Shown one piece after another: positions 1 to 64,000 of a stretch of 64,000 bases of DNA. The stretch is from Ectothiorhodospira shaposhnikovii. GTDB taxonomy: Bacteria; Pseudomonadota; Gammaproteobacteria; Ectothiorhodospirales; Ectothiorhodospiraceae. The notes below the pieces were generated by a model that was not told where the DNA came from, did not search any database, and saw only the letters and a list, made by a program, of their open reading frames with translations. Within the stretch, counting starts at the first letter, position 1. Each line of letters opens with the position of its first letter. The DNA lies in the NCBI RefSeq assembly GCF_022227765.1, contig NZ_JAJMLZ010000008.1, forward strand, positions 62,001-126,000, written 5' to 3'. Position numbers and translations under genes: made by a program.

Positions 1-246
1 GCATGCCGTTCCTCACGACGACATTCATGCGGCCATGAGACCGACCTTGCCCCACCTCACTGAGAGTGACCGGGGGTGAAGATCCCCCACCGGTGAAGTA
101 TTCCATTTTCGATCGTCTGATTCGTGCCATGCTCCCCACCTCCAGGTTGATTCGCCGTGGACGCTCGCAGCGATTCCGGCACCAGGCCGAACATCGCTCA
201 TCCATATCGCCCAACCCATCGAATTAATTATTTTAAAATCAATAAT

Positions 247-2277
247 CTAGAATCGATAACGCAACGTGCCCGCGATCAGGTGCGAGGTGTAATCCGGGCT
301 TTCCTGATCCAGCAGGATGAGGTTGCCGACACCGGTCACGCCCACGCCATCCAGAGCCCAGTCCTTTTCCCGGTAACGCTCCACCATGTAGCGCAAACGG
401 AAATCCAGGTTCTGGCGCAGTCGGTAATCGCCGTAGAGGCTGAATTGGGTCAGGCGTGCCTCCAGGCTGGGATAGACGCCGTTGCCGAGCTCGGACCTCA
501 CCCGGGCACGGCCCGAGCTTTCGATATGAATCAGCTCGGTCCCCAGGGTCAGCTTGCCCGGGCGAACCACGTATTCACCGCCCAGGCCCAGGGTCAGGGA
601 GTCCTCATCCCGCTGCGAACGCCAGAACTCGCCGCCGGGACGGGTCGGGGTCGGTGCCCGGAAACCGTCCTGATCCGCCTTGACGTTCTCGTAGGCATAA
701 AAGGCAAAGGCAGTCATCCGGTCAGTGGGGACATAGGAGACATCCATGGCCCAGATCTGGCGCTCGGCGGACTGCAGTCCCAGTTCGGAACGTGAATAGT
801 CATCGTCGATCCACTGCACCCGTGGCGTGAATTGCAGCCGGCCATTGGCCTGGAAGGTGGCCAGCAGGGTGATGCTCTGACGGTCACGATCCGCCAGGTA
901 GTACTTGCGCAGGGCTTCGGGTGCCGTGTCCCGCTCCCAGTTGGAACCCCGCTGTTCGGCATACTGGAATTCAGCGCTGAGGGTGGTGCGTGGAATCGCC
1001 CGGGTGCGAATGCCGGCCTTGTAGGCGGTTTCATCCGTGCGTTCCCGGTCATCGAAGGTCCGTTCCCGCTCGTCCCTGACCACCCCCAGATTTAGATAGG
1101 TCCGATCCTGCACCCGGTAGCTGGCATCCACGTGATAGCGGTGCTGGGTGGAACTGACCGGACGTGAAGACCAGGTCCGTCCGTTGTGTTCCACGTCATA
1201 GGCGGAGGTGCGGTTGTCACGGTCGTCGTAGCGATACCCCGCGCGTAGGTTCAGCCGCTCGTGGGGACGGCCGCTGGCCCGCAGATTCACCAAGGTGGTG
1301 TTGATCTGACCGTCCAGGGATGAAGGCAGCCCCGCGAACGCCTCCACGAACCGCTCATCCTGGGTCATTCTGCCCAGGGCCACGTCGGCACCGACCCGGG
1401 CGGTGCTGTCGGTGAAGGTATAACCGATGGAACCGGTGATCTGATGAAACTGATTGTCCGGTTCCAGCGCCACCGTGCGGCTCGGTGCGTTGTCCCAGTT
1501 GGCCACCGTGGCGTCGGGGACCTCCAGGCTCTGGCCGTCACGCTGGGAGAAGACGGACAGGTGATACCCCAGCCGTCCTTGCAACTGTTCACCGTCGTAG
1601 GTGATATCGGCTTCGAAGCGCGTGGTCTCGTAGTCCACCGGCACCGGTACCACGGCGGATCGCTGCAACGCCCAGAAGTAGTCGTTGTTCACGCCCCGGG
1701 CAATGAGGCCGTCCTTGCGGTCGTAATGCACCGCCGTGCTGGCCCGCCAGCGGGTATCCAGATTGACCCGCCCCCCCACGCTCAGACGCTGACGGTGGGC
1801 GCCCAGATCCACATCTCTCAGGAAATCCTCGGCCGTTGCGGCCCCGCCGCCGGCCGGCAGGCTCAGATTTCCCGACCCGGTCCCACGGTAAGGCGTGCCC
1901 ACGTCCCGATACTGATAGCTGGGCATTTCCTGGTAATAGAGGAAGGTGCTGTAGCGTCCCCGTTCGCCGGCATCCAGTTTCAAGCCGCGGGAATCCAGTC
2001 CGAGGTTGCGGCCTTCCAGCCGCCAGTAGCGGTTGGTGTCACCGTCATGGGGATCCAGCCCGCGCAGCAGGAACCCCAGATCCAGGAACACACCGGCCTG
2101 ATCGACGCCGGTAAAGCGTCCCAGCCGGAAGGAATCCTCGCTCAGATAACCGACGCCGGCCCGGATCTCCTTTCTCACGATCTGGTTTGATCCCTCCTGG
2201 GCGGCCAGGGTCAACGGCGTGGCCAGACCCACGGCGCAGACCGTGGTGGTCAAGAGTGATTTCGACATTCTGCTCAT
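247..2277 (-). CDS. MtrB/PioB-family outer-membrane beta-barrel protein
   Basis: The 676-residue product has a Sec signal peptide (about residues 1-26, ending LAAQ). The rest is a long run of alternating polar and aromatic beta-strands, ending in the aromatic C-terminus (GTLRYRF) typical of outer-membrane barrels. The mature N-terminus (GVGYLSEDSFRLGRFTG) fits the MtrB/PioB family, which forms a sheath around a periplasmic multihaem cytochrome and lets electrons cross the outer membrane. I see no CXXC in the mature N-terminus, unlike Shewanella MtrB. The start at 2277 (MSRMSKS) is preferred over an upstream in-frame ATG because it gives a normal signal peptide. The gene lies 50 bp downstream of the multihaem cytochrome gene and is probably co-transcribed with it. 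The family call is good; the direction of electron flow cannot be told from sequence. Confidence 0.85.
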   Translation of the reverse strand: MSRMSKSLLTTTVCAVGLATPLTLAAQEGSNQIVRKEIRAGVGYLSEDSFRLGRFTGVDQAGVFLDLGFLLRGLDPHDGDTNRYWRLEGRNLGLDSRGLKLDAGERGRYSTFLYYQEMPSYQYRDVGTPYRGTGSGNLSLPAGGGAATAEDFLRDVDLGAHRQRLSVGGRVNLDTRWRASTAVHYDRKDGLIARGVNNDYFWALQRSAVVPVPVDYETTRFEADITYDGEQLQGRLGYHLSVFSQRDGQSLEVPDATVANWDNAPSRTVALEPDNQFHQITGSIGYTFTDSTARVGADVALGRMTQDERFVEAFAGLPSSLDGQINTTLVNLRASGRPHERLNLRAGYRYDDRDNRTSAYDVEHNGRTWSSRPVSSTQHRYHVDASYRVQDRTYLNLGVVRDERERTFDDRERTDETAYKAGIRTRAIPRTTLSAEFQYAEQRGSNWERDTAPEALRKYYLADRDRQSITLLATFQANGRLQFTPRVQWIDDDYSRSELGLQSAERQIWAMDVSYVPTDRMTAFAFYAYENVKADQDGFRAPTPTRPGGEFWRSQRDEDSLTLGLGGEYVVRPGKLTLGTELIHIESSGRARVRSELGNGVYPSLEARLTQFSLYGDYRLRQNLDFRLRYMVERYREKDWALDGVGVTGVGNLILLDQESPDYTSHLIAGTLRYRF

Positions 2278-2327
2278 GATTCTCTCCTCGCACCTCATCC
2301 ACCGGCAGTTGCCGGTGACGGTTGGCC

Positions 2328-3206
2328 TCATTCCTTGAACACGAAGCCACGGGGATGGTTGGAACCGTGGACCTGGCTATGGCAGTTCAGGCAGCTGCGA
2401 CCCTGCACCCGGAAGTCCATCCGCGCCCCGGTGAGTGCCACGTCGGAATGGGAACCCAGGTGGCACTGCTGACACAGCATGGGGGGACGGCTGACCAGCA
2501 TCGGCCGGTGGATGGAACCGTGGGGGTCGTGGCAGGTGGTGCAGGCCTCCCGGGCCGGGTTGTGTTCCCACAGGAAGGGTCCCCGCTTTTCGGCATGGCA
2601 GTTGTAGCAAGTCTCATTCACCGTATGGCCGATCAGCTTGCTGGGGCCGGGCGTGCCATGGGGGTTGTGGCAGTCGGTACACTGCATGAGGCCTTCAGGG
2701 ACCGGATGATGGGAGGGCTTGCCGAAATCGGCGCGACGATCCAGATGGCAGGCACCGCACACCTCAAGCTGGGTATCGGCCTTGAGCAGTCTTGGGCGCT
2801 CATTGTGCATGGCATGGCAGTTGACGCAGGCCAGACCGGAGAATTCATGGGTACTGCCGTGCCAGTGGCGACGGGCGCCCTCCTCATGACAGCTCAGGCA
2901 GGGCTGGTTCATGCGCTCGGCGGATTCCTTCTCCGGATTGAAGAAGATTTCCATCCCCGCCCCATGACAGCGATTGCACATGCCCTGGGCAAACGGCGTG
3001 CGCTCATCCGCGAAGTTGGCGTGGGGTGTCCTGAAGATACGCTGCACGTGTTCCTGGATACGGGCGGAGCGGTCCACCTCCAGCTTGGGCACCTTGTCAA
3101 CACCCCGCACGGGCCGCTCGGGATCCCCACCCACCGCCCAGGCGGGCGCCACGGGTACCAGCACCATCGCCAGTGCAATGCCGAATACGAGTAACCAATG
3201 CCTCAT
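2328..3206 (-). CDS. Periplasmic multihaem cytochrome c, MtrA/PioA/DmsE-like (nine CXXCH)
   Basis: This 292-residue protein has an N-terminal signal peptide (cleavage near APAWA) and nine CXXCH haem-binding motifs: CNRCH, CLSCH, CVNCH, CGACH, CTDCH, CYNCH, CTTCH, CQQCH and CLNCH. Spacing and length match the DmsE/MtrA/PioA decahaem family, the electron-carrying partner of MtrB/PioB barrels, but one haem site fewer is present. The start is placed at the ATG at 3206, five bases after AGAGGGGG; a GTG lies one codon upstream. It is the first gene of a two-gene unit with the barrel protein. With the divergent HiPIP gene, the gene content mirrors the pioABC iron-oxidation operon of Rhodopseudomonas palustris. 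Fe(II), a solid donor or another partner are all possible substrates. Confidence 0.88.
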   Translation of the reverse strand: MRHWLLVFGIALAMVLVPVAPAWAVGGDPERPVRGVDKVPKLEVDRSARIQEHVQRIFRTPHANFADERTPFAQGMCNRCHGAGMEIFFNPEKESAERMNQPCLSCHEEGARRHWHGSTHEFSGLACVNCHAMHNERPRLLKADTQLEVCGACHLDRRADFGKPSHHPVPEGLMQCTDCHNPHGTPGPSKLIGHTVNETCYNCHAEKRGPFLWEHNPAREACTTCHDPHGSIHRPMLVSRPPMLCQQCHLGSHSDVALTGARMDFRVQGRSCLNCHSQVHGSNHPRGFVFKE

Positions 3207-3805
3207 CACAACCCCCTCTGGTTTGCCCCTGTTTGTTATTGCGCAGGCCCTGTGCAGACCTGGAGGTCAGCATCGACTGCTGGATGGTGGGGCAAGGTTC
3301 GCCAGCCTGCTGATGCAGGATGCGGGCCAACAAAAAAACCATATGTAAATCGTTGATTCTTATGTTGACCCCCGGGTTGAAACGATCATGGCCGGTGGTT
3401 AAAAACAGATCGACCAACGCCGGGCTGGTAAAAAATCTTCCAGCACCCCACCCTTCAGCCCGAATGGAGTCAAGGCCGTCAATAGGCGCGGTCATCGGCG
3501 ATGACGTGAGCAGGTTATGATCATCTTGCGCAGAGAATGAACAGCACCGGCGCATTCGATCCCCCAGGATTCGGGGACAAGTGCGCACCCGGCATCAACG
3601 CCGGGCACCCCGACAACCCCCGGCATCGATCGCTAAAACCATTGAGATCACAAGCTTTTATGCGCACATAAACCAAGAACGGAACGGGGTGTCCGTCGTC
3701 GGGGCATCACGCCCATGAAGTGATGCAAGCAGGATGGCACGCTCTCTGCAGAAGGTCTCGACGCTGTCAGCACACGACAAAAGCGAGATAGAGGAGAACA
3801 GCAAC
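3207..3805. other. Divergent intergenic region between cytochrome and HiPIP genes
   Basis: About 600 bp separate the divergent cytochrome and HiPIP genes. Both promoters must lie here. I could not identify a convincing sigma-70 promoter, operator or RNA gene; short open frames crossing it have no ribosome-binding site and no recognisable protein. A weak TTGAGA-17-CACATA pair at 3642-3670 is too poor to call. Confidence 0.5.
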
Positions 3806-4129
3806 ATGAGTGACAAGAATGCTTCCATGCAGCGTCGCCGGTTCCTGAAAATGAGTGCGGCCGGTGCCGCGGTCACCATCCTGCCCCTGTCATGGCACAC
3901 AGCCCTGGCGGCAGAACGCCTGGATCCGAACAGCGCACAGGCAAAGGCCATGAGCTATGTGGAGAATGCTTCGGATTCCACCCACAGTGCCTATAAGGAA
4001 GGCCATAACTGCGCCAACTGCCTGATGTTCAGCGATCCATCCCAGGCGGAATGGGGACCTTGCGCCGTCTTCCCCGGCAAACTGGTGGCGGCCGGCGGGT
4101 GGTGCAACGCATGGGTGACCCGTGGCTGA
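3806..4129 (+). CDS. High-potential iron-sulfur protein (HiPIP), Tat-exported
   Basis: This 107-residue precursor has a Tat signal: a QRRRFLKMSA twin-arginine stretch near residues 11-20, then a hydrophobic segment ending in ALAAE. The mature part (about 71 residues) has the HiPIP cysteine pattern CxxC, 13 residues, C, 13 residues, C (CANC, WGPC, GGWC), ligating one [4Fe-4S] cluster. The motifs EGHNCANC, WGPCAVFPGKLV and GGWCNAW closely resemble Ectothiorhodospira vacuolata HiPIP as I remember it. The start at 3806 follows a strong GAGGAGA Shine-Dalgarno; an in-frame ATG upstream lacks one. HiPIPs shuttle electrons in the periplasm, typically to the photosynthetic reaction centre or a terminal oxidase. 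Next to PioA/PioB-like genes it occupies the role of PioC. Confidence 0.93.
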   Translation: MSDKNASMQRRRFLKMSAAGAAVTILPLSWHTALAAERLDPNSAQAKAMSYVENASDSTHSAYKEGHNCANCLMFSDPSQAEWGPCAVFPGKLVAAGGWCNAWVTRG

Positions 4130-4267
4130 GCGGCTGCGCTGCCGACCAAAAGCTGTCAGATCCAACAAAAAAATGAGAACTCTTCCCAAAAAATCAGGCC
4201 AGGGACTTGATCCTTGAACAACGCCGGGAAATGATTCTCTTCGATCCCAGAGGCAAGGACGCCCCCC

Positions 4268-7200
4268 ATGTTCACGGCTGCCGGTGGCGCCTCCGATCAG
4301 GAGGTCCATTACTTTGACGACACGGAAGTTCTCACCATCTTTCGAGGGGGTAGCCTGTCCTGGCGCACCCAGAACCCGGGGCTCCTGGGCATGGCGGCCC
4401 TGGACAATGGCAGTATCGGCATTGCCCAGGGCCTGCCCGTCTTCCCCTCTCTGGAACAAGGCCGGCGGGCACTCAAGGCCTGGCTCGGAGGACGGGAAAC
4501 CGCGCATCTGACGCTGGCCGGCCTCTATCGCCGCATTGATCCCGACTGGACACTACCGGAGACCTCCACGCCGGATGGCGGGCGAACAAGCCGTTGTCCA
4601 CGGACCGGCCTGGGTGGTGATGTCCTGCTGGGCAGGCTGAACCCGGGAGACATTCGAGCCATCGCCGATGCTGTTGAAGCTCACATCGGTCTGATTCCGG
4701 GCACCATCCTCACCCGCCCACTCAGTTCGGGAGAACCTGAGTCCGGTCACGCGGGAGGCGACTCACCCCGGACTTCCGGTAACCGGAACATCGCCATCAA
4801 CGGTCGCAGCGCGGTCCATGCCGGCTCGGAAGGCATCCTCACCACCATCGACGTCTGCCGCACCCGCATCGGCAAAAAGTGCAAACCCATCCCGTACATG
4901 AATGTGGCCGAGAGCATGGATGCCGTCGGCACCGCCGGCAGCATCCTCATCAATGGTCACCCCGCCTGCCACCTGGATTCACGGTTTTCCAGAAGTCGAG
5001 GCGACGAAGCCGGTCACTGCGGTGGCCTTCGCTCCGGTACCCGGCAGGGTCATGCGGAGTTTCTGACCGCTTCCGGCAATGTCTTTTTCGAAGGACGCCC
5101 GGCCGTCCGGCAATTCGACCAGATGGTTTCCAATTGCCGCAACACACCGCCGGCACCCTTGATGCAGCCAGGCTGCGCACCCCCGCCTGAAATCGATCTC
5201 GAGATACTGCAGGCACCGCCTGTCGAGGAATCTCCTTACGCCCTGCGTCTGGACATCGATCTGGATCGCGCCGAAGGAAAAGGACTGCTGATCGAATTGA
5301 CAACCCAGGGTTCCACCCAGCGACACATGGAAGCCTACCCCGAACCGGAACCCGGTCACCGAGGCCATCATCGGATGATCTTCACCGGGCTCGAAGAAGC
5401 GCCTGTCGACCTCGTATTGCGGCTGGATGATCCCTTTCACGGCATCTACCGGGTTCCGCTGGCCAGTGGAGTCATGCCGCGGAAAAGGAACCTTGCAGGT
5501 GACCCGGAACTCAGGGTGCATCGCCACCACCATCAGTTTGCCGCTATCGTCCTGCATCGGGCACTGGACCTGGATCAGCGGGAAACCGCCCCGATACGTC
5601 CCGGATGCCGGGTTTACCTCTTTCGTGACGGACATCTCTGGCGGGAACTGGAAGCCGGCCCCGAGGGCAGTTGGTTTGAAGTCAACCTGACTCAATGGCA
5701 GGGCCAGGACGAGCGGCCTGCGCACTGTCCTCTGGGCGCGAGAATACTCCTACCCCACTACGTGGCAGGACATCTCCATGAATATCACCTGGCCATGAGC
5801 GAGATCCCCTGGCACTGGGAACGGATCGAGGGTTTTGGGGGGATGGCGTGGGGGGATTTGAGGAATCAATCCTCATCAATATCAATGAACACAAATAAGC
5901 CTAACCGTAATGATTCGATTGTGGCAGAAAGGTTTCAACCTCTATGTTTAGGCAGAGATAGCGCAAGGTCGGGTCGCCTTGGATATAACGCAGAACATGG
6001 AGGGCAACCACGTAGACATTTTCAGCTGCAAGACGACAGAAATGACATGCTCACATTACGAGACGCCTCCAGCTGTCTTATAGCAATATTTCAAGACCCC
6101 TTGCAGATGACAAGAGATTTAAAAAATCAACTAGACGAGCAACTAACCACACTAGAAAAAATTGAAGAATCCGCCACAAAAGGAGAAATAGCACTTGGAA
6201 GACTGATCCAGAAAATGATAGAGAAAAACCCAGAACTAACAAAAGTAGCGGACACCATAAGAATAAAAAGAAGACTTACCGAGCTGGATCAAATAACAAC
6301 CAGATCCAACAACATAAAAAACTCAACAGAAAGAAAATTAGCAAAAACACTAAACTCAATAGAGTTTAAAAGATCCATGGAGGATTTTACCAGCAGCAAT
6401 AACCCGGAGACACGTGCCATAGGGATATTGCACTGGGGATATGCGGTTTTTGAAAATGAGTCTCAAGAATCTCTGGGCTATCTATATAAAATAGCGATAG
6501 GAGAGACAGAGGAAATCCCAGTTATCAATGGCAAGGATAGCGAAGCAAGATCAATCCTATACACCTGGCTTGAAAACGAAGAAAGACTAAAAACAAAAAG
6601 CAAACCCTTAGAAAGCCTAAAGGAAATTGACCGATTAAAGTTAATCACATTCTCCGCAGGCGCCATTGAAGGCATATTACAGGCACTGACAGAAGCCACG
6701 CTGAACATAAACACTGAAACACCAGAGAAAGGAATTCAAGAAACAGCAGAAATGCTAAGCAGGATAACAAAAGTAAGGCTTGAAATAACAAAAACCAAAC
6801 TAGAAGAAATCAATAGCACAAACATAATCGGACAGACAATAATTCAGTCCAAAAAAATAAAATTACCGAAACCACCAAAAATAATCGACCCAGTACACTA
6901 CATCCAGATCAGCCAAAATATTACATCCAGCCCACACTACAGAGCAACTGCAAACTCCATAAAAATACCAATAATCACAGCAAACATCTTCAGCGCTGCA
7001 AGCAATCCAAAAAATGCAACACTTGAAGAACAGCTAAATCTAGCCTCAGCAATATCAGCGCTTGCATTATTCTCAATAAATGAAATACAAGCAGAGAAAG
7101 CAATAAAAAACTCTGCCAGAAGAGATTACTATAATGGACTGCTCCGAAAAACGAGTAGATTAATAAATCGTGGAGCAGGACTAATAGAGTCTGCAACTGG

Positions 7201-7912
7201 CATTATCGCCATTAAAAATGGAATAAAATCTAAAAATATGGGCCAAGTCTTCGGAGGGTCATTAATATTCATCTCAGGAGCGATAACTTTTCTTACCCCA
7301 GCAGGACCTGGACTACTAATACTTACGGCACTAGCCATTGGCGCATTAGGCCAGACAGCAATAATGGCTAGCACAAGAAGCGAGACACAAAAAGCAATAA
7401 TAACAAGCCATTTCGGGAAAACACCAAGAACAAAAAACCCAAAAGACATCAAGAAAGAAATCGAAAATATCATAATATCAACAATCAACATAGAATTAAC
7501 AATAACAATCCACGACATCAAATCAAACCAGATAAAAAACCTCAAAAGAAAAACAAATAAAACCCAAGAAGACCTATTTAAAATTTACAGAAAAACAAAA
7601 AAACTAGGGCCCGAAGACAAGGTTATCATAGAAATCACAATATCCACTCCACACAACCTAATAGAGCTCAAAAACATAAAAGGAAGCATAACACTCAACC
7701 ACAAAAACATTAATAAAAAAATCACGGAAAAAACAAAATCCAGGACAGAAAATTCAGAAAATAAACAGAAAACTCACTTCTACCTAGAGGCCAAAAGAAA
7801 AGAAATAATACACGGAATCAAAGCAAACATAGATGTCGCCTTACCTGGAATAGAAAATTATAAAATAATAAATATTGAGAAAAAATGGCCAAGCAGTAAT
7901 ATTTTCAGGTAA
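4268..7912 (+). CDS. Chimeric PAAR-like (DUF4150) effector with AT-rich C-terminal domain
   Basis: This is a 1214-residue multidomain protein. Residues 1-115 contain a GNPGLLG/GIAQGLPVFPSLEQGRRAL-like segment. Residues about 170-305 form a PAAR-like DUF4150 domain (INGRSAVHA, DVCRTRIGKKCKPIPYMN, SRGDEAGHCGG, FFEGRPAVRQFDQMVSNC), a type VI secretion spike-tip adaptor fold. Residues about 315-525 form a GC-rich linker of unknown fold. From about residue 533 the base composition falls sharply, and the remaining roughly 680 residues are Lys/Asn/Ile-rich, helical, with a hydrophobic Gly-rich segment at about 993-1035 that could insert into membranes. I do not recognise an enzymatic motif. The layout suggests a polymorphic toxin: conserved delivery module plus a swapped toxin domain. 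No secretion-system genes lie nearby, so delivery would be in trans. Delivery domain fairly sure; toxin activity inferred. Confidence 0.75.
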   Translation: MFTAAGGASDQEVHYFDDTEVLTIFRGGSLSWRTQNPGLLGMAALDNGSIGIAQGLPVFPSLEQGRRALKAWLGGRETAHLTLAGLYRRIDPDWTLPETSTPDGGRTSRCPRTGLGGDVLLGRLNPGDIRAIADAVEAHIGLIPGTILTRPLSSGEPESGHAGGDSPRTSGNRNIAINGRSAVHAGSEGILTTIDVCRTRIGKKCKPIPYMNVAESMDAVGTAGSILINGHPACHLDSRFSRSRGDEAGHCGGLRSGTRQGHAEFLTASGNVFFEGRPAVRQFDQMVSNCRNTPPAPLMQPGCAPPPEIDLEILQAPPVEESPYALRLDIDLDRAEGKGLLIELTTQGSTQRHMEAYPEPEPGHRGHHRMIFTGLEEAPVDLVLRLDDPFHGIYRVPLASGVMPRKRNLAGDPELRVHRHHHQFAAIVLHRALDLDQRETAPIRPGCRVYLFRDGHLWRELEAGPEGSWFEVNLTQWQGQDERPAHCPLGARILLPHYVAGHLHEYHLAMSEIPWHWERIEGFGGMAWGDLRNQSSSISMNTNKPNRNDSIVAERFQPLCLGRDSARSGRLGYNAEHGGQPRRHFQLQDDRNDMLTLRDASSCLIAIFQDPLQMTRDLKNQLDEQLTTLEKIEESATKGEIALGRLIQKMIEKNPELTKVADTIRIKRRLTELDQITTRSNNIKNSTERKLAKTLNSIEFKRSMEDFTSSNNPETRAIGILHWGYAVFENESQESLGYLYKIAIGETEEIPVINGKDSEARSILYTWLENEERLKTKSKPLESLKEIDRLKLITFSAGAIEGILQALTEATLNINTETPEKGIQETAEMLSRITKVRLEITKTKLEEINSTNIIGQTIIQSKKIKLPKPPKIIDPVHYIQISQNITSSPHYRATANSIKIPIITANIFSAASNPKNATLEEQLNLASAISALALFSINEIQAEKAIKNSARRDYYNGLLRKTSRLINRGAGLIESATGIIAIKNGIKSKNMGQVFGGSLIFISGAITFLTPAGPGLLILTALAIGALGQTAIMASTRSETQKAIITSHFGKTPRTKNPKDIKKEIENIIISTINIELTITIHDIKSNQIKNLKRKTNKTQEDLFKIYRKTKKLGPEDKVIIEITISTPHNLIELKNIKGSITLNHKNINKKITEKTKSRTENSENKQKTHFYLEAKRKEIIHGIKANIDVALPGIENYKIINIEKKWPSSNIFR

Positions 7913-7971
7913 ATCAATAACAAGGCGAGTGAAGTGGGCCGCCAAACACAGCTAACAGGGAGTGAGAAAAC

Positions 7972-8868
7972 ATGGGAATAGCAAGATCAACCGTAAAATC
8001 CCCACTAATAGAAACATTTAAAAGATCTGACATAAAAATATCAAAAGAAAAGAACACCTCACCCCTCTCAGAAAAAACTATCGAAAAAACAAAAAAAAAT
8101 GAAATAGAAAATCCAGCCCCAGCCAAGCATCATGGGGATCTATTAATATATGGAGATAACTACTGGAGCCAAACTGTAGACACGATCGCCACGACAATAT
8201 TGCTAATTGGAGCAGTTATGCCAATATCAGCCATTTTTTACGGCATAAACTTATGGATGATATGGCTAACACTACTAATACCCATAGGCCTTATTTTATT
8301 TAAATTAACTGAAAAAACGAAGCACAACAGATTCGTAATCTTTGACAAAAAAAATCAAATCGTCCACATCCCGAAACTGCTATCAAAAAGACAAGACACT
8401 GTAAACTGGAGCGACACATCATTCTTAATTCACGACATTCATAATCCAGTTAAGCCAACAAAATACGAAGAAACACACCTAAGCATCATAAGACCACCAG
8501 CCGACTTAATTACCAACGGAGCGCCAAGCGCCTACCTGACATACAAACTAATAAACATATCAGACTGCCTGGAAAACAAATACACAGCGGAAGAAGCAGA
8601 AGAAATTTACTGCTACATATTAAGATTCATGGAAAACAAAGACCAAAATCACCAAGAAGATGCGCAAGCAAAAAAGAACGCGCCTATAAATATCAATTCT
8701 GAAGACTGGCAATGGTCACTACTAAAAACTGAAAAACTACCAAAAGAACCCAACTGGATACGCCACCCAGACGGCAGATGGGAGAGAATTGGGCCCGGAA
8801 CTGTTATCAGGAAAACCCTTTTTGATAGCATTTTAAAAAACAAAAAGATGGATAAAGACATCATTTGA
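7972..8868 (+). CDS. AT-rich membrane protein, candidate immunity protein
   Basis: This 298-residue protein has a charged Lys-rich N-terminus (1-55), two adjacent membrane helices (about 70-91 and 93-112) and a soluble C-terminal domain (about 115-298) ending in Lys-rich residues. It starts 60 bp after the effector gene with a good AGGGAGTGA ribosome-binding site, and shares that gene's AT-rich composition and strand. The pattern, including NRFVIFDKKNQIVHIPK, resembles the DUF6708-type proteins I associate with type VI effector loci, but I cannot confirm this without a search. Position and composition suggest an immunity or accessory partner for the upstream toxin domain, acquired together with it. 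Confidence 0.6.
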   Translation: MGIARSTVKSPLIETFKRSDIKISKEKNTSPLSEKTIEKTKKNEIENPAPAKHHGDLLIYGDNYWSQTVDTIATTILLIGAVMPISAIFYGINLWMIWLTLLIPIGLILFKLTEKTKHNRFVIFDKKNQIVHIPKLLSKRQDTVNWSDTSFLIHDIHNPVKPTKYEETHLSIIRPPADLITNGAPSAYLTYKLINISDCLENKYTAEEAEEIYCYILRFMENKDQNHQEDAQAKKNAPININSEDWQWSLLKTEKLPKEPNWIRHPDGRWERIGPGTVIRKTLFDSILKNKKMDKDII

Positions 8869-8925
8869 CAAATTCAACTCAACATCAGGCAATCCAACAT
8901 CAGGGAAAAAAGCCCCCTCCCTGCC

Positions 8926-8995
8926 GTCATTCCCGCGAAAGCGGGAATCCTAAATTCCTAATCAGTTCCTGGATTCCCGCTTTCGCGGGAATGAC
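8926..8995. repeat. Paired palindromic intergenic repeat, copy 1 (REP-like)
   Basis: Two 25-bp arms, at 8926-8950 and 8971-8995, are exact reverse complements around a 20-bp loop. Each arm itself contains a short palindrome (TTCCCGCGAAAGCGGGAA). Related copies occur at 22533-22612 and 42103-42172, all between genes. This is the common intergenic CATTCCCGC-type repeat of many proteobacteria. Confidence 0.85.
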
Positions 8996-9069
8996 GTATT
9001 CAAACTATGCCTTATCCAAGGTTTCAAGCAGGCAGACCGGTTTCCACATCAAATATTCAAATGGAGCGC

Positions 9070-9109
9070 AAAAAAAAGAAGCACTCTGAAATTCACTTCA
9101 GAGCGCTTC
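9070..9109 (-). terminator. Intrinsic terminator (minus strand)
   Basis: A 13-bp stem with one mismatch (GAAGCaCTCTGAA at 9078-9090, TTCAGAGcGCTTC at 9097-9109) and a 6-base loop is followed, on the minus strand, by a run of eight T (A-tract at 9070-9077 on the plus strand). It would end minus-strand transcripts coming from the lipoprotein gene, although it lies about 230 bp beyond that gene's stop codon. Confidence 0.75.
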
Positions 9110-9339
9110 TCGTTGACCTGCCTTGACTTATTACCAATCCAGCAATTCAATCACTTGACTTTTCAAGGCTTTTATTTTCCTCTAAATCAAACATCCATAC
9201 CGGCCAAATTGTATATATTTAATTAGCGAATTATTAAACCGGCGACCATTCACATCCATCGCGCCTCCAGTAAGTTACTGATTTTGCTGAAAGTAGACAC
9301 GAAATAAAGTGATTTGTTTGATTGCCGCGTTAATAAAAA

Positions 9340-9801
9340 TCAAGGCTGAGCGGCCAGATACGCTTCCATGGTTTCCGCATCTACCGCACGGACAGTGCTG
9401 CCCAATGGACCGACGCCGATACGTGCCACATGGTTGCCACTCTTCTCCTGTCCAGGCTTAAGTACCCACAGACGCCCATCCTTCGCCTCTACCTGGAATC
9501 CGGGCTTGGCGGCCAGATATTCCAGCGCGGTATCACGGTCCACGGCACGCACTGTCATCCCCTGGGGACCCGCACCGATCAGGGCCACGTGCTCACCACT
9601 TTTTTCCTGGCCCGGCTTGAGCACCCACAAACGGCCATCCGACGCCTCCACCCTGAATCCAGGGCGATCAAAGGGGCCCTTCATGTCAGCCTGTTGTGAC
9701 AACCCCTGAGCCATCGGGGACTTTTCCGGCGCAGTCTGGCAACCCGTCACGCCCAGCACCAGCACAAGACCTGCGAGCAGGAGGGGAAATTTCGGTTTCA
9801 T
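9340..9801 (-). CDS. Lipoprotein with two tandem 53-residue repeats
   Basis: This 153-residue protein has a lipoprotein signal (positive MKPK, hydrophobic core, LGVTGC lipobox), then a short linker and two back-to-back 53-residue repeats that fill the rest to the stop. The repeats are identical at 40 of 53 positions and share cores such as DGRLWVLKPGQEKSG, HVA, IG, GP and TVRAVD. Repeat DNA lies at 9502-9660 and 9343-9501. The start is placed at 9801 because GAGGA lies nine bases before it; the ATG nine bases upstream overlaps that site. I do not recognise the family. It is probably anchored to a membrane facing the periplasm. The monocistronic setting gives no clue to function. Confidence 0.75.
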   Translation of the reverse strand: MKPKFPLLLAGLVLVLGVTGCQTAPEKSPMAQGLSQQADMKGPFDRPGFRVEASDGRLWVLKPGQEKSGEHVALIGAGPQGMTVRAVDRDTALEYLAAKPGFQVEAKDGRLWVLKPGQEKSGNHVARIGVGPLGSTVRAVDAETMEAYLAAQP

Positions 9802-9994
9802 TACAATCATTCCTCACAGTCAGCCATTGTCGAGATGAGATTCGATAAGCAAAACACGCTCATGCTATGCATTCACGATGACAATTTGCTGACAATGCCG
9901 TGTCTTTGTAAAAGTTCACGCGCCTGTCATGCCCGCATGGTATTCACGGGTGGATGCGTGGAAATGGCCACGCGCGATACAGGTTCTCCAACCC

Positions 9995-11884
9995 ATGACT
10001 CAGCGCCCCGCCTCGGCAACCCCGGATGCCTCTCTGGCAGACCTCAATACCTTGACGGATGCCATGCTCAAGCTCAGGAGCGAGGTGGTGTCCGGCGCTG
10101 AACAGCGGCTGAAGAAATTTCATCCCGATTGCCCGGACATCATTCCCTTTTCCGCCCGCAATCTGGCCCAGTATCTGGCATTGAGGGCAATAGACCTGCG
10201 CCCCTTGCAGACATGCCTGGCAAGACAGGGGCTCTCTTCCCTGGGGCGCACGGAAGCCCATGTCATGGCCAGCATCAATCAGGTGCTGCGGGTACTGACC
10301 CGGCTCACCCACCGCAACCATGAAGCCGATCCCGAACCCGCAGGGATCGATTTCGAACGGGGTCAGCACACGCTCAAGGAAAATGCCGACCATCTGTTCG
10401 GAACCCCGCCGGCCGGAAGGCAGGTGCGCATCATGGTCACACTGCCCAGGGAAGCCGCCCTGCATGAGGATCTGGTGCAGAAACTGATGGAAACCGGCAT
10501 GGACTGCGCCCGCATCAACTGCGCCCATGATGATCCGGAAGTCTGGTCCGCCATGATCCGCCACCTGCGCGCCGCCGAGCGAAGACTGAACTCCCGCTGT
10601 ACGATCCTGATGGATCTGGCGGGTCACAAGCTACGCACCGGTCCCTTGGCCCATCGTCCGCCGGTTTCTCATGTCAAACCACGGCGCAACCTGCTTGGCA
10701 GGGTGATGCAACCAGCGCAGATCATCCTGAATCCCGCGAACGGGACGCTGATGACTGTGGGTGAGGGTGTGTATCAATATCTGCTGCCGGCTCCTTGTCT
10801 GGATCGCATGCAGGCCGGTGACCGACTGGTTTTTGAAGATACCCGGGGCAAGAAGCGCCGGATGAGCATCGTGCAGACACTGGACCATGGCGGTCGGCTG
10901 GCCACCCTGGACCGCGGCGCCTATTTCACCCAGTCCACCCATTTCGTTCATGAACGCCGTAACAGTATGGGTGACTGGCAGGAGATACAGACACTGCAAC
11001 TGGACTGGCCCGCGCTGGAACCCGTCACGATCCGACTGTTCAAGGATGATCTGCTGCACCTGACTCGCACCCAGACCCCGGGACAACCGGCAACGGTGGA
11101 CGACAGGGGGCAATGTCTGCTGCCCGCACATATTGCCTGTACCACGCCCGAGGCATTGGCGACCCTGGAGGCGGGACAAAAAGTCTGGATCGATGACGGC
11201 AAGATTGGCGGTACGGTGGATCACCTCACTGACGACGGCGTCATGATCCGCATCACCCATTGCCGTCCCCAGGGACATCGCCTGCGGCCGGACAGGGGCA
11301 TCAATTTCCCCGGCGCCTCGCTGAACCTGCCCGGCCTGAGTCCGCAGGATCTCGAACACCTGGGTTTCGTGGCAGCCCACGCGGATCTGGTGGGTTATTC
11401 CTTCGTCGAATCCCGGCAGGACATGATGCTGCTCATGGATGAACTGGCCCGGCGAGGAGGCTCGGGCCTGGGCATCGTGGCCAAGATCGAGACCTGCCGA
11501 GCCGTGGAGAATCTGCCGGAGATCATCCTGGCCACCTTGGGGCGCCACCGCTTGGGGGTGATGATCGCTCGCGGCGATCTGGCGGTGGAGATCGGGGGAG
11601 AACGTCTGGCGGAGATACAGGAAGAGATCCTGTGGCTCTGCGAAGCGGCCCATGTGCCGGTGATCTGGGCCACCCAGGTATTGGAAAGCCTGGCCAAGGA
11701 AGGCCTGATCTCGCGGCCGGAGTTGACGGACGCCGCCATGGCGGGACGGGCCGAATGCGTCATGCTCAACAAGGGTCCCTATATCCTGGACGCCCTTCAG
11801 ACCCTGGACAGCATCCTGGTGCGGATGCAGGCCCATCAGCACAAGAAGACCGCCCAGCTCCGGGCTCTGCGGCTGGCCGGCTAG
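9995..11884 (+). CDS. Atypical pyruvate kinase-family protein with N-terminal extension
   Basis: This 629-residue protein shows pyruvate-kinase barrel elements: an early MVTLP strand, the INCAHD segment (normally NFSHG), MDLAGHKLRTG (normally DTKGPEIRTG), GIVAKIET with the catalytic lysine and metal-binding glutamate, and MIARGDLAVEIGGERL, followed by WATQVLES and DAAMAG. It differs from ordinary enzymes (about 470 residues) in three ways: an extra N-terminal region of about 150 residues, an enlarged domain between KLRTG and the KIE motif, and a stop right after the barrel that removes the C-terminal allosteric domain. The reaction would be phosphoenolpyruvate plus ADP to pyruvate plus ATP, but altered motifs leave activity open. 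The start at MTQRP is a best guess; no strong Shine-Dalgarno is visible. Confidence 0.7.
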   Translation: MTQRPASATPDASLADLNTLTDAMLKLRSEVVSGAEQRLKKFHPDCPDIIPFSARNLAQYLALRAIDLRPLQTCLARQGLSSLGRTEAHVMASINQVLRVLTRLTHRNHEADPEPAGIDFERGQHTLKENADHLFGTPPAGRQVRIMVTLPREAALHEDLVQKLMETGMDCARINCAHDDPEVWSAMIRHLRAAERRLNSRCTILMDLAGHKLRTGPLAHRPPVSHVKPRRNLLGRVMQPAQIILNPANGTLMTVGEGVYQYLLPAPCLDRMQAGDRLVFEDTRGKKRRMSIVQTLDHGGRLATLDRGAYFTQSTHFVHERRNSMGDWQEIQTLQLDWPALEPVTIRLFKDDLLHLTRTQTPGQPATVDDRGQCLLPAHIACTTPEALATLEAGQKVWIDDGKIGGTVDHLTDDGVMIRITHCRPQGHRLRPDRGINFPGASLNLPGLSPQDLEHLGFVAAHADLVGYSFVESRQDMMLLMDELARRGGSGLGIVAKIETCRAVENLPEIILATLGRHRLGVMIARGDLAVEIGGERLAEIQEEILWLCEAAHVPVIWATQVLESLAKEGLISRPELTDAAMAGRAECVMLNKGPYILDALQTLDSILVRMQAHQHKKTAQLRALRLAG

Positions 11885-11925
11885 ACCGCCATAAATATCA
11901 AAAATGAATCGATAAGTTACATTTT

Positions 11926-11962
11926 ATTCTTTTTTGACCATCCGCAATCCTTGCTACTGTAC
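11926..11962 (+). promoter_or_regulatory. cysH upstream element shared with cysI
   Basis: The 14-mer ATTCTTTTTTGACC (11926-11939) ends in a -35-like TTGACC, with a weak -10-like TACTGT at 11955-11960. A 13/14 match in the same orientation relative to the gene lies upstream of cysI (15989-16002, minus strand). The shared element suggests common control of the two sulfate-assimilation genes, plausibly by CysB. Confidence 0.5.
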
Positions 11963-11989
11963 CTCCAACGACGAATGGAGGAACACGGC

Positions 11990-12706
11990 ATGTCAGCACC
12001 GGCCATTGAACGGCACAACCACGAAAACCTGGAAGGCATCAACCGCACACTGGCATCCCTGGATGCGCAGGCCCGGGTGCGCTGGGGACTGGAGCACTTC
12101 GGCGAGCAGATCGTGCTCAGTTCCAGTTTTGGTGCGCAGGCCGCGGTGATGTTGCATCTGGTGACCCGTGAACAACCGGATATCCCCGTAATCCTGGTGG
12201 ATACGGGTTATCTCTTTCCGGAAACCTATCGGTTCGTGGATGAACTGTCCTCGCGCCTCAACCTGAACCTGCATGTGTACCGCGCCGCCCTTTCCCCGCA
12301 CTGGCAGGAGGCGCGCTACGGCAAGCTGTGGGAACAGGGGCTGGAGGGAATCGAGCGTTATAACCGGATGAACAAGGTGGAACCCATGCAGCGGGCACTC
12401 GGTGAACTGGGGGCACGCGCCTGGTTTGCCGGGCTGCGCCGACAGCAGTCGGCCTCCCGGGCAAACCTGGATATCGTGGCCTCACAGAATGGGCGGCTGA
12501 AGATTCACCCCATCATCGAATGGACCGACCGGGATGTGCACCGCTATCTCACCCGCCATGAACTGCCCTATCACCCGCTGTGGCACGAGGGCTACCTGTC
12601 CATCGGTGATGTCCATACCACGCGCTCGGTACATGAGATTGATGACCCGTCACAGATGCGGTTCTTCGGCCTCAAGCGCGAGTGCGGGTTGCATGAGCAT
12701 GTGTGA
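11990..12706 (+). CDS. cysH: Phosphoadenylyl-sulfate (PAPS) reductase
   Basis: This 238-residue CysH-family protein reduces PAPS to sulfite with thioredoxin or glutaredoxin in assimilatory sulfate reduction. Visible motifs are LSSSFGAQ (nucleotide loop), [25 protein letters not shown], and the C-terminal ECGLHE carrying the catalytic cysteine. The extra CC...CxxC cysteines of iron-sulfur APS reductases are absent, so PAPS is the likely substrate. The start at 11990 follows GGAGGA seven bases upstream; an in-frame ATG 39 bp earlier has no such site. The gene stands alone, but its promoter region shares a motif with that of cysI 4 kb away. It converges with the DUF411 gene. Confidence 0.92.
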
Positions 12707-12724
12707 GCCAGTGGTAGTGTTCGG

Positions 12725-13210
12725 CTACTGACCGTCGTTATGGGAGCTGTAGACCCAACTGCGGCCTTCGGCATCGAAGGCCATGACGTCATAAGGCTGG
12801 GTCCGGCCATCGGGCATTTCCATCCCGGGAGAACCCAGCGGCATGCCCGGGGCGGCAATACCCACCGCTCCCGCCGGACGCTCGGCCAGGAAGCGATGCA
12901 CCACCTCGGCAGGAACGTGTCCCTCCACGATCACCCCATCCACAATGGCGGTATGACACGAGGCCATGGCACGGGGTAACCCCACCTGCGCCTTGACCAG
13001 ACCCATGGCACGGGTTTCCCGGCTGTCCACCCGGAACCCGTTGGCCTCCAGGTGCTGTTCCCACAGGGTACAGCACCCACAGTCGGGGTCCTTGTAGACG
13101 GTGATGGCCACGTCTTCCGCCTGTACCCCCCCCAGAGACAGGGCACCGATCAACAGGGACAGCATCAGGATGGGTTTCAGGAAAAATGGAACATCCTTTG
13201 CGGGGGACAT
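12725..13210 (-). CDS. DUF411 family periplasmic metal-binding-type protein
   Basis: This 161-residue protein has a signal peptide or N-terminal membrane anchor (about residues 11-32) followed by a DUF411 domain. The domain starts with a thioredoxin-like strand and a cysteine cluster, YKDPDCGCCTLWEQHL, and includes SCHTAIVDGVIVEGHVPAEVV and the C-terminal GMPLGSPGMEM segment. DUF411 proteins are often found with copper or other metal-handling genes and are thought to bind metal, but no metal gene lies next to this one. The start at 13210 has GGAG seven bases upstream; the ATG 27 bp earlier has no such site. The downstream end converges with cysH. Confidence 0.8.
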   Translation of the reverse strand: MSPAKDVPFFLKPILMLSLLIGALSLGGVQAEDVAITVYKDPDCGCCTLWEQHLEANGFRVDSRETRAMGLVKAQVGLPRAMASCHTAIVDGVIVEGHVPAEVVHRFLAERPAGAVGIAAPGMPLGSPGMEMPDGRTQPYDVMAFDAEGRSWVYSSHNDGQ

Positions 13211-13249
13211 GGTTGACTCCGGACCGGCTACGGTCATCGATTGAAAGAA

Positions 13250-13711
13250 CTACTGATTGATCCAGCGCCCCTGGGCATCCCGGCAGGCCACGCCGGTGAT
13301 GGTTTCCCGTGAACCGTCGATATTGCCGATGACGGTATATTCACGGCAGTCCTGACCCGAGGCCTGGTAGGTACGCGTGGGGGTGGCCTGGAAACTGTGG
13401 CCGGTATTCGGGTTTCGCCAGGCCACCGGGCGATTGTCGGGGGAGGTTTCCAGGGCACGGGAGACGTTCATGCGATCCACTTCGTCCATGGTCCGTCCCA
13501 CGGAACCGCCGACCGCCGCGCCCGCCAGGGTGCCGGCAATGATGGCGGCGGTACGCCCCCTGCCGGCACCAACCTGACTGCCGATGACGCCGCCCAGGGC
13601 CCCGCCGATCACCGCCCCGGTCTGCTCCTGGGTCGGTCCCGTCGCACAGCCGCCGACGAGGACGGCCGCGCCCATGATGGCGGCAATGCTGATCTTGCTC
13701 AGAATGGTCAT
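13250..13711 (-). CDS. Glycine-zipper outer-membrane lipoprotein (17-kDa antigen-like)
   Basis: This 153-residue protein has a lipoprotein signal with lipobox VGGC near residue 22. A glycine-zipper double helix follows (GAVIGGALGGVIGSQ, then AAIIAGTLAGAAVGG, about residues 32-71), then a soluble C-terminal domain with AWRNPNTGHSFQATPTRTY and DCREYTV, as in the 17-kDa surface antigen/RlpA-associated lipoproteins. Such proteins sit in the outer membrane and are thought to help envelope integrity. It is 39 bp upstream of the DUF411 gene on the same strand and may be co-transcribed. Confidence 0.82.
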   Translation of the reverse strand: MTILSKISIAAIMGAAVLVGGCATGPTQEQTGAVIGGALGGVIGSQVGAGRGRTAAIIAGTLAGAAVGGSVGRTMDEVDRMNVSRALETSPDNRPVAWRNPNTGHSFQATPTRTYQASGQDCREYTVIGNIDGSRETITGVACRDAQGRWINQ

Positions 13712-13823
13712 GATGATGCTCCCGGGTCTTTTGCGCAGACAGGTTCAGGCTTCCGTGGGAGGATAGACCAAAAGACCTGAACGGGGCCTGACCAAAGCCA
13801 TATGGAAATTGGAGACCGGACGA

Positions 13824-14300
13824 TCAAGCGGTTCTGAGCAGATCATACTGCAGATCCGGATAGGCCCTCGGACTCCTCACACCGTTCAGCACCGCCTGCG
13901 GATCTTCACTCTCCGGCAACTGGAAGGCGTTGAAACCGACCCGGCGCATGAAGTCCAGCTGATCCCGATAGACCTCGCCGGTCGCCCTGAGTTCGCCCTG
14001 ATAGCCGTGCCGGGTACGCAGCAACCGGGCAGTGCTGTAGTGCCGGCCATCCGCCACCCGGGGAAAATGCAGGCCGATCAGGTTCAATCGGCCGAGCCAC
14101 GGCAGGATCGGCTCCAGGCTGTCTTCCGGTTGCAGGATCACGCCCAGTCCGCCGGGGCGCTGGGAATAGAACAGGGCGTTGGCGACGAACCGCTCATACC
14201 CGAACAGCAGGTTTCCGTCCGGCGGCAGGGATTCGTCATCCCTCACTGTGCGCCAGTGATCCGTGGTGAGTTGCCCGTCGAGAATGATCATGTTGTTCAT
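13824..14300 (-). CDS. DUF934 protein, sulfite-reduction partner
   Basis: This 158-residue protein belongs to the DUF934 family, usually encoded directly after cysI in beta- and gammaproteobacteria and annotated as probably involved in sulfite reduction. Typical features are NLLFGYERF, the PEDSLEPILPWLGRLNLIGL segment (cf. a conserved acidic P-x-D-x2-E), HYSTARLLRTRHGYQGELRATGEV, and the DQLDFMRRVGFNAFQL stretch. The start at 14300 (MNNMIIL) lies inside the 3' end of cysI, overlapping it by 65 bp in another frame, so translation is probably coupled. A start nine bases later (14291) is also possible. The biochemical role in the family is not established. Confidence 0.82.
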   Translation of the reverse strand: MNNMIILDGQLTTDHWRTVRDDESLPPDGNLLFGYERFVANALFYSQRPGGLGVILQPEDSLEPILPWLGRLNLIGLHFPRVADGRHYSTARLLRTRHGYQGELRATGEVYRDQLDFMRRVGFNAFQLPESEDPQAVLNGVRSPRAYPDLQYDLLRTA

Positions 14301-15933
14301 AAACCGTTTCCTTGAAAGTCTTGAGACCGATGCGTTGCACCGTCTCCGCAAAAGGCTCCCCCGACAGCCGCCGGGCGGCGTAAAGGGCGAGTATTGTTTC
14401 GATGGCGTCCGGGACTTGCTCCGCCCGCAGGGCCGGCCCGAGCACGCGCCCCAGCCGGCTCTCGGCCCCGGCACGGCCTCCCAGCAGCAGCTGGAACCAG
14501 GAACCGCCCTGCTTTTCCACACCCAGCAGACCGATGTCCGCCACGTGGTGATGGGCACATCCGTTCATGCAGCCGGAGATCTTCAGGTGGACCTCCCCCA
14601 GGTCATGGAGATAATCCAGATCCTGGAAACGCTGCTGGATCTGCTGCGCCAGCGGCAGGGTGGCCGCATTGGCCAGATTGCAGTAATCCAGTCCCGGACA
14701 GGCGGTCACATCGTTCACCGTGCCGATGCCGGGATTGGCCAGACCCAGGATGTCCAGGGTCTGCCAGACCTCCCGCAGGGCCCGCACCGGAATATGGGGC
14801 AGCAGCAGGTTCTGATCATGGGTGGTCTGCAACCGGCTGAAGCCGTGCTGATCCGCCAGATCGGCCAGCACGCGCATCTCCACCGCCGTCAGGTCGCCGG
14901 GCGCCCGTTCCAGCCCCTTGAGCAGGATGAAGACCACCCGGTACCCGGGTACCCGGTGTTCACGGGTGTTGTACCGGAGCCAGCGGGCAAAAGCCCCGGT
15001 GGGCGTGGGCTCGATCCGGTCATCGGCCAGCGCGGGATCATGGGCCGGCTCGGTGAATCGGGCCTGGATCCGCGCCAGGGCGGCCAGGGCCGAGATGGAC
15101 CGGGTTTCACGAATGTCCTGCCAGGTTGCTTCCACCTGATTCGAGAAGGCCTCGATCCCCAGGCTCTTGACCAGGATCTTGATACGGGATTTGTAGAGAT
15201 GATCCCTGCGCCCGGCCTGGTTGTAGACCCGCAATACCGCCGTGAGATAGTCGATGAGATCATCAGCGGGCAGGAACTCCCGCAGGCACTGGGCCAGATG
15301 GGGCTCTCGACCCAGGCCGCCGCCGACCCAGACCCGGAATCCCGGCTTCTCCTGTTCATCCCGCCGAAGTTCCAGCCCCAGATCATGAATCCGGCAGGCG
15401 GCGCGGTCGTGCAGGCGGCCGCTGACGGCGATCTTGAACTTGCGCGGCAGGAAGGTGAACTCGGGGTTCAGGGTGGCCCATTGCCGGATCAGCTCGCACC
15501 AGGGCCGGGGGTCATCCACCTCGCCGGGCAAAAGTCCCGCCAGCGGATCGGTGGTGACGTTGCGGATGCAGTTGCCGCTGGTCTGGATGGCATGCAAACC
15601 CACCTCGGCCAGTTCGGCCAGGACATCGGGGACCGACGCCAGCGTGAGCCAGTTGAACTGGATGTTCTGGCGGGTGGTGAAATGGCCATAGCCGCGGTCA
15701 TGGTGCTCGGCCACATGGGCCAACCCCCGCAACTGGTCCGAGGAGAGGACACCATAGGGGATGGCCACCCGCAGCATGGGGGCATGGCGCTGCACATAGA
15801 GGCCGTTCATGAGGCGCAGCGGACGGTAGGCATCCTCGGTCAGCTGCCCGGCCAGAAAACGCTGTGTCTGGTCGCGGAATTCCGCCACCCGCTCCCGCAG
15901 CAGGGCCTGGTCCCATTCATCCTGTTGGTACAT
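14236..15933 (-). CDS. cysI: Sulfite reductase, sirohaem hemoprotein (CysI/NirA type)
   Basis: This 565-residue sirohaem/[4Fe-4S] enzyme reduces sulfite to sulfide by six electrons. It has the two-repeat nitrite/sulfite reductase architecture, with HFTTRQNIQFNWL and SGNCIRNVTTDPLAG in the first repeat. The cluster ligands are TACPGLDYC (C-x5-C) and KISGCMNGCAHHH (C-x3-C). No flavoprotein subunit (cysJ) is seen, so the electron donor may be ferredoxin or a distant flavoprotein. The start (MYQQDEW) has GGAG about nine bases upstream. It forms an operon with the overlapping DUF934 gene and carries upstream the motif also found before cysH. Confidence 0.92.
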   Translation of the reverse strand: MYQQDEWDQALLRERVAEFRDQTQRFLAGQLTEDAYRPLRLMNGLYVQRHAPMLRVAIPYGVLSSDQLRGLAHVAEHHDRGYGHFTTRQNIQFNWLTLASVPDVLAELAEVGLHAIQTSGNCIRNVTTDPLAGLLPGEVDDPRPWCELIRQWATLNPEFTFLPRKFKIAVSGRLHDRAACRIHDLGLELRRDEQEKPGFRVWVGGGLGREPHLAQCLREFLPADDLIDYLTAVLRVYNQAGRRDHLYKSRIKILVKSLGIEAFSNQVEATWQDIRETRSISALAALARIQARFTEPAHDPALADDRIEPTPTGAFARWLRYNTREHRVPGYRVVFILLKGLERAPGDLTAVEMRVLADLADQHGFSRLQTTHDQNLLLPHIPVRALREVWQTLDILGLANPGIGTVNDVTACPGLDYCNLANAATLPLAQQIQQRFQDLDYLHDLGEVHLKISGCMNGCAHHHVADIGLLGVEKQGGSWFQLLLGGRAGAESRLGRVLGPALRAEQVPDAIETILALYAARRLSGEPFAETVQRIGLKTFKETVYEQHDHSRRATHHGSLAHSEG

Positions 15934-15988
15934 TGTCTGCCGTCTCCTGCATTCTTGAGCTTTGCAGGAGGTTACTTCAATTGATAAC

Positions 15989-16002
15989 GATCAAAAAAGA
16001 AT
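15989..16002 (-). promoter_or_regulatory. cysI upstream element shared with cysH
   Basis: On the minus strand this reads ATTCTTTTTTGATC, matching the element before cysH (11926-11939) at 13 of 14 positions, and lies about 55 bp before the cysI start codon. It probably contains the -35 region and/or an activator site. CysB is the natural candidate regulator because two CysB-like proteins are encoded in this window; this is inference. Confidence 0.5.
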
Positions 16003-16124
16003 TTGTATTCATCTATTGATTCTTTTAGTGAATATGAGGCAGGTCAAGGGGAGTGTCGGCCAGGTTCAGGAACGCCCCGCAAGGCCTACAATGAAGCCCA
16101 GGCAGTTGACCACCTGGAGGCATC

Positions 16125-16688
16125 ATGGAATTACCCGAGCTGACAGTCCGCCTGCCCGACTGGTTGCAGACACAACTGCGAGGACCGGTTCCCGTGCTGG
16201 AGACCGCCGAGGCACAGGTCCGGTTCGCCATCGAACTGTCCCGACAGAATGTGATCCACGGCACCGGCGGGCCTTTTGGGGCCGCCATCTTCGACGAGGA
16301 CGGGACCCTGGTGGCACCGGGGGTGAACATGGTGGTGAGCCGGGGCTGTTCCATCCTGCATGGGGAGATGGTGGCACTGGCCATGGCCCAGCAGAGGGTG
16401 GGGCGGCACGACCTGAGCGATGGCGGGCAACACCGGTATCGGCTGGCGGTATCGGCCGAACCCTGTGCCATGTGCATGGGTGCCCTGCCCTGGTCCGGCA
16501 TCCGGGAACTGGTCTACGCGGCCCTGGACGAGGATGTTCGGGCCATCGGGTTTGACGAGGGCGACAAGCCCGCGGCCTGGCCGCAGGCCCTGGAACGGCG
16601 AGGCATCCGGGTGACGGGAGGGGTGCTGCGGGAGGAGGCCGTGGCCGTGCTCAATCAGTATCTGGCGACCGGCGGCCGGCTCTACTGA
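16125..16688 (+). CDS. Nucleoside/nucleobase deaminase (cytidine deaminase superfamily)
   Basis: This 187-residue protein has the zinc-dependent deaminase core: HGEMVALAMA supplies the zinc histidine and catalytic glutamate, and PCAMCMGAL supplies the two zinc cysteines. GGPFGAAIFDEDG is the first strand region. The length and PFGA/PCAMC wording fit the guanine-deaminase/TadA-like group more than cytidine deaminase proper; the exact base is undetermined. A GGAGG lies just before the start. It is a single gene, divergent from cysI and convergent with phoU. Confidence 0.8.
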   Translation: MELPELTVRLPDWLQTQLRGPVPVLETAEAQVRFAIELSRQNVIHGTGGPFGAAIFDEDGTLVAPGVNMVVSRGCSILHGEMVALAMAQQRVGRHDLSDGGQHRYRLAVSAEPCAMCMGALPWSGIRELVYAALDEDVRAIGFDEGDKPAAWPQALERRGIRVTGGVLREEAVAVLNQYLATGGRLY

Positions 16689-16736
16689 GAGCCGGGCACC
16701 AGCAGTCACGATGCGGGAGACTCCCGCGAGGGCGGC

Positions 16737-17468
16737 CTATTCCTCTCCCGGCGTCTCGCCCCGGGCAGCCCTTTCCATCTCCTCCAGACTGACGTGGCGC
16801 ACGTCCTTGCCCTTCACCAGGTAGATCACATATTCGCACATGTTGCGGGCATGATCGCCGATGCGCTCCAGCGCCCGCAGGGCCCAGATCACGTCCAGGG
16901 CACGGGTGATGGTGCGGGGGTCTTCCATCATGTAGGTGATGTGCTGGCGCATCACGGACTCGTACTCCCGGTCCACGTTCGCATCTTCCCTGGCCACCGC
17001 CAGGGCCACTTCCACATCCATGCGGGCAAAGGCATCCAGGGCCTCATGCACCAGACGCGCCACCCGTTCGCCCAGGGACTGAACATCCGCGTACTGATTC
17101 TTGGGTCTGTCCTTCTCCGCCAAGTGCACCGCCATGCGGGCCACCTTCTCCGCCTGGTCGCCGATACGCTCCAGATCGGTGATGGTCTTGACGATGGAGA
17201 TAATGAAGCGAAGATCGCTGGCCGCCGGCTGATGGCGGGCCAGGATCTCGGCGCACTGCTCGTCGATGATGACCTCCAGGCTGTTGACCCGGGCATCGTT
17301 CTTGATGACCTGATCCGCCAGGCGCACGTCGGCGGCCACCAGTGCGTTCACGGCATCGATCACCTGGGATTCCACCAAGCCACCCATGGCGAGGACGCGG
17401 TTGCGCAAGCTCTCCAGTTCCTCGTTGTATTTCTCCAGGTAGTGACCACCCAGTTTGTTCTTGTCCAT
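16737..17468 (-). CDS. phoU: Phosphate signalling regulator PhoU
   Basis: This 243-residue all-helical protein is built of two PhoU three-helix repeats. Recognisable stretches are HYLEKYNEELESLRNRVLAMGGLVE at the start (only part given), VNSLEVIIDEQCAEILARHQP, DLRFIISIVKTITDLERIGDQ (E/D-x3-D metal motif) and the second repeat RALERIGDHARNMCEYVIYLV. PhoU links Pst transport to the PhoR/PhoB two-component system and limits phosphate uptake. It is the last gene of the pst operon, 37 bp after pstB; phoR and phoB are not in the window. Confidence 0.95.
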   Translation of the reverse strand: MDKNKLGGHYLEKYNEELESLRNRVLAMGGLVESQVIDAVNALVAADVRLADQVIKNDARVNSLEVIIDEQCAEILARHQPAASDLRFIISIVKTITDLERIGDQAEKVARMAVHLAEKDRPKNQYADVQSLGERVARLVHEALDAFARMDVEVALAVAREDANVDREYESVMRQHITYMMEDPRTITRALDVIWALRALERIGDHARNMCEYVIYLVKGKDVRHVSLEEMERAARGETPGEE

Positions 17469-17505
17469 CGCTATTGCCTCGAAAATGTCGGTGAAGAACG
17501 GCCGA

Positions 17506-18363
17506 TCAGCCGTAACGACCCGTAATGTAGTCCTCGGTGGCCTTCTTCCTGGGATTGGTGAACAGGGTCATGGTGTCACCGTATTCGATCATCTCGCCAA
17601 GATACATGTAAGCGGTGTAGTCGGATACCCGGGCCGCCTGCTGCATGTTGTGGGTGACGATGAGGATGGTGTATTCCTTCTTCAGCTCATAGATCAGCTC
17701 TTCGATCTTGGCGGTGGAAATCGGGTCCAGGGCCGAGGCCGGTTCATCCAGCAGGATCACCTCCGGCTCGATGGCGATGGCCCGGGCAATGACCAGACGC
17801 TGCTGCTGACCCCCGGAAAGCCCGAAGGCGTTCTGGTGGAGACGGTCCTTGACCTCGTCCCACAGGGCCGCGCCCCGCAGGGATCGCTCCACCACCTCGT
17901 CCAGCACCTTGCGGTCCCGCACACCCTGCAGGCGCAGGCCGTAGGCCACGTTCTCGTAGATGGACTTGGGGAAGGGGTTGGGTTTCTGAAACACCATGCC
18001 CACCCGGCGACGCAGTTCGGCCACGTCCACCTTGCGGTCATAGATGTCGTCCCCCTCCAGCAGGATCTTGCCCTCGATACGGCAGGCATCCACCAGGTCG
18101 TTCATGCGATTGAAACAGCGCAGCAGAGTGGACTTGCCGCAGCCGCTGGGGCCGATGAAGGCGGTGACCCGCTTCGCGGCCACCTTCATGGAGATGCGCT
18201 TCAGGGCCTGGGCCTCACCGTAGTAGAGGTTGAGGTCCTGCACTTCCAGGGCAATGGTCTCGTCGGCCAGGCGCAGACGCTTGCGCTCGGTGTTCTCGAA
18301 GAGACCGGCGGTGACGCCGTGGGTCATGGTGTTCTGCTCTGTCATGGTTGTCATGCCGTCCAT
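17506..18363 (-). CDS. pstB: Phosphate ABC transporter ATP-binding protein
   Basis: This 285-residue ABC ATPase energises phosphate uptake with PstA and PstC. Motifs in order are Walker [10 protein letters not shown], the Q-loop near [17 protein letters not shown] (typical of PstB), the signature LSGGQQQRL, Walker [14 protein letters not shown], and the switch histidine in IVTHNMQQA. An N-terminal extension of about 38 residues precedes the ABC fold, so one of the internal ATG codons could be the real start. AAGAGA lies about ten bases before 18363. It sits 24 bp after pstA in the pst operon. Confidence 0.95.
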
Positions 18364-18387
18364 ATTCTTGAATCTCTTCGATCGGGA

Positions 18388-20067
18388 TCAATCCGACTCG
18401 CCACGATATTTCTCGCGCAGATGGTTGCGAATGCTGATGGCGGTCAGGTTCAGCACCACGATCAGGACCACCAGGGTCAGGGCGGTGGCGTAAACCAGCG
18501 GCTGGGCCGCCTCCACGTTGGGACTCTGGAAGCCCACATCAAAGATGTGGAAGCCCAGATGCATGATCTTGCGCTCCAGATGAATGAAGGGGAAGTTACC
18601 GTCGATGGGCAGGGTCGGAGCCAGCTTCACCACCCCCACCAGCATCAGCGGCGCCACCTCGCCCGCGGCCCGGGCGATGGCCAGGATCAGGCCGGTCATC
18701 ATGGCGGGCGTGGCCAGGGGTACCACCACCTTCCACAGGGTCTCCGCCTTGGTGGCACCCAGGGCCAGACTGCCGTGACGGATGGTGCTTGGAATCCGTG
18801 ACAACCCCTCCTCCGTGGCCACGATCACCACCGGCAGGGTCAGCAGGGCCAGGGTGAAGGAGGCCCACATCAGACCCGGCGTGCCGAAGGTGGGCGACGG
18901 CAGGGCCTCCGGATAGAAGTTGCGGTCAATGGCCCCGCCCATGAAATAGACGAAGAAGCCCAGGCCGAACACCCCGAAGACGATGGAGGGCACCCCCGCC
19001 AGGTTGTACACGGAGATGCGAATCACCCGCAGCAGCGGCCCCTGGCGGGCGTATTCCCGCAGGTAGATGGCCGCCAGCACACCGAAGGGAGTGACGATGA
19101 TGGACATGATGAACACCATGGTCACGGTACCGAAAATGGCCGGGAAAATGCCGCCCTCGGTGTTGGCCTCACGGGGATAGCCGCTCATGAACTCCCAGAA
19201 CTGCTTGAGATACAGGCCGATCTTGCTGAACACATTCATGTCGTTCGGCTGGATGGCGCGAATGATCTGGGCCATGGGAATTTCCCATTCCCGACCATCC
19301 ATCACCCGCGTCACCAGAGTGTCGCGACGCACGTCCTTGTACAGCGCGTCCAGCTGCTCCTGCAGCACGGCGTATTCCTGGTCCAGTACCAGGCGCTGGG
19401 CGGCCAAGGCCGCCATGCCCTGATCCCGCTCGGCCACGGTGATGCGGCCTTCACGCAGTTGCAGGTCCAGGCGCCGCTCGCTCAGACGCACCCGCTCCAT
19501 GCGGTGATTGACGTTGCCGATCTCCCGTCGCTCGATGCGGCGGATTTCATCAAAGATATCGTTGGCGCGGCGAATGCGCTGCTGCAGCTCCGGCCACAGC
19601 TGGTCTCCTTCCGCCACGGTGCGGCCCTGTTCCAGGATGCGCACGGGGAAGCCGTAGAAATCGCCCCATTCACGCCGCTCCAGGCGCATGACATCTCTCG
19701 GATAGGACCACTGGCTCATGCCGATTTCCGGATACCAGACGAAGTCCCGCCCCCAGACATCCCGGTTACCCTGCTTGATCAGGTGACGGGTGACCAGTTG
19801 GATATCGTCATCGATGGGCACCCCCGCATCCCGCAGTACCTGGGCCGGCAGCACCTGGGAGCGGGACAGTTCGCCAACGATGCGAATTTCGCGACCGTCA
19901 TGGGTGATCAGATCCGTCATCAGGATCGGCGAGGGCCAGAAGTGGGAGAAACCGCGCACCAGGATGAGGGCCAAAAGGCCCACCACCATGATCATGCTGA
20001 TGGCGATGGCGCCGGCATTGAGCCAGACCCAGGGGCTGCCGCTCTTGAACCAGTTCTTGAGAGTCAT
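18388..20067 (-). CDS. pstA: Phosphate ABC transporter permease PstA, long form
   Basis: This 559-residue inner-membrane permease is almost twice the length of E. coli PstA. One N-terminal membrane helix (about 15-37) is followed by an insertion of roughly 260 residues with a helical coiled-coil-like stretch (IRRANDIFDEIRRIERR onward), presumably periplasmic. The usual permease domain then begins at about residue 303 (GGIFPAIFGTVTMVFIMS) and includes the conserved loop GSLALGATKAETLWKVVVP. Long PstA forms also occur in Pseudomonas and other gammaproteobacteria. It lies between pstC and pstB. Confidence 0.93.
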   Translation of the reverse strand: MTLKNWFKSGSPWVWLNAGAIAISMIMVVGLLALILVRGFSHFWPSPILMTDLITHDGREIRIVGELSRSQVLPAQVLRDAGVPIDDDIQLVTRHLIKQGNRDVWGRDFVWYPEIGMSQWSYPRDVMRLERREWGDFYGFPVRILEQGRTVAEGDQLWPELQQRIRRANDIFDEIRRIERREIGNVNHRMERVRLSERRLDLQLREGRITVAERDQGMAALAAQRLVLDQEYAVLQEQLDALYKDVRRDTLVTRVMDGREWEIPMAQIIRAIQPNDMNVFSKIGLYLKQFWEFMSGYPREANTEGGIFPAIFGTVTMVFIMSIIVTPFGVLAAIYLREYARQGPLLRVIRISVYNLAGVPSIVFGVFGLGFFVYFMGGAIDRNFYPEALPSPTFGTPGLMWASFTLALLTLPVVIVATEEGLSRIPSTIRHGSLALGATKAETLWKVVVPLATPAMMTGLILAIARAAGEVAPLMLVGVVKLAPTLPIDGNFPFIHLERKIMHLGFHIFDVGFQSPNVEAAQPLVYATALTLVVLIVVLNLTAISIRNHLREKYRGESD

Positions 20068-20131
20068 TTGCTTGTTCCCGGCATGTTCCGGTCCAGTTCC
20101 AGAAAAATCATCATGTCATGCCCTCCCCGGC

Positions 20132-22429
20132 CTACAGATTGCTGTAGCGCTGACGCAGGCGCTGGCGGATGATCTCCGCCGCCGTGTTCACCACGAAGGT
20201 GAGGATCAGCAGCACCAGGGCGGAGAAGAACAGGATGCGGTAGTGCGTGCTGCCCACGGCGGTCTCGGTCAGTTCCACGGCGATGTTGGCCGAGAGGGTG
20301 CGCATGCCTTCGAAGATGTTGAAGTTGATCACCGGGCTGTTGCCGGTGGCCATCAGCACGATCATGGTCTCGCCCACGGCCCGACCGAAGCCCATCATCA
20401 CGGCGGCGAAGATACCGGGGCTGGCGGTGGGCAGCACCACGCCCACCACCGTCTGCCAGGGGGTGGCGCCCAGAGCCAAGGAACCTTGGGTCAGGTGCTT
20501 GGGCACGTTGAACACCGCATCCTCGGCGATGGAGAAGATGGTGGGAATGACGGCAAAACCCATGGCGATCCCCACCACCAGGGCATTGCGCTGGTCGTAG
20601 GTAATGCCCACGTCGGTCAACCACTGACGCATGCTGCCGCCGAAGAACAGCACCTCCATCAGGGGACTGGCGGCGACGCACAGCCAGCCCACCAACAGGA
20701 TCACCGGCACCAACACCAGGATCTCCATGCCCAGGGGGACGTACTGGCGCACGCTCATGGGCACGCGGGTCCATGCGAAGCCGGCCGCCAGCATGGCCAG
20801 GGGCATGAGGATGAGGATACTGAACACCGCCGGCAGATGGGACTCGATGAACGGCGCCAGCCACAGGCCCGCCAGGAAGCCCAGAATCACGGTGGGCAGG
20901 GCCTCCATGATCTCCACCGTGGGCTTGACCACGGTGCGCAGGTGGCGCTGCATGAAATAAGCGGTATAGATCGCACCCATGATGGCCAGGGGGGTGGCGA
21001 ACAGCATGGCAAAGAAGGCGGCCTTCAGGGTACCCAGGGTCACGGGAATCAGGCTGAACTTGGGCTCGAAATCATCGGTGGCGCCGGAGGACTGCCAGAT
21101 GAATTCGGGCTGACTGCGCCCCTCGTACCACACCCGGCTCCACAGAGCCTGCCACGAAGCCTGCGGGTGGGGATTGCGCAGGTCCAGGAACAAAATGTTG
21201 TCGGCCTCGTCCCTCACCAGCATGGCCCGATTCACCGGTGACAGACCGATGTCCAGGATCGGACCATCGGTCACCTGACGCTTGAGCAGGGTCCGGTGGG
21301 AGGTGGCGTAATGAATGCCCAGTACACCGGAGGCATCTCCCACATAGAATCCCTTGCGGGCCAGTTCCGGCGTGATGGCGGTGATGGGCGCGGCATGGGG
21401 CTCGAACTCCCGTACCAGGGTCAAGTGATGAAGATTCTGCTCATCCCGCACCAGGAACCACTGGGACACCGAACCGTCGGACCCACCGACGATGATGGAC
21501 AGGGTGCCCACCAGGAAGTCCATGGCCGTGATCTGATGTCCCTGGGGAACCACCCGGCCGGAATCGGCCAGACGGGCATTGGCCGGCACGGAGATGTCGT
21601 AGTAATGGAGCTGTCCCAGGTCATCGGCAACGAAGACGCTGCGATGATCCCCTGACACCAGGATCTGCCGGGTGTTACCGGGTGGAGACGGCAACTGGAA
21701 AGAGTCCCGCCGCACGTCCACGGCCCCGGTGAAGAGGTTGGTGGTGCTGCGTACCCGGCTCATGAGCAGACGGTTGTCTTCGGTGAGCGCCGCCAGCACG
21801 AAACCCTGGGGGCCTTCCTGGACGGCAATCTGGGTGAGGGCCCTGCCTTGGGGGTCCACCACCACCGGGTCATCCCCCAGAGGGAAATCCACCTTGGGCG
21901 TGATGTAACGGATGTCATCCGGATAGCTCAGGTCATAGGCATGGCGGCCGATGATGGCGCTGCCGTCCGACAGGCCATAGGCCACCAGTCGCTGGCGAGC
22001 CTCGCCATGGGCAAAGCTGGTGACAGCCACCCCTTCGGGAATGGGCATGGCCGCCTGGGCGCGGACGCGGCCATCGCCGGTTTCAAAGAAGGTGGCGATA
22101 CCGCGGTCGGAAAAGCGCACCCCCAGTTCCTGATAGCGCTCCAGGGTCAGAAACAGGGTATCGGCGTCGGCATCACCGGGGAGCTGGTAGGTGCTTTCGA
22201 CGGAGACATCCGCCGGCACCAGCAGCGGGAAAACCTCGTAAAAGAGGTAGACGAAGATCAGACCCAGGGCGAACACCACCCCGATACCGCCGGCACCCAC
22301 GCCATAGCGGGACACACCGTCCTTGAAATAGCGCCACTTGCGCAGGCGTGCACGTTTTTCACCGCTGGGGAGCAGCGTGGCCGACGGCCTGCTGTCCTTG
22401 CCCGGGGCTGTGATGGATGCATCAGTCAT
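20132..22429 (-). CDS. pstC: Phosphate ABC transporter permease PstC, long form
   Basis: This 765-residue inner-membrane permease has one helix near residues 43-66, then a soluble insertion of about 380 residues. The insertion has beta-rich, propeller-like repeats (e.g. VSGDHRSVFVADDLGQLHYYD, partly WD-like) and is probably periplasmic. The permease domain starts near residue 463 (TLGTLKAAFFAMLFATPLAI) and carries the coupling-loop text QGSLALGATPWQTVVGVVLP. Standard PstC is about 320 residues. It is the first gene after the pstS terminator and is separated from pstS by 256 bp holding a repeat and an inverted repeat. Confidence 0.93.
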   Translation of the reverse strand: MTDASITAPGKDSRPSATLLPSGEKRARLRKWRYFKDGVSRYGVGAGGIGVVFALGLIFVYLFYEVFPLLVPADVSVESTYQLPGDADADTLFLTLERYQELGVRFSDRGIATFFETGDGRVRAQAAMPIPEGVAVTSFAHGEARQRLVAYGLSDGSAIIGRHAYDLSYPDDIRYITPKVDFPLGDDPVVVDPQGRALTQIAVQEGPQGFVLAALTEDNRLLMSRVRSTTNLFTGAVDVRRDSFQLPSPPGNTRQILVSGDHRSVFVADDLGQLHYYDISVPANARLADSGRVVPQGHQITAMDFLVGTLSIIVGGSDGSVSQWFLVRDEQNLHHLTLVREFEPHAAPITAITPELARKGFYVGDASGVLGIHYATSHRTLLKRQVTDGPILDIGLSPVNRAMLVRDEADNILFLDLRNPHPQASWQALWSRVWYEGRSQPEFIWQSSGATDDFEPKFSLIPVTLGTLKAAFFAMLFATPLAIMGAIYTAYFMQRHLRTVVKPTVEIMEALPTVILGFLAGLWLAPFIESHLPAVFSILILMPLAMLAAGFAWTRVPMSVRQYVPLGMEILVLVPVILLVGWLCVAASPLMEVLFFGGSMRQWLTDVGITYDQRNALVVGIAMGFAVIPTIFSIAEDAVFNVPKHLTQGSLALGATPWQTVVGVVLPTASPGIFAAVMMGFGRAVGETMIVLMATGNSPVINFNIFEGMRTLSANIAVELTETAVGSTHYRILFFSALVLLILTFVVNTAAEIIRQRLRQRYSNL

Positions 22430-22476
22430 GGGGAAATCGCCGTCCGAAGGGATTGCACTTTGCGCGCACGGTAACC

Positions 22477-22517
22477 CATGAAAGTGACAGTATGGTTACG
22501 GACTGTCATATTTCATG
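22477..22517. promoter_or_regulatory. Inverted repeat upstream of pstC with CTGTCA half-sites
   Basis: The arms CATGAAAGTGACAGT (22477-22491) and ACTGTCATATTTCATG (22502-22517) are reverse complements with one base difference and one insertion, around a 10-bp centre. Both contain CTGTCA, the core of the PhoB half-site. The repeat could be an operator for a separate pstC promoter or an mRNA hairpin. It lies 48 bp before the pstC start. Confidence 0.5.
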
Positions 22518-22532
22518 AAAGGCACGCATGTC

Positions 22533-22612
22533 TTCATTCCCGCAAAGGCGGGAATCCAGTGGTGGACTGAAAGGCCTGGGCTCCCACTTTCGCGGGAGTG
22601 ACGGGAGTGACG
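22533..22612. repeat. Paired palindromic intergenic repeat, copy 2 (REP-like)
   Basis: It is related to the copy at 8926-8995: TTCATTCCCGCAAAGGCGGGAATCCA on the left and CTCCCACTTTCGCGGGAGTGAC on the right, with the last nine bases (GGGAGTGAC) duplicated. It lies between pstS and pstC. The arms have diverged more than in copy 1. Confidence 0.75.
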
Positions 22613-22624
22613 GAAGCGAGGCAC

Positions 22625-22664
22625 AAAAAAACCGGCCCCGGCGATACCTCGCCGGGGCCGGTTT
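22625..22664 (-). terminator. Intrinsic terminator after pstS
   Basis: A GC-rich stem (ACCGGCCCCGGCGA paired with TCGCCGGGGCCGGT) is flanked on the minus strand by a T-run (A-tract at 22625-22630 on the plus strand). It starts about 22 bp after the pstS stop codon. Partial read-through would give high PstS and lower PstCAB levels. Confidence 0.85.
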
Positions 22665-22685
22665 GCAGTCGATCGCAAGGACCGC

Positions 22686-23660
22686 TTACTTCACACCGAC
22701 GCGCTCGCGCACCTGAGCGGCCACGGAGGCCGGCAGGGGGATGTAGCCGTCACGGAACACGATTTCCTGCCCCTGCTTGGACAGGATGAGCTTGACGAAT
22801 TCGTTTTCCAGCGGCGCCATGCCCCGGTTGGGGTGGGCATTCACGTAGACCAGCAGCTGACGGGCCAGCGGATAGTCACCGGTGGCGGCATTTTCCGCCG
22901 TGGGCTCAAAGAGCTGGGACTCATCCTTGCCGATGGCAATGGCGCGCACACCGGCGGTCTGATAGCCGATGCCGGAATAGCCGATGCCGTTGATGGACTC
23001 GGTCACGCCCTGAACCACGGAGGCGGAACCAGGCTGCTCGTTGATGCTGGGCTTGAAGTCACCCCCGCAAAGGGCGAATTCACGGAAGAAGCCATAGGTG
23101 CCGGAGACGGCGTTACGGCTGTAGAGGGTGAAGTCGCGGTTGGCCCAGGCACCGGTCAGACCCAGTTGACCCCAGCGGGTGATGTCTTCGGGATGGCCGC
23201 AGCGGCGGGTGGCGGAGAATACCGCGTCCACCTGGGGAATGGACATGCCCTGGATGGGGTTATCCTTGTTCACGAACACCGCCACCATGTCGATGGCCAC
23301 ACCCACTTCCGTGGGCGGATAGCCGTGGGCCTGTTCGAAGGCCTGGATCTCGGAGGAGCGCATGGCACGGCTCATGGGGCCGAAGTTGGCGGTACCCTGG
23401 GTGATGGCCGGCGGAGCGGTGCCGGAGCCGGCACCCTGGATCTGGATGTTGACGTTGGGATAGAAGCGATTGAACTCCTCGGCCCAGAGGGTCATGAGGT
23501 TGTTCAGGGTATCGGAGCCGATGGAGGACAGATTGCCCGAGATGCCGGAGACGCGCTGGTAGTCGGGCAGGTTGGGGTCGACGCGATCCGCCATGGCGGG
23601 CGCGGAAACCATCAGGGCCGCGGCCACGCCGGCGACAAGGGCCTTCTTCAGGTTCATCAT
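22686..23660 (-). CDS. pstS: Periplasmic phosphate-binding protein
   Basis: This 324-residue protein binds phosphate for the Pst transporter. It has a Sec signal ending SAPAMA, then family motifs SSIGSDTLNNLMTLWAEEF, IQGAGSGTAPPAITQG and NFGPMSRAM, SRNAVSGTYGFFREFALCGG, and SINGIGYSGIGYQT. The ATG at 23660 follows AGAGGA; the adjacent ATG at 23657 is also possible. A Pho box lies about 110 bp upstream and a strong terminator follows the stop codon, as expected for a phosphate-starvation gene. Confidence 0.95.
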   Translation of the reverse strand: MMNLKKALVAGVAAALMVSAPAMADRVDPNLPDYQRVSGISGNLSSIGSDTLNNLMTLWAEEFNRFYPNVNIQIQGAGSGTAPPAITQGTANFGPMSRAMRSSEIQAFEQAHGYPPTEVGVAIDMVAVFVNKDNPIQGMSIPQVDAVFSATRRCGHPEDITRWGQLGLTGAWANRDFTLYSRNAVSGTYGFFREFALCGGDFKPSINEQPGSASVVQGVTESINGIGYSGIGYQTAGVRAIAIGKDESQLFEPTAENAATGDYPLARQLLVYVNAHPNRGMAPLENEFVKLILSKQGQEIVFRDGYIPLPASVAAQVRERVGVK

Positions 23661-23770
23661 TGATTTCCTCTGGACAGGGGTGTGCGTGTGTCGAGAAGCC
23701 CGCAAGGGCTACCTACCGTCTTGACGTGAGGCAGTATGAAAACCTGCGGTGTCAGGTTTGTGAAGAGAGC

Positions 23771-23788
23771 ATGACATTTTGGTGACAG
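23771..23788 (-). promoter_or_regulatory. Pho box upstream of pstS
   Basis: On the minus strand this reads CTGTCACCAAAATGTCAT, matching the PhoB consensus (two CTGTCAT-type half-sites, 11-bp period) at 14 of 18 positions. It lies about 110 bp before the pstS start codon, a normal distance for PhoB activation of a pst operon. Confidence 0.7.
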
Positions 23789-23851
23789 ACCCGTCCTGGA
23801 CACAGACCCGCAGGAGCGGGCCTGTCCACGAACGGGCGCGGCCCCGATGGG

Positions 23852-25222
23852 TCAGGGTTGCTTCACGTCCCCGGCACCATCCTTATCGCCCCGTACCGAT
23901 CCCTCATCGGTCACCAGCGCCTTCAAGGTCATGCCGCCCAGGCGCTCCCGCAGCATCTCGTCCCGCTCCCTCAATACCCGGTCCACCCGCCGATCCTCAC
24001 CGGGCAGCCCGTCATCCAGCAATGAACTGCCATAGCCGCGCACCGAATCCAGGATCTCCTTCAAACTGATCCGTTCCAGATCCCGCCCCGGCACATAGGT
24101 TGCGTCCTCTTTCCTCGCCGCCACCAACAGACCGGCCTGCTTCAGCGCCTCCAGCACCGGCGCCAGGGCCTCTTCGGGCAGATTGAAGTCCCGGGCCATC
24201 TGTATCCTTGGCGTCGGCCCCTCGCCCTGATAGAAACGTTCCGCGGTGAGCCGCATCACCCTCAGGGCCAGACGCTCCTGCAGATCCCCCGAGAGTCTGA
24301 CCGGCACCCCCTGGGCCACATGCAGATAGCCGGGATTCTGCACATAGAAGGCCACATGGGAGCCCACCAACAGGATCAGCCAGTTCAGATACAGCCAGAA
24401 CAGCGCCATGATGACGATGGCAAATCCGGAATAGATGGCATCGTACCGGGTGGACCCGGCCATCATGGAGGCAAAGCCCCAGCCGGTGGTCTGCCAGAGC
24501 AGCGCGGCCACGAGCGCCCCCGTCAGCGCGGGCAGCGGTTTCACGCGGGTATTGGGCACGAAGACATAAATGAAGGCGAAGGCCATCGTCACCAGCAGAT
24601 ACGGCACCAGGCGACTCAACAACGCCACCGACTCCCCCACCAGACCATAGTCCATGGCCCTCTGTACGACATCCGTGGCCATCACCGAGGCCGTGATGCC
24701 AAGGGCGGAGAAGATCAGCACCGGCCCCACCAGGATCACGCTGAGATAATTGGCGAACCGCTGGGCAAAACCGCGCGGACAGGTCACATGCCAGATGTAA
24801 TTGAAGGCCGTCTCCACCTTCTGGATCAGACCGACCACAGTGAAAAAGAGGAAGATCAGGCCGATAAAACCCAACACCCCGACCCGCATGTTATCCACGA
24901 AGCCCACCACGTTGGCGGCGATCTCTTCTCCCTGCTCGCCCAGGGGCTCCAACACCATCAGCAGGAATGGTTCCACCGCGTTGTGGGCACCAAACCCCTT
25001 GAGCACGGAAAAGGACAGGGCCAGCAACGGCACCACCGACAGCAGGCTGGTATAGACCAGGCTCATGGCATGCAGGTTGAGTTGACCGGCGGAGACTTCC
25101 CGGCCGATGCTCATGACCGCCCGCGCCGCACCCACCGCCCGGGCCTGGGATCGGGGCATGCGTCGCAGGTCACCCTGCTCCACCAGTTTTCTCAGGTGCT
25201 CGGGATAGTCCGCAATCTTCAC
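23852..25222 (-). CDS. YihY/BrkB family inner-membrane protein
   Basis: This 456-residue protein has six membrane helices in its first two-thirds, with YihY motifs SLVYTSLLSVVPLLA, FIGLIFLFFTVVGLIQKVETAFNYIWHV, PNTRVKPLPALTGALVAALLWQ and YSGFAIVIMALFWLYLNWLI. A soluble C-terminal region of about 170 residues ends in a charged tail. The family was once called ribonuclease BN, which is not supported; its function is unknown. The start is assigned to GTG at 25222 because AAAGGAG lies seven bases upstream, whereas the in-frame ATGs at 25249 and 25285 have no such site. Confidence 0.85.
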   Translation of the reverse strand: MKIADYPEHLRKLVEQGDLRRMPRSQARAVGAARAVMSIGREVSAGQLNLHAMSLVYTSLLSVVPLLALSFSVLKGFGAHNAVEPFLLMVLEPLGEQGEEIAANVVGFVDNMRVGVLGFIGLIFLFFTVVGLIQKVETAFNYIWHVTCPRGFAQRFANYLSVILVGPVLIFSALGITASVMATDVVQRAMDYGLVGESVALLSRLVPYLLVTMAFAFIYVFVPNTRVKPLPALTGALVAALLWQTTGWGFASMMAGSTRYDAIYSGFAIVIMALFWLYLNWLILLVGSHVAFYVQNPGYLHVAQGVPVRLSGDLQERLALRVMRLTAERFYQGEGPTPRIQMARDFNLPEEALAPVLEALKQAGLLVAARKEDATYVPGRDLERISLKEILDSVRGYGSSLLDDGLPGEDRRVDRVLRERDEMLRERLGGMTLKALVTDEGSVRGDKDGAGDVKQP

Positions 25223-25309
25223 CGATCGGCTCCTTTGCAGAATACGCATGACACCATGATAGGCCGCGCGGGAGCAGGCTGTCACATGTGAGATAAGGCC
25301 CGGTGCATC

Positions 25310-27679
25310 TCAAACAGTGTCACAAGACGCGGCCCCATCGGTGATCGGGGTATTTCCGGCATCATTTCCGGGAAGTCCAGCCATCAGGCCCGGAATTGCC
25401 ATTACCAATGCATCCGCCTCGACCGCGGGAGAAAACAGCCATCCCTGAAAGCGATGGCAGCCCATGCCACGGAGCAGTCGAAACTGCTCCGGCGTTTCCA
25501 CCCCTTCCGCCACCACCGTCAGGCCCAGCGCGTGGGACAGGGCCAGAATCATGGCGCAGATCTGACGATCCCCTTCGTCGTGGGCAATGTCGCGTACAAA
25601 GGCCTTGTCGATCTTCAACTCACCCGCCGGCAGTTTCTTGAGTTTGACCAGGGACGACTGCCCGGTGCCGAAATCATCGATGGACAGGCCGAATCCGGCC
25701 TCCCGCAAGGCCACCACGGTGGGGATGACCTCGTCATCAAGCATTTCCGATTCGGTCACCTCCAGCATGATGGTATCAGGAGAAGTGCCTTCCTCCCGTG
25801 CGATGTCCAGCAGTTGACGGGCAAGCTCCGGTCGGCGTAGCTGTACCGCCGAAATATTGATGGAGACGGCTCCGATCTCTACCCCACCCTGCCGCCATTG
25901 CCTCAACTGCCGACAGACAGACCGGAAGATCCACTCCCCGATGGGTACGATCAGTCCGGTGGACTCGGCCAGGGGAATGAAATCCTCCGGCGAAACCGGC
26001 TGGCCATGCACGGTCCACCGTAACAATGCCTCTGCCCCCACAAGCCGCCCGGCCGCATCCATTTGCGGCTGATACAGAACATGGAATTGTCCTTCCGGCA
26101 GGGCACGATGCAGCAGGGTGCTCAATTCCAGGCGCTTACGGGCGATGAGCGTGTATTCCTGCAAATAGAAGCAGTAACTGTTGCGATTGCTGGATTTCAC
26201 CTGATTCAGCGCCAAGTCTGCGTTTCGGACCAATTCCATCACGGTGGAAGCATCGTCCGGGTACAGGCTGATGCCGATACTCGCAGTGACAAAATGCGGC
26301 TCTCTGCCGCTTTCCAGGCATGGCTTGGAAAACCCCTGCAGAATCCCTTCGGCCAGCTGTGCAACCTCCGTTCTGGATCGGCACTGTTCCACCATCACCA
26401 TGAATTCATCACCGCTCATGCGGGCCAGGGTACACCGATCATCCAGCGAACGACTGATCCTGGCGCTGGCTTCACACAACAACATGTCTCCGGTGCGGTG
26501 GCCGTAAATGTCATTGATCTGCTTGAAATGATCGAGGTCCACCAGCATGAAGGCCACTCGATCATGGCGTCGAGCCGCCATTTGCAAGGCGTGTTCCATC
26601 TGGTTCTCGAAGAACAGTCGGTTTGGCAAATGAGTCAGGGCATCATAATGAGCCAGCCGGAACATCTGCTCCTGATTCTGCAAAATGGCCGTTTCCGCCT
26701 GACGCAGGCGCTCCAGCACCTCTAACATATGCGTCTGGCGCACCCCCACCAGCAGCAGCGTCAGCAAACAGCAGACGAAAATGATGCCTCGCTCAAACCC
26801 CGTTTCAGTCAAGGCATAAAAGAAATGGAACAGCAACGCCAGGGCCAGCAACATGGCAAGCAGGGGCACATGATTCATGACCCTCTCACAGGCATTCAGA
26901 TATCCCGGCTCCTGTCGAACCTCGATGCGCCAGAAACGGGCACCCAGGCCCAACAACAAAGCACTGACGCCAAAGGCCATGTTGAATAGCATGCCCGCCT
27001 GCAGCTGGCCATCCAGCACCATCAGATTCCACTGCATCCAGGTCAGCCCATAGGCGGTGATACCGACCATCAGCAGCAGATGGGCCGGCGCCATGCGCAG
27101 GGCCATGCCGGGGATCATCAACAGGGCAAAGAAGGCGGCACTGAGAAAACTGACCGGATAGAAGACCAGCACCAGCAGGGCAATCAGGGAAATCTCCTCT
27201 CCATGGGGGACATAGAGCGTGAGCACCAGCGCCAGCAGGGCAAATACCATTCCGCAGATGTCCAGCATCGCGGAATGGAAACGGTCCGCGGGCAGATGCA
27301 GCTTCAATGCGCGCATCAGTCCGATCATCCAGAGGGGACCCACCGCCAGGAACAGGACATCGGCTAGGGAGGGAAAAGGATTCCAGCCGGCAAGCACCTG
27401 CAGATTCCAGACCAACTGGCCAACCAGCATCAGCCCCGCCCCCAGAACGAGCCAGAACAGCACATCCGCATCGTGCGTGGCCGCCAGGCGCATGCCCCGC
27501 CATGCCAGGGCCAGCGACAGGGCAAAGGCGGAAGTCCAATGGAGCATATCCAGGATCACTACTCTGGCGCCGCCTTCAAGCAACCATGCTGTCAGGCCGA
27601 GCAGAAAGGTGATCAGCACCCAGAGCCCGAACAGGATCAGTTCCGGCGGGTTGACGATCCTCTGCTGCGTTACCGACAT
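25310..27679 (-). CDS. Membrane GGDEF/EAL c-di-GMP protein (SGDEF variant)
   Basis: This 789-residue protein begins with about ten membrane helices (residues ~15-320), which probably form a sensory domain. A GGDEF domain (~350-515) follows, with the start motif AHYDALTHLPNRLFFENQ and a signature changed to SGDEF, and no RxxD inhibitory site at the usual place. An EAL phosphodiesterase domain (~530-775) follows, with GAEALLRW, SINISAVQLRR, EVTESEMLDD, SIDDFGTGQSSLVKLKKLP and VVAEGVETPEQ, i.e. the catalytic residues look intact. It could be mainly a c-di-GMP phosphodiesterase. The start at 27679 has GAGG six bases upstream. Confidence 0.9.
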   Translation of the reverse strand: MSVTQQRIVNPPELILFGLWVLITFLLGLTAWLLEGGARVVILDMLHWTSAFALSLALAWRGMRLAATHDADVLFWLVLGAGLMLVGQLVWNLQVLAGWNPFPSLADVLFLAVGPLWMIGLMRALKLHLPADRFHSAMLDICGMVFALLALVLTLYVPHGEEISLIALLVLVFYPVSFLSAAFFALLMIPGMALRMAPAHLLLMVGITAYGLTWMQWNLMVLDGQLQAGMLFNMAFGVSALLLGLGARFWRIEVRQEPGYLNACERVMNHVPLLAMLLALALLFHFFYALTETGFERGIIFVCCLLTLLLVGVRQTHMLEVLERLRQAETAILQNQEQMFRLAHYDALTHLPNRLFFENQMEHALQMAARRHDRVAFMLVDLDHFKQINDIYGHRTGDMLLCEASARISRSLDDRCTLARMSGDEFMVMVEQCRSRTEVAQLAEGILQGFSKPCLESGREPHFVTASIGISLYPDDASTVMELVRNADLALNQVKSSNRNSYCFYLQEYTLIARKRLELSTLLHRALPEGQFHVLYQPQMDAAGRLVGAEALLRWTVHGQPVSPEDFIPLAESTGLIVPIGEWIFRSVCRQLRQWRQGGVEIGAVSINISAVQLRRPELARQLLDIAREEGTSPDTIMLEVTESEMLDDEVIPTVVALREAGFGLSIDDFGTGQSSLVKLKKLPAGELKIDKAFVRDIAHDEGDRQICAMILALSHALGLTVVAEGVETPEQFRLLRGMGCHRFQGWLFSPAVEADALVMAIPGLMAGLPGNDAGNTPITDGAASCDTV

Positions 27680-27821
27680 GAACTGCCTCGTTTGTGCATC
27701 GTCACGGAATGGGTGGAGCCGGTGAACATGATCAGGTTGTAGCACAATCCCGTGAATACTTATCTATTACTCAACGAGCGGCTACACTGCCCCACCCGGA
27801 TTGATTCAAGGAGCGCCCGTC

Positions 27822-28313
27822 ATGCCCATCCAGGTCGGCGATCAGATCCCCGAGATCACCCTGCGCGTGATGACACCGGCAGGTGACCACCCCATCACCA
27901 CCACGGAACTCTTCAGTGGCTACCGTAGCGCCCTGTTCGCCGTTCCCGGCGCCTTCACGCCCGCCTGCTCCGGTGTTCATCTGCCCGGCTTCATCCACAA
28001 GGCGGAGCAGCTGCGGGCCGCCGGCATCGAGCGCCTCTTGTGCCTGGCGGTGAACGATATCTTCGTCCTTGATGCCTGGGCCGACATCCATGCAGTGGGC
28101 GACCGGATCATGATGGTCTCCGACGGCAATGGGGACTTCACCCGGGCCGTGGGACTGGAATCCGATGCCACCGGCAGTCAGATGGGGGTCCGCTCCCGGC
28201 GCTATGCCATGATCATCGACAACGGCCGGTTGGAGTGGATCGGCGTGGACAAGCCCCGTCAGGTGGTGGAAAGTGCCGCCGATGCCGTCCTCAAGGCCCT
28301 CGACCGGGGCTGA
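27822..28313 (+). CDS. Peroxiredoxin-5-type redoxin
   Basis: This 163-residue thioredoxin-fold protein reduces hydrogen peroxide or organic peroxides. It has the Prx5 active site [16 protein letters not shown] (usually PTCS), with the peroxidatic cysteine in the last triplet, followed by [13 protein letters not shown] and the conserved Arg region [14 protein letters not shown]. The start at 27822 follows AAGGAG eight bases upstream. Its 3' end overlaps the convergent chemoreceptor gene by 55 bp. Confidence 0.88.
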
Positions 28314-30718
28314 GGGATCGGCCCCGCCACCGGCGGGGCGGACGATGCCTGGGGCGACGCTCCGTGGGGCGATGAAATCCTGAAACACCCTGCCGCCTGA
28401 TCCAGCTCCGCCGCCACTTGCTTCTGCTCCCGGGCAGCCGCGGCCTGCTCCGCCATGGCCAGCTCGGTCTGATTGGCCTCCCGCAGCAAAACCTCCAGAC
28501 GCCGGCGCATGCTCAGGGTCTTGCCGCGCTGCACGTCGGTATCCCCGGAGACCTGTTCGGTCACATGGCGGATGGCCTCCACCGCCTGCCCGATGGATAC
28601 CAGCGCCGTCACCGCCTCGCCGGTCTCGGTCACACAGCGCTCGGCGGTCTGCCGCTCGTTTTCCATGGCATCCACCACCTCCCGCATGTTGCCGTGCAAA
28701 CGCTCCACCATGCCCTGGATGCGCCCCGTGGCCTCGCGGGTATCGGCGGCCAGACCGCGTACCTGTTCCGCCACCACGGCAAAGCCACGCCCCTGCTCTC
28801 CCGCCCGGGCCGCCTCGATGGCCGCGTTCAGGGCCAGCAGATTGGTCTGTTCGGCTATCTTGCGGATGGTGGTGAGCACGGAATCGATATCCCCGGCAGC
28901 CACTTGCAGTGCCTGAAGATGTGCGCTGGACTCGGTGACCTGCCGGGCCAGTTCATCCGTCAGTCCGGCCACGTCCCGCACCTGGGCCTGGCCACCCTCC
29001 GCCAGCCGGGTGGCCGACGAGGCGGATTCGGCAACCCGTTGCATCTGCTCGACGATACGATCGGTCGCGGACTCCATGGCGGTCGCCTCTGCGTCCAGCG
29101 CATCCAGGGCGGCCCGCTGGTCGTGCACGGAGGACAGGCACTGCTCGCTGGTGGCGGCATTGCCGTCCGCCAGGGCGGCAGTACGCCCCGACCGGGTCAC
29201 GATACCGCCCACGAAGGACTCCAACTCGCGGAACAGGCCATCCAGGGCAGTGGCAATCATGCCGATCTCGTCCCGGCGACCATTGGAAAAACGACGGGTC
29301 AGATCCTGATGGGAGGCGGCTTCGCCGATGTTACGGGCCAGATCCCTCAGCGGGCGGCTGATGAGACGGGCGAACCACCAGGAAGCCAGCGCCGCCAGCA
29401 GGGACAGGACAATCACTCCGGAAACGGCGCCGACACTCAGATCCCGCCGCATCTGCGTCAATGGCGCCATGATCTCCAGAGGATCCTGCTGGGTCACCAG
29501 GGCAAAACGATGGCCCGCAATCTCCAGGGGGGTCCAGGCCATGAACATGTCCCGTCCCAGATAATCCTTTTCAAGGCCCATGCCGCCATGCCCCGCCAGC
29601 GCGGCGCGGACCGCGCCGGTATCCAAGGTCAGGTGCCCGGCAATCCGGCCCTGGCCGGCGGCGCGCTGAAAATCCGGAGACAGGGCGTCGGGACGAACCG
29701 ACTGCAACCGGCGTAGGAATTCCGTGCGATTCTCCAGCATGGGCCGCAACTCGGTCACCAGACGATGGCGCTCATCCACCAGATAGGACTCTCCCGTGGC
29801 CCCTAGCCCCGCCTGTACCCAACCACCGGCATTGGTCATGATCTGGGTGAAACGCGCCGCGGGGATCTCCGCCACCAGCATGCCCAGGGGACGCTCGGGA
29901 CTGTAGACGGCATGAAAGACCGGCACGCCGATGAAGACCACCGGTTCATTGAAGCGTCCCGAGAAGTCCTCGAAGGGGGCCATGCGAAACCCGTCCGCCC
30001 CCCGATTCGCCATCATCCCCCGGGCCAACGCCCCCAGGGCGCTGTCAGAAAAAGGCCCCTGGCGCAGGGAGGTACCGAAGACAGGCCCCTTGGTCACCGA
30101 GTAGATCACCGCCAGGGACTGGGCATCAATGAGCATGAGGTCATTGAACCCCAGGCGTTCAAGGGTATCCCGCAAGCTCTGGTGATAACGCAGATGCTGC
30201 TGTCCGTAGATGCTGCCGTCACGGCGGTCCACCAGGGCCTTCAGGTCTTCCGGGTCATGGGGGTTGTCGGCCACATAATAGCGCTGGATCAGCAGGGCCT
30301 CGTGGGACATGGCCCCCAGCCAATCTCCCAGGGGCGCGCTCAGGCCCCCGGTACGGGCCGCGTACAAGGGCGCATAGCGATCCTCATACCACCGACCCAC
30401 CTGTTGCCGCAGCTGTTCCGTGGACCCACCCTCGACCTCGTAGCGGTAGGAAGCAAAAGGGCGGATGAAGCCGTAAACCGCATCCTGCACCAGACGGCCA
30501 TGGGCCAGGGTCTGCAGCAGATTTTCCAGCCCCTGCATCTCGTCCAGCAATCGTGCCTGACGACCATCCGCCACCGTCTGGAACTGCTGACCGATGGCAT
30601 GTTCGATCACCTGGGTGGCACTGCGGTCGGCCACATGGCTCGTGGTGACGGCGGACAACAGCACGGCCAGGCCGGTGAGCACGGTGGCTCCGGCCATCAA
30701 TCGGATCGTGATTTTCAT
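28259..30718 (-). CDS. Methyl-accepting chemotaxis protein
   Basis: This 819-residue transducer has one N-terminal membrane helix (about 7-26), a large periplasmic sensor region (about 27-425) with cache-like stretches ([20 protein letters not shown]), a second helix (428-448), a HAMP domain (449-505) and a coiled-coil signalling domain. The hairpin tip is at about 622-660 ([20 protein letters not shown], then [13 protein letters not shown]). The ligand is unknown. The last 40 residues are Pro/Ser/Ala-rich and lack a clear CheR-binding pentapeptide. The 3' end overlaps the peroxiredoxin gene on the other strand. Confidence 0.93.
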
Positions 30719-30787
30719 GGATCACCAGGAACGGGGCTTGAGTATGACGCAGGAAACTGTCAAAAACCCCGACAGATTAACGGCCAT

Positions 30788-32515
30788 TCATGACATGACC
30801 ATGACCGCCCCCAGATAGATCGCCACCAGCATCGACAGCACCAGACCGATGAACAGCAGCCCCAGGGTCTCCCAGCGCAGCAGCAGGCGCTCGCCCCGGG
30901 CCACCCGGACCAGCCATGCCGCCCAAAGCCGGGGCAGCCCATGGACCAGGGCCAGGGTGAACCCGCCGCCCGGCATGTGCCAGAACCCGGGGGTACGGGA
31001 AATCCATCCCAGCACCCCCTGACCGCCCCGCTCCAAAGGCACCCACAGGTCCCCCTCGGGAATCCATCGGGGCAGGGTCCAGCCCCGGAAACGGGCCAGC
31101 AACAGGGCAATGCCGCCGATCAGCAAACCCAATCCCATCGGCCAGAGCAACGCCAGCGCAGGCTCGACGGCCAGGGCCTTGAAGGCATCCTCCGGCGCCA
31201 GCACCCAGGGCAGGGCCACCGTGCCCAGTACCAGCACCAGACAGGGCATCCACAGGGACACCGGCACCGGGCGGGGCTCCCGCGAACCACCGGCGGCCAG
31301 CACCCAGAATCGCAGCATCAGCAGGAAGGTGCCGGCCGCGGCCGTGGACAGCCACAGGGTCACCAGGGACAGATCCACGGGCGCATCGTACATGGGTGTC
31401 TTGAGCAGGGTCTTGGCCACGGCCCCGCTGGTCAGGGGCATCCCCGCCAGCGCCAGTCCCGGCAGCAGCAACCAGGCCAGCGCCGCCGTTCGCCCCACCC
31501 GCTGGGCAATGCCCACCCCCAGGAACAGGGCGGCCTTGGCGATGCCGTGGTGCAAGGCATAGAGCACCAGGGCCGAGATCAGGGCGGGCGCCAGGGCCGG
31601 GTGCATCATGGCCACCCCCAGGCCCGCCGTCATCAGGCCCATCTGACTGATGCTGGAATAGGCCAGCACGGTCTTGACCCGATGCTGGAACACCCCGGCC
31701 AGCACCCCATAACCGGCCCCCACCAGACCCAACACCAGCAGGACCGTGCCCAGGGCTTCCGGCACACTACCCGGCGGCAGCAGGCGCATCCAGCCCAACA
31801 GGCCCGCCTTGATCATGGCCCCCGACAGGACGGCGCTGGCCGGGGTGGGCGCGGCCGGGTGGGCCAGGGGCAGCCACAGATGCAGGGGCACCATCCCGGC
31901 CTTCACTCCCAGGCCACCCAGCAACAGGATCACAGCCGCCGTCCCCGGCGGCTGCTCCCAGACCCGGACCAGACCATGCCCGCCGGCATCATGGACCAGC
32001 AGGATCAGGCCCGTGAACAGGGCCACCTCGCCCATCAGGGCCATGCCCAGATAGACCCACCCGGCCCGCCAGGACTCAAAACGCTGTTCATGCACCACCA
32101 GCCCCATGGAGGCCAGGCTCATGAGGGCGAAGCTGGTATAGAAAAATGCCACGTCCGCCGCCACCACCAGCCCCAGGTTGCCCGCCATGGCCAACAGGAA
32201 AAAGGCGTGGAAACGCACCCGGGCCGGACCTGCCCCCAGATACCCCTGGGCGTAAACGGCCGCCGCGCCCCACAGCAGGGCGGTGAGCAGCAGAAAGCCG
32301 CGTCCCACCGGATCCAGGGCCAGTTCCGTGCCCAGCAGCAGCCAGGGGTAGAAGGCCCATGCCCCTTCCGGCAGCCACAGCGCACCCGCCAGGGCCGGCA
32401 GCACCGCCAGCGGGGTCAGGCGCCAGAGATGACGACCCACCACCGGTAACGCCAGGGCAGACACCAGCAGCAGCGGGGTCAGGGGAATCAGAAGCAGCCA
32501 AAGATCCGGGGTCAT
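30788..32515 (-). CDS. NuoM/MrpD-like antiporter subunit lacking the TM5 glutamate
   Basis: This 575-residue polytopic membrane protein is in the complex I/Mrp proton-channel family, with about 14 helices. The two channel lysine regions are present (GVKAGMVPLHLWLP and SGAMIKAGLLG). In the TM5 segment, relatives read W-E-L-M-S but this protein reads TSFALMSLAS, so the usual channel glutamate is alanine. The C-terminal region (about 430-575) is extended. ATGA overlaps the stop of the preceding gene, with GGGAG just upstream, setting the start at 32515. It is the last gene of the antiporter operon. Confidence 0.85.
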   Translation of the reverse strand: MTPDLWLLLIPLTPLLLVSALALPVVGRHLWRLTPLAVLPALAGALWLPEGAWAFYPWLLLGTELALDPVGRGFLLLTALLWGAAAVYAQGYLGAGPARVRFHAFFLLAMAGNLGLVVAADVAFFYTSFALMSLASMGLVVHEQRFESWRAGWVYLGMALMGEVALFTGLILLVHDAGGHGLVRVWEQPPGTAAVILLLGGLGVKAGMVPLHLWLPLAHPAAPTPASAVLSGAMIKAGLLGWMRLLPPGSVPEALGTVLLVLGLVGAGYGVLAGVFQHRVKTVLAYSSISQMGLMTAGLGVAMMHPALAPALISALVLYALHHGIAKAALFLGVGIAQRVGRTAALAWLLLPGLALAGMPLTSGAVAKTLLKTPMYDAPVDLSLVTLWLSTAAAGTFLLMLRFWVLAAGGSREPRPVPVSLWMPCLVLVLGTVALPWVLAPEDAFKALAVEPALALLWPMGLGLLIGGIALLLARFRGWTLPRWIPEGDLWVPLERGGQGVLGWISRTPGFWHMPGGGFTLALVHGLPRLWAAWLVRVARGERLLLRWETLGLLFIGLVLSMLVAIYLGAVMVMS

Positions 32516-34053
32516 GGCGTCTCCCATTCGAAGATGGCGCGCCAGATATGATCGTAGCCGTACTCGAATTCCACGATGAAGGTCACCCAGTACAGGGGAC
32601 TGATGGTCAGGGAGGCCAGTAGCCCCATGCCCAGGGCCATGGCGGCGACGGTCACCGTGGGCAGCAGCAGCATCCAGTGGGTTTCCAGCCGTCGTCCCCC
32701 GTGACGTTCATCGGGCCACGGCCCCTCCCGGCGACTGAACCAGCCCCGCAGGATCGGCGGCAGGAAATACAGGGCGTTGAGCAGACTGCTGACCACCAGC
32801 ACGCCGGTCACCCAGGCCATTCCCGCCTCCAGGGCGCCCAGGCCCAGATACCATTTGCTGATGAACCCGGCCAGCGGGGGAATGCCGATCATCCCCAGGG
32901 CCGCCAGGGTGAAGGCGGTCATGGTCCAGGGCATGCGCCGGCCCACCCCACGCATCTCATCCACCCGATGGATGCCCAGGGTCTCGGCGAAATTCCCGGC
33001 GCAGAAGAACAGGGTGATCTTCATCACCCCCTGATGGACCAGATGCACCAGCCCCCCCACGGCACCGATGGGTCCGGCCAGGGCCACGCCGAGGATGATG
33101 TAGGACACCTGGCTGACGGTGGAAAAGGCCAGCCGTTGCTTGAGATCATCGGCAAACACCGCACGCACCGAACCATAGACGATGGTCATGATGGCCAGCA
33201 GCAGCAACGGCAGGGTCACCCCCAGATCCGCCGCCAGTTCCACCCCGTAGACATCATTGAGCACCCGCACGATGCCGAAGGCCCCGGCCTTGACCACGGC
33301 CACCGCGTGCAGCAGGGCACTCACCGGGGCCGGGGCCACCATGGCCCGGGGCAGCCAGCTATGCAGAGGCAGCAAGGCCGCCTTGACCCCGAATCCGGCC
33401 ATGAGCATGGCAAAGATCATGATCAGAACCGGACCCTGGTCGGCACTCAGATGCCGCAGATAACCGCCGGCGACAAAGGGCTCGGAACCCGCCAGCAGGG
33501 TCAGCCAGACCACGGCCCCCAGCAGCACCGCGCCCCCCAGGAGGGTGTAGGCCAGATAGATGCGCCCGGCCCGGAAGGATTCCGCCGTGCCCCGGTGTAC
33601 CACCAGGGGCCAGGTGGCCAGGGTCAGGATCTCGTAGAAGATCAGCAGGGTGATGAGGTTGCCGGAGAAGGCGATCCCCACCGTGGCGCTCACGCACAGG
33701 CTGAAGAAACCGAAGAAGCGGCTGCGGTTGGGGGAATCCTCCAGGTAGCCGATGGCGTAGATGGTGGTGACCAGCCAGAGCACCGCCGAGAGGGTGGCAA
33801 ACAAGAGGGACAGGGCATCCGCCGCCAGCACCAGATCGATCCCCGGCAACAGGTTCACGCTCAGGCTGTAGGTCTTGCCATCTCGGTACACTCCCACCAA
33901 CAGGGCAATGATCAGCAGGAACTTGAGGGTGGCGCCCCCCAGGTTGAGGGCCGTGCGCAGGGCAAACTGCTGCTCCCGCAGGAAGAAGATGGCCACCCCG
34001 GGCAGCAGGGAGCTCAGGAGAATCAGCAGCAGCATGTATCCCCCCGTTGCCAT
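32512..34053 (-). CDS. NuoL/MrpA-N-like proton-channel subunit
   Basis: This 513-residue polytopic membrane protein belongs to the antiporter-like subunit family. It has the conserved TM5 glutamate (IFYEILTLATW), the TM7 lysine (GFGVKAALLPLHSWLP), a second lysine helix (AVAVVKAGAFGI) and HLVHQGVMKITLFFCAG. It could supply the channel part that in classical Mrp systems is the N-terminal domain of MrpA. The start at 34053 lies one base after the upstream stop, with a GGAGG about eight bases before it. It is between two similar paralogues, so three channel subunits are encoded in a row. Confidence 0.87.
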   Translation of the reverse strand: MATGGYMLLLILLSSLLPGVAIFFLREQQFALRTALNLGGATLKFLLIIALLVGVYRDGKTYSLSVNLLPGIDLVLAADALSLLFATLSAVLWLVTTIYAIGYLEDSPNRSRFFGFFSLCVSATVGIAFSGNLITLLIFYEILTLATWPLVVHRGTAESFRAGRIYLAYTLLGGAVLLGAVVWLTLLAGSEPFVAGGYLRHLSADQGPVLIMIFAMLMAGFGVKAALLPLHSWLPRAMVAPAPVSALLHAVAVVKAGAFGIVRVLNDVYGVELAADLGVTLPLLLLAIMTIVYGSVRAVFADDLKQRLAFSTVSQVSYIILGVALAGPIGAVGGLVHLVHQGVMKITLFFCAGNFAETLGIHRVDEMRGVGRRMPWTMTAFTLAALGMIGIPPLAGFISKWYLGLGALEAGMAWVTGVLVVSSLLNALYFLPPILRGWFSRREGPWPDERHGGRRLETHWMLLLPTVTVAAMALGMGLLASLTISPLYWVTFIVEFEYGYDHIWRAIFEWETP

Positions 34054-34054
34054 T

Positions 34055-35509
34055 TCAGCCCCCTCCCCCGGCCAGGGTTCGGGCCAGCAACGACAAGGCC
34101 GGGCTACCGGCAAACCCCAGGCCGATGGTCAGCAGGGCCAGGGCCAGGGGCACCCATTCCATCACCGCGGGCAAGGGACGCCCCCGATCCGCGGGGCCCG
34201 GCTCAAAGGCCGGCCCCAGCAGACGGAACACGTAGGCACCGGCCAGAAGCCCGCCACCCAGCACCACCAGGGCCCAGATCCACAGCCCGGCCTCCAGGGC
34301 GGTCTGCACCAGCAGCCATTTGGCGATGAAACCCCCGGTGAAGGGCAAACCCACCAGACCGGCACCAGCAATCCCCAGGGCAAAACTGGTCTTGAGCCGC
34401 CCCCGCATCACCGCCCCCAACTCCGCCAGCCGGTCGTGACCCGCCGCCCGCTGCAGGGTGCCGGCGGCCAGGAACACGGCGGCCTTGGCCACCCCGTGGG
34501 CAACCGCGAAAAAGACCACCGCCTTCCAGCCCTCCGGATGCGCCCGGAGAAACGGAAACAGCAGGAACAGATAGCCCACCTGGGCCACGGTGGAATAGGC
34601 CACCACCTGCTTGAGCCGAGGGGCCCGCAACGCCATGAGGCCGCCCCAGAGCACCGCCCCGGCGGCCAGCGCCCCCATCAGCACATCCAGCCCCGACAGA
34701 GGCAATGCCGGGAAGACCGTCAGCCAAAGCCGCAGGATGAGATAGAAGGACACCTTGACCACCAGGGCCGAAAGCGCCGCGCTGACCGGCGCCGGGGCAC
34801 TGCCATGGGCGGGGGGCAACCAGACATGCAGCGGGAACAGGGCGGACTTGGCCAGCAACCCCACGGTCATCAGCACCGCCGCCAGCATGGGGGCCGACGA
34901 CAGTACCACCTGGGCACCCAACCCCTGCAGATCCAGCGTGCCATAAGCCCCGTAGAGCAGGGCCACCCCCATCAGGTAGGCCATGGATCCGAGCAGGCTC
35001 ACCAGCAGGTAGCGCATGGCCGCCACCAGGGGGGCGGCACCGCCGGCCAGGGCCACCAGGGCCACCGACGCCAGCACCACCAGTTCCAGGGTGACATAGA
35101 GATTGAACACATCCCCGGACAGATACAGGGCATTCATGGCCGCCCACAGCCACAGCCAGAGGACCCAGAACCAGCGGCCCCGGTCTGTTCCGCCCAGGTA
35201 GCCCAGGGCATACAGACTGATGGCCAGCCCCACCCCGGCGGTCATCAGCACCATCAGGCTGGCCAGGCCGTCCACCACCAGGGTGATACCCAGGGGCGGT
35301 GCCCAGCCTCCCAGATCCAGGATCACGGGACCCTGGGCATGCACCTGCAGGGCCAGCAGCAGGGCCATGACCGGGGTGAGCAGCGCCGTCAGCAGCCCCC
35401 ACCATCGAGCCGCGGCAGGCCACAGTCCCGCCAGCAAGGCACCCGCCAGGGGCAGGATCACCAGCCAGGGAGCCAGGAGCACGTCTGCCATGACAGCGGC
35501 CAGCGGCAT
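34055..35509 (-). CDS. MrpD-like proton-channel subunit
   Basis: This 484-residue membrane protein shows MrpD/NuoN-like features: NLYVTLELVVLASVALVAL with the TM5 glutamate, VGLLAKSALFPLHVWLPPAHG and ALVVKVSFYL with channel lysines, and YSTVAQVGYLFLLFP. It follows the MrpC gene as mrpD usually does. GGAGG lies six bases before the start at 35509. It is translationally linked to its neighbours by one-base gaps. Confidence 0.9.
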   Translation of the reverse strand: MPLAAVMADVLLAPWLVILPLAGALLAGLWPAAARWWGLLTALLTPVMALLLALQVHAQGPVILDLGGWAPPLGITLVVDGLASLMVLMTAGVGLAISLYALGYLGGTDRGRWFWVLWLWLWAAMNALYLSGDVFNLYVTLELVVLASVALVALAGGAAPLVAAMRYLLVSLLGSMAYLMGVALLYGAYGTLDLQGLGAQVVLSSAPMLAAVLMTVGLLAKSALFPLHVWLPPAHGSAPAPVSAALSALVVKVSFYLILRLWLTVFPALPLSGLDVLMGALAAGAVLWGGLMALRAPRLKQVVAYSTVAQVGYLFLLFPFLRAHPEGWKAVVFFAVAHGVAKAAVFLAAGTLQRAAGHDRLAELGAVMRGRLKTSFALGIAGAGLVGLPFTGGFIAKWLLVQTALEAGLWIWALVVLGGGLLAGAYVFRLLGPAFEPGPADRGRPLPAVMEWVPLALALLTIGLGFAGSPALSLLARTLAGGGG

Positions 35510-35510
35510 G

Positions 35511-35831
35511 TCAGTCCTCCGGCCCGGACCGGGGCAATCGCGCCAGGCCGGTGGCCGCCTTCACCCTGAGCATCAGCACCAGCGCCACGGCCGTGGCGCT
35601 GAGTGCCACCACGATGCCGGTAATGACCAGGGCATGGGGTACCGGATCCACTCCGCCATCACCGCCGGCGGCCACTCCCAGCAGGACCATGAATATCCCG
35701 GAACCCATGATGTTGATGGCGAGGATCTTCAGCAGCAGATGACGACGCACCACCAGGGCATGCAGTCCCATCACGAACAGCAGGGTGCCACACGCGAGGT
35801 AGATCTGAAGACTGACGGGCTCAGTGGCCAT
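35511..35831 (-). CDS. mrpC: Cation/proton antiporter subunit MrpC (NuoK-like)
   Basis: This 106-residue protein has three membrane helices in the NuoK/MrpC fold, with LLLKILAINIMGSGIFMVLLG in the second helix and VPHALVITGIVVALSATAVAL in the third. Its start overlaps the end of the MnhB-like gene by 11 bp. MrpC pairs with MrpD in the antiporter membrane arm. Confidence 0.9.
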   Translation of the reverse strand: MATEPVSLQIYLACGTLLFVMGLHALVVRRHLLLKILAINIMGSGIFMVLLGVAAGGDGGVDPVPHALVITGIVVALSATAVALVLMLRVKAATGLARLPRSGPED

Positions 35832-36480
35832 GGCGCCCTCCCAGGAACAGCAGCACCAGGGTCAGGGCGATGGAGAGGGCGGCGACCAGTTCGATACCCA
35901 GGATCAACGGGTAGGCCCAGGCGGGGGGATACCCCATGAAGCCGTGACCAGCCAGCAGACCCGCGGTGCCCACCGCCAGGAAAACACAGACCCCAAGGGC
36001 CAGACCCAGGTGCTGCAGCGGCGCGGGCAGCATGGGCAGCTCGCGGGGACGCGACAACATCAACATGACGCCGGCGGCCCCCAGCACGGCCCCGCCCTGG
36101 AAGGCGCCGCCGCTGTCGCTGCTGCCTACCCAAACCAGATAGCCCCCGGTAACCACCGCCACCGGGATCAGATGACGCAGGGTGCCGTGCAGCACCGGCC
36201 CCTGCACCGGTCGGGCCGGAATCGGATCACGACGCCCCAGGGACCAGACCGCCAGCACGGCCAGCAACAGCACCGCCAGTTCCAGGAAGGTGTCGTAGGC
36301 GCGAAAATTGAGCAGCACCGCCGTGACCGGATGATCCACACCGGCCCGGTCCATGGCGCCGGCCACCGGTTCGACCAGCCCGGGCTGTGACGGTAGATCC
36401 AGCACGGCAACAAGGAGCAGCCCAGCCAGGGCCAGGCTCATCAAGGGCACCAGGGCCGGTGCGGAGCGATGCCGGATCAT
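35821..36480 (-). CDS. MbhE-MnhB fusion antiporter subunit
   Basis: This 219-residue protein joins two usually separate parts. The N-terminal roughly 90 residues carry VTAVLLNFRAYDTFLE and resemble MbhE, i.e. the C-terminal end of MrpA. The remaining part has MnhB/MrpB features: TLRHLIPVAVVTGGYLVWVG, GGAFQGGAVLGAAGVMLML and the LILGIELVAALSIAL end. It overlaps MrpC by 11 bp and the DUF4040 gene by 4 bp. The fusion suggests a split MrpA in which the C-terminal module is carried on MrpB. Confidence 0.82.
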   Translation of the reverse strand: MIRHRSAPALVPLMSLALAGLLLVAVLDLPSQPGLVEPVAGAMDRAGVDHPVTAVLLNFRAYDTFLELAVLLLAVLAVWSLGRRDPIPARPVQGPVLHGTLRHLIPVAVVTGGYLVWVGSSDSGGAFQGGAVLGAAGVMLMLSRPRELPMLPAPLQHLGLALGVCVFLAVGTAGLLAGHGFMGYPPAWAYPLILGIELVAALSIALTLVLLFLGGRHGH

Positions 36481-36770
36481 CGCTTTTTTCCTCCCCCGAA
36501 GACCCGGGTTTCCAGACGCCGCAACCGTCCCAGGGCCACCAGCAGCAGGGCACCGGTAACGCCGGCACCGATGGCGGCCTCCGCGAGGGCCACGTCGGGG
36601 GCGGACAGACGCACCCAGGCCAGGGACAGCAGCAAACCGAAGGCAATGAACAGGACCACGGACCGGAATAGATCCCCGCCCGCCAGCAGACGCCAGGCAA
36701 CCCCCAGCAGGGTGAGGACCAGCAGGGCATCAAAACCGATCAAAAACCAGGTGGTGATCTCTTCAGGCAT
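36477..36770 (-). CDS. MbhD/DUF4040-type antiporter subunit
   Basis: This 97-residue protein has three membrane helices. The AFGLLLSLAWVRLSAPDVALAEAAIGAG segment (conserved core VALAEAAIGAG) is the hallmark of the DUF4040/MbhD domain, the C-terminal transmembrane section of MrpA equivalent to NuoJ. It overlaps the next gene by 4 bp and is 28 bp after mrpG. Confidence 0.87.
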   Translation of the reverse strand: MPEEITTWFLIGFDALLVLTLLGVAWRLLAGGDLFRSVVLFIAFGLLLSLAWVRLSAPDVALAEAAIGAGVTGALLLVALGRLRRLETRVFGGGKKR

Positions 36771-36798
36771 CGCGTGGTCGCATGAACGAACAGGGAAG

Positions 36799-37098
36799 TC
36801 AGAGCCGATGGGATTCCCGCCGGCGGGCCCGCTGGGCCACCAGATGGCACCCGGCCGCGCCGGCCGCCAGCACCAGGCCCCAGATCAGGATCAGCTTGAA
36901 CACTTGGGGCAGGCTGCCGACTTGCAGGGCCACCCCCGCGACCACCAGCCCCAGCCCCAGATTGTCGGCCTTGGTCAGGGCATGGAGCCGGGTATAGACG
37001 TCCGGGAACCGCAGCATGCCGATGCTGCCGGCGGCAAAGAACACAAGCCCCATCAGCACCAATCCCATGCTGACGGCATCCATGACCTGACCCATCAT
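36799..37098 (-). CDS. mrpG: Cation/proton antiporter subunit MrpG
   Basis: This 99-residue protein has three membrane helices and the MnhG signature GSIGMLRFPDVYTRLHALTKADNLG. It starts four bases before the end of mrpF (ATGA-type overlap) and is part of the E-F-G block usual for Mrp operons. A Met-Met start and Arg-rich C-terminus are normal for the family. Confidence 0.93.
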   Translation of the reverse strand: MMGQVMDAVSMGLVLMGLVFFAAGSIGMLRFPDVYTRLHALTKADNLGLGLVVAGVALQVGSLPQVFKLILIWGLVLAAGAAGCHLVAQRARRRESHRL

Positions 37099-37370
37099 GC
37101 CTGATCTCCCCCCTGCCGTGGCAAACCCCGCTGTCTGACGAAGGCCACCGTGGCCACCGCCGCCAGCAGGGCGAAGACCAGGGCCACGTCCACCAGGGCC
37201 GGCTGTTCCATGGCCAGGGAGAGCAGCAGCAGGATGGCCACCCCGGCGGTGCCGAAGAGCTGGGCCGCCAGCATCCGGTCTCCCGGCGTGGGGCCGGACA
37301 GTACCCGCACCATGCCCACGGCAACGGTGAAAAGCAGGAACAGGGCGCAGAAAAGCCAGAACACGGTCAT
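37095..37370 (-). CDS. mrpF: Cation/proton antiporter subunit MrpF
   Basis: This 91-residue protein has three membrane helices with the MrpF motif VRVLSGPTPGDRMLAAQLFGTAG and the following LVDVALVFALLAAVATVAF. The start at 37370 is chosen because it begins one base after the mrpE stop and gives normal family length; a longer frame upstream runs through mrpE. Confidence 0.92.
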   Translation of the reverse strand: MTVFWLFCALFLLFTVAVGMVRVLSGPTPGDRMLAAQLFGTAGVAILLLLSLAMEQPALVDVALVFALLAAVATVAFVRQRGLPRQGGDQA

Positions 37371-37371
37371 G

Positions 37372-37911
37372 TCACGAAGCCTCCAGCCGCAGACCAAAGA
37401 GCGCCGCCACCCGATCTTCCAGCCGGGACAGGGAAGCATGCAGCGGCATCCCCACATCCAGCACATGGAGCTGAAGGCGGCGTCGATGCAGCCCCACGCT
37501 CAGGGTGCCCGGAAGCAGGCCGATCACGTTCATGAAGAAGGTCAGTGCCGGCCCCCGCGGCAACCGGACCGGGTAATCGATGAATCCGGGAGCCAGGGGC
37601 ATCCGTGGCGACAGGGCCCGACGGGAGACATCCAGGCCGCCGACGAAGGACTGCCAGAGGAAGAAGCCCATGAACACCATCAGACCACGCAAGGATAGCC
37701 GGTAGCGCCGCCCCGGCGGCAGGACAAAGACCGAGGCGGCAGCCAGCAGGGCCACCGGGATACCGATGGCCCAGGCACCGGGCGCGCCGCCGGTCAGGAT
37801 CCACCACAGGACCAGAGCTGCCGACAGGGTGACCAGGAAACGGCGCGGAGGAGAGGGAGCCAGGCGGCGATATCGATCCGACATGGAAAGAAGTGTAGCC
37901 GATGCAGTCAT
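37372..37911 (-). CDS. mrpE: Cation/proton antiporter subunit MrpE
   Basis: This 179-residue protein has an N-terminal membrane region of two or three helices (FLVTLSAALVLWWILTGG and WAIGIPVALLAAASVFVLP) and the MnhE pattern PGTLSVGLHRRRLQLHVLDVG. It is the first antiporter gene, 13 bp after the DUF1318 lipoprotein gene. The start could also be at 37884 (MSDRYRR); neither site has a strong Shine-Dalgarno. Mrp complexes exchange Na+ or K+ for protons and matter for alkaline or saline growth. Confidence 0.88.
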   Translation of the reverse strand: MTASATLLSMSDRYRRLAPSPPRRFLVTLSAALVLWWILTGGAPGAWAIGIPVALLAAASVFVLPPGRRYRLSLRGLMVFMGFFLWQSFVGGLDVSRRALSPRMPLAPGFIDYPVRLPRGPALTFFMNVIGLLPGTLSVGLHRRRLQLHVLDVGMPLHASLSRLEDRVAALFGLRLEAS

Positions 37912-37924
37912 TCACCCTGGACGG

Positions 37925-38554
37925 CTACTTCTGCCGCCACTGTCCCCGCTCATCCTGGTACCAATATCCCCGTGGGGCCTCCTGCACCCAGACCCGAGCG
38001 AAGGTGGCGCGGATGTCCGACTCCCACTCGGGACGGTCATTGGCCCTGGCGATCTCCCGGTACAGGGCGTTGCGGTCGGCATTTTCTTCCGTCACCAGGC
38101 GCTGTACCGCGGCCCGGTCCCGCAGGGGTACGGCATTGAGGTCGCGAATGGTCACCAGCCCGTCCCGGGTGAAGCCGATGGCCCCGGAGGCAAAGTGAGG
38201 CTGCAGTGACGGCGTGCGCGAGCGCATGGAGGCCCGCAGACCGTCGATGGTGGCGGTGCGAATGTTGATGTTGGCCTGCTGGGCCTGGGCCGGCGGGATG
38301 ACCGTGTCCAGGATCAGCGCCAGCACACGCCGGGAGGTGCCGTCCAGACGGGCGTCCGGAGCGGTTGGCGCGGCTTCCGGGGACTCATCGGCGGGCCGCA
38401 CGGTCTCGCCCAGCACGTCCCGCACGATGGTGCGGGCGGCATCCTCGGCGGCGGCGGCGGGGAAATAGATGTTGATGGTGACGCAGGCGGTCAGGAGCAG
38501 CACGGCGCCGAACCAGGCCAGGTGTCGGGGTAATGCGATGAAGTGGCGTGTCAT
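37925..38554 (-). CDS. DUF1318 (YdbL-like) lipoprotein
   Basis: This 209-residue protein has a lipoprotein signal with lipobox LTAC, immediately followed by the stretch VTINIYFPAAAAEDAA. That stretch is typical of YnbE/YdbL-associated proteins. A Pro-rich linker and a DUF1318 domain follow (ANINIRTATIDGLRASMRSR, DGLVTIRDLNAVPLRDRAAV, ENADRNALYREIA). A C-terminal tail contains EAPRGYWYQDERGQWRQ. In E. coli ynbE and ydbL are separate small genes next to ydbH; here the two parts appear joined and ydbH is not adjacent. It precedes the antiporter operon and may share its transcript. Confidence 0.82.
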   Translation of the reverse strand: MTRHFIALPRHLAWFGAVLLLTACVTINIYFPAAAAEDAARTIVRDVLGETVRPADESPEAAPTAPDARLDGTSRRVLALILDTVIPPAQAQQANINIRTATIDGLRASMRSRTPSLQPHFASGAIGFTRDGLVTIRDLNAVPLRDRAAVQRLVTEENADRNALYREIARANDRPEWESDIRATFARVWVQEAPRGYWYQDERGQWRQK

Positions 38555-38724
38555 GGCGATGGATCCTTGAGTTTATTGACATCTGCAAACGGCAGACGGT
38601 TCGACGTCCAATCTAACCCGAAAAAACATCAAACCCTACAGGGGCAGGCTGAAAAAGGCCGACAAACTGGCCCCGATCCGTCCGACCTGCTACCTTTAAT
38701 CATTTTCCCTGCCCCGCCAAGATC

Positions 38725-40752
38725 ATGACATCCGATACCCGCAACATCCTGGTCACCAGCGCCCTGCCCTACGCCAACGGACCCATCCACCTGGGCCATC
38801 TGGTGGAATACATCCAGACCGACATCTGGGTGCGTTTCCAGAAGATGCGCGGCCACCAGTGCATCTACGTCTGCGCCGATGACGCCCACGGCACCCCCAT
38901 CATGCTCAAGGCGCAAAGCGAAGGCATCACCCCGGAGGTCCTGATCGAGCGCATCGGCCGGGAACACCGGGAGGACTTTGCCGGCTTCCTGGTGGATTTC
39001 GACCACTACCACAGCACCCATTCGGAAGAAAACCGCCATTTTGCCGAACTGATCTACACCCGGTTGCGGGATGCCGGACATGTCGCCCGGCGCACCATCC
39101 GCCAGGCCTACGACCCGGAAGCGAAGATGTTCCTGCCGGATCGCTTCATCAAGGGGGAATGCCCCCGCTGCGGCGCGGCGGACCAGTACGGAGACTCCTG
39201 CGAGGCCTGCGGCGCCACCTACGCCCCCACGGACCTGAAAAACCCGGTCTCCGCCATCTCCGGCGCCACGCCGGTGGAAAAGGAATCCGAGCACTACTTC
39301 TTCAAACTGGGCGACTTCCACGCCATGCTGCGGGAATGGACCGGCTCCGGCAGCCTGCAGGGGGAGATCCGCAACAAACTGCGGGAATGGTTCGAGGCGG
39401 GCTTGAACGACTGGGACATCTCCCGGGACGCCCCCTACTGGGGCTTCGAGATCCCGGATGCACCGGGCAAGTACTTCTACGTCTGGCTGGACGCCCCCAT
39501 CGGCTACATGGCCAGCTTCAAGCACTACTGCGAGCAGCAGGGCCTGGACTTCGATGCCTGGTGGCGCGCCGACAGCACGGCGGAGCTACATCACTTCATC
39601 GGCAAGGACATCGCCTACTTCCATACCCTGTTCTGGCCCGCCATGCTCAGCGGCGCGGGCTTTCGTACCCCCACGGCGGTGCACTGCCATGGTTTTCTCA
39701 CCGTCAACGGCCAGAAGATGTCCAAGTCCCGGGGCACTTTCATCAAGGCCCGCACCTATCTGGACCACCTGCAGCCGGAATACCTGCGCTACTACTTCGC
39801 GGCCAAACTCGGCCCCGGCGTGGATGACATCGACCTGTCCCTGGACGATTTCATCGCCCGGGTGAACAGCGATCTGGTGGGCAAGGCGGTGAATATCGCC
39901 TCCCGCTGCGCCGGATTCATCCACAAGGGCTTTGCCGGCCGCCTGGCCGACAGCCTGCCGGATCCGGATCTGTATGACCGCTACGTGCGGGCCGGCGAGG
40001 AAATCGCCGGACACTATGAACGGCGGGAATTCGGTCAGGCCATGCGGGAGATCATGGCCCTGGCGGACTTGGCCAACCAGTATGTGGACGAACAAAAACC
40101 CTGGGTGCTGGCCAAGCAGGAAGACGGTCAGGCCCATGTCCAGGCCGTCTGCACCCAGGGCATCAACCTGTTCCGGGCCATTCTCACCTATCTGCGACCG
40201 GTGCTGCCGTCCATGGCGGAGAAAGCGGAAGGGTTTCTGGGTATTCCCGCCCTCACCTGGGAAGCGGTGCGGCAGCCCCTGGTGGGAACCCGCATCAACG
40301 CCTACGAACCCCTGATGACCCGGGTGGACCCGCAGGCGGTGCAGACCCTGCTGGAGGCCTCGAAGGAAAGTCTGGCACCCACGCCGACCCAGCCCCAGGG
40401 GCCGCTGGCCCGGGACCCGATCCGGGAAGAGATCACCTATGACGACTTTGCCAAGGTGGATCTGCGCATCGCCCGCATCAGCCGGGCCGAGCATGTGGAA
40501 GGCGCCGACAAGCTGCTGCGCCTGACCCTGGACCTGGGCGGCGAGACCCGACAGGTCTTCGCCGGCATCAAGTCGGCCTATGATCCGGCCGACCTGGAAG
40601 GACGCCTGACGGTGATGGTGGCCAACCTGGCACCGCGCAAGATGAAGTTCGGCCTGTCCGAAGGCATGGTGCTGGCCGCCGGTCCCGGCGGCAAGGATCT
40701 GTTCATCCTGTCACCGGATACCGGCGCCCAGCCGGGCATGCGGGTGAAATAG
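38725..40752 (+). CDS. metG: Methionyl-tRNA synthetase
   Basis: This 675-residue class I synthetase attaches methionine to its tRNA. Motifs are the HIGH-like [11 protein letters not shown] near the N-terminus, a four-cysteine zinc knuckle (CPRCG, CEACG at about residues 146-163), the KMSKSRGTF loop at about 332, and a C-terminal tRNA-binding EMAP-like domain ([14 protein letters not shown] to the end), as in E. coli MetG. It stands alone on the plus strand, divergent from the lipoprotein/antiporter operon. Confidence 0.97.
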
Positions 40753-40760
40753 GCCGCCCG

Positions 40761-40967
40761 TCAGCCGGCGGCGACGGGAATCGGATGACTGAACCCGGGG
40801 TTGTGGGGCTGCCGACTCGGCAGGCCCTGCGCTCCGGTAGCTTGGTGTACCTGGTTCAATTCTTCTTCCAGGTGACGCAATTCCCGCTCCAGCGCCACCA
40901 TGCGACGTCTGAGCGCGACTTCCCGATGATGGGCCTGGGCAGGGGTGTGGATGCTGGACTGGGCCAT
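40761..40967 (-). CDS. Small protein of unknown function (68 residues)
   Basis: This ORF is supported by an excellent AGGAGG seven bases before its ATG and by its position filling the gap between metG and cysB1. Residues about 13-42 (REVALRRRMVALERELRHLE) form a strongly charged, probably coiled-coil helix, followed by a Gly/Pro-rich tail without membrane segments or cysteines. No family is recognised. It is divergent from the first cysB-like gene and shares its upstream palindromes. Confidence 0.55.
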   Translation of the reverse strand: MAQSSIHTPAQAHHREVALRRRMVALERELRHLEEELNQVHQATGAQGLPSRQPHNPGFSHPIPVAAG

Positions 40968-40981
40968 GACGGGTCCTCCTC

Positions 40982-40999
40982 ATTTGATTGAAATCAAAT
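40982..40999. promoter_or_regulatory. Palindrome between small ORF and cysB1
   Basis: The arms ATTTGATT and AATCAAAT are perfect reverse complements separated by two bases. The palindrome lies 14 bp before the small ORF and 85 bp before cysB1, so it could be an operator for either. The binding protein is unknown. Confidence 0.45.
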
Positions 41000-41037
41000 C
41001 TAGCAACCCCCGAAGCCGGGTTGAAAGAATATAAATT

Positions 41038-41071
41038 TGTGTTGTAATCACCCAATAGAATTAGCAACACA
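41038..41071. promoter_or_regulatory. LysR-type inverted repeat before cysB1
   Basis: The arms TGTGTTGTAAT (41038-41048) and ATTAGCAACACA (41060-41071) are reverse complements apart from one extra base, spaced by 11 bp. The repeat ends 13 bp before the cysB1 start codon, where a LysR-family protein could repress its own gene. Confidence 0.45.
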
Positions 41072-41084
41072 GACCCGGGTCCCC

Positions 41085-42059
41085 ATGAAGCTCCAGCAGT
41101 TGCGTTATCTGAAGGCCATCGTCGAGAACAACCTCAATGTGACGGAGGCCGCCGAGCGCCTGTTCACTTCCCAGCCTGGGGTGAGCAAGCAGGTGAAACT
41201 GCTGGAAGAGGAACTGGGGCTGGAGATCTTCCATCGCAGCGGCAAGAATTTCAGTCACGTCACCCCCGCCGGTCGCCAGATCCTGGCCCGGGCCGAAAAC
41301 ATCCTCAGTGAAGTGCAGAACATCCATGCCCTGGCGGAAGACTTCAGGGACGAGGAGCGGGGCACCCTGCGCATCGCCACCACCCATACTCAGGCCCGCT
41401 ACTTCCTGCCGCCCCTGATCACCCAGTTCCGGCGCCGCTATCCCCGGGTGCATCTGCTCATCCACCAGGGCACCCCGGTACAGATCTCCCAGATGGCCGC
41501 CTCCGGTGAAGTGGACTTTGCCATTGCCACCGAAGCCATCGCCCTGAACCGGGAACTGCTCATGATCCCCGCCTATCGCTGGCACCATTGCGTGGTGGTC
41601 GACAAGGGGCACCCGCTCACCGGGGTCAAGTCCCTGGCCCTGGAAGACGTGGCCGGCTACCCCATCGTCACCTACGTGCACGGCTTTTCCGGTCGGGGCC
41701 GTCTGGAACAGGACTTTGCCAATGCCGGGCTTGCGCCGGAGATCGTGCTCAGCGCGGCGGACTCGGACGTCATCAAGACTTACGTCAGACTGGGACTGGG
41801 GATCGGCATCATTGCCCACATGGCCTATGAGCCCGGCCAGGATACGGATCTGGCCTACCTGGATGCCAAGTCACTGTTCAGGGAAAATGTTACCCGGGTC
41901 GGGTTCCGCAAGGGCGTCTACCTGCGCCGCTTCATGTGCCACTTCATGGATCTGCTCGCCCCCCACGCGGGAGAGGAAAGGGTCCAGGAAGCCCTGAATG
42001 CCCGGACCCAGGAGAGCGTGGACCGGATCTTCGAGGGCATTGACCTGCCCGAGCATTGA
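41085..42059 (+). CDS. CysB-like LysR-family regulator, first copy
   Basis: This 324-residue LysR-family protein has an N-terminal winged-helix domain (MKLQQLRYLKAIVENNLNVTEAAERLFTSQPGVSKQVKLLE) and a CysB-type effector domain, with TTHTQARYFLPPLITQFRRR, HQGTPVQISQMAASGEVDFAIATE and the ADSDVIKTYVRLGLGIGIIA stretch. CysB senses (N-acetyl-)O-acetylserine and activates sulfate-assimilation genes. The start at 41085 is the conserved MKLQQLRY of the family. A close paralogue follows 278 bp downstream. Which copy is the true CysB is not clear. Confidence 0.9.
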   Translation: MKLQQLRYLKAIVENNLNVTEAAERLFTSQPGVSKQVKLLEEELGLEIFHRSGKNFSHVTPAGRQILARAENILSEVQNIHALAEDFRDEERGTLRIATTHTQARYFLPPLITQFRRRYPRVHLLIHQGTPVQISQMAASGEVDFAIATEAIALNRELLMIPAYRWHHCVVVDKGHPLTGVKSLALEDVAGYPIVTYVHGFSGRGRLEQDFANAGLAPEIVLSAADSDVIKTYVRLGLGIGIIAHMAYEPGQDTDLAYLDAKSLFRENVTRVGFRKGVYLRRFMCHFMDLLAPHAGEERVQEALNARTQESVDRIFEGIDLPEH

Positions 42060-42102
42060 ATCCACCGATAGACCGGCTCCCGCAGGGGGGAATGATGAAC
42101 GG

Positions 42103-42172
42103 GTCATTCCCGCGCAAGCGGGAATCCAGTCACGGGCCGAAAACCCTTGTCTCCCGCTTGCGCGGGAGCGAC
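42103..42172. repeat. Paired palindromic intergenic repeat, copy 3 (REP-like)
   Basis: GTCATTCCCGCGCAAGCGGGAATCC (42103-42127) pairs with CTCCCGCTTGCGCGGGAGCGAC (42151-42172). It matches copy 1 (8926-8995) in its left arm apart from a few bases. It lies between the two cysB-like genes. Confidence 0.75.
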
Positions 42173-42337
42173 GGCAAAGGCCCTGGAATGACGGCAGCAA
42201 ACCTCTTGGGTGTTTCTCGGAGGGGCGGATACATAACGCAAGATTATATATGTATACTTGGGCCGATACAGACAACGCTCCCTTTCGGAGCCGATTGATC
42301 CGGGGCCATTTGCCCTTGATCACAGGATAATCTCGAC

Positions 42338-43327
42338 ATGAAACTCCAGCAACTTCGCTATCTGCAGGCCATTGCTCGCTACAACCTCAACATCTCCGAA
42401 GCCGCGGATCGCCTGGCCACCTCGCAGCCGGGCATCAGCAAGCAGATCCGCCTGCTGGAGGAAGAACTGGGTGTCCCCCTGTTCCAGCGCAACGGCAAGC
42501 ATCTGTCCGGCATGACCGCCGTGGGTCGCCGGGTGCTGGAATACAGTGAAGTCATCCTCAGGGAAGTGGAAAACATCCGCGCGGCGGCGGAAGAGGCCCG
42601 GGATGAACAAGCCGGGGATCTGCGCATTGCCACCACCCATGCCCAGGCCCGCTACATCCTGCCCCCCATCGTGGACGCCTTCCGCCATCGTTTCCCCCGG
42701 GTCAGGGTACAGATCCACCAGGGCACGCCGCGGCAGATTGCCGACATGCTCTCCCATGACGAGGTGGACTTCATCGTCGCCACCGAGCCCATGCTGGCCT
42801 CCGGCCAAGTGATCGTGCTGCCCGCCTACCGCTGGTCTCACTGCGTGGTGGTTCCCAAGGGGCATGAGCTGGCCGGTGCCGGCGCCATCCCCCTGGAACG
42901 GCTGGCGGACTACCCCATCGTCACCTATCTGGACGGCTTCAGCGGCCGCACCAAGCTGGACGCGGATTTCCGCCGCGCCGGACTCACCCCGGACGTGGTG
43001 CTGACGGCGGCGGACGCGGATGTCATCAAGACCTACGTACGCCACGGCATGGGCGTGGGCATCATCGCCCGCATTGCCCTGGAAAAGGGCCATGACGACG
43101 ACCTGGTGGCACTGGACACGGAACCCGGACTGTCGGAAAACATCACCCGCATCGGCTTTCGCCGGGGCGCCTGGCTGCGCGGCTACATGTATGATTTCAT
43201 CACCCTGCTCGCCCCGCATCTCACCCATGAGCACGTGGCGCGGGCGGCCCAGAACCCGGACCCGGAAAACCTGGAAGCCCTGTGCCGCAACATGGAGGTC
43301 CCGGAGGGCATTTCGCACTGTGCCTGA
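42338..43327 (+). CDS. CysB-like LysR-family regulator, second copy
   Basis: This 329-residue paralogue of the preceding gene opens with the same MKLQQLRYLQAIARYNLNISEAADRL-type helix-turn-helix (core SQPGISKQIRLLEEELGV). It has the same effector-domain landmarks: TTHAQARYILPPIVDAFRHR, HQGTPRQIADMLSHDEVDF, YLDGFSGRTKLDADF and ADADVIKTYVRHGMGVGIIA. Either copy could be CysB, with the other a Cbl-like specialist for sulfur-starvation genes. Both lie in the same orientation with a REP-like repeat between them, so separate promoters are likely. Confidence 0.9.
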   Translation: MKLQQLRYLQAIARYNLNISEAADRLATSQPGISKQIRLLEEELGVPLFQRNGKHLSGMTAVGRRVLEYSEVILREVENIRAAAEEARDEQAGDLRIATTHAQARYILPPIVDAFRHRFPRVRVQIHQGTPRQIADMLSHDEVDFIVATEPMLASGQVIVLPAYRWSHCVVVPKGHELAGAGAIPLERLADYPIVTYLDGFSGRTKLDADFRRAGLTPDVVLTAADADVIKTYVRHGMGVGIIARIALEKGHDDDLVALDTEPGLSENITRIGFRRGAWLRGYMYDFITLLAPHLTHEHVARAAQNPDPENLEALCRNMEVPEGISHCA

Positions 43328-43405
43328 ACGAAGGGACCGGCAGGATGGACGCGGCCGCATGGGTCGCGTACATTAACCCGCTGTTTTCCCTTTGATCAGG
43401 CAGGT

Positions 43406-44032
43406 ATGGAAGAGACACACGAGCACCTGGGGGCACGTGCCGCCCAACTCATCTCGGCAGGAAGCTTCTTCTATCACCGGGGCTGGATGCCGGCCACCGC
43501 CGGCGGTCTGTCGGCGCGCCTGGACGATCACCGCATGGTGATCACGGAATCCGGTCGCAACAAGGGCGAACTCGGACACGACGGCCTGATGATGGTGGAT
43601 CTGGACGGCAACGTCCTGTCCCCCGGCAAGCAGCCCTCCGCGGAGACCTTCCTGCACATCATCCTCTATCGCCGTTCCCCGCGGATCGGTGCCGTGATGC
43701 ATACCCATTCCGTCAGCGCCACCGTGCTGTCCCGCATCGTGGAGGGCGCCGAACTGACCCTCACCGACTGCGAAGTCCTCCGTACCCTGCCGGGCATCGC
43801 CTGCCGGGACGCCTCGATCACCCTGCCCATCTTCGGCAATGATCAGGACATCCCCCAACTGGCGGCGCAGGTGGATGATCACATGAACCGTCACCCGGAC
43901 ACCCCCGGCTACCTCATCGAGGGCCATGGATTCTATACCTGGGGGCGGGATGCGGCCGAGGCCCGGCATCATGTGGAAGCCTTCGAATTCCTCTTTGACT
44001 GTGAACTGCAACTGCGCAGACTCAAGCCATGA
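43406..44032 (+). CDS. mtnB: Methylthioribulose-1-phosphate dehydratase
   Basis: This 208-residue class II aldolase-fold enzyme dehydrates 5-methylthioribulose-1-phosphate in methionine salvage. Motifs are SAGSFFYHRGWMPATAGGLSARL (substrate phosphate loop), the zinc histidines in VMHTHSVSATVLSR and the later GHGFYTWG, and the glutamate in QPSAETFLH. It is followed 31 bp later by mtnC in the same orientation. Confidence 0.9.
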   Translation: MEETHEHLGARAAQLISAGSFFYHRGWMPATAGGLSARLDDHRMVITESGRNKGELGHDGLMMVDLDGNVLSPGKQPSAETFLHIILYRRSPRIGAVMHTHSVSATVLSRIVEGAELTLTDCEVLRTLPGIACRDASITLPIFGNDQDIPQLAAQVDDHMNRHPDTPGYLIEGHGFYTWGRDAAEARHHVEAFEFLFDCELQLRRLKP

Positions 44033-44063
44033 TGACACCCATCCAGATCCGGAAATCACGGCC

Positions 44064-44741
44064 ATGATCAGGGCCATCATCACTGATATCGAAGGCACCC
44101 TGTCCGGGGTGTCCTTCACCCGGGAAGTGCTGCTCCCCCATGCGGTCAAGCACCTGCCCGAGTTCGTCCGCACCCACCGGACGGTACCGGAGGTGAAGCG
44201 CCTGCTGGCCGACATCCGGGCCTATGCCGGTGGCTCCCTGGATGACGAGGCTCTGATGCAACGCATGGTGGCCTGGATGTCGGCGGATCAGAAGATCACG
44301 CCCCTCAAGGCCCTGCAGGGCCTGATCTGGGAAGAAGGCTACCGCCGGGGGGATTTCAAGGGACATATCTATCCGGACGCCGTGGCCTGCCTGCGGGCCT
44401 GGCATGACCGTGGAATCACCCTGCATGTCTTTTCGTCGGGCTCCGTACGCGCCCAGGAAGACTTCCTGGCCCACAGCGAGGCGGGCGACCTGCGCCCCCT
44501 GTTCAGCGGCAACTTCGACACCCGCATCGGCGGCAAGACCCATATTGCCGCCTACAAGCTCATCACCGAACGCATCGGGTGCGCCCCGGGCGAGGCCCTG
44601 TTCCTCTGCGACGACACGCGGGAACTGGATGCCGCGGCGGCAGCCGGCCTGCGGACCACCCTGGTACAGCGACAGGGCGCGGCCGCCTCCGGCTCTCATC
44701 CGGTGGTGACGGATTTTCACCAGATCCGGCTGGAGCCCTGA
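44064..44741 (+). CDS. mtnC: Acireductone synthase (enolase-phosphatase)
   Basis: This 225-residue HAD-family protein converts 2,3-diketo-5-methylthiopentyl-1-phosphate to acireductone. It has TDIEGTLSGVSFTREVLLP with the nucleophile aspartate, VFSSGSVRAQEDFLAHS, the NFDTRIGGKTHIAAYKLI lysine region and FLCDDTRELDAAAAAGL. The start at 44064 gives the family N-terminus (MIRAIITDIEGT); an upstream frame reads through mtnB. The next pathway enzyme (mtnD dioxygenase), often in the same operon, is not here. Confidence 0.92.
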   Translation: MIRAIITDIEGTLSGVSFTREVLLPHAVKHLPEFVRTHRTVPEVKRLLADIRAYAGGSLDDEALMQRMVAWMSADQKITPLKALQGLIWEEGYRRGDFKGHIYPDAVACLRAWHDRGITLHVFSSGSVRAQEDFLAHSEAGDLRPLFSGNFDTRIGGKTHIAAYKLITERIGCAPGEALFLCDDTRELDAAAAAGLRTTLVQRQGAAASGSHPVVTDFHQIRLEP

Positions 44742-44823
44742 TTCCATGCGATTTCCCCATGACCCGCCCGGTTGCAGGCAGCGCGCCCGGTAGCGGATAC
44801 TCAATCATCAGAGCGGGAGACCC

Positions 44824-45402
44824 ATGTCCGAGTACCTACTGATCCTGGTCAGCACTGTCCTGGTCAACAATTTCGTCCTGGTGAAGTTCCTGGGCCTGTG
44901 CCCGTTCATGGGGGTTTCCAAGAAAGTGGAAACGGCCATCGGCATGAGCCTGGCCACCACCTTCGTGTTGACCCTGTCCTCGGTCTGCAGTTATCTGGTC
45001 AACGAGTATCTGCTCGCGCCCTTCGGTCTGGAATACCTGCGCACCATTGCCTTCATCCTGGTGATCGCCGCCGTAGTGCAGTTCACCGAGATGGTGGTAC
45101 ACAAGACCAGCCCGCTGCTTTATAACGTACTGGGGATCTTTCTGCCCCTGATCACCACCAACTGTGCAGTGCTGGGGGTCGCCCTGCTCAACGTGCAGGA
45201 AAGCCATGGATTCCTGGAGTCGGTGATGTACGGCCTGGGTGCCGCCGCCGGCTTCTCCCTGGTCATGATCCTGTTTGCCGCCATGCGCGAGCGGGTTGCC
45301 GCCGCGGATGTGCCGGTACCGTTCCGCGGCAGTGCCATCGCCCTGGTCACCGCGGGCCTCATGTCACTGGCATTCATGGGTTTTCTGGGGCTGGCCCCCT
45401 GA
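44824..45402 (+). CDS. rnfA: Rnf complex membrane subunit RnfA (cluster 1)
   Basis: This 192-residue protein has six membrane helices of the RnfA/RnfE/NqrD/NqrE family, with [41 protein letters not shown] and the conserved cysteines that bind an intramembrane Fe-S cluster. It opens the first cluster, in the same order as E. coli rsxABCDGE-nth. GGGAG precedes the start. Confidence 0.95.
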
Positions 45403-45443
45403 CCCGGATGCCGCCATCGACGAGCCAGGAGCCGTAATCGCCC

Positions 45444-46031
45444 ATGCTTGCCGCCGTCCTAGTCATCAGTTCGCTGTCCGCCTTGTTCGGCATGATCCTT
45501 GGCTATTCCGCCATCCGCTTTCGCGTGGAAAGCGATCCGGTGGTGGAGAAGATCGACAACATGCTGCCCCAGACCCAATGCGGGCAATGCGGCTTTGCCG
45601 GCTGCCGTCCCTATGCCGCCGCCATCGCCGAGGGCAAGGCGGACATCAATCTCTGCCCTCCAGGGGGGACCGGCCTGCTCATGGCCCTGGCCGACATGCT
45701 CGGGCGCGACGCCAAGCCCATCGAGGGCAAGGTCAAGGAAAAGGCCCTGGCCCGTATCGACGAAAACAGCTGCATCGGCTGCACCCTGTGCGTGCAGGCC
45801 TGCCCGGTGGACGCCATCGTCGGCGCTGCCAAGCAACTGCATGCCGTCATCGAGACCCAGTGCACCGGCTGCGAGCTGTGTCTGATGCCCTGCCCGGTGG
45901 ACTGCATCCGCATGGTGCCCATTGCCCAGGACCTGAATACCTGGAAATGGCCCTTCCCCATGGACACCGCCGCCGATCGCCTCTGCCTGGTGGATCTGGC
46001 CCGACCGGCATCCGCGGGCTCCGGCGCCTGA
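45444..46031 (+). CDS. rnfB: Rnf complex ferredoxin-type subunit RnfB (cluster 1)
   Basis: This 195-residue protein has an N-terminal membrane helix, a four-cysteine Fe-S domain ([15 protein letters not shown] plus CPP at about residues 49-73), and a two-cluster ferredoxin domain with [15 protein letters not shown] and [15 protein letters not shown]. RnfB passes electrons between ferredoxin and the membrane subunits. It lies 41 bp after rnfA. Confidence 0.95.
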
Positions 46032-46063
46032 GGCGCAAAAGCCCCCGCTGACCACGACAACCC

Positions 46064-47677
46064 ATGACCGCAAGTTCCCATACACTCTGGCGATTCCATG
46101 GCGGCGTCAAGCTGCCTGACCACAAGGCGGAAAGCACCACCGAGCCGGTGGCCGCCGCGCCCCTGCCGCAGCGGCTGATCCTGCCGCTGCGGCAGCACAT
46201 CGGCGAGGCCGCCGTGCCGGTGGTCAAGCGCGGCGAGCACGTCAAGAAGGGACAGCTCATCGCTCGCTCGGATACCTATGTGGGTGCCCACCTGCACGCC
46301 CCCACCTCAGGTCGCATCGCCCTCATCGGCGATCAGCCGGTGCCCCACCCTTCCGGCCTGTCCGCCCCCAGCATCGTCATCGAGGCCGACGGCGAGGATG
46401 ACTGGGGCGATAGCCGGATGCCGCCCATCGAGGACTATCGCAACATCGATCCGGTCAAGCTGCGCAACCGGGTGCGCGATGCCGGCATCGTGGGCCTGGG
46501 GGGGGCTGCCTTCCCTTCGGCGGTGAAGCTCAACCCCCGCCCCCACCAAAAGATCGACACCCTGGTGATCAACGGCGCCGAGTGCGAACCCTACATCACC
46601 TGCGACGACATGCTCATGCGCACCCAGGCGGAGACGGTGATCGCCGGCATGCATCTGGTGCGCCGCGCCCTGAAACCCGAGCGATGCCTGATCGGCATCG
46701 AGGACAACAAGCCCGAGGCCATCCGCGCCATGACCGAGGCCCTGGGCGGCGAGGAACGGGACAACATCCGCATCGTCCCCATTCCCAGCATCTATCCCAC
46801 CGGCGGCGAACGCCAGCTCGTGCGCGTACTCACCGGCCGCGAAGTCCCCAGCGAGGGGCTACCCGCCGACGTCGGCGTGGTCTGCCACAACGTGGGCACC
46901 CTGGCCGCCATCTACCGGGCGGTGGTCCTGGGGGAACCCCTGATTTCCCGCCTGGTGACGGTCACCGGCAGCGGGGTCCACCGCCCCCGCAACCTCCAGG
47001 TCTACCTGGGCACCCCGGTGGCGGACCTGATCGCCCTGGCCGGGGGCTACACCGACGACGTGGAGCGACTGATCATGGGCGGCCCCATGATGGGTTTTGC
47101 CCTGGCCAGCGACGCGGTACCCATCATCAAGGGCGGCAATTGCATCATCGCCGCCCGCGCCGCCGACGTGGAGCGCCCCGGTCCGGTGATGCCCTGCATC
47201 CGCTGTGGAGAATGCGTCAAGGCCTGCCCTGCCGGCCTGCTGCCCCAGCAACTGTATTGGTTCAGCCGTGCCCGTGACTTCGACAAGGCCCAGGAATACA
47301 GCCTGTTCGATTGCATCGAATGCGGCTGCTGCGCCCACGTCTGTCCCAGCAATATTCCGCTGGTGCAGTATTACCGCTTTGCCAAGAACGAGATCTGGTC
47401 CCAGGAACGGGAGCGCCGCCAGGCCGAGGCCGCCAAACAGCGCCACGAACTGCGCCGGGAACGCCTGGAGCGGGAAGAACGGGAAAAGGCCGAGCGCATG
47501 AAGCGCAAGCAGGCCGCCGCCCAGCAGACGGCCCCCACCGCCGACGGGGGGGAAGATCCCAAGCAGGCGGTGATCCGTGCCGCCCTGGCGCGGGCTCAGG
47601 CCCGCAAGGCCGAACAGGCCGCCCAGGACACCACCGCCGCCGCGCCGGCCTCCGAAAACGACAACGAAAACCGCTGA
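46064..47677 (+). CDS. rnfC: Rnf complex NADH-site subunit RnfC (cluster 1)
   Basis: This 537-residue membrane-associated subunit carries the NADH/FMN-binding, Nuo51-like fold (FHGGVKLPDHK at the start, GLGGAAFPSAVKL, INGAECEPYITCDD) and two [4Fe-4S] sites in CIRCGECVKACPAGLLP and CIECGCCAHVCPSNIPLVQYYRF. The C-terminal 85 residues are a charged Glu/Lys/Arg/Ala helix, common in gammaproteobacterial RnfC. Its stop overlaps the rnfD start by one base. Confidence 0.95.
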   Translation: MTASSHTLWRFHGGVKLPDHKAESTTEPVAAAPLPQRLILPLRQHIGEAAVPVVKRGEHVKKGQLIARSDTYVGAHLHAPTSGRIALIGDQPVPHPSGLSAPSIVIEADGEDDWGDSRMPPIEDYRNIDPVKLRNRVRDAGIVGLGGAAFPSAVKLNPRPHQKIDTLVINGAECEPYITCDDMLMRTQAETVIAGMHLVRRALKPERCLIGIEDNKPEAIRAMTEALGGEERDNIRIVPIPSIYPTGGERQLVRVLTGREVPSEGLPADVGVVCHNVGTLAAIYRAVVLGEPLISRLVTVTGSGVHRPRNLQVYLGTPVADLIALAGGYTDDVERLIMGGPMMGFALASDAVPIIKGGNCIIAARAADVERPGPVMPCIRCGECVKACPAGLLPQQLYWFSRARDFDKAQEYSLFDCIECGCCAHVCPSNIPLVQYYRFAKNEIWSQERERRQAEAAKQRHELRRERLEREEREKAERMKRKQAAAQQTAPTADGGEDPKQAVIRAALARAQARKAEQAAQDTTAAAPASENDNENR

Positions 47678-48723
47678 TGCGCTTCAAGACCTTCAGTTCG
47701 CCGCACATGGCGCCCGCCCGCAGTGTCAACCGGGTCATGGGACAGGTACTGCTGGCCCTCATCCCCGGCACCGCGGCCATGACCTGGTATTTCGGCTGGG
47801 GGGTGCTGATCAATGTCTCCCTGGCCGTCACCGTGGCCCTGGCCTGCGAGGCCCTGATGCTGCTGGTGCGTGGTCGCACCCTGACGCCCCACATCACCGA
47901 CCTGAGCGCGGTGCTGGCCGGCTGGCTGTTCGCCCTGGCCGTGCCGCCGCTGACACCCTGGTGGGTCACCCTGGTGGGGGTCGGGTTTGCCATGGTGGTG
48001 GCCAAACATCTCTACGGCGGCCTGGGCTACAACCCCTTCAATCCGGCCATGGTGGGCTATGTGGTGGTGCTCATCTCCTTTCCGCGGGAAATGACCCTGT
48101 GGCTGAGTCCTTCCGTCATCGCCGAACTGAACCTGAGCCTGCCCCAGACCTTTGCCGCCATTTTCGCCGGCACGCTCCCGGACGGGCTGACCTGGGACAT
48201 GATCACCGCCGCCACGCCGCTGGACCGGATCCAGACCGGGGTGGGACTGGCACACCCCATCAGCGAGATCCAGAACTCCCCCTTCTTCGGCTATCTGGGA
48301 GGCGTCGGCTGGGAGTGGATCGGCCTGTGGTTCCTGGTGGGGGGGCTATGGCTGCTCAAGCGCGGCGTGATCGGCTGGCAGATCCCGGTGGCCATGCTGG
48401 GCACCCTCACCTTGCTCTCCGGCCTGTTCTGGCTCATCAATCCGGAGACCTACGCCTCCCCCCTGTTCCACGTCTTCAGCGGTGCCGCCATTCTCGGCGC
48501 CTTTTTCATCGCCACCGACCCGGTTTCCGCCAGCACCACGCCCCGGGGACGCCTGATCTTCGGTGCCGGAGTGGGGGCGCTGGTATTCGTCATCCGCACC
48601 TGGGGGGGGTATGCGGAAGGGGTGGCCTTCGCGGTCCTGCTCATGAACATGATGGTCCCGCTGATCGACCATTACACCCAGCCCCGGGTCTTCGGCAAGA
48701 CCACGGCCGGCAAGGAGGGCTAG
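47677..48723 (+). CDS. rnfD: Rnf complex flavin subunit RnfD (cluster 1)
   Basis: This 348-residue membrane protein is of the RnfD/NqrB family, with LYGGLGYNPFNPAMVGYVVVLISFP, a DMITAATPLD region that carries the covalent FMN threonine, and FIATDPVSASTTPRGRLIFG. It starts within a TGATG overlap with rnfC and is coupled to it. Confidence 0.94.
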   Translation: MRFKTFSSPHMAPARSVNRVMGQVLLALIPGTAAMTWYFGWGVLINVSLAVTVALACEALMLLVRGRTLTPHITDLSAVLAGWLFALAVPPLTPWWVTLVGVGFAMVVAKHLYGGLGYNPFNPAMVGYVVVLISFPREMTLWLSPSVIAELNLSLPQTFAAIFAGTLPDGLTWDMITAATPLDRIQTGVGLAHPISEIQNSPFFGYLGGVGWEWIGLWFLVGGLWLLKRGVIGWQIPVAMLGTLTLLSGLFWLINPETYASPLFHVFSGAAILGAFFIATDPVSASTTPRGRLIFGAGVGALVFVIRTWGGYAEGVAFAVLLMNMMVPLIDHYTQPRVFGKTTAGKEG

Positions 48724-48726
48724 GAC

Positions 48727-49374
48727 GTGCTGCGGGAAATCTATCTCTCCACGGCCCTGCTGGCCGCCTTCGGACTGGTGGGGGCCGGACTGGTGGCCCT
48801 GATCCACATGGGCACGGCGGAGCGCATCGAAGCCAACCGGGAGGCGGCCACCCTGGCCCGCCTGCATGAAATCCTGCCCGACGGTGAATACGACAACGAC
48901 ATCATCAACGACACCACCGTGCTCGGCCATGCCCTGCTCGGCGGCGGCAATCATCTGGTCTACCGGGCGCGCCTGGGAGACGAGCCGGTGGCCGCGGTGT
49001 TCACCGTGATTGCCCGCGGCGGCTATTCCGGTGACATCCACCTGCTGGTGGGCGTGCGCGCGGACGGCCGCGTGGCCGGCGTGCGGGTGGTCAGCCACCG
49101 GGAGACGCCGGGGCTGGGCGACGACATCGAGGCCGGCCGCTCCGACTGGATCCTGGGCTTTGACGACCTGGAACTGGGCAATCCGCCGGTGGAACGCTGG
49201 GCGGTGCAACGGGATGGCGGCATCTTCGACCAGTTCACCGGGGCCACCATCACCCCTCGGGCGGTGGTGCGCGCGGTACGCGACACCCTGATCTACTTCG
49301 ACACCCATCGGGAACAGGTATTCGAGCCGATGCCCGTCGATGACACGGATGAAGAGGCGCACACTGATGAATGA
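48727..49374 (+). CDS. rnfG: Rnf complex FMN-binding subunit RnfG (cluster 1)
   Basis: This 215-residue protein has one N-terminal membrane helix and a periplasmic FMN-binding domain. The flavin is attached through the threonine in FTGATITP (about residue 175), and [18 protein letters not shown] is the family signature. Translation begins at GTG 48727, eight bases after GGAGG. Confidence 0.94.
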
Positions 49375-50053
49375 CACCCCCTACGGCAAGATCGTCGCCG
49401 ACGGCCTCTGGTACAACAACGCCGCTCTGGTGCAGCTGCTGGGCCTGTGCCCCCTGCTGGCCATCTCCGGCACGGTGGTCAATGCCCTCGGGCTGGGCCT
49501 GGCCACCACCCTGACCCTGATCGCCTCCAACGTCAGCGTCTCCTTCATCCGCAACTGGGTGCGGCCGGAAATCCGCATCCCCATCTACGTGCTCATCATC
49601 GCCTCGGTGGTCACCGCCATCGAACTGGCCATGAATGCCTACTTCCATGAACTCTACCTGGTGCTGGGAATCTTCATTCCGCTGATCGTGACCAACTGCG
49701 CCATCATCGGCCGGGCCGAGGCCTTTGCCTCCAAGCACACCATCCCCAAGGCCTTCGTCGACGGGCTGATCATGGGCATCGGCTTCACCCTGGTGCTGGT
49801 GGCCCTGGGGGGCATGCGCGAAGCCATCGGCCAAGGCACCCTGTTCGACCAGGCCCACCTCATGTTCGGCGAGGCGGCCCGGGGACTCACGGTGACCCTG
49901 ATCGAGGATTACCGGGGCTTTCTGCTGGCCATCCTGCCACCGGGGGCCTTCATCGGCCTGGGCCTTTTGCTGGCCGTGAAGAACCTGGTGGATGATCGAT
50001 TGGCAAAACGGGCCGCCCGTCGCGCCGAGGCCCTCGGGGAGGCCCGGGCCTGA
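49367..50053 (+). CDS. rnfE: Rnf complex membrane subunit RnfE (cluster 1)
   Basis: This 228-residue membrane protein is a paralogue of RnfA, with six helices and the motifs [30 protein letters not shown] and [18 protein letters not shown]. It overlaps rnfG by 8 bp and is followed by nth after 16 bp, as in E. coli. Confidence 0.94.
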
Positions 50054-50069
50054 GGCGGACGGCTGAACG

Positions 50070-50717
50070 ATGAACAACGACAAGCGCCGGGAGATCTTCA
50101 CCCGCTGGCGGGCGGCCAACCCCCACCCCACCACGGAACTGAACTACCGCACCCCCTTTGAACTGCTGATCGCCGTGATCCTCTCGGCCCAGGCCACCGA
50201 CAAGGGGGTCAACAAGGCCACGGCCCTGCTGTTTCCCGTGGCCAACACCCCCCAGGCCATCCTCGACCTGGGGCTGGAAGGCCTCAAGAGCCATATCCGC
50301 ACCATCGGCCTTTACAACAGCAAGGCGGAAAACATCATCAGGACCTGCCGGATCCTGGTGGAACAGTGGCAGGGAGAAGTACCCCGTGAGCGGGCCGCCC
50401 TGGAGGCCCTGCCCGGGGTCGGGCGCAAGACCGCCAACGTGGTGCTGAACACCGCCTTCGGCGAGCCTACCATCGCCGTCGACACCCATATCTTCCGTGT
50501 GGCCAACCGGACCGGCATCGCGCCGGGCAAGACGCCGCTGGCGGTGGAAACACGCCTGCTCAAGGTGGTACCCGCGGAATTCAAGCGGGACGCCCATCAC
50601 TGGTTGATCCTGCATGGGCGCTATACTTGTATCGCGCGCATCCCCAAGTGCGGGCAATGCCTGATCGCCGACCTGTGCGATTTCAAGGACAAGACACCCG
50701 CCGCCGCAGGCCGGTGA
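50070..50717 (+). CDS. nth: Endonuclease III
   Basis: This 215-residue DNA glycosylase/lyase removes oxidised pyrimidines. It has the helix-hairpin-helix ALPGVGRKTANVVLN with the catalytic lysine, the catalytic aspartate in VDTHIFRVANRTG, and the Fe-S cluster C-x6-C-x2-C-x5-C (CIARIPKCGQCLIADLC). It is the last gene of the rnf1 operon. Association of nth with rnf is conserved in gammaproteobacteria. Confidence 0.97.
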   Translation: MNNDKRREIFTRWRAANPHPTTELNYRTPFELLIAVILSAQATDKGVNKATALLFPVANTPQAILDLGLEGLKSHIRTIGLYNSKAENIIRTCRILVEQWQGEVPRERAALEALPGVGRKTANVVLNTAFGEPTIAVDTHIFRVANRTGIAPGKTPLAVETRLLKVVPAEFKRDAHHWLILHGRYTCIARIPKCGQCLIADLCDFKDKTPAAAGR

Positions 50718-50957
50718 CGAACCGAAGATTCAAGCGGCAGGATCGATGGGTCAACCGGACATGGTCAGTGTGCATCCGCTGTGACATGCTGACCCACGCA
50801 GCTGAGACACGAGGCATGCAAACAGGATGCGCGGCAACGGATACGCGATGCCCTCGGGCATGAACCAGACTCGCCCGACACAAGATGGATGCCGTTCCCA
50901 GACCGGACCCGACACCAGGCGCTCCGGTCGGTCAACCTGTCAAAGGGAGTCGTCCCG

Positions 50958-53612
50958 ATGACCGAACTGGCCAATCATGCCGAAAAGACCCGCTACCTCT
51001 ATGAGGGACTGCCCGCCACCGTGGCGGTCTCCATCGGTGCGGCCGCCATCCTGGCCCTGATTCATCTGCCGGTGCTACCGGTCCCCATATTGCTGGGCTG
51101 GTTCTGCCTCATCCTGCTGGTTGCCCTGGTCCGGGGCGGACTGTGGCTGGCCTACCAGCGCACCGACACCCCCGAGCGCCCCGTCTGGCTCAGGCGCTTC
51201 AGGGCCACCACCCTGGCCGCCGGCATCGGCTGGGGCATCGGCTGCGCCCTGCTCACCCAGTCCGGCGACTTGAGTTTTCAGGCCTTTCTGGCCTTCGCCA
51301 TCGCCGGCATCACCGCCGGAGCCATCATTTCCCTGGCCACCGACCGGCTGTCCACCCTGTTCCTGGTCGGCCCCATGCTGGTGCCCCTGGCCGTTGCCCT
51401 GCTGATGCAGGATGAACCCCTGTCCGTGATGGCCGGGCTGATTGTCTGCCTCTTTCTGCTATTCGTCTTCGTCAGTGCGACCCGCATCCAGGCCAGTTTC
51501 AACGAGAACATCCACCTGCGGATTCAGGCCGAGGCCCAGCAGACCACCATCCTGGACAATGAACTGCGCTGGCGCTTTGCCCTGGAGGGCAGTCATCAGG
51601 GCCTGTGGGACTGGAATACCGTCACCGGGCAGACCTATCACTCTCCCCGCTGGGCACTGATGCTGGGTCATGCGCCCGAAGAGATATCCCCGTCGTTTGA
51701 TGCCTGGGAGGGGCGCCTGCATCCCGATGACCGGGATCGGGTGATCAAGGATCTCCAACAACACCTGGACGGCCTTACCCCGATGTATGAGTCGGAATAC
51801 CGACTGCGCTGCAAGGACGGCAGTTATCTCTGGGTCCTGGACCAGGGACAGGTGATCAGCCGGGACGCACAGGGCGGACCCACACGGGTGATCGGGGTGA
51901 ACAAAGACATCCATCGCCGCAAGGAGGCGGAAGCGGCGCTGGCTGAGAGTGAACGCTATAACCGCGCCCTGCTCGAAGCCATGCCGGACCTGATGTTCCG
52001 CCTGAGCCATGACGGACGTTATCTGGACTGGCATGCCGGTCAGAAAGGCCTCCTTTACAAATCCCCCGAGACCTTCCTGCACAAGAACGTGTCCGAAGTG
52101 CTGCCCCTGGAGATCGCCGTCCGCGTTCTGGACGCCATTCGGCGGGTCCTGGCGGAGGACCGCATGCATTTCGTGGAATACACGCTGGACGTATCCGGCG
52201 CCCGGCGCACCTTCGAGGCGCGCCTGGTGAAGCTCAATGACCGGGAGGTCATGGCGGTCATCCGGGATGTGACCGAGCAGAAACAGGCCAGTGAGCGCAT
52301 CGCGCAGATGGCCTTCTATGACGCACTGACCCAGCTCCCCAACCGACGCATGCTGCTGGACCGACTCGATAAGGCGGTGGTTTCCAGCAAGCGCAGTGAT
52401 CAGCACGGGGCCCTGCTGTTCATGGATCTGGACCGGTTCAAGGCCCTGAACGATACCTACGGACACAGCACGGGAGACCTGCTGCTGCAACAGGTCGGCG
52501 ATCGCCTCAAGGCCTGCGTCAGGGAAGTGGACACCGTCGCTCGACTGGGCGGAGATGAATTCGTGGTAATGCTGGAAAACCTGGGTTCGCGGGAAGAAGA
52601 GGCCCTGAAGATGGCAAAGGACATCGGCGACAAGATCTTCAAGACCATGAGCAGACCTTATCTGCTCAACACCCTGGAACATGTCATCACGCCCAGCATC
52701 GGCATCAGCCTCTTCAACGGGCATACGGTCAGTATTGATGAGGTACTGCAACAGGCCGACATGGCCATGTATGAGATGAAACGCCAGGGACGCAGCGGCA
52801 CGCGCGTCTTCGAGCCCTCCATGCAGTCATCCCTGGAAACCCGCTCCGCCCTGGCCCATGAACTGCATCAGGCCATGGTCGATCGACAACTGACCCTTCA
52901 TTACCAACCGCAATATGACCTCGATGGCCGTATCCGGGTAACGGAAGCCCTGTTGCGGTGGCAACATCCCCGCCGGGGCCTCATCAAGGCCGCTCAGGTG
53001 ATATCGGTGGCGGAAGAATCGGGGCTGATCCTGTCCATCGGTCAATGGATCATGAAACAGGGCTTCCAGGATCTGAAACGCTGGTCCGAACATCGGGACT
53101 GGTCCAACGTGGTGCTGGCCATCAACCTGAGTCCCAGACAATTCCGTCAGCCAGGGCTGGAAGCCATGATCATGGACATGGTGGATGAAACCGGCGTCGA
53201 TCCCCGACGCATCCGCCTGGAAATCAATGAAGAATGCCTGAACGGGGAAATGGGAGAGGCCATTGCCAGGATGCAGCGACTCAGGGCAAGGGGCCTGCGC
53301 TTTTCGCTGGATGATTTTGGGATCGGGAAACTGTCATTCGGGGATCTGCACCGATTGCCCCTGGACCAGATCAAGGTCCACGAAAGCTTCCTGCACCGGG
53401 CACTGGATCACGAGGATGATGCCTCCCTGATGCGGATGGCTCTGTCCCTGGGCGAGGGGCTTGGTCTGGAAGTGTTGGCCGAAGGCGTGGAAACCCCGGC
53501 GCAGAAGGCCTTTCTGGAGAAGATGGGATACCGTATCTTCCAAGGCTATCTGTTCGGACAGCCCATGAGCTGGGGGGAGCTGATGGGCCTGCCGACCTCC
53601 GAGTCGTCATGA
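50958..53612 (+). CDS. Membrane PAS-PAS-GGDEF-EAL c-di-GMP protein
   Basis: This 884-residue protein has six N-terminal membrane helices (about 15-190), two PAS domains (about 200-335, starting RWRFALEGSHQGLWDWN, and about 340-450), a GGDEF domain with intact LGGDEFVVML (about 455-620) and an EAL domain with VTEALLRWQHP, INLSPRQFRQPG and SLDDFGIGKLSFGDLHRLP. Both catalytic signatures look intact, so it could make or degrade c-di-GMP. The start at 50958 follows AAGGGAG eight bases upstream. Confidence 0.92.
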   Translation: MTELANHAEKTRYLYEGLPATVAVSIGAAAILALIHLPVLPVPILLGWFCLILLVALVRGGLWLAYQRTDTPERPVWLRRFRATTLAAGIGWGIGCALLTQSGDLSFQAFLAFAIAGITAGAIISLATDRLSTLFLVGPMLVPLAVALLMQDEPLSVMAGLIVCLFLLFVFVSATRIQASFNENIHLRIQAEAQQTTILDNELRWRFALEGSHQGLWDWNTVTGQTYHSPRWALMLGHAPEEISPSFDAWEGRLHPDDRDRVIKDLQQHLDGLTPMYESEYRLRCKDGSYLWVLDQGQVISRDAQGGPTRVIGVNKDIHRRKEAEAALAESERYNRALLEAMPDLMFRLSHDGRYLDWHAGQKGLLYKSPETFLHKNVSEVLPLEIAVRVLDAIRRVLAEDRMHFVEYTLDVSGARRTFEARLVKLNDREVMAVIRDVTEQKQASERIAQMAFYDALTQLPNRRMLLDRLDKAVVSSKRSDQHGALLFMDLDRFKALNDTYGHSTGDLLLQQVGDRLKACVREVDTVARLGGDEFVVMLENLGSREEEALKMAKDIGDKIFKTMSRPYLLNTLEHVITPSIGISLFNGHTVSIDEVLQQADMAMYEMKRQGRSGTRVFEPSMQSSLETRSALAHELHQAMVDRQLTLHYQPQYDLDGRIRVTEALLRWQHPRRGLIKAAQVISVAEESGLILSIGQWIMKQGFQDLKRWSEHRDWSNVVLAINLSPRQFRQPGLEAMIMDMVDETGVDPRRIRLEINEECLNGEMGEAIARMQRLRARGLRFSLDDFGIGKLSFGDLHRLPLDQIKVHESFLHRALDHEDDASLMRMALSLGEGLGLEVLAEGVETPAQKAFLEKMGYRIFQGYLFGQPMSWGELMGLPTSESS

Positions 53613-54362
53613 CCGCCGGGCGGCGTCGTACTGAAGCTCCATCAACAGTCGGTTCAGGGAACGATCCGCACTGGGGCTGAGATCCAGAAACAGCACGCCC
53701 AACCTGAGCAGTGACCTGCCGTCCACCGGCTTGATGCTGCGGACTTCGGCGCGAAGATCCGACCACTGCTGGCCGCCGATGCGCAGCTCCCGGATCAGCA
53801 CGGCATCGCCGACCTGGGGACACATCTCTTCCGACAAATCGCACTCCAGACACAAACCCTGGATGGAAAGGTCCGAAGGACGGCTTTCATGGACCAGGGT
53901 CTCTGCCACTTCCCCCGGCATCTCGCCGGTGGGCGGGTTCTGCCCATGTCGCTCCCGCACCCACAGAACATGGCTGTCCATGCCGCGGGGAATCTGCACC
54001 CTGAAGGCATTGCGACGTTGCTGGTAATCCAGTTCCTCGGGCCACCGACAGACCAGCACCGCCTCTCCCTCATGGCGATCAAGACCCATGAGATAGGTGT
54101 CAAAGCGCACCGGCACCCCCTGCAGAGCGCCTCTCACCGTCAGACGCACGCCCTCTTCAAGTCCCTTCACCAAGGTTTCATCGTTGGGAATGTCGAACAG
54201 CAACGCCTCACCCTCAAGATCCGACGCGATGATCTGCGTAAGCCCCTGCTGCTTGCGTTCCGGGGCATGCATCATGAGCAGCGCCCGACTCTGCTTCAGC
54301 GCGATAAAAATGCTGTTCTGGCGCTTTCTGTTACGGATGATCGTCGAGGAGTTCTGAGTCAT
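53607..54362 (-). CDS. YcgR-type flagellar brake / PilZ protein
   Basis: This 251-residue cytoplasmic protein has a YcgR-N-like domain (about 15-110) and a PilZ domain (about 115-245), with the c-di-GMP-binding QRRNAFRVQIPRG and the DLSIQGLCLE motif. Such proteins bind c-di-GMP and modulate flagellar motility. Its 3' end overlaps the convergent GGDEF/EAL gene by 6 bp. Neighbouring c-di-GMP enzymes suggest a shared signalling setting. Confidence 0.87.
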   Translation of the reverse strand: MTQNSSTIIRNRKRQNSIFIALKQSRALLMMHAPERKQQGLTQIIASDLEGEALLFDIPNDETLVKGLEEGVRLTVRGALQGVPVRFDTYLMGLDRHEGEAVLVCRWPEELDYQQRRNAFRVQIPRGMDSHVLWVRERHGQNPPTGEMPGEVAETLVHESRPSDLSIQGLCLECDLSEEMCPQVGDAVLIRELRIGGQQWSDLRAEVRSIKPVDGRSLLRLGVLFLDLSPSADRSLNRLLMELQYDAARRS

Positions 54363-54666
54363 TTGGCGGGAAAGGTTTGATTGAAATGGCTCAGGGGCCG
54401 AAGCGCCGGGATACGGCGGAGAATACCTGCCATCATCACTCAGGGGATCACTGCATTCTGAATGATTCGACCGGCCGAGATTCTACAGTATTTTCCTGCG
54501 GGCGACATTGAAGCCACCGGTCCCCGCCAACAGGGACGTGTCATCGTGTTATGATCGTCCGACCATGGAGTCTGCTTCCCGACATACCTCCAGCCACCTG
54601 AAATGGACTTGATTCAGGTCCCGGCTACCCAGAGTCCGCGAGATCACCCGAGTCATCTCCACGTCC
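54363..54666. other. Divergent intergenic region, no gene seen
   Basis: 304 bp separate the PilZ protein gene from the second PAS/GGDEF/EAL gene. I see no clear RNA gene, repeat or terminator; the promoters of both divergent genes presumably lie here. Confidence 0.5.
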
Positions 54667-57093
54667 ATGAGCCAGCCCCCCCAGTCTCCGGCCGACAAGC
54701 CATCCACCGAACACACCCCGGCAACCCTCCACGCACCCGCCGCCCAGCACTTCGAACAGATGGTGGAACAGGCCTCCGATGCCATCCTGCTGCTGAACGC
54801 CCAGGGTGTCATTCAGTATGCCAACCAGGCGGCGGCCCACCTGTTCGGGTGCCCCCTTGAGCGACTGCGTGGAGAAACCTTCGGTTTCGTGGTGGCCCCC
54901 GACGAACCCACCGAGATCGAGATCGCCCATGCCACCCGGGGCATGCTGTCCGCCGATCTGCGGGCCGTTCCCATGCGCATGGAAGGCTGGGAAGTCTCCG
55001 TGGTCTATCTGCGGGACGTCACGGAACGCAAGGAAAGGCTCCGGGATCAGTTGCGTCTTCAGGAAGCCATCAAGGGCGGGCGCATCGGCCTGTTTGACTG
55101 GGACCTACAGACCGGCGAGGTGTACTACTCGCAGGAATGGAAGACGCAACTGGGCTACGCCCAGGAAGAGATCGGCAGCGATTACGCCTCCTGGTGGACA
55201 TTGCTGCATCCCGATGACCGGGAAGCCACGGAAAAGCAGGTGGCCGAGTACCTGAAATGCGCCGATGGACGACGCTATGTCATGGAGTTTCGCATGCGCC
55301 ACAAGGACGGTTCCTACCGCTGGATTCTGGCCCAGGGCTCGCTGATCCATGGGCCGGACGGTCGACCGTCACACATGGTGGGCTCACACCTGGACATCAC
55401 CGAACGCCGCCGCACCGAAGGGCATCTGCAACGCCTGGCCTTTGCCGTGGATCAGAGTCCGAGCATCGTCGTCATCACCGACCCGGACGGCGCCATCCAG
55501 TACGTCAACCGGCGTTTCTGCGAGGTCACGGGGTTCGCCCCGGAGGAAATGCTGGGCGTCAACGCCCGCGCCCTGGCCCAGACGCCCATTGAGGAAGTGA
55601 TCCAGCAGAACCTCGCGTTCACCCTGCGACAAGGGCATACCTGGGAAGGTGAATTCCGCAACCGCAAGAAATCGGGGGAAACCTACTGGGAACAGGCCCG
55701 CATCTACCCGGTGCGCGACGAGGACGGCACCATCGTCCAGTACATCAAGCTCGCGGAAGACATCACCGACCGCAAGCAGCTCACGGATCGACTGGACTTC
55801 CTGGCCTTCCATGACACGCTCACCGGGCTGCCCAACCGAAGTCTCATGATGGATCGCCTGGGCCAGGCCCTGGTTCAGGCCCGCCGGGACAGGACCCTGC
55901 TCGCCGTCGCCTTTCTGGACCTGGACGATTTCAAGACCGTCAACGACTCCCTCGGCCACGGACAGGGAGACCAGTTACTGCGCATGGTGGCCGAGCGTCT
56001 GAAGGGGCTGCTGCGCGAAGGCGATACGGTGGCGCGCTTTGGCGGTGACGAATTCATCCTGATGCTGACCCAACTCCACGCCCCCCGGGATGTGATACCC
56101 GTGGTGGAAAAGCTGCAGATGGCCTTTACCCAGCCCATTACGTTGGGTCAGATCCCGCTGGTCACCGGCTTCAGCATCGGCCTGGCCATGTACCCCACCG
56201 ACAGCCATCGTGCCGAAGACCTGATCCGACACGCGGATATCGCCCTGTCACGGGCCAAGGCACAGGGACCGCGCAGCTATCACTTCTATACCCGCGACCT
56301 GGACGAACAACTCCATGAGCGCATGCAACTGGAACAGGCCATGCGACGGGGTCTGGAACGGGGGCAATTCCTGCTTCACTATCAACCCCGCATGGACATG
56401 CGGGACAACCGCATGCTCAGCATGGAAGCCCTGATCCGCTGGCAACATCCGGACTGGGGGATGGTGATGCCCGGCAGGTTCATTCCCCTGGCGGAAGAGA
56501 CCGGACTGATCATTGAATTGGGGTCCGAGGTGCTCAGACAGGCCTGCCTGCAGCTCAAGTCCTGGCAGTCCAGTGGCCGCCCCCTGTTGCCCCTGGCCAT
56601 CAACCTGTCTCCCAGGGAGTTCCATCAAACGGATCTGCTGGAACGGATCATGGGGATCATGGAGGAGTATGAGGTGGACACCCGGCTGATCGAATTCGAG
56701 ATCACCGAAAGCGCCGCCATGAGTTCGGTGGAACAGACCATCGACATCCTGTCCCAGTTGACCCGCATGGGCTTTCGCATCTCCATCGACGACTTCGGCA
56801 CCGCCTATTCCTCCCTGAACTATCTCAAGCGCCTGCCGGTACAGAGCCTGAAGATCGATCAGTCCTTCGTCAAGGATCTGGCGAACGATCCCGCCGCCCA
56901 TCCGGAAGATGCCGCCATCATCCGGGCCATCATCGGCCTGGCCGGAAACCTGGGACTTGAGGTCATTGCCGAGGGGGTGGAGACCACCGCCCAGCGGGAC
57001 TTCCTGCTGAAACACGGCTGTCCGGTGGGGCAGGGTTACCTGTTCAGTCGCCCGGTGGCGGCGGCCGAGATCGAGACCCAGTTTACCGCCTGA
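54667..57093 (+). CDS. Cytoplasmic PAS-GGDEF-EAL c-di-GMP protein
   Basis: This 808-residue protein has no membrane helix. Three PAS-type domains (about 30-120, 130-255 and 255-370, including LQEAIKGGRIGLFDWDLQTG and VDQSPSIVVITDPDGAIQYVN) precede a GGDEF domain (FGGDEFILML, about 370-540) and an EAL domain (MEALIRWQHP, INLSPREFHQTD, EITESAAMSSVE, SIDDFGTAYSSLNYLKRLP). Catalytic motifs are intact. The start is the first available ATG and has no strong Shine-Dalgarno. It ends 27 bp from the convergent NqrM-like gene. Confidence 0.91.
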   Translation: MSQPPQSPADKPSTEHTPATLHAPAAQHFEQMVEQASDAILLLNAQGVIQYANQAAAHLFGCPLERLRGETFGFVVAPDEPTEIEIAHATRGMLSADLRAVPMRMEGWEVSVVYLRDVTERKERLRDQLRLQEAIKGGRIGLFDWDLQTGEVYYSQEWKTQLGYAQEEIGSDYASWWTLLHPDDREATEKQVAEYLKCADGRRYVMEFRMRHKDGSYRWILAQGSLIHGPDGRPSHMVGSHLDITERRRTEGHLQRLAFAVDQSPSIVVITDPDGAIQYVNRRFCEVTGFAPEEMLGVNARALAQTPIEEVIQQNLAFTLRQGHTWEGEFRNRKKSGETYWEQARIYPVRDEDGTIVQYIKLAEDITDRKQLTDRLDFLAFHDTLTGLPNRSLMMDRLGQALVQARRDRTLLAVAFLDLDDFKTVNDSLGHGQGDQLLRMVAERLKGLLREGDTVARFGGDEFILMLTQLHAPRDVIPVVEKLQMAFTQPITLGQIPLVTGFSIGLAMYPTDSHRAEDLIRHADIALSRAKAQGPRSYHFYTRDLDEQLHERMQLEQAMRRGLERGQFLLHYQPRMDMRDNRMLSMEALIRWQHPDWGMVMPGRFIPLAEETGLIIELGSEVLRQACLQLKSWQSSGRPLLPLAINLSPREFHQTDLLERIMGIMEEYEVDTRLIEFEITESAAMSSVEQTIDILSQLTRMGFRISIDDFGTAYSSLNYLKRLPVQSLKIDQSFVKDLANDPAAHPEDAAIIRAIIGLAGNLGLEVIAEGVETTAQRDFLLKHGCPVGQGYLFSRPVAAAEIETQFTA

Positions 57094-57120
57094 GTTCCGT
57101 GGGCCCGCGGGCGGGGTGGT

Positions 57121-57318
57121 TCACCGGGTGTCGCGCGCGTCCCGGGCCTTGTCGCAAGGGGAGCCGCAGCCGCACTGTCCCGTGCCGCAACCGCCCCCCT
57201 CCCGAAACGGACCCAGCTCCGGGTGACGCCGGGCCAGGCGGCGGGCCGCCGCCTGTACCAGCACCCAGCCGGTGAACATCAGGAAGATCAGGCCCACCGC
57301 CAGCAGATAGGTCTTCAT
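57121..57318 (-). CDS. Small NqrM-like Cys-rich membrane protein
   Basis: This 65-residue protein has one membrane helix (about 4-24) and a Cys-rich tail with GGCGTGQCGCGSPCDKARDAR. The pattern CGCGSPCDK resembles the C-terminal cysteine motif of NqrM (DUF539), the iron-delivery and assembly factor of Na+-NQR, whose membrane subunits are homologous to RnfA/RnfE. It overlaps rnfA2 by ATGA, so the two are translationally coupled, and it occupies the place where rnfB would be expected in a C-D-G-E-A-B order. The protein lacks the FxCxxC clusters of RnfB. The NqrM link is a pattern match, not a confirmed homology. Confidence 0.7.
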   Translation of the reverse strand: MKTYLLAVGLIFLMFTGWVLVQAAARRLARRHPELGPFREGGGCGTGQCGCGSPCDKARDARDTR

Positions 57319-57905
57319 GCGGTGCCGCCGCCCAGCCCCGCAAAGCCCATGAAGGCCAGGGACAGGATACCCGCCAGCATCAGGCTCATGGCCGCGCCCC
57401 GGGCGATGGCCGGCACATCCGCCAGTTCCAGCTTCTCCCGCAGCCCCGCCATCAGCACGATGGCGATGATGAAGCCCGCGCCGGCTCCCAGGCTGTACAC
57501 CAGGGACTGGCTGAAACTGTACTCGTAGTTGGTCTGGAACAGGGCCACACCCAGGATGGCGCAGTTGGTGGTGATCAGGGGCAGGAAGATCCCCAACGCC
57601 CGGTACAGGGGCGGACTGAACTTCTTGATGGTCATCTCCACCAACTGCACCGCCGAGGCGATCACCGCGATATAGGCGATCAGGCGCAAAAACTCCAGGT
57701 TGAAGTGCAGCAGGAATTCATTGATCAACCAGGCCGACACCGAGCTGATCAGCATCACGAAAGCCGTGGCCAGCCCCATGGAAAAGGCCGTGCTGATCTT
57801 GCCGGATACCCCCAGCAAGGGGCAGATCCCCAGAAACAGGGCCAGCACGAAGTTGTTGATGATGGCCGCATTCAGAAAGATGTAGGTCAGTGAATCAGCG
57901 TGCAT
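57315..57905 (-). CDS. Rnf complex membrane subunit RnfA (cluster 2)
   Basis: This 196-residue protein has six membrane helices, with NAAIINNFVLALFLGICPLLGVSGK and [22 protein letters not shown]. The start at 57905 (MHADSLT) overlaps the end of rnfE2 by 11 bp; a longer frame upstream is only read-through of rnfE2. It is the penultimate gene of the second Rnf cluster, and it differs clearly from RnfA of cluster 1. Confidence 0.93.
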   Translation of the reverse strand: MHADSLTYIFLNAAIINNFVLALFLGICPLLGVSGKISTAFSMGLATAFVMLISSVSAWLINEFLLHFNLEFLRLIAYIAVIASAVQLVEMTIKKFSPPLYRALGIFLPLITTNCAILGVALFQTNYEYSFSQSLVYSLGAGAGFIIAIVLMAGLREKLELADVPAIARGAAMSLMLAGILSLAFMGFAGLGGGTA

Positions 57906-58554
57906 GGACACCCGCCTCCCCGGCGCCGGCCGTCTTCTGTTTGAGCTGCCGTTCCTTGACCCAGGCGAACAGGAGCAACCAGGCCCCCAGGACAAAGAAG
58001 CCACCCGGCGGCAGCAGCATGATGACCCAGGGCTCGAAGCCTTCGCCGAACACCGGGATGCCCAGCAGGGTACCGGCTCCGAGCAGTTCACGCACCGACC
58101 CCAGACACAACAGGGCAATGGTGAAGCCGACCCCCATGCCCAGGGAATTCACCAGGGTGGTGCTCACCCGGTTGCGGGAGGCAAACGCCTCGGCCCGGCC
58201 CAGGATCATGCAGTTGGCCACGATGAGCTGGATGAAGGCACCCAGCGCCTGATAGATCTCCAGGCTGATGGCATGAATCAGGTAGTCCACCACGGTCACG
58301 AAAGTGGCGATGATCACGATGTAGGAGGCAATGCGCACCTCCTTGGGGATGTGCCGCCGCAGCAGCGCCACCAGAGCGGTGGAGCACAACAGCACGAAGG
58401 TGGTGGCCAACCCCATGGCCAGGGCATTGACCACGGAGTTGGTCACCGCCAGCACCGGACACATGCCCAGCAGCATGACGAACACCGGATTCTCCCGCCA
58501 TAGACCGATCAGGAAGGTATCCAGACTGATGGGTTTTTCGGTATTGGCCGCCAT
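57895..58554 (-). CDS. Rnf complex membrane subunit RnfE (cluster 2)
   Basis: This 219-residue RnfE/NqrD-family membrane protein has ENPVFVMLLGMCPVLAVTNSVVNALAMGL and [20 protein letters not shown] (cluster-1 equivalent PLIVTNC). It follows rnfG2 with a 2-bp gap and overlaps rnfA2. Together these give the Clostridium-like order C-D-G-E-A. Confidence 0.93.
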   Translation of the reverse strand: MAANTEKPISLDTFLIGLWRENPVFVMLLGMCPVLAVTNSVVNALAMGLATTFVLLCSTALVALLRRHIPKEVRIASYIVIIATFVTVVDYLIHAISLEIYQALGAFIQLIVANCMILGRAEAFASRNRVSTTLVNSLGMGVGFTIALLCLGSVRELLGAGTLLGIPVFGEGFEPWVIMLLPPGGFFVLGAWLLLFAWVKERQLKQKTAGAGEAGVHAR

Positions 58555-58556
58555 GT

Positions 58557-59249
58557 TCAGGCGCCTCCTTCAAGCAGGGTCCAGTACGGCGCCAGTTGTG
58601 GCAGTACCGTACCGGCACTGTCATTCAGCATGCGTCCGATGGCATTGGCGGAAATGGTGGCCCCAGTGATGCCGTCGATCTGCCAGGGATGTTCCTTGTC
58701 ACCCTGCTTCACCGTAACGATGGCATTGGCCAGGCCGGTACCAGCCGGGTTGAGGCGAGCATCCAGACGCTCGAAGTTGGCCACGAACCGGGCATCGGTC
58801 TCGATCTTGTCGCCCAGGCCGGGGGTTTCCCGGGTTTCCAGCACGGTCATGCCGACAATGCACTGACAGGAGGGGTCATAGCCGTAGAGGACGCGGATCA
58901 CATCCGCATAGCCGCGGGCAGAGGCCTGCAGTGCAATGCCCCGCAGGTTCCCCTCGGCATCGTAGGCGGCAAACACCCGCTGTCCCGGGGCTGGTGCCTC
59001 CGCCGCCGGGAACAGACCCTGGGCGGTGAGCACGAAGTCCTGGCGGGTCACCGCGCCGGGCACCACCCGGAAGACCGCGGCCTCCAGGGCACGACGCTGG
59101 TTTTCCGCAATATAGGGCTTGGTGAACTCGAACACGCTCACCACCAGCAACCCCGAGAACAAGGCGATCAGACCCAGGGTGGCCACCAGCTTGAAGCTGG
59201 AGGTGGGTGCCGGGCGTTCCGCGGCAGTGGTCTGGGGAGTCGTGCTCAT
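58557..59249 (-). CDS. Rnf complex FMN-binding subunit RnfG (cluster 2)
   Basis: This 230-residue protein has one membrane helix (about residues 20-45) and a periplasmic FMN-binding domain. The family signature is [17 protein letters not shown] and the flavinylation motif ITGATISANAIG, with FMN on the second threonine. It starts four bases before the rnfD2 stop. Confidence 0.93.
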   Translation of the reverse strand: MSTTPQTTAAERPAPTSSFKLVATLGLIALFSGLLVVSVFEFTKPYIAENQRRALEAAVFRVVPGAVTRQDFVLTAQGLFPAAEAPAPGQRVFAAYDAEGNLRGIALQASARGYADVIRVLYGYDPSCQCIVGMTVLETRETPGLGDKIETDARFVANFERLDARLNPAGTGLANAIVTVKQGDKEHPWQIDGITGATISANAIGRMLNDSAGTVLPQLAPYWTLLEGGA

Positions 59250-60268
59250 GCCGCGTCCCTCCGCTTGCGAGTACCGTAGGGCCTGGGCTGGGTGATGCGC
59301 TCGATCAACGGCGCCATGGCGTTACCCAGCAGGATGGCGTACATGATCCCCTCCGGCAGACCACCGAAGAAGCGGATGATCACCGCCAGGAAGCCGATCA
59401 GGATGCCGTAGATCCAGATACCGGAACGGGTGATGGGCGAGGCGATCATGTCACTGGCCATGAACATGGCCCCCAGCATCAGGCCGCCGGACAGCAGCAC
59501 GAACCAGGGTGTGGGGTAAAACGTGGGATCCATCCAGTAGAACACCGAGGCGGTGACGAAGGCGCTGCCCAGCACCGCTGCCGGGATGCGCCAGTTCATC
59601 ATGCCCCGGGCGATCAGATAGAGGCCGCAGAGCAGGATGAGGATGGCGGAAGTCTCGCCCACGGAGCCCGGCGTCATGCCGGTGAACAAGGACCATGTCT
59701 CCACATGGACACCTTCGAACTTCCACTGGGCCAGCGGCGTAGCCGTGGTCCAGGCATCCACCGGCGCCGGCGTGGTGAAGGGCATGGCCAGGGTGGATGG
59801 CAGGAATTCGGTGAACCGATCCGGATGACCCGGCACCGTCCAGGTGGAGACGGAGACCGGAAAGGCGGCCTGGGCAAACGCCCGCCCCACCAGGGCCGGG
59901 TTGAACAGGTTGTAGCCCATGCCGCCGAACATCACCTTGGCCAGGGCGATGCCGATGAAACCGGACAGGGCCGCCATCCACAGGGGGAAGGATGGCGGCA
60001 GGGTCAGGGCCAGCAACAAACCGGTGATGACGGCGCTGAAATCGGACACGCTGCTGCGCTTGCCGGAGAGCTTGGCGAACAAGTGCTCGGTCAGCACGCA
60101 GGTCACCACGGTGGTGATGATCAGTGCCAGGGCACTGATGCCGAAGTGATAGACCGAGAAGGCGCAGATGGGCAAAAGGGCGTAGGTCACGTGGCGCATG
60201 ATCTGCTCCACGCTGCCCGCCTGCTTCAAGTGCGGCGAGGTCTTGAGTTCGATTTTCAGCGGGGTCAC
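59246..60268 (-). CDS. Rnf complex flavin subunit RnfD (cluster 2)
   Basis: This 340-residue RnfD/NqrB-type membrane protein has FGGMGYNLFNPALVGRAFAQAAFP, TTATPLAQWKFEGV (covalent FMN site) and MASDMIASPITRSGIWIYG. Translation is assigned to a GTG at 60268 whose last two bases overlap the rnfC2 stop (GTGA), because the earlier in-frame ATG would read through rnfC2. Confidence 0.92.
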   Translation of the reverse strand: MTPLKIELKTSPHLKQAGSVEQIMRHVTYALLPICAFSVYHFGISALALIITTVVTCVLTEHLFAKLSGKRSSVSDFSAVITGLLLALTLPPSFPLWMAALSGFIGIALAKVMFGGMGYNLFNPALVGRAFAQAAFPVSVSTWTVPGHPDRFTEFLPSTLAMPFTTPAPVDAWTTATPLAQWKFEGVHVETWSLFTGMTPGSVGETSAILILLCGLYLIARGMMNWRIPAAVLGSAFVTASVFYWMDPTFYPTPWFVLLSGGLMLGAMFMASDMIASPITRSGIWIYGILIGFLAVIIRFFGGLPEGIMYAILLGNAMAPLIERITQPRPYGTRKRRDAA

Positions 60269-61602
60269 TTGAGGCGCTCCCGGTTCAGGGACTTGGCGAT
60301 GCGAAAGTACTGCACCAGGGGGATGTTGGAAGGACAGACATAGCTGCAGCAACCACACTCGAAGCAGTCATTGAGATGGTAGCGCTCCTCCATCACCTCG
60401 TACCGGCGAACCGCGGCCAGCTTGCCCAGATCGGAGGGGTTCAGGCCCACGGGACAGGCCTCCACGCAACGGCCGCAGCGGATGCAGGGCTGGATGCGAA
60501 TGTCCTCGTCCTCCGGGTCGGGCAACACCACCACGCCGGACACCCCCTTGGTGATGGGCACGTCCAGGGACGAGACGGTATTACCCATCATGGGTCCGCC
60601 CAGGATGATGTGGCTGGCGTCATTGCCCGTGAACCCCACGTGCTGGAGCAGATAGCGCAGCGGAGTCCCGATGGGCACCCGGTAATTCCCCGGACGGGTA
60701 ATGCCGGGACCGGCCACGGTCACCACCCGCTCCACCAGGCCCTCGCCCCGGGGCAACAGCGTCCCCAATTGGGCCATGGTGCCCACATTGTTGACCACCA
60801 CACCGATGTGATACGGGAAATGCCCGGAAGGGACTTCCCGCTTGAGCAGGGCCTTGATGAGCATCTTCTCCGAGCCCTGGGGGTATTTGCTCCGAACCTT
60901 GTCCACGGCGATGGGGCCTTCCTTGTCCAGCCGGGCCTGGAGGGCCGCGATGGCATCGGGTTTGTCATCCTCCACACCGATGACGGCGCGGGTGGCACCC
61001 AAAGCCTTCATGGCGATGCGAATACCGGCGATGACGGCATCGGTCTGCTCCAGCATGATGCGGTGATCGGCGCTGAGATAAGGCTCGCACTCGCACCCGT
61101 TGACCACCAGGGTATCGATATCGTACCCATCCGGCACCGACAGTTTCATGTGAGTCGGGAAGGCCGCCCCACCCTGCCCCACCAGGCCGATCTCCTGGAT
61201 GGCCTGGATCAGCTGTGGGCGATTGAGCCGTTCCAGATCCCGGGGCCGGGCCCAGTGGATGGCCTGGCTGTCGCCGGGCGCGGTACGGATCAGGATGGAT
61301 TCGGTCTTGGGTCCCCGGGATGTGGCCATGAGTTCGATCCCCTCCACCACCCCGGTCACCGGGGCATGCAGGGGCACGGACTCGAAACCATCCGCCTCGG
61401 CAATGGGCTGTCCCCGCAGCACTTCCTGATGCTTGACCACCAGGGGCCGGGCAGGCCGGCCGAAATGCTGCTGCAGGGGCACCACCATGCGGGGCGCAAA
61501 GGGCAACCGACGAATGGGCTTGTCACGGGTGTCTTCCTTCAGCCCGGGGGGATGAACCCCCCGGGGGAAGGTGAGCCCCGTCAGAAATGACAGGAGGCCC
61601 AT
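60265..61602 (-). CDS. Rnf complex NADH-site subunit RnfC (cluster 2)
   Basis: This 445-residue RnfC has GLVGQGGAAFPTHMKLSV, VNGCECEPYLSADHR, and two [4Fe-4S] sites CIRCGRCVEACPVGLNP and CFECGCCSYVCPSNIPLVQYFRIAK. It ends immediately afterwards, without the charged C-terminal extension of RnfC1. It begins 2 bp after the stop of the upstream oxidoreductase gene, so the two are one transcript. Confidence 0.94.
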   Translation of the reverse strand: MGLLSFLTGLTFPRGVHPPGLKEDTRDKPIRRLPFAPRMVVPLQQHFGRPARPLVVKHQEVLRGQPIAEADGFESVPLHAPVTGVVEGIELMATSRGPKTESILIRTAPGDSQAIHWARPRDLERLNRPQLIQAIQEIGLVGQGGAAFPTHMKLSVPDGYDIDTLVVNGCECEPYLSADHRIMLEQTDAVIAGIRIAMKALGATRAVIGVEDDKPDAIAALQARLDKEGPIAVDKVRSKYPQGSEKMLIKALLKREVPSGHFPYHIGVVVNNVGTMAQLGTLLPRGEGLVERVVTVAGPGITRPGNYRVPIGTPLRYLLQHVGFTGNDASHIILGGPMMGNTVSSLDVPITKGVSGVVVLPDPEDEDIRIQPCIRCGRCVEACPVGLNPSDLGKLAAVRRYEVMEERYHLNDCFECGCCSYVCPSNIPLVQYFRIAKSLNRERLK

Positions 61603-61604
61603 GG

Positions 61605-64000
61605 TCAGTTGAACTTCATGGCCCGCTTCATCAGCTTTTCAGCGTCGGGCTCGTTGGGGTTGAAGGGGGTGCCCGGATGCACCGCCATCACGGTGCACTT
61701 CTCGGCGGCCCGCACGATGTCCTTGTACGGCGCCCCCTGGGGGTTGGTCACCACCGCCTGGCGGTTGTCATCGTAGGCGAACACGCCGGGAGCGATCTGC
61801 ACGCACTCGTCACAGGCGGTGCATTCGGTAGTCTCCACCCAGACCGGCTCGTATTCCAGTCCATTGCCCTGGGCGGCATGACCGTTGCCGTTGCTGCCAT
61901 TGACCGGCGCCGCCGACACGGCGGGTGCCGGTGCCTGCAGGGTATCCGCCAGCTTCGCGGCGCCCTCGCCGCTGACCAGGGACAGCAGGGCACTGGAGAG
62001 ACGCTGGGCCATGTCGGCACGGGTCTGGGCCGCCACGGCGTCCACATCCACCACCTCGTGATCCAGTCCCAACAACCCCTTGAGCTGATGCCAGAATTCC
62101 AGTCGTTCCTCGGCAGAACGCACCAGTTCCTCGGACACCAGCACCCGGGTCAGGCGGTTCTTGGCATCCACGGCCCAGACATAGGGGAAGCGACCTTCCC
62201 GCTCGTCCTCGGACAGCTTCAGGAACTCAGCCATGGGGACCATGTCGTCGTTCCAGGTCTCCACCGGCGCCTTGCGGAAGTGCTTGCGGAAGCGACCTTC
62301 GGTCAGGGCGAAGTCGGCAAAGGTCATGGGCAGTTCCATGGTGGCCTCGCCGCCGTCCTCTTCCTGATACTTCAGGGTGTAGGTGGGCCAGTCCTGATCG
62401 ATGGCCGGGTTGCCTTCCAGGGTGCAGCACTCACGGAAGGTCACGCCCTTGTCCGGGTTGTAGCGGAACAACGGATAGGCACGGGACTCCACCGCCAGCT
62501 TGGACTGGGCGAAGGCCACATCGTCACCCACCCCATGCTCCGGCGGACACACGGCATAGACGTTGAACAGGGCCGGACGACGGGCGTTGAGGCCCTCGAT
62601 GAAGCTCTCCAGCAGGTGGGTCACATGGGAGATGGCACCCTGCATCACGTAGCTGGTACGGTGGGCCAGGCCGATCAGGCTGATCTCCTTGCGGATCTCC
62701 TCCTTGCCCTTCCAGGCCTTGCCGTAGGGAGCCATGTCGGACACCTGGCTGATGAAGCCGGAGGTACAGGCCTGGCCGCCGGTGTTGGAGTACACCTGGG
62801 TATCCACCACCAGCACCTTGATGGGCATGCCGGACATCAGGGCGCGGGACAGGTTCTGGAAGCCGATGTCGTACATGGCGCCGTCACCACCGATCCCCAC
62901 CACCGGCGGGCAGAGGTGGAATTCCTCGTCGCTGAACTGCTCCCAGTTGAACTGGGCGAAGAAGGGCTCATGCTCCACCGGGTTGTAGGTACCGGCCAGC
63001 TCCAGCTCCGCCATGCGGATGGCCTTGAAGCCCTCTGCCATCTTGGCCATGTGACCTTCGAAGATGCCCATGGCCATGGACGGGGTGTCCTGGAACAGAT
63101 GGCTGGCCCAGGGGAACGGATACGGGCTGTAGGGGAAGGTGGAACCCCACACGGAGGTGCAGCCGGTGGCGTTGATGACACCCATCTCGGTACGGCCACG
63201 ACCGGAAGGCCCTTCCAGATAACGCCAGCGCAGGTCCTTGAGCTTGGCCAGCACGCCGGTGATCCACTGCAGCCAGTCCGGATCGACGGTGTGGCTGCCG
63301 CCGGCATCCAGGGCGGTGGACAGGCGGGCCAGGGTCAGATCCTTGTCGGCATGCTCGCCGATCACCTGGTTGACGGCCTGGACATTGGACAGATCCATGC
63401 CTTCGGCCAGCTTCAGGCGCACATGCTGTTCCAGCCGGCCGATGAGATCATCCAGCTTCTTGAGCTGAGCCTTGACGCGGGGCTGCATCAGGGCGGTCAC
63501 GGTGGCCGTGAACAGATGCACGGTGGTCTTTTCGCCGCAACCCAGGCAGGCGGAATCGCCGCAGTTCAGGGAACCGTAGGCCTTTTTGTCCAGCAGCAGG
63601 GTTTCCAGGGCGCCGATGCCCTCGTCCAGATCCTCGATGCGGATGTAGTCCGGACGGGTGGTGGGCAGATCCATCCAGAAATCCCAGTTGCGGCGCATGG
63701 TGTCCACGCTTTCCGGGGTCTGGGGGGTCACCACCAGGGCCTGGTCCTCACAGATGCGCACGCATTCCATGCAGCCCTTGCAGGTGTAGGGGTTGAGGGT
63801 CAAGGAGAACAGACCGCCGCTACCCTTGGCACGCTTTTCCATGGCGCTGAAGAAGGGACGGGTGGCGGCGAACTGGAAGTCGCCGATGGACTCCTTGAGC
63901 CAGCCCAGTTCCTTTTCCAGACGGCTCTTGTCATCACCCTGCAGGTCGGTTTCGGCCAGCAGATGGGTGATGGCAAAGTCCAGCTCGGCGCGCACGTCGG
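61605..64000 (-). CDS. Pyruvate:ferredoxin oxidoreductase-like protein, C-terminal part, with fused ferredoxin domain (5' truncated)
   Basis: About 798 residues are visible and the reading frame remains open at the window edge, so the N-terminal part is missing. A ferredoxin-type segment (YTCKGCMECVRICEDQALVV) is followed by a Cys-containing segment (CGDSACLGCGEKTTVH). The thiamine-pyrophosphate domain follows (GDGAMYDIGFQNLSRALMSG and QVYSNTGGQACTSG). The last 85 residues, after an Asn/Gly/Ala-rich linker, form a single-cluster ferredoxin domain (CTACDECVQIAPGVF with a fourth cysteine in EKCTVMAVHPG). The enzyme would decarboxylate a 2-oxoacid, probably pyruvate, and reduce ferredoxin, or run in reverse. 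Immediately upstream of rnfC2, it suggests direct electron supply to Rnf2. Substrate and N-terminal domain order cannot be checked here. Confidence 0.87.
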   Translation of the reverse strand, partial: DVRAELDFAITHLLAETDLQGDDKSRLEKELGWLKESIGDFQFAATRPFFSAMEKRAKGSGGLFSLTLNPYTCKGCMECVRICEDQALVVTPQTPESVDTMRRNWDFWMDLPTTRPDYIRIEDLDEGIGALETLLLDKKAYGSLNCGDSACLGCGEKTTVHLFTATVTALMQPRVKAQLKKLDDLIGRLEQHVRLKLAEGMDLSNVQAVNQVIGEHADKDLTLARLSTALDAGGSHTVDPDWLQWITGVLAKLKDLRWRYLEGPSGRGRTEMGVINATGCTSVWGSTFPYSPYPFPWASHLFQDTPSMAMGIFEGHMAKMAEGFKAIRMAELELAGTYNPVEHEPFFAQFNWEQFSDEEFHLCPPVVGIGGDGAMYDIGFQNLSRALMSGMPIKVLVVDTQVYSNTGGQACTSGFISQVSDMAPYGKAWKGKEEIRKEISLIGLAHRTSYVMQGAISHVTHLLESFIEGLNARRPALFNVYAVCPPEHGVGDDVAFAQSKLAVESRAYPLFRYNPDKGVTFRECCTLEGNPAIDQDWPTYTLKYQEEDGGEATMELPMTFADFALTEGRFRKHFRKAPVETWNDDMVPMAEFLKLSEDEREGRFPYVWAVDAKNRLTRVLVSEELVRSAEERLEFWHQLKGLLGLDHEVVDVDAVAAQTRADMAQRLSSALLSLVSGEGAAKLADTLQAPAPAVSAAPVNGSNGNGHAAQGNGLEYEPVWVETTECTACDECVQIAPGVFAYDDNRQAVVTNPQGAPYKDIVRAAEKCTVMAVHPGTPFNPNEPDAEKLMKRAMKFN

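Follow-up and report, generated by a model that had tools for sequence, protein, structure and literature searches.

The product of rnfA carries ligands of the membrane Fe–S site of Rnf complexes, and to our knowledge it is not known how these complexes acquire this site, which is buried between RnfA and RnfE. For the NQR complex, extracts of two papers report that NqrM (PF04400, DUF539) is needed for NqrD/NqrE and predict that it delivers iron to them (PMC12174285, PMC6209661); in the excerpted text of a 2025 RNF/NQR review NqrM is named for NQR only. The type of Rnf2 operon considered here has already been described and is hence not new: according to an extract of PMC4287430, the genes for pyruvate:ferredoxin oxidoreductase in the Solemya velum symbiont stand within an rnfBCDGEA operon, after rnfB2 and before rnfC2.

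The window, a stretch of 64,000 nucleotides from Ectothiorhodospira shaposhnikovii, contains an Rnf1 set in the usual order rnfABCDGE followed by nth, and most of an Rnf2 operon, the features of which are listed here with the basis of each assignment.

57121–57318, minus strand: small ORF of 65 aa (translation, family alignments, pS/pN, AlphaFold2)
57315–57905, minus strand: rnfA2 (PF02508, E = 1.7e-58; start set by eye from the frame; stop overlapped over 4 nt by the ATG of the small ORF)
57895–58554, minus strand: rnfE2 (PF02508, E = 2.4e-62)
58557–59249, minus strand: rnfG2 (PF04205, E = 3.7e-14; gene order)
59246–60280, minus strand: rnfD2, start provisional (PF03116, E = 1.7e-109; tblastn extent)
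60265–61602, minus strand: rnfC2 (PF01512, PF13375, PF10531)
61605–63995, minus strand: 3' part of a single-chain 2-oxoacid (pyruvate-type):ferredoxin oxidoreductase (full chain of 1655 aa at L133:6606-11573, minus strand)
L133:11705-12622, minus strand, outside the window and beyond the oxidoreductase: rnfB2 (305 aa, PF04060)

In the sense of transcription the operon thus reads rnfB, oxidoreductase, rnfC, rnfD, rnfG, rnfE, rnfA and small ORF. The preliminary description had placed the small gene inside an Rnf operon; it does belong to the Rnf2 operon but is the last gene of it, the downstream gene (54667–57093) being convergent on the plus strand. The further statement that no such gene stands beside Rnf1 was borne out by a scan of 43500–52000 for ORFs with a transmembrane helix and cysteines (TM+Cys ORFs), in which the sole match (49371–49514) was another frame within rnfE1. 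The large open frames between the Rnf1 and Rnf2 sets (50889–53612 and 54667–57093) contain GGDEF- and EAL-like stretches recognised by eye. The notion of an Rnf2 without RnfB, for which the small protein might substitute, was wrong, as rnfB lies upstream of the oxidoreductase and outside the window.

The oxidoreductase comprises POR_N, PFOR_II, POR gamma, Fer4 and TPP domains. Its best NCBIfam match was the pyruvate:ferredoxin oxidoreductase model at a score well below the model cut-off, and pyruvate is its likely but not certain substrate as judged from these domain matches. An extra C-terminal single-cluster domain (Fer4_13) is present, like a fused ferredoxin. From the gene order, Rnf2 would probably reduce the ferredoxin used by the 2-oxoacid synthase that is encoded with it.

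The small ORF was translated from the minus strand, which the preliminary description had left unnamed; its claim that the frame encodes a small protein held. The product has 65 aa and consists of an N-terminal transmembrane helix, a RRHPELGPFREGG linker and a cysteine tail with C44, C49, C51 and C55, the C-terminal end being GGGCGTGQCGCGSPCDKARDARDTR. Substitutions relative to the window ORF were counted over the first 55 codons and amounted to 16.0 synonymous and 0.0 non-synonymous for the E. magna homologue (L005; pS 0.353, pN 0.000), 13.0 and 2.0 for E. lacustris (L003; pS 0.288, pN 0.017) and 16.5 and 3.5 for E. shaposhnikovii (L004; pS 0.357, pN 0.029). The small ORF is a genuine gene under strong purifying selection.

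The AlphaFold2 model consists of a lone helix (residues 2–31) and a tail mostly of pLDDT <50. The mean number of Lys/Arg residues rises from 0.2 ahead of the helix to 3.1 behind it in the small family (0.04 and 2.1 in NqrM), and the protein is predicted to be anchored by one helix, the cysteine tail facing the cytoplasm. In the family alignment a Trp is found at residues 12–24 in 32 of 34 members, W18 being nearly invariant, and C44, the first Cys of the main alignment, is invariant. The number of cysteines after the helix varies from 3 to 7 among the 34 aligned members and is at least three in every one; nine have only three, and the window protein has four. The G046 member (L012:1504-1677, minus strand) ends early, with a CxxCx3C tail.

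A clear homologue (E of 5.5e-7 or better) was present in 11 of 47 genomes of the taxonomic family, including nine of the ten of the genus Ectothiorhodospira. A search of 369 genomes of the class with alignment A1 returned a clear match in 12 (E of 4.5e-6 or better), including the window's own genome and G006, and 27 genomes at E 0.01, those beyond the 12 clear matches being weak; five of 398 genomes of the phylum reached E 0.001, three of them clearly (the window's own and two further gammaproteobacterial genomes) and two weakly. A scan of contigs of genomes yielded nine loci, seven from Ectothiorhodospira, one from a gammaproteobacterial MAG and one from a contig labelled Kiritimatiellae. The last (L040, a MAG contig) carries rnfCDGEA and the small gene, with an RnfA that falls among gammaproteobacterial ones, and is either misbinned or the product of a transfer. 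A plasmid search gave no match to the small protein, and the PHROGs search gave a chance-level match only (E 0.077).

At every locus read, the clear homologues lay downstream of this type of rnfA, mostly overlapping it or within some 60 nt, with a spacing of ∼330 nt in E. marina (L008, L039). For the reverse test rnfA2 was searched in 369 gammaproteobacterial genomes, of which 181 matched at E 1e-50; the top 30 matches (the lowest, G345, at E 2.4e-64) were taken and the region after rnfA was inspected. A TM+Cys ORF followed rnfA in 25 of these 30 best RnfA2-like matches, including L147, a clear member that was missed by the helix filter of the script and was counted by eye, and L150, L153, L154 and L158, which are alike to the family in layout and place only. 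No such ORF was found behind rnfA in the other five (L151, L152, L160, L161 and L169). In the scripted count a TM+Cys ORF was present at 27 of 33 rnfA ends, or 23 of 29 without the four loci preselected for carrying the gene (L170–L173), compared with 27 of 6102 random same-strand positions. Two Rnf2-type operons each occur in G386, G393, G263 and G212. Conservation and linkage together establish the small protein as an accessory specific to Rnf2-type complexes.

Two subgroups of the family were distinguished. Members of group I have GWxxVQ in the helix, followed by RHPEFGPxREEGxGCG and, in most cases, CxC and a final Cys; those of group II have WVxFQxWLkxxDP and C-x2-C-x(2-5)-C, the three cysteines being invariant in 10/10. 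Profile–profile alignment of the two groups, with no shared row (L052, which is the gene of L155, having been removed), gave a probability of 97.7% (E 2.4e-12). At the group II locus whose neighbours were read (L155:299-11691), the cluster also contains a distant 2-oxoacid oxidoreductase, both succinyl-CoA ligase subunits and malate dehydrogenase, and these neighbours point to the reductive TCA cycle; for the Riftia symbiont, rTCA genes are reported to be clustered with Rnf in the excerpted text of PMC11636981. This second Rnf2-type lineage is seen at L162 as well, likewise with a distant 2-oxoacid oxidoreductase, and PEP-synthase-like genes were recognised by eye behind several group I members. 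In the RnfA tree the split between the Rnf2 type and the five RnfA1 sequences is fully supported, and group II forms a clade (96/100). Rows without the gene or with an odd one fall mostly into one five-member subclade (94/95), the others being scattered; with 21 of the 40 inner branches open and a midpoint root, loss and gain of the small gene both fit.

The preliminary description had called the protein NqrM-like and had proposed DUF539 as the profile with which to check this. That check failed: PF04400 matched neither the window protein at E ≤ 10 nor any family member at E ≤ 1 (0/21, then 0/34), and it matched 24/24 true NqrM proteins in the positive control. PF04400 is present in 43 of the 369 genomes of the class and absent from the window's own genome save for a chance match (E 9.86) at another place. 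The genome-scale searches failed in both directions. The family profile found 0/24 NqrM genes; a profile of 24 NqrMs including their helices (A3) matched a single place in the window's genome, the small gene, at E 1.08, and found the gene in two of the 24 genomes that carry it, at chance level (G000, E 1.08; G002, E 0.30), compared with 8.9e-8 or better for the true NqrMs in three of those genomes. Single sequences scored against the NqrM HMM with medians of 0.15 bits for the family, −1.3 for 36 TM+Cys decoys (no clear difference, p 0.09) and −1.4 for 680 shuffles (p 0.04); the window protein reached 8.3 bits, the best decoy 3.3 and the best shuffle 14.3.

Profiles of the main subgroup (A2), the three-Cys subgroup (A4) and the full family (A5) were then compared with A3 using hhalign. 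The probabilities were 92.5% for A2 (81.5% with the profiles swapped, 90.5% without L052), 93.6% for A5 (84.4% swapped) and 69.4% for A4 (34.4% swapped); the parts alone gave 2.4% for the cysteine tails and 62.5% for the helices. Column shuffles of A2 reached the real score in 0/200 cases for the tail (median 29.5 versus 39.4), 1/200 for the helix and 0/200 for both, those of A5 in 0/100 in each of three modes and those of A4 in 10, 7 and 1 of 100 (4/150 in a repeat), figures to be read with the observation that the shuffled profiles themselves still score high against NqrM and that RnfB N-termini beat shuffles too. The resemblance to NqrM thus appears to have an order beyond composition, and the small protein may descend from NqrM, from RnfB or from neither.

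The hhalign alignment pairs C44 with the Cys of the NqrM motif GSCGG, which is present in 24/24 NqrMs and in 1/34 family members (L164, where it looks like chance). Kostyrko et al. are said to have found in 2016 that Cys33 is the essential Cys of V. harveyi NqrM. The tail GGGCGTGQCGCGSPCDKARDARDTR, which had been likened to the cysteine motif of NqrM, is a local feature: its CxCxxPC pattern is confined to the window protein and the three closest species and occurs in just 11 of the 24 true NqrMs. What survives of the NqrM likeness is the layout of helix and cysteine tail, the dedication to Rnf2 and the profile–profile score above shuffles, and the layout together with the constant place behind rnfA would make a better argument for it than the cysteine motif. 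Filing the small protein as an NqrM was rejected because of the outcome with the HMM, the motifs and the genome-scale searches, and NqrM is retained as a working analogy only. NqrA was found in two of the 24 carrier genomes and not in that of the window; because it is absent from 22/24, NQR is not the client of the small protein.

The reading preferred here, at a probability of roughly 0.4, is that the small protein is a factor for assembling or maturing the RnfA2/RnfE2 site, by analogy NqrM-like in action and not classed as an NqrM. Its cysteine tail would hold iron or a nascent Fe–S unit, which might be handed to the four-cysteine [2Fe–2S] site of RnfA2 and RnfE2, as has been proposed for NqrM and NqrD/NqrE. 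On the client side both Fe–S cysteines are present in RnfA at all 33 loci, L159 having been judged by eye and the other 32 by pattern, and in RnfE at 32/33. The exception is RnfE2 of G128 (L159:9337-9981), in which Thr replaces the second Fe–S Cys (VVNTLILGR, compared with VANCMILGR in the window); RnfA2 of this genome retains both cysteines and the small gene is present, which counts against a maturation role. The Fe–S site can form without the small protein, because five Rnf2 operons and the Rnf1 of the same genome do without the gene. The small protein may descend from NqrM or may have reached this design independently. Extended to a family-wide scheme, Rnf complexes that feed 2-oxoacid synthases might have a membrane factor of their own for [2Fe–2S] insertion into RnfA/RnfE, an NqrM counterpart outside NQR, in two lineages (one linked to pyruvate synthase and one to the reductive TCA cycle) with secondary losses; this generalisation is put forward tentatively and is somewhat doubtful.

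The same observations could be accounted for by a small permanent subunit of Rnf2, in which the Trp-bearing helix packs on RnfA or another membrane subunit and serves to stabilise the complex or to dock the oxidoreductase, the cysteines being secondary. This role is considered rather unlikely. In its favour, the helix is more strongly conserved than the tail in both subgroups, with the Trp in 32 of 34 members and W18 near-invariant, and the cysteines vary in number and spacing. A pure stabiliser would not need the cytoplasmic cluster of at least three cysteines found in all 34 members, and a search of solved structures, Rnf complexes included, found nothing related to the window protein, the family profile or NqrM. 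At the other extreme the frame might be open by chance and without function, since DNA of high G+C content yields many open frames here; the substitution pattern (pN of 0.000 against a pS of 0.353 in E. magna) refutes this, and with place and design retained across gammaproteobacteria and such ORFs far commoner behind rnfA than at random positions, its probability is negligible.

Two further roles start from other small cysteine proteins. A general membrane iron-binding protein of the FeoB-associated kind, which would provide local iron for the Fe–S units of the whole operon, RnfB, RnfC and the oxidoreductase included, instead of serving RnfA/RnfE only, shares the layout of a short helix plus a cysteine tail, and the FeoB-associated family PF12669 matched 5/34 members at E ≤ 1 (best E 7.7e-4), compared with none for NqrM. 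These matches are weak and patchy and do not include the window protein; PF12669 and DUF6234, which also matches 5/34 members, are the most-matched Pfam families. A PF12669 search of 143 class genomes gave no match over its cut-off, and hence no profile for a profile–profile comparison. At the loci read, the small gene is linked to rnfA and not to feo, and an iron-binding role of this general kind is considered unlikely. Still less probable, if slightly, is a shortened relative of the RnfB N-terminus (helix plus CGxCGxxGC) at the place that rnfB takes in rnfCDGEAB operons, serving electron transfer or the docking of RnfB. In its favour, the small protein and RnfB both place a CGxC-type motif after a helix. 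When the N-terminal parts of 14 RnfB proteins of the Rnf2 type were taken for comparison, A5 gave 78.1%, A4 41.5% and A2 6.9%, shuffles scoring as high in 0/150 cases for A5 and for A4 and in 10/150 for A2, and RnfG N-termini as a control gave 2.0% or less with the small-family profiles. DP precedes the cysteine motif shortly in seven of ten A4 members, as in RnfB. A2, the main subgroup, does not stand above its shuffles, whereas A4, the subgroup that does resemble RnfB, is without the fourth Cys of the RnfB Fe–S domain (PF04060); PF04060 itself matched 0/34 members and was not among the 19 families matched at E ≤ 1, and the operon already has an rnfB.

No description of the small gene was found in the open-access literature searched, and the new aspect of this locus is that an Rnf complex may have an NqrM-like factor. 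With the gene tied to one Rnf type and without a counterpart at the Rnf1 genes of that cell, a natural paired comparison is available in which Rnf1 serves as an internal control. A maturation factor of this kind would be a further component of the ferredoxin supply for reductive carboxylation in purple sulfur bacteria and symbiotic sulfur bacteria.

In comparison with the systems described so far, the excerpted account of the Solemya velum symbiont (PMC4287430) gives the same gene order for its Rnf2 operon as found here, and the small gene behind rnfA goes unmentioned in that excerpt. The small family differs from NqrM in the RHPEFGPxREEG linker of its main subgroup, where NqrM has a short one, in the three cysteines of its second subgroup and in the location of its gene, which follows rnfA and is mostly found in genomes that lack NQR. 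It resembles NqrM in its size of about 60–90 aa, its single N-terminal helix followed by Lys/Arg residues, the cluster of cysteines in its tail and its being encoded together with the genes of a related complex.
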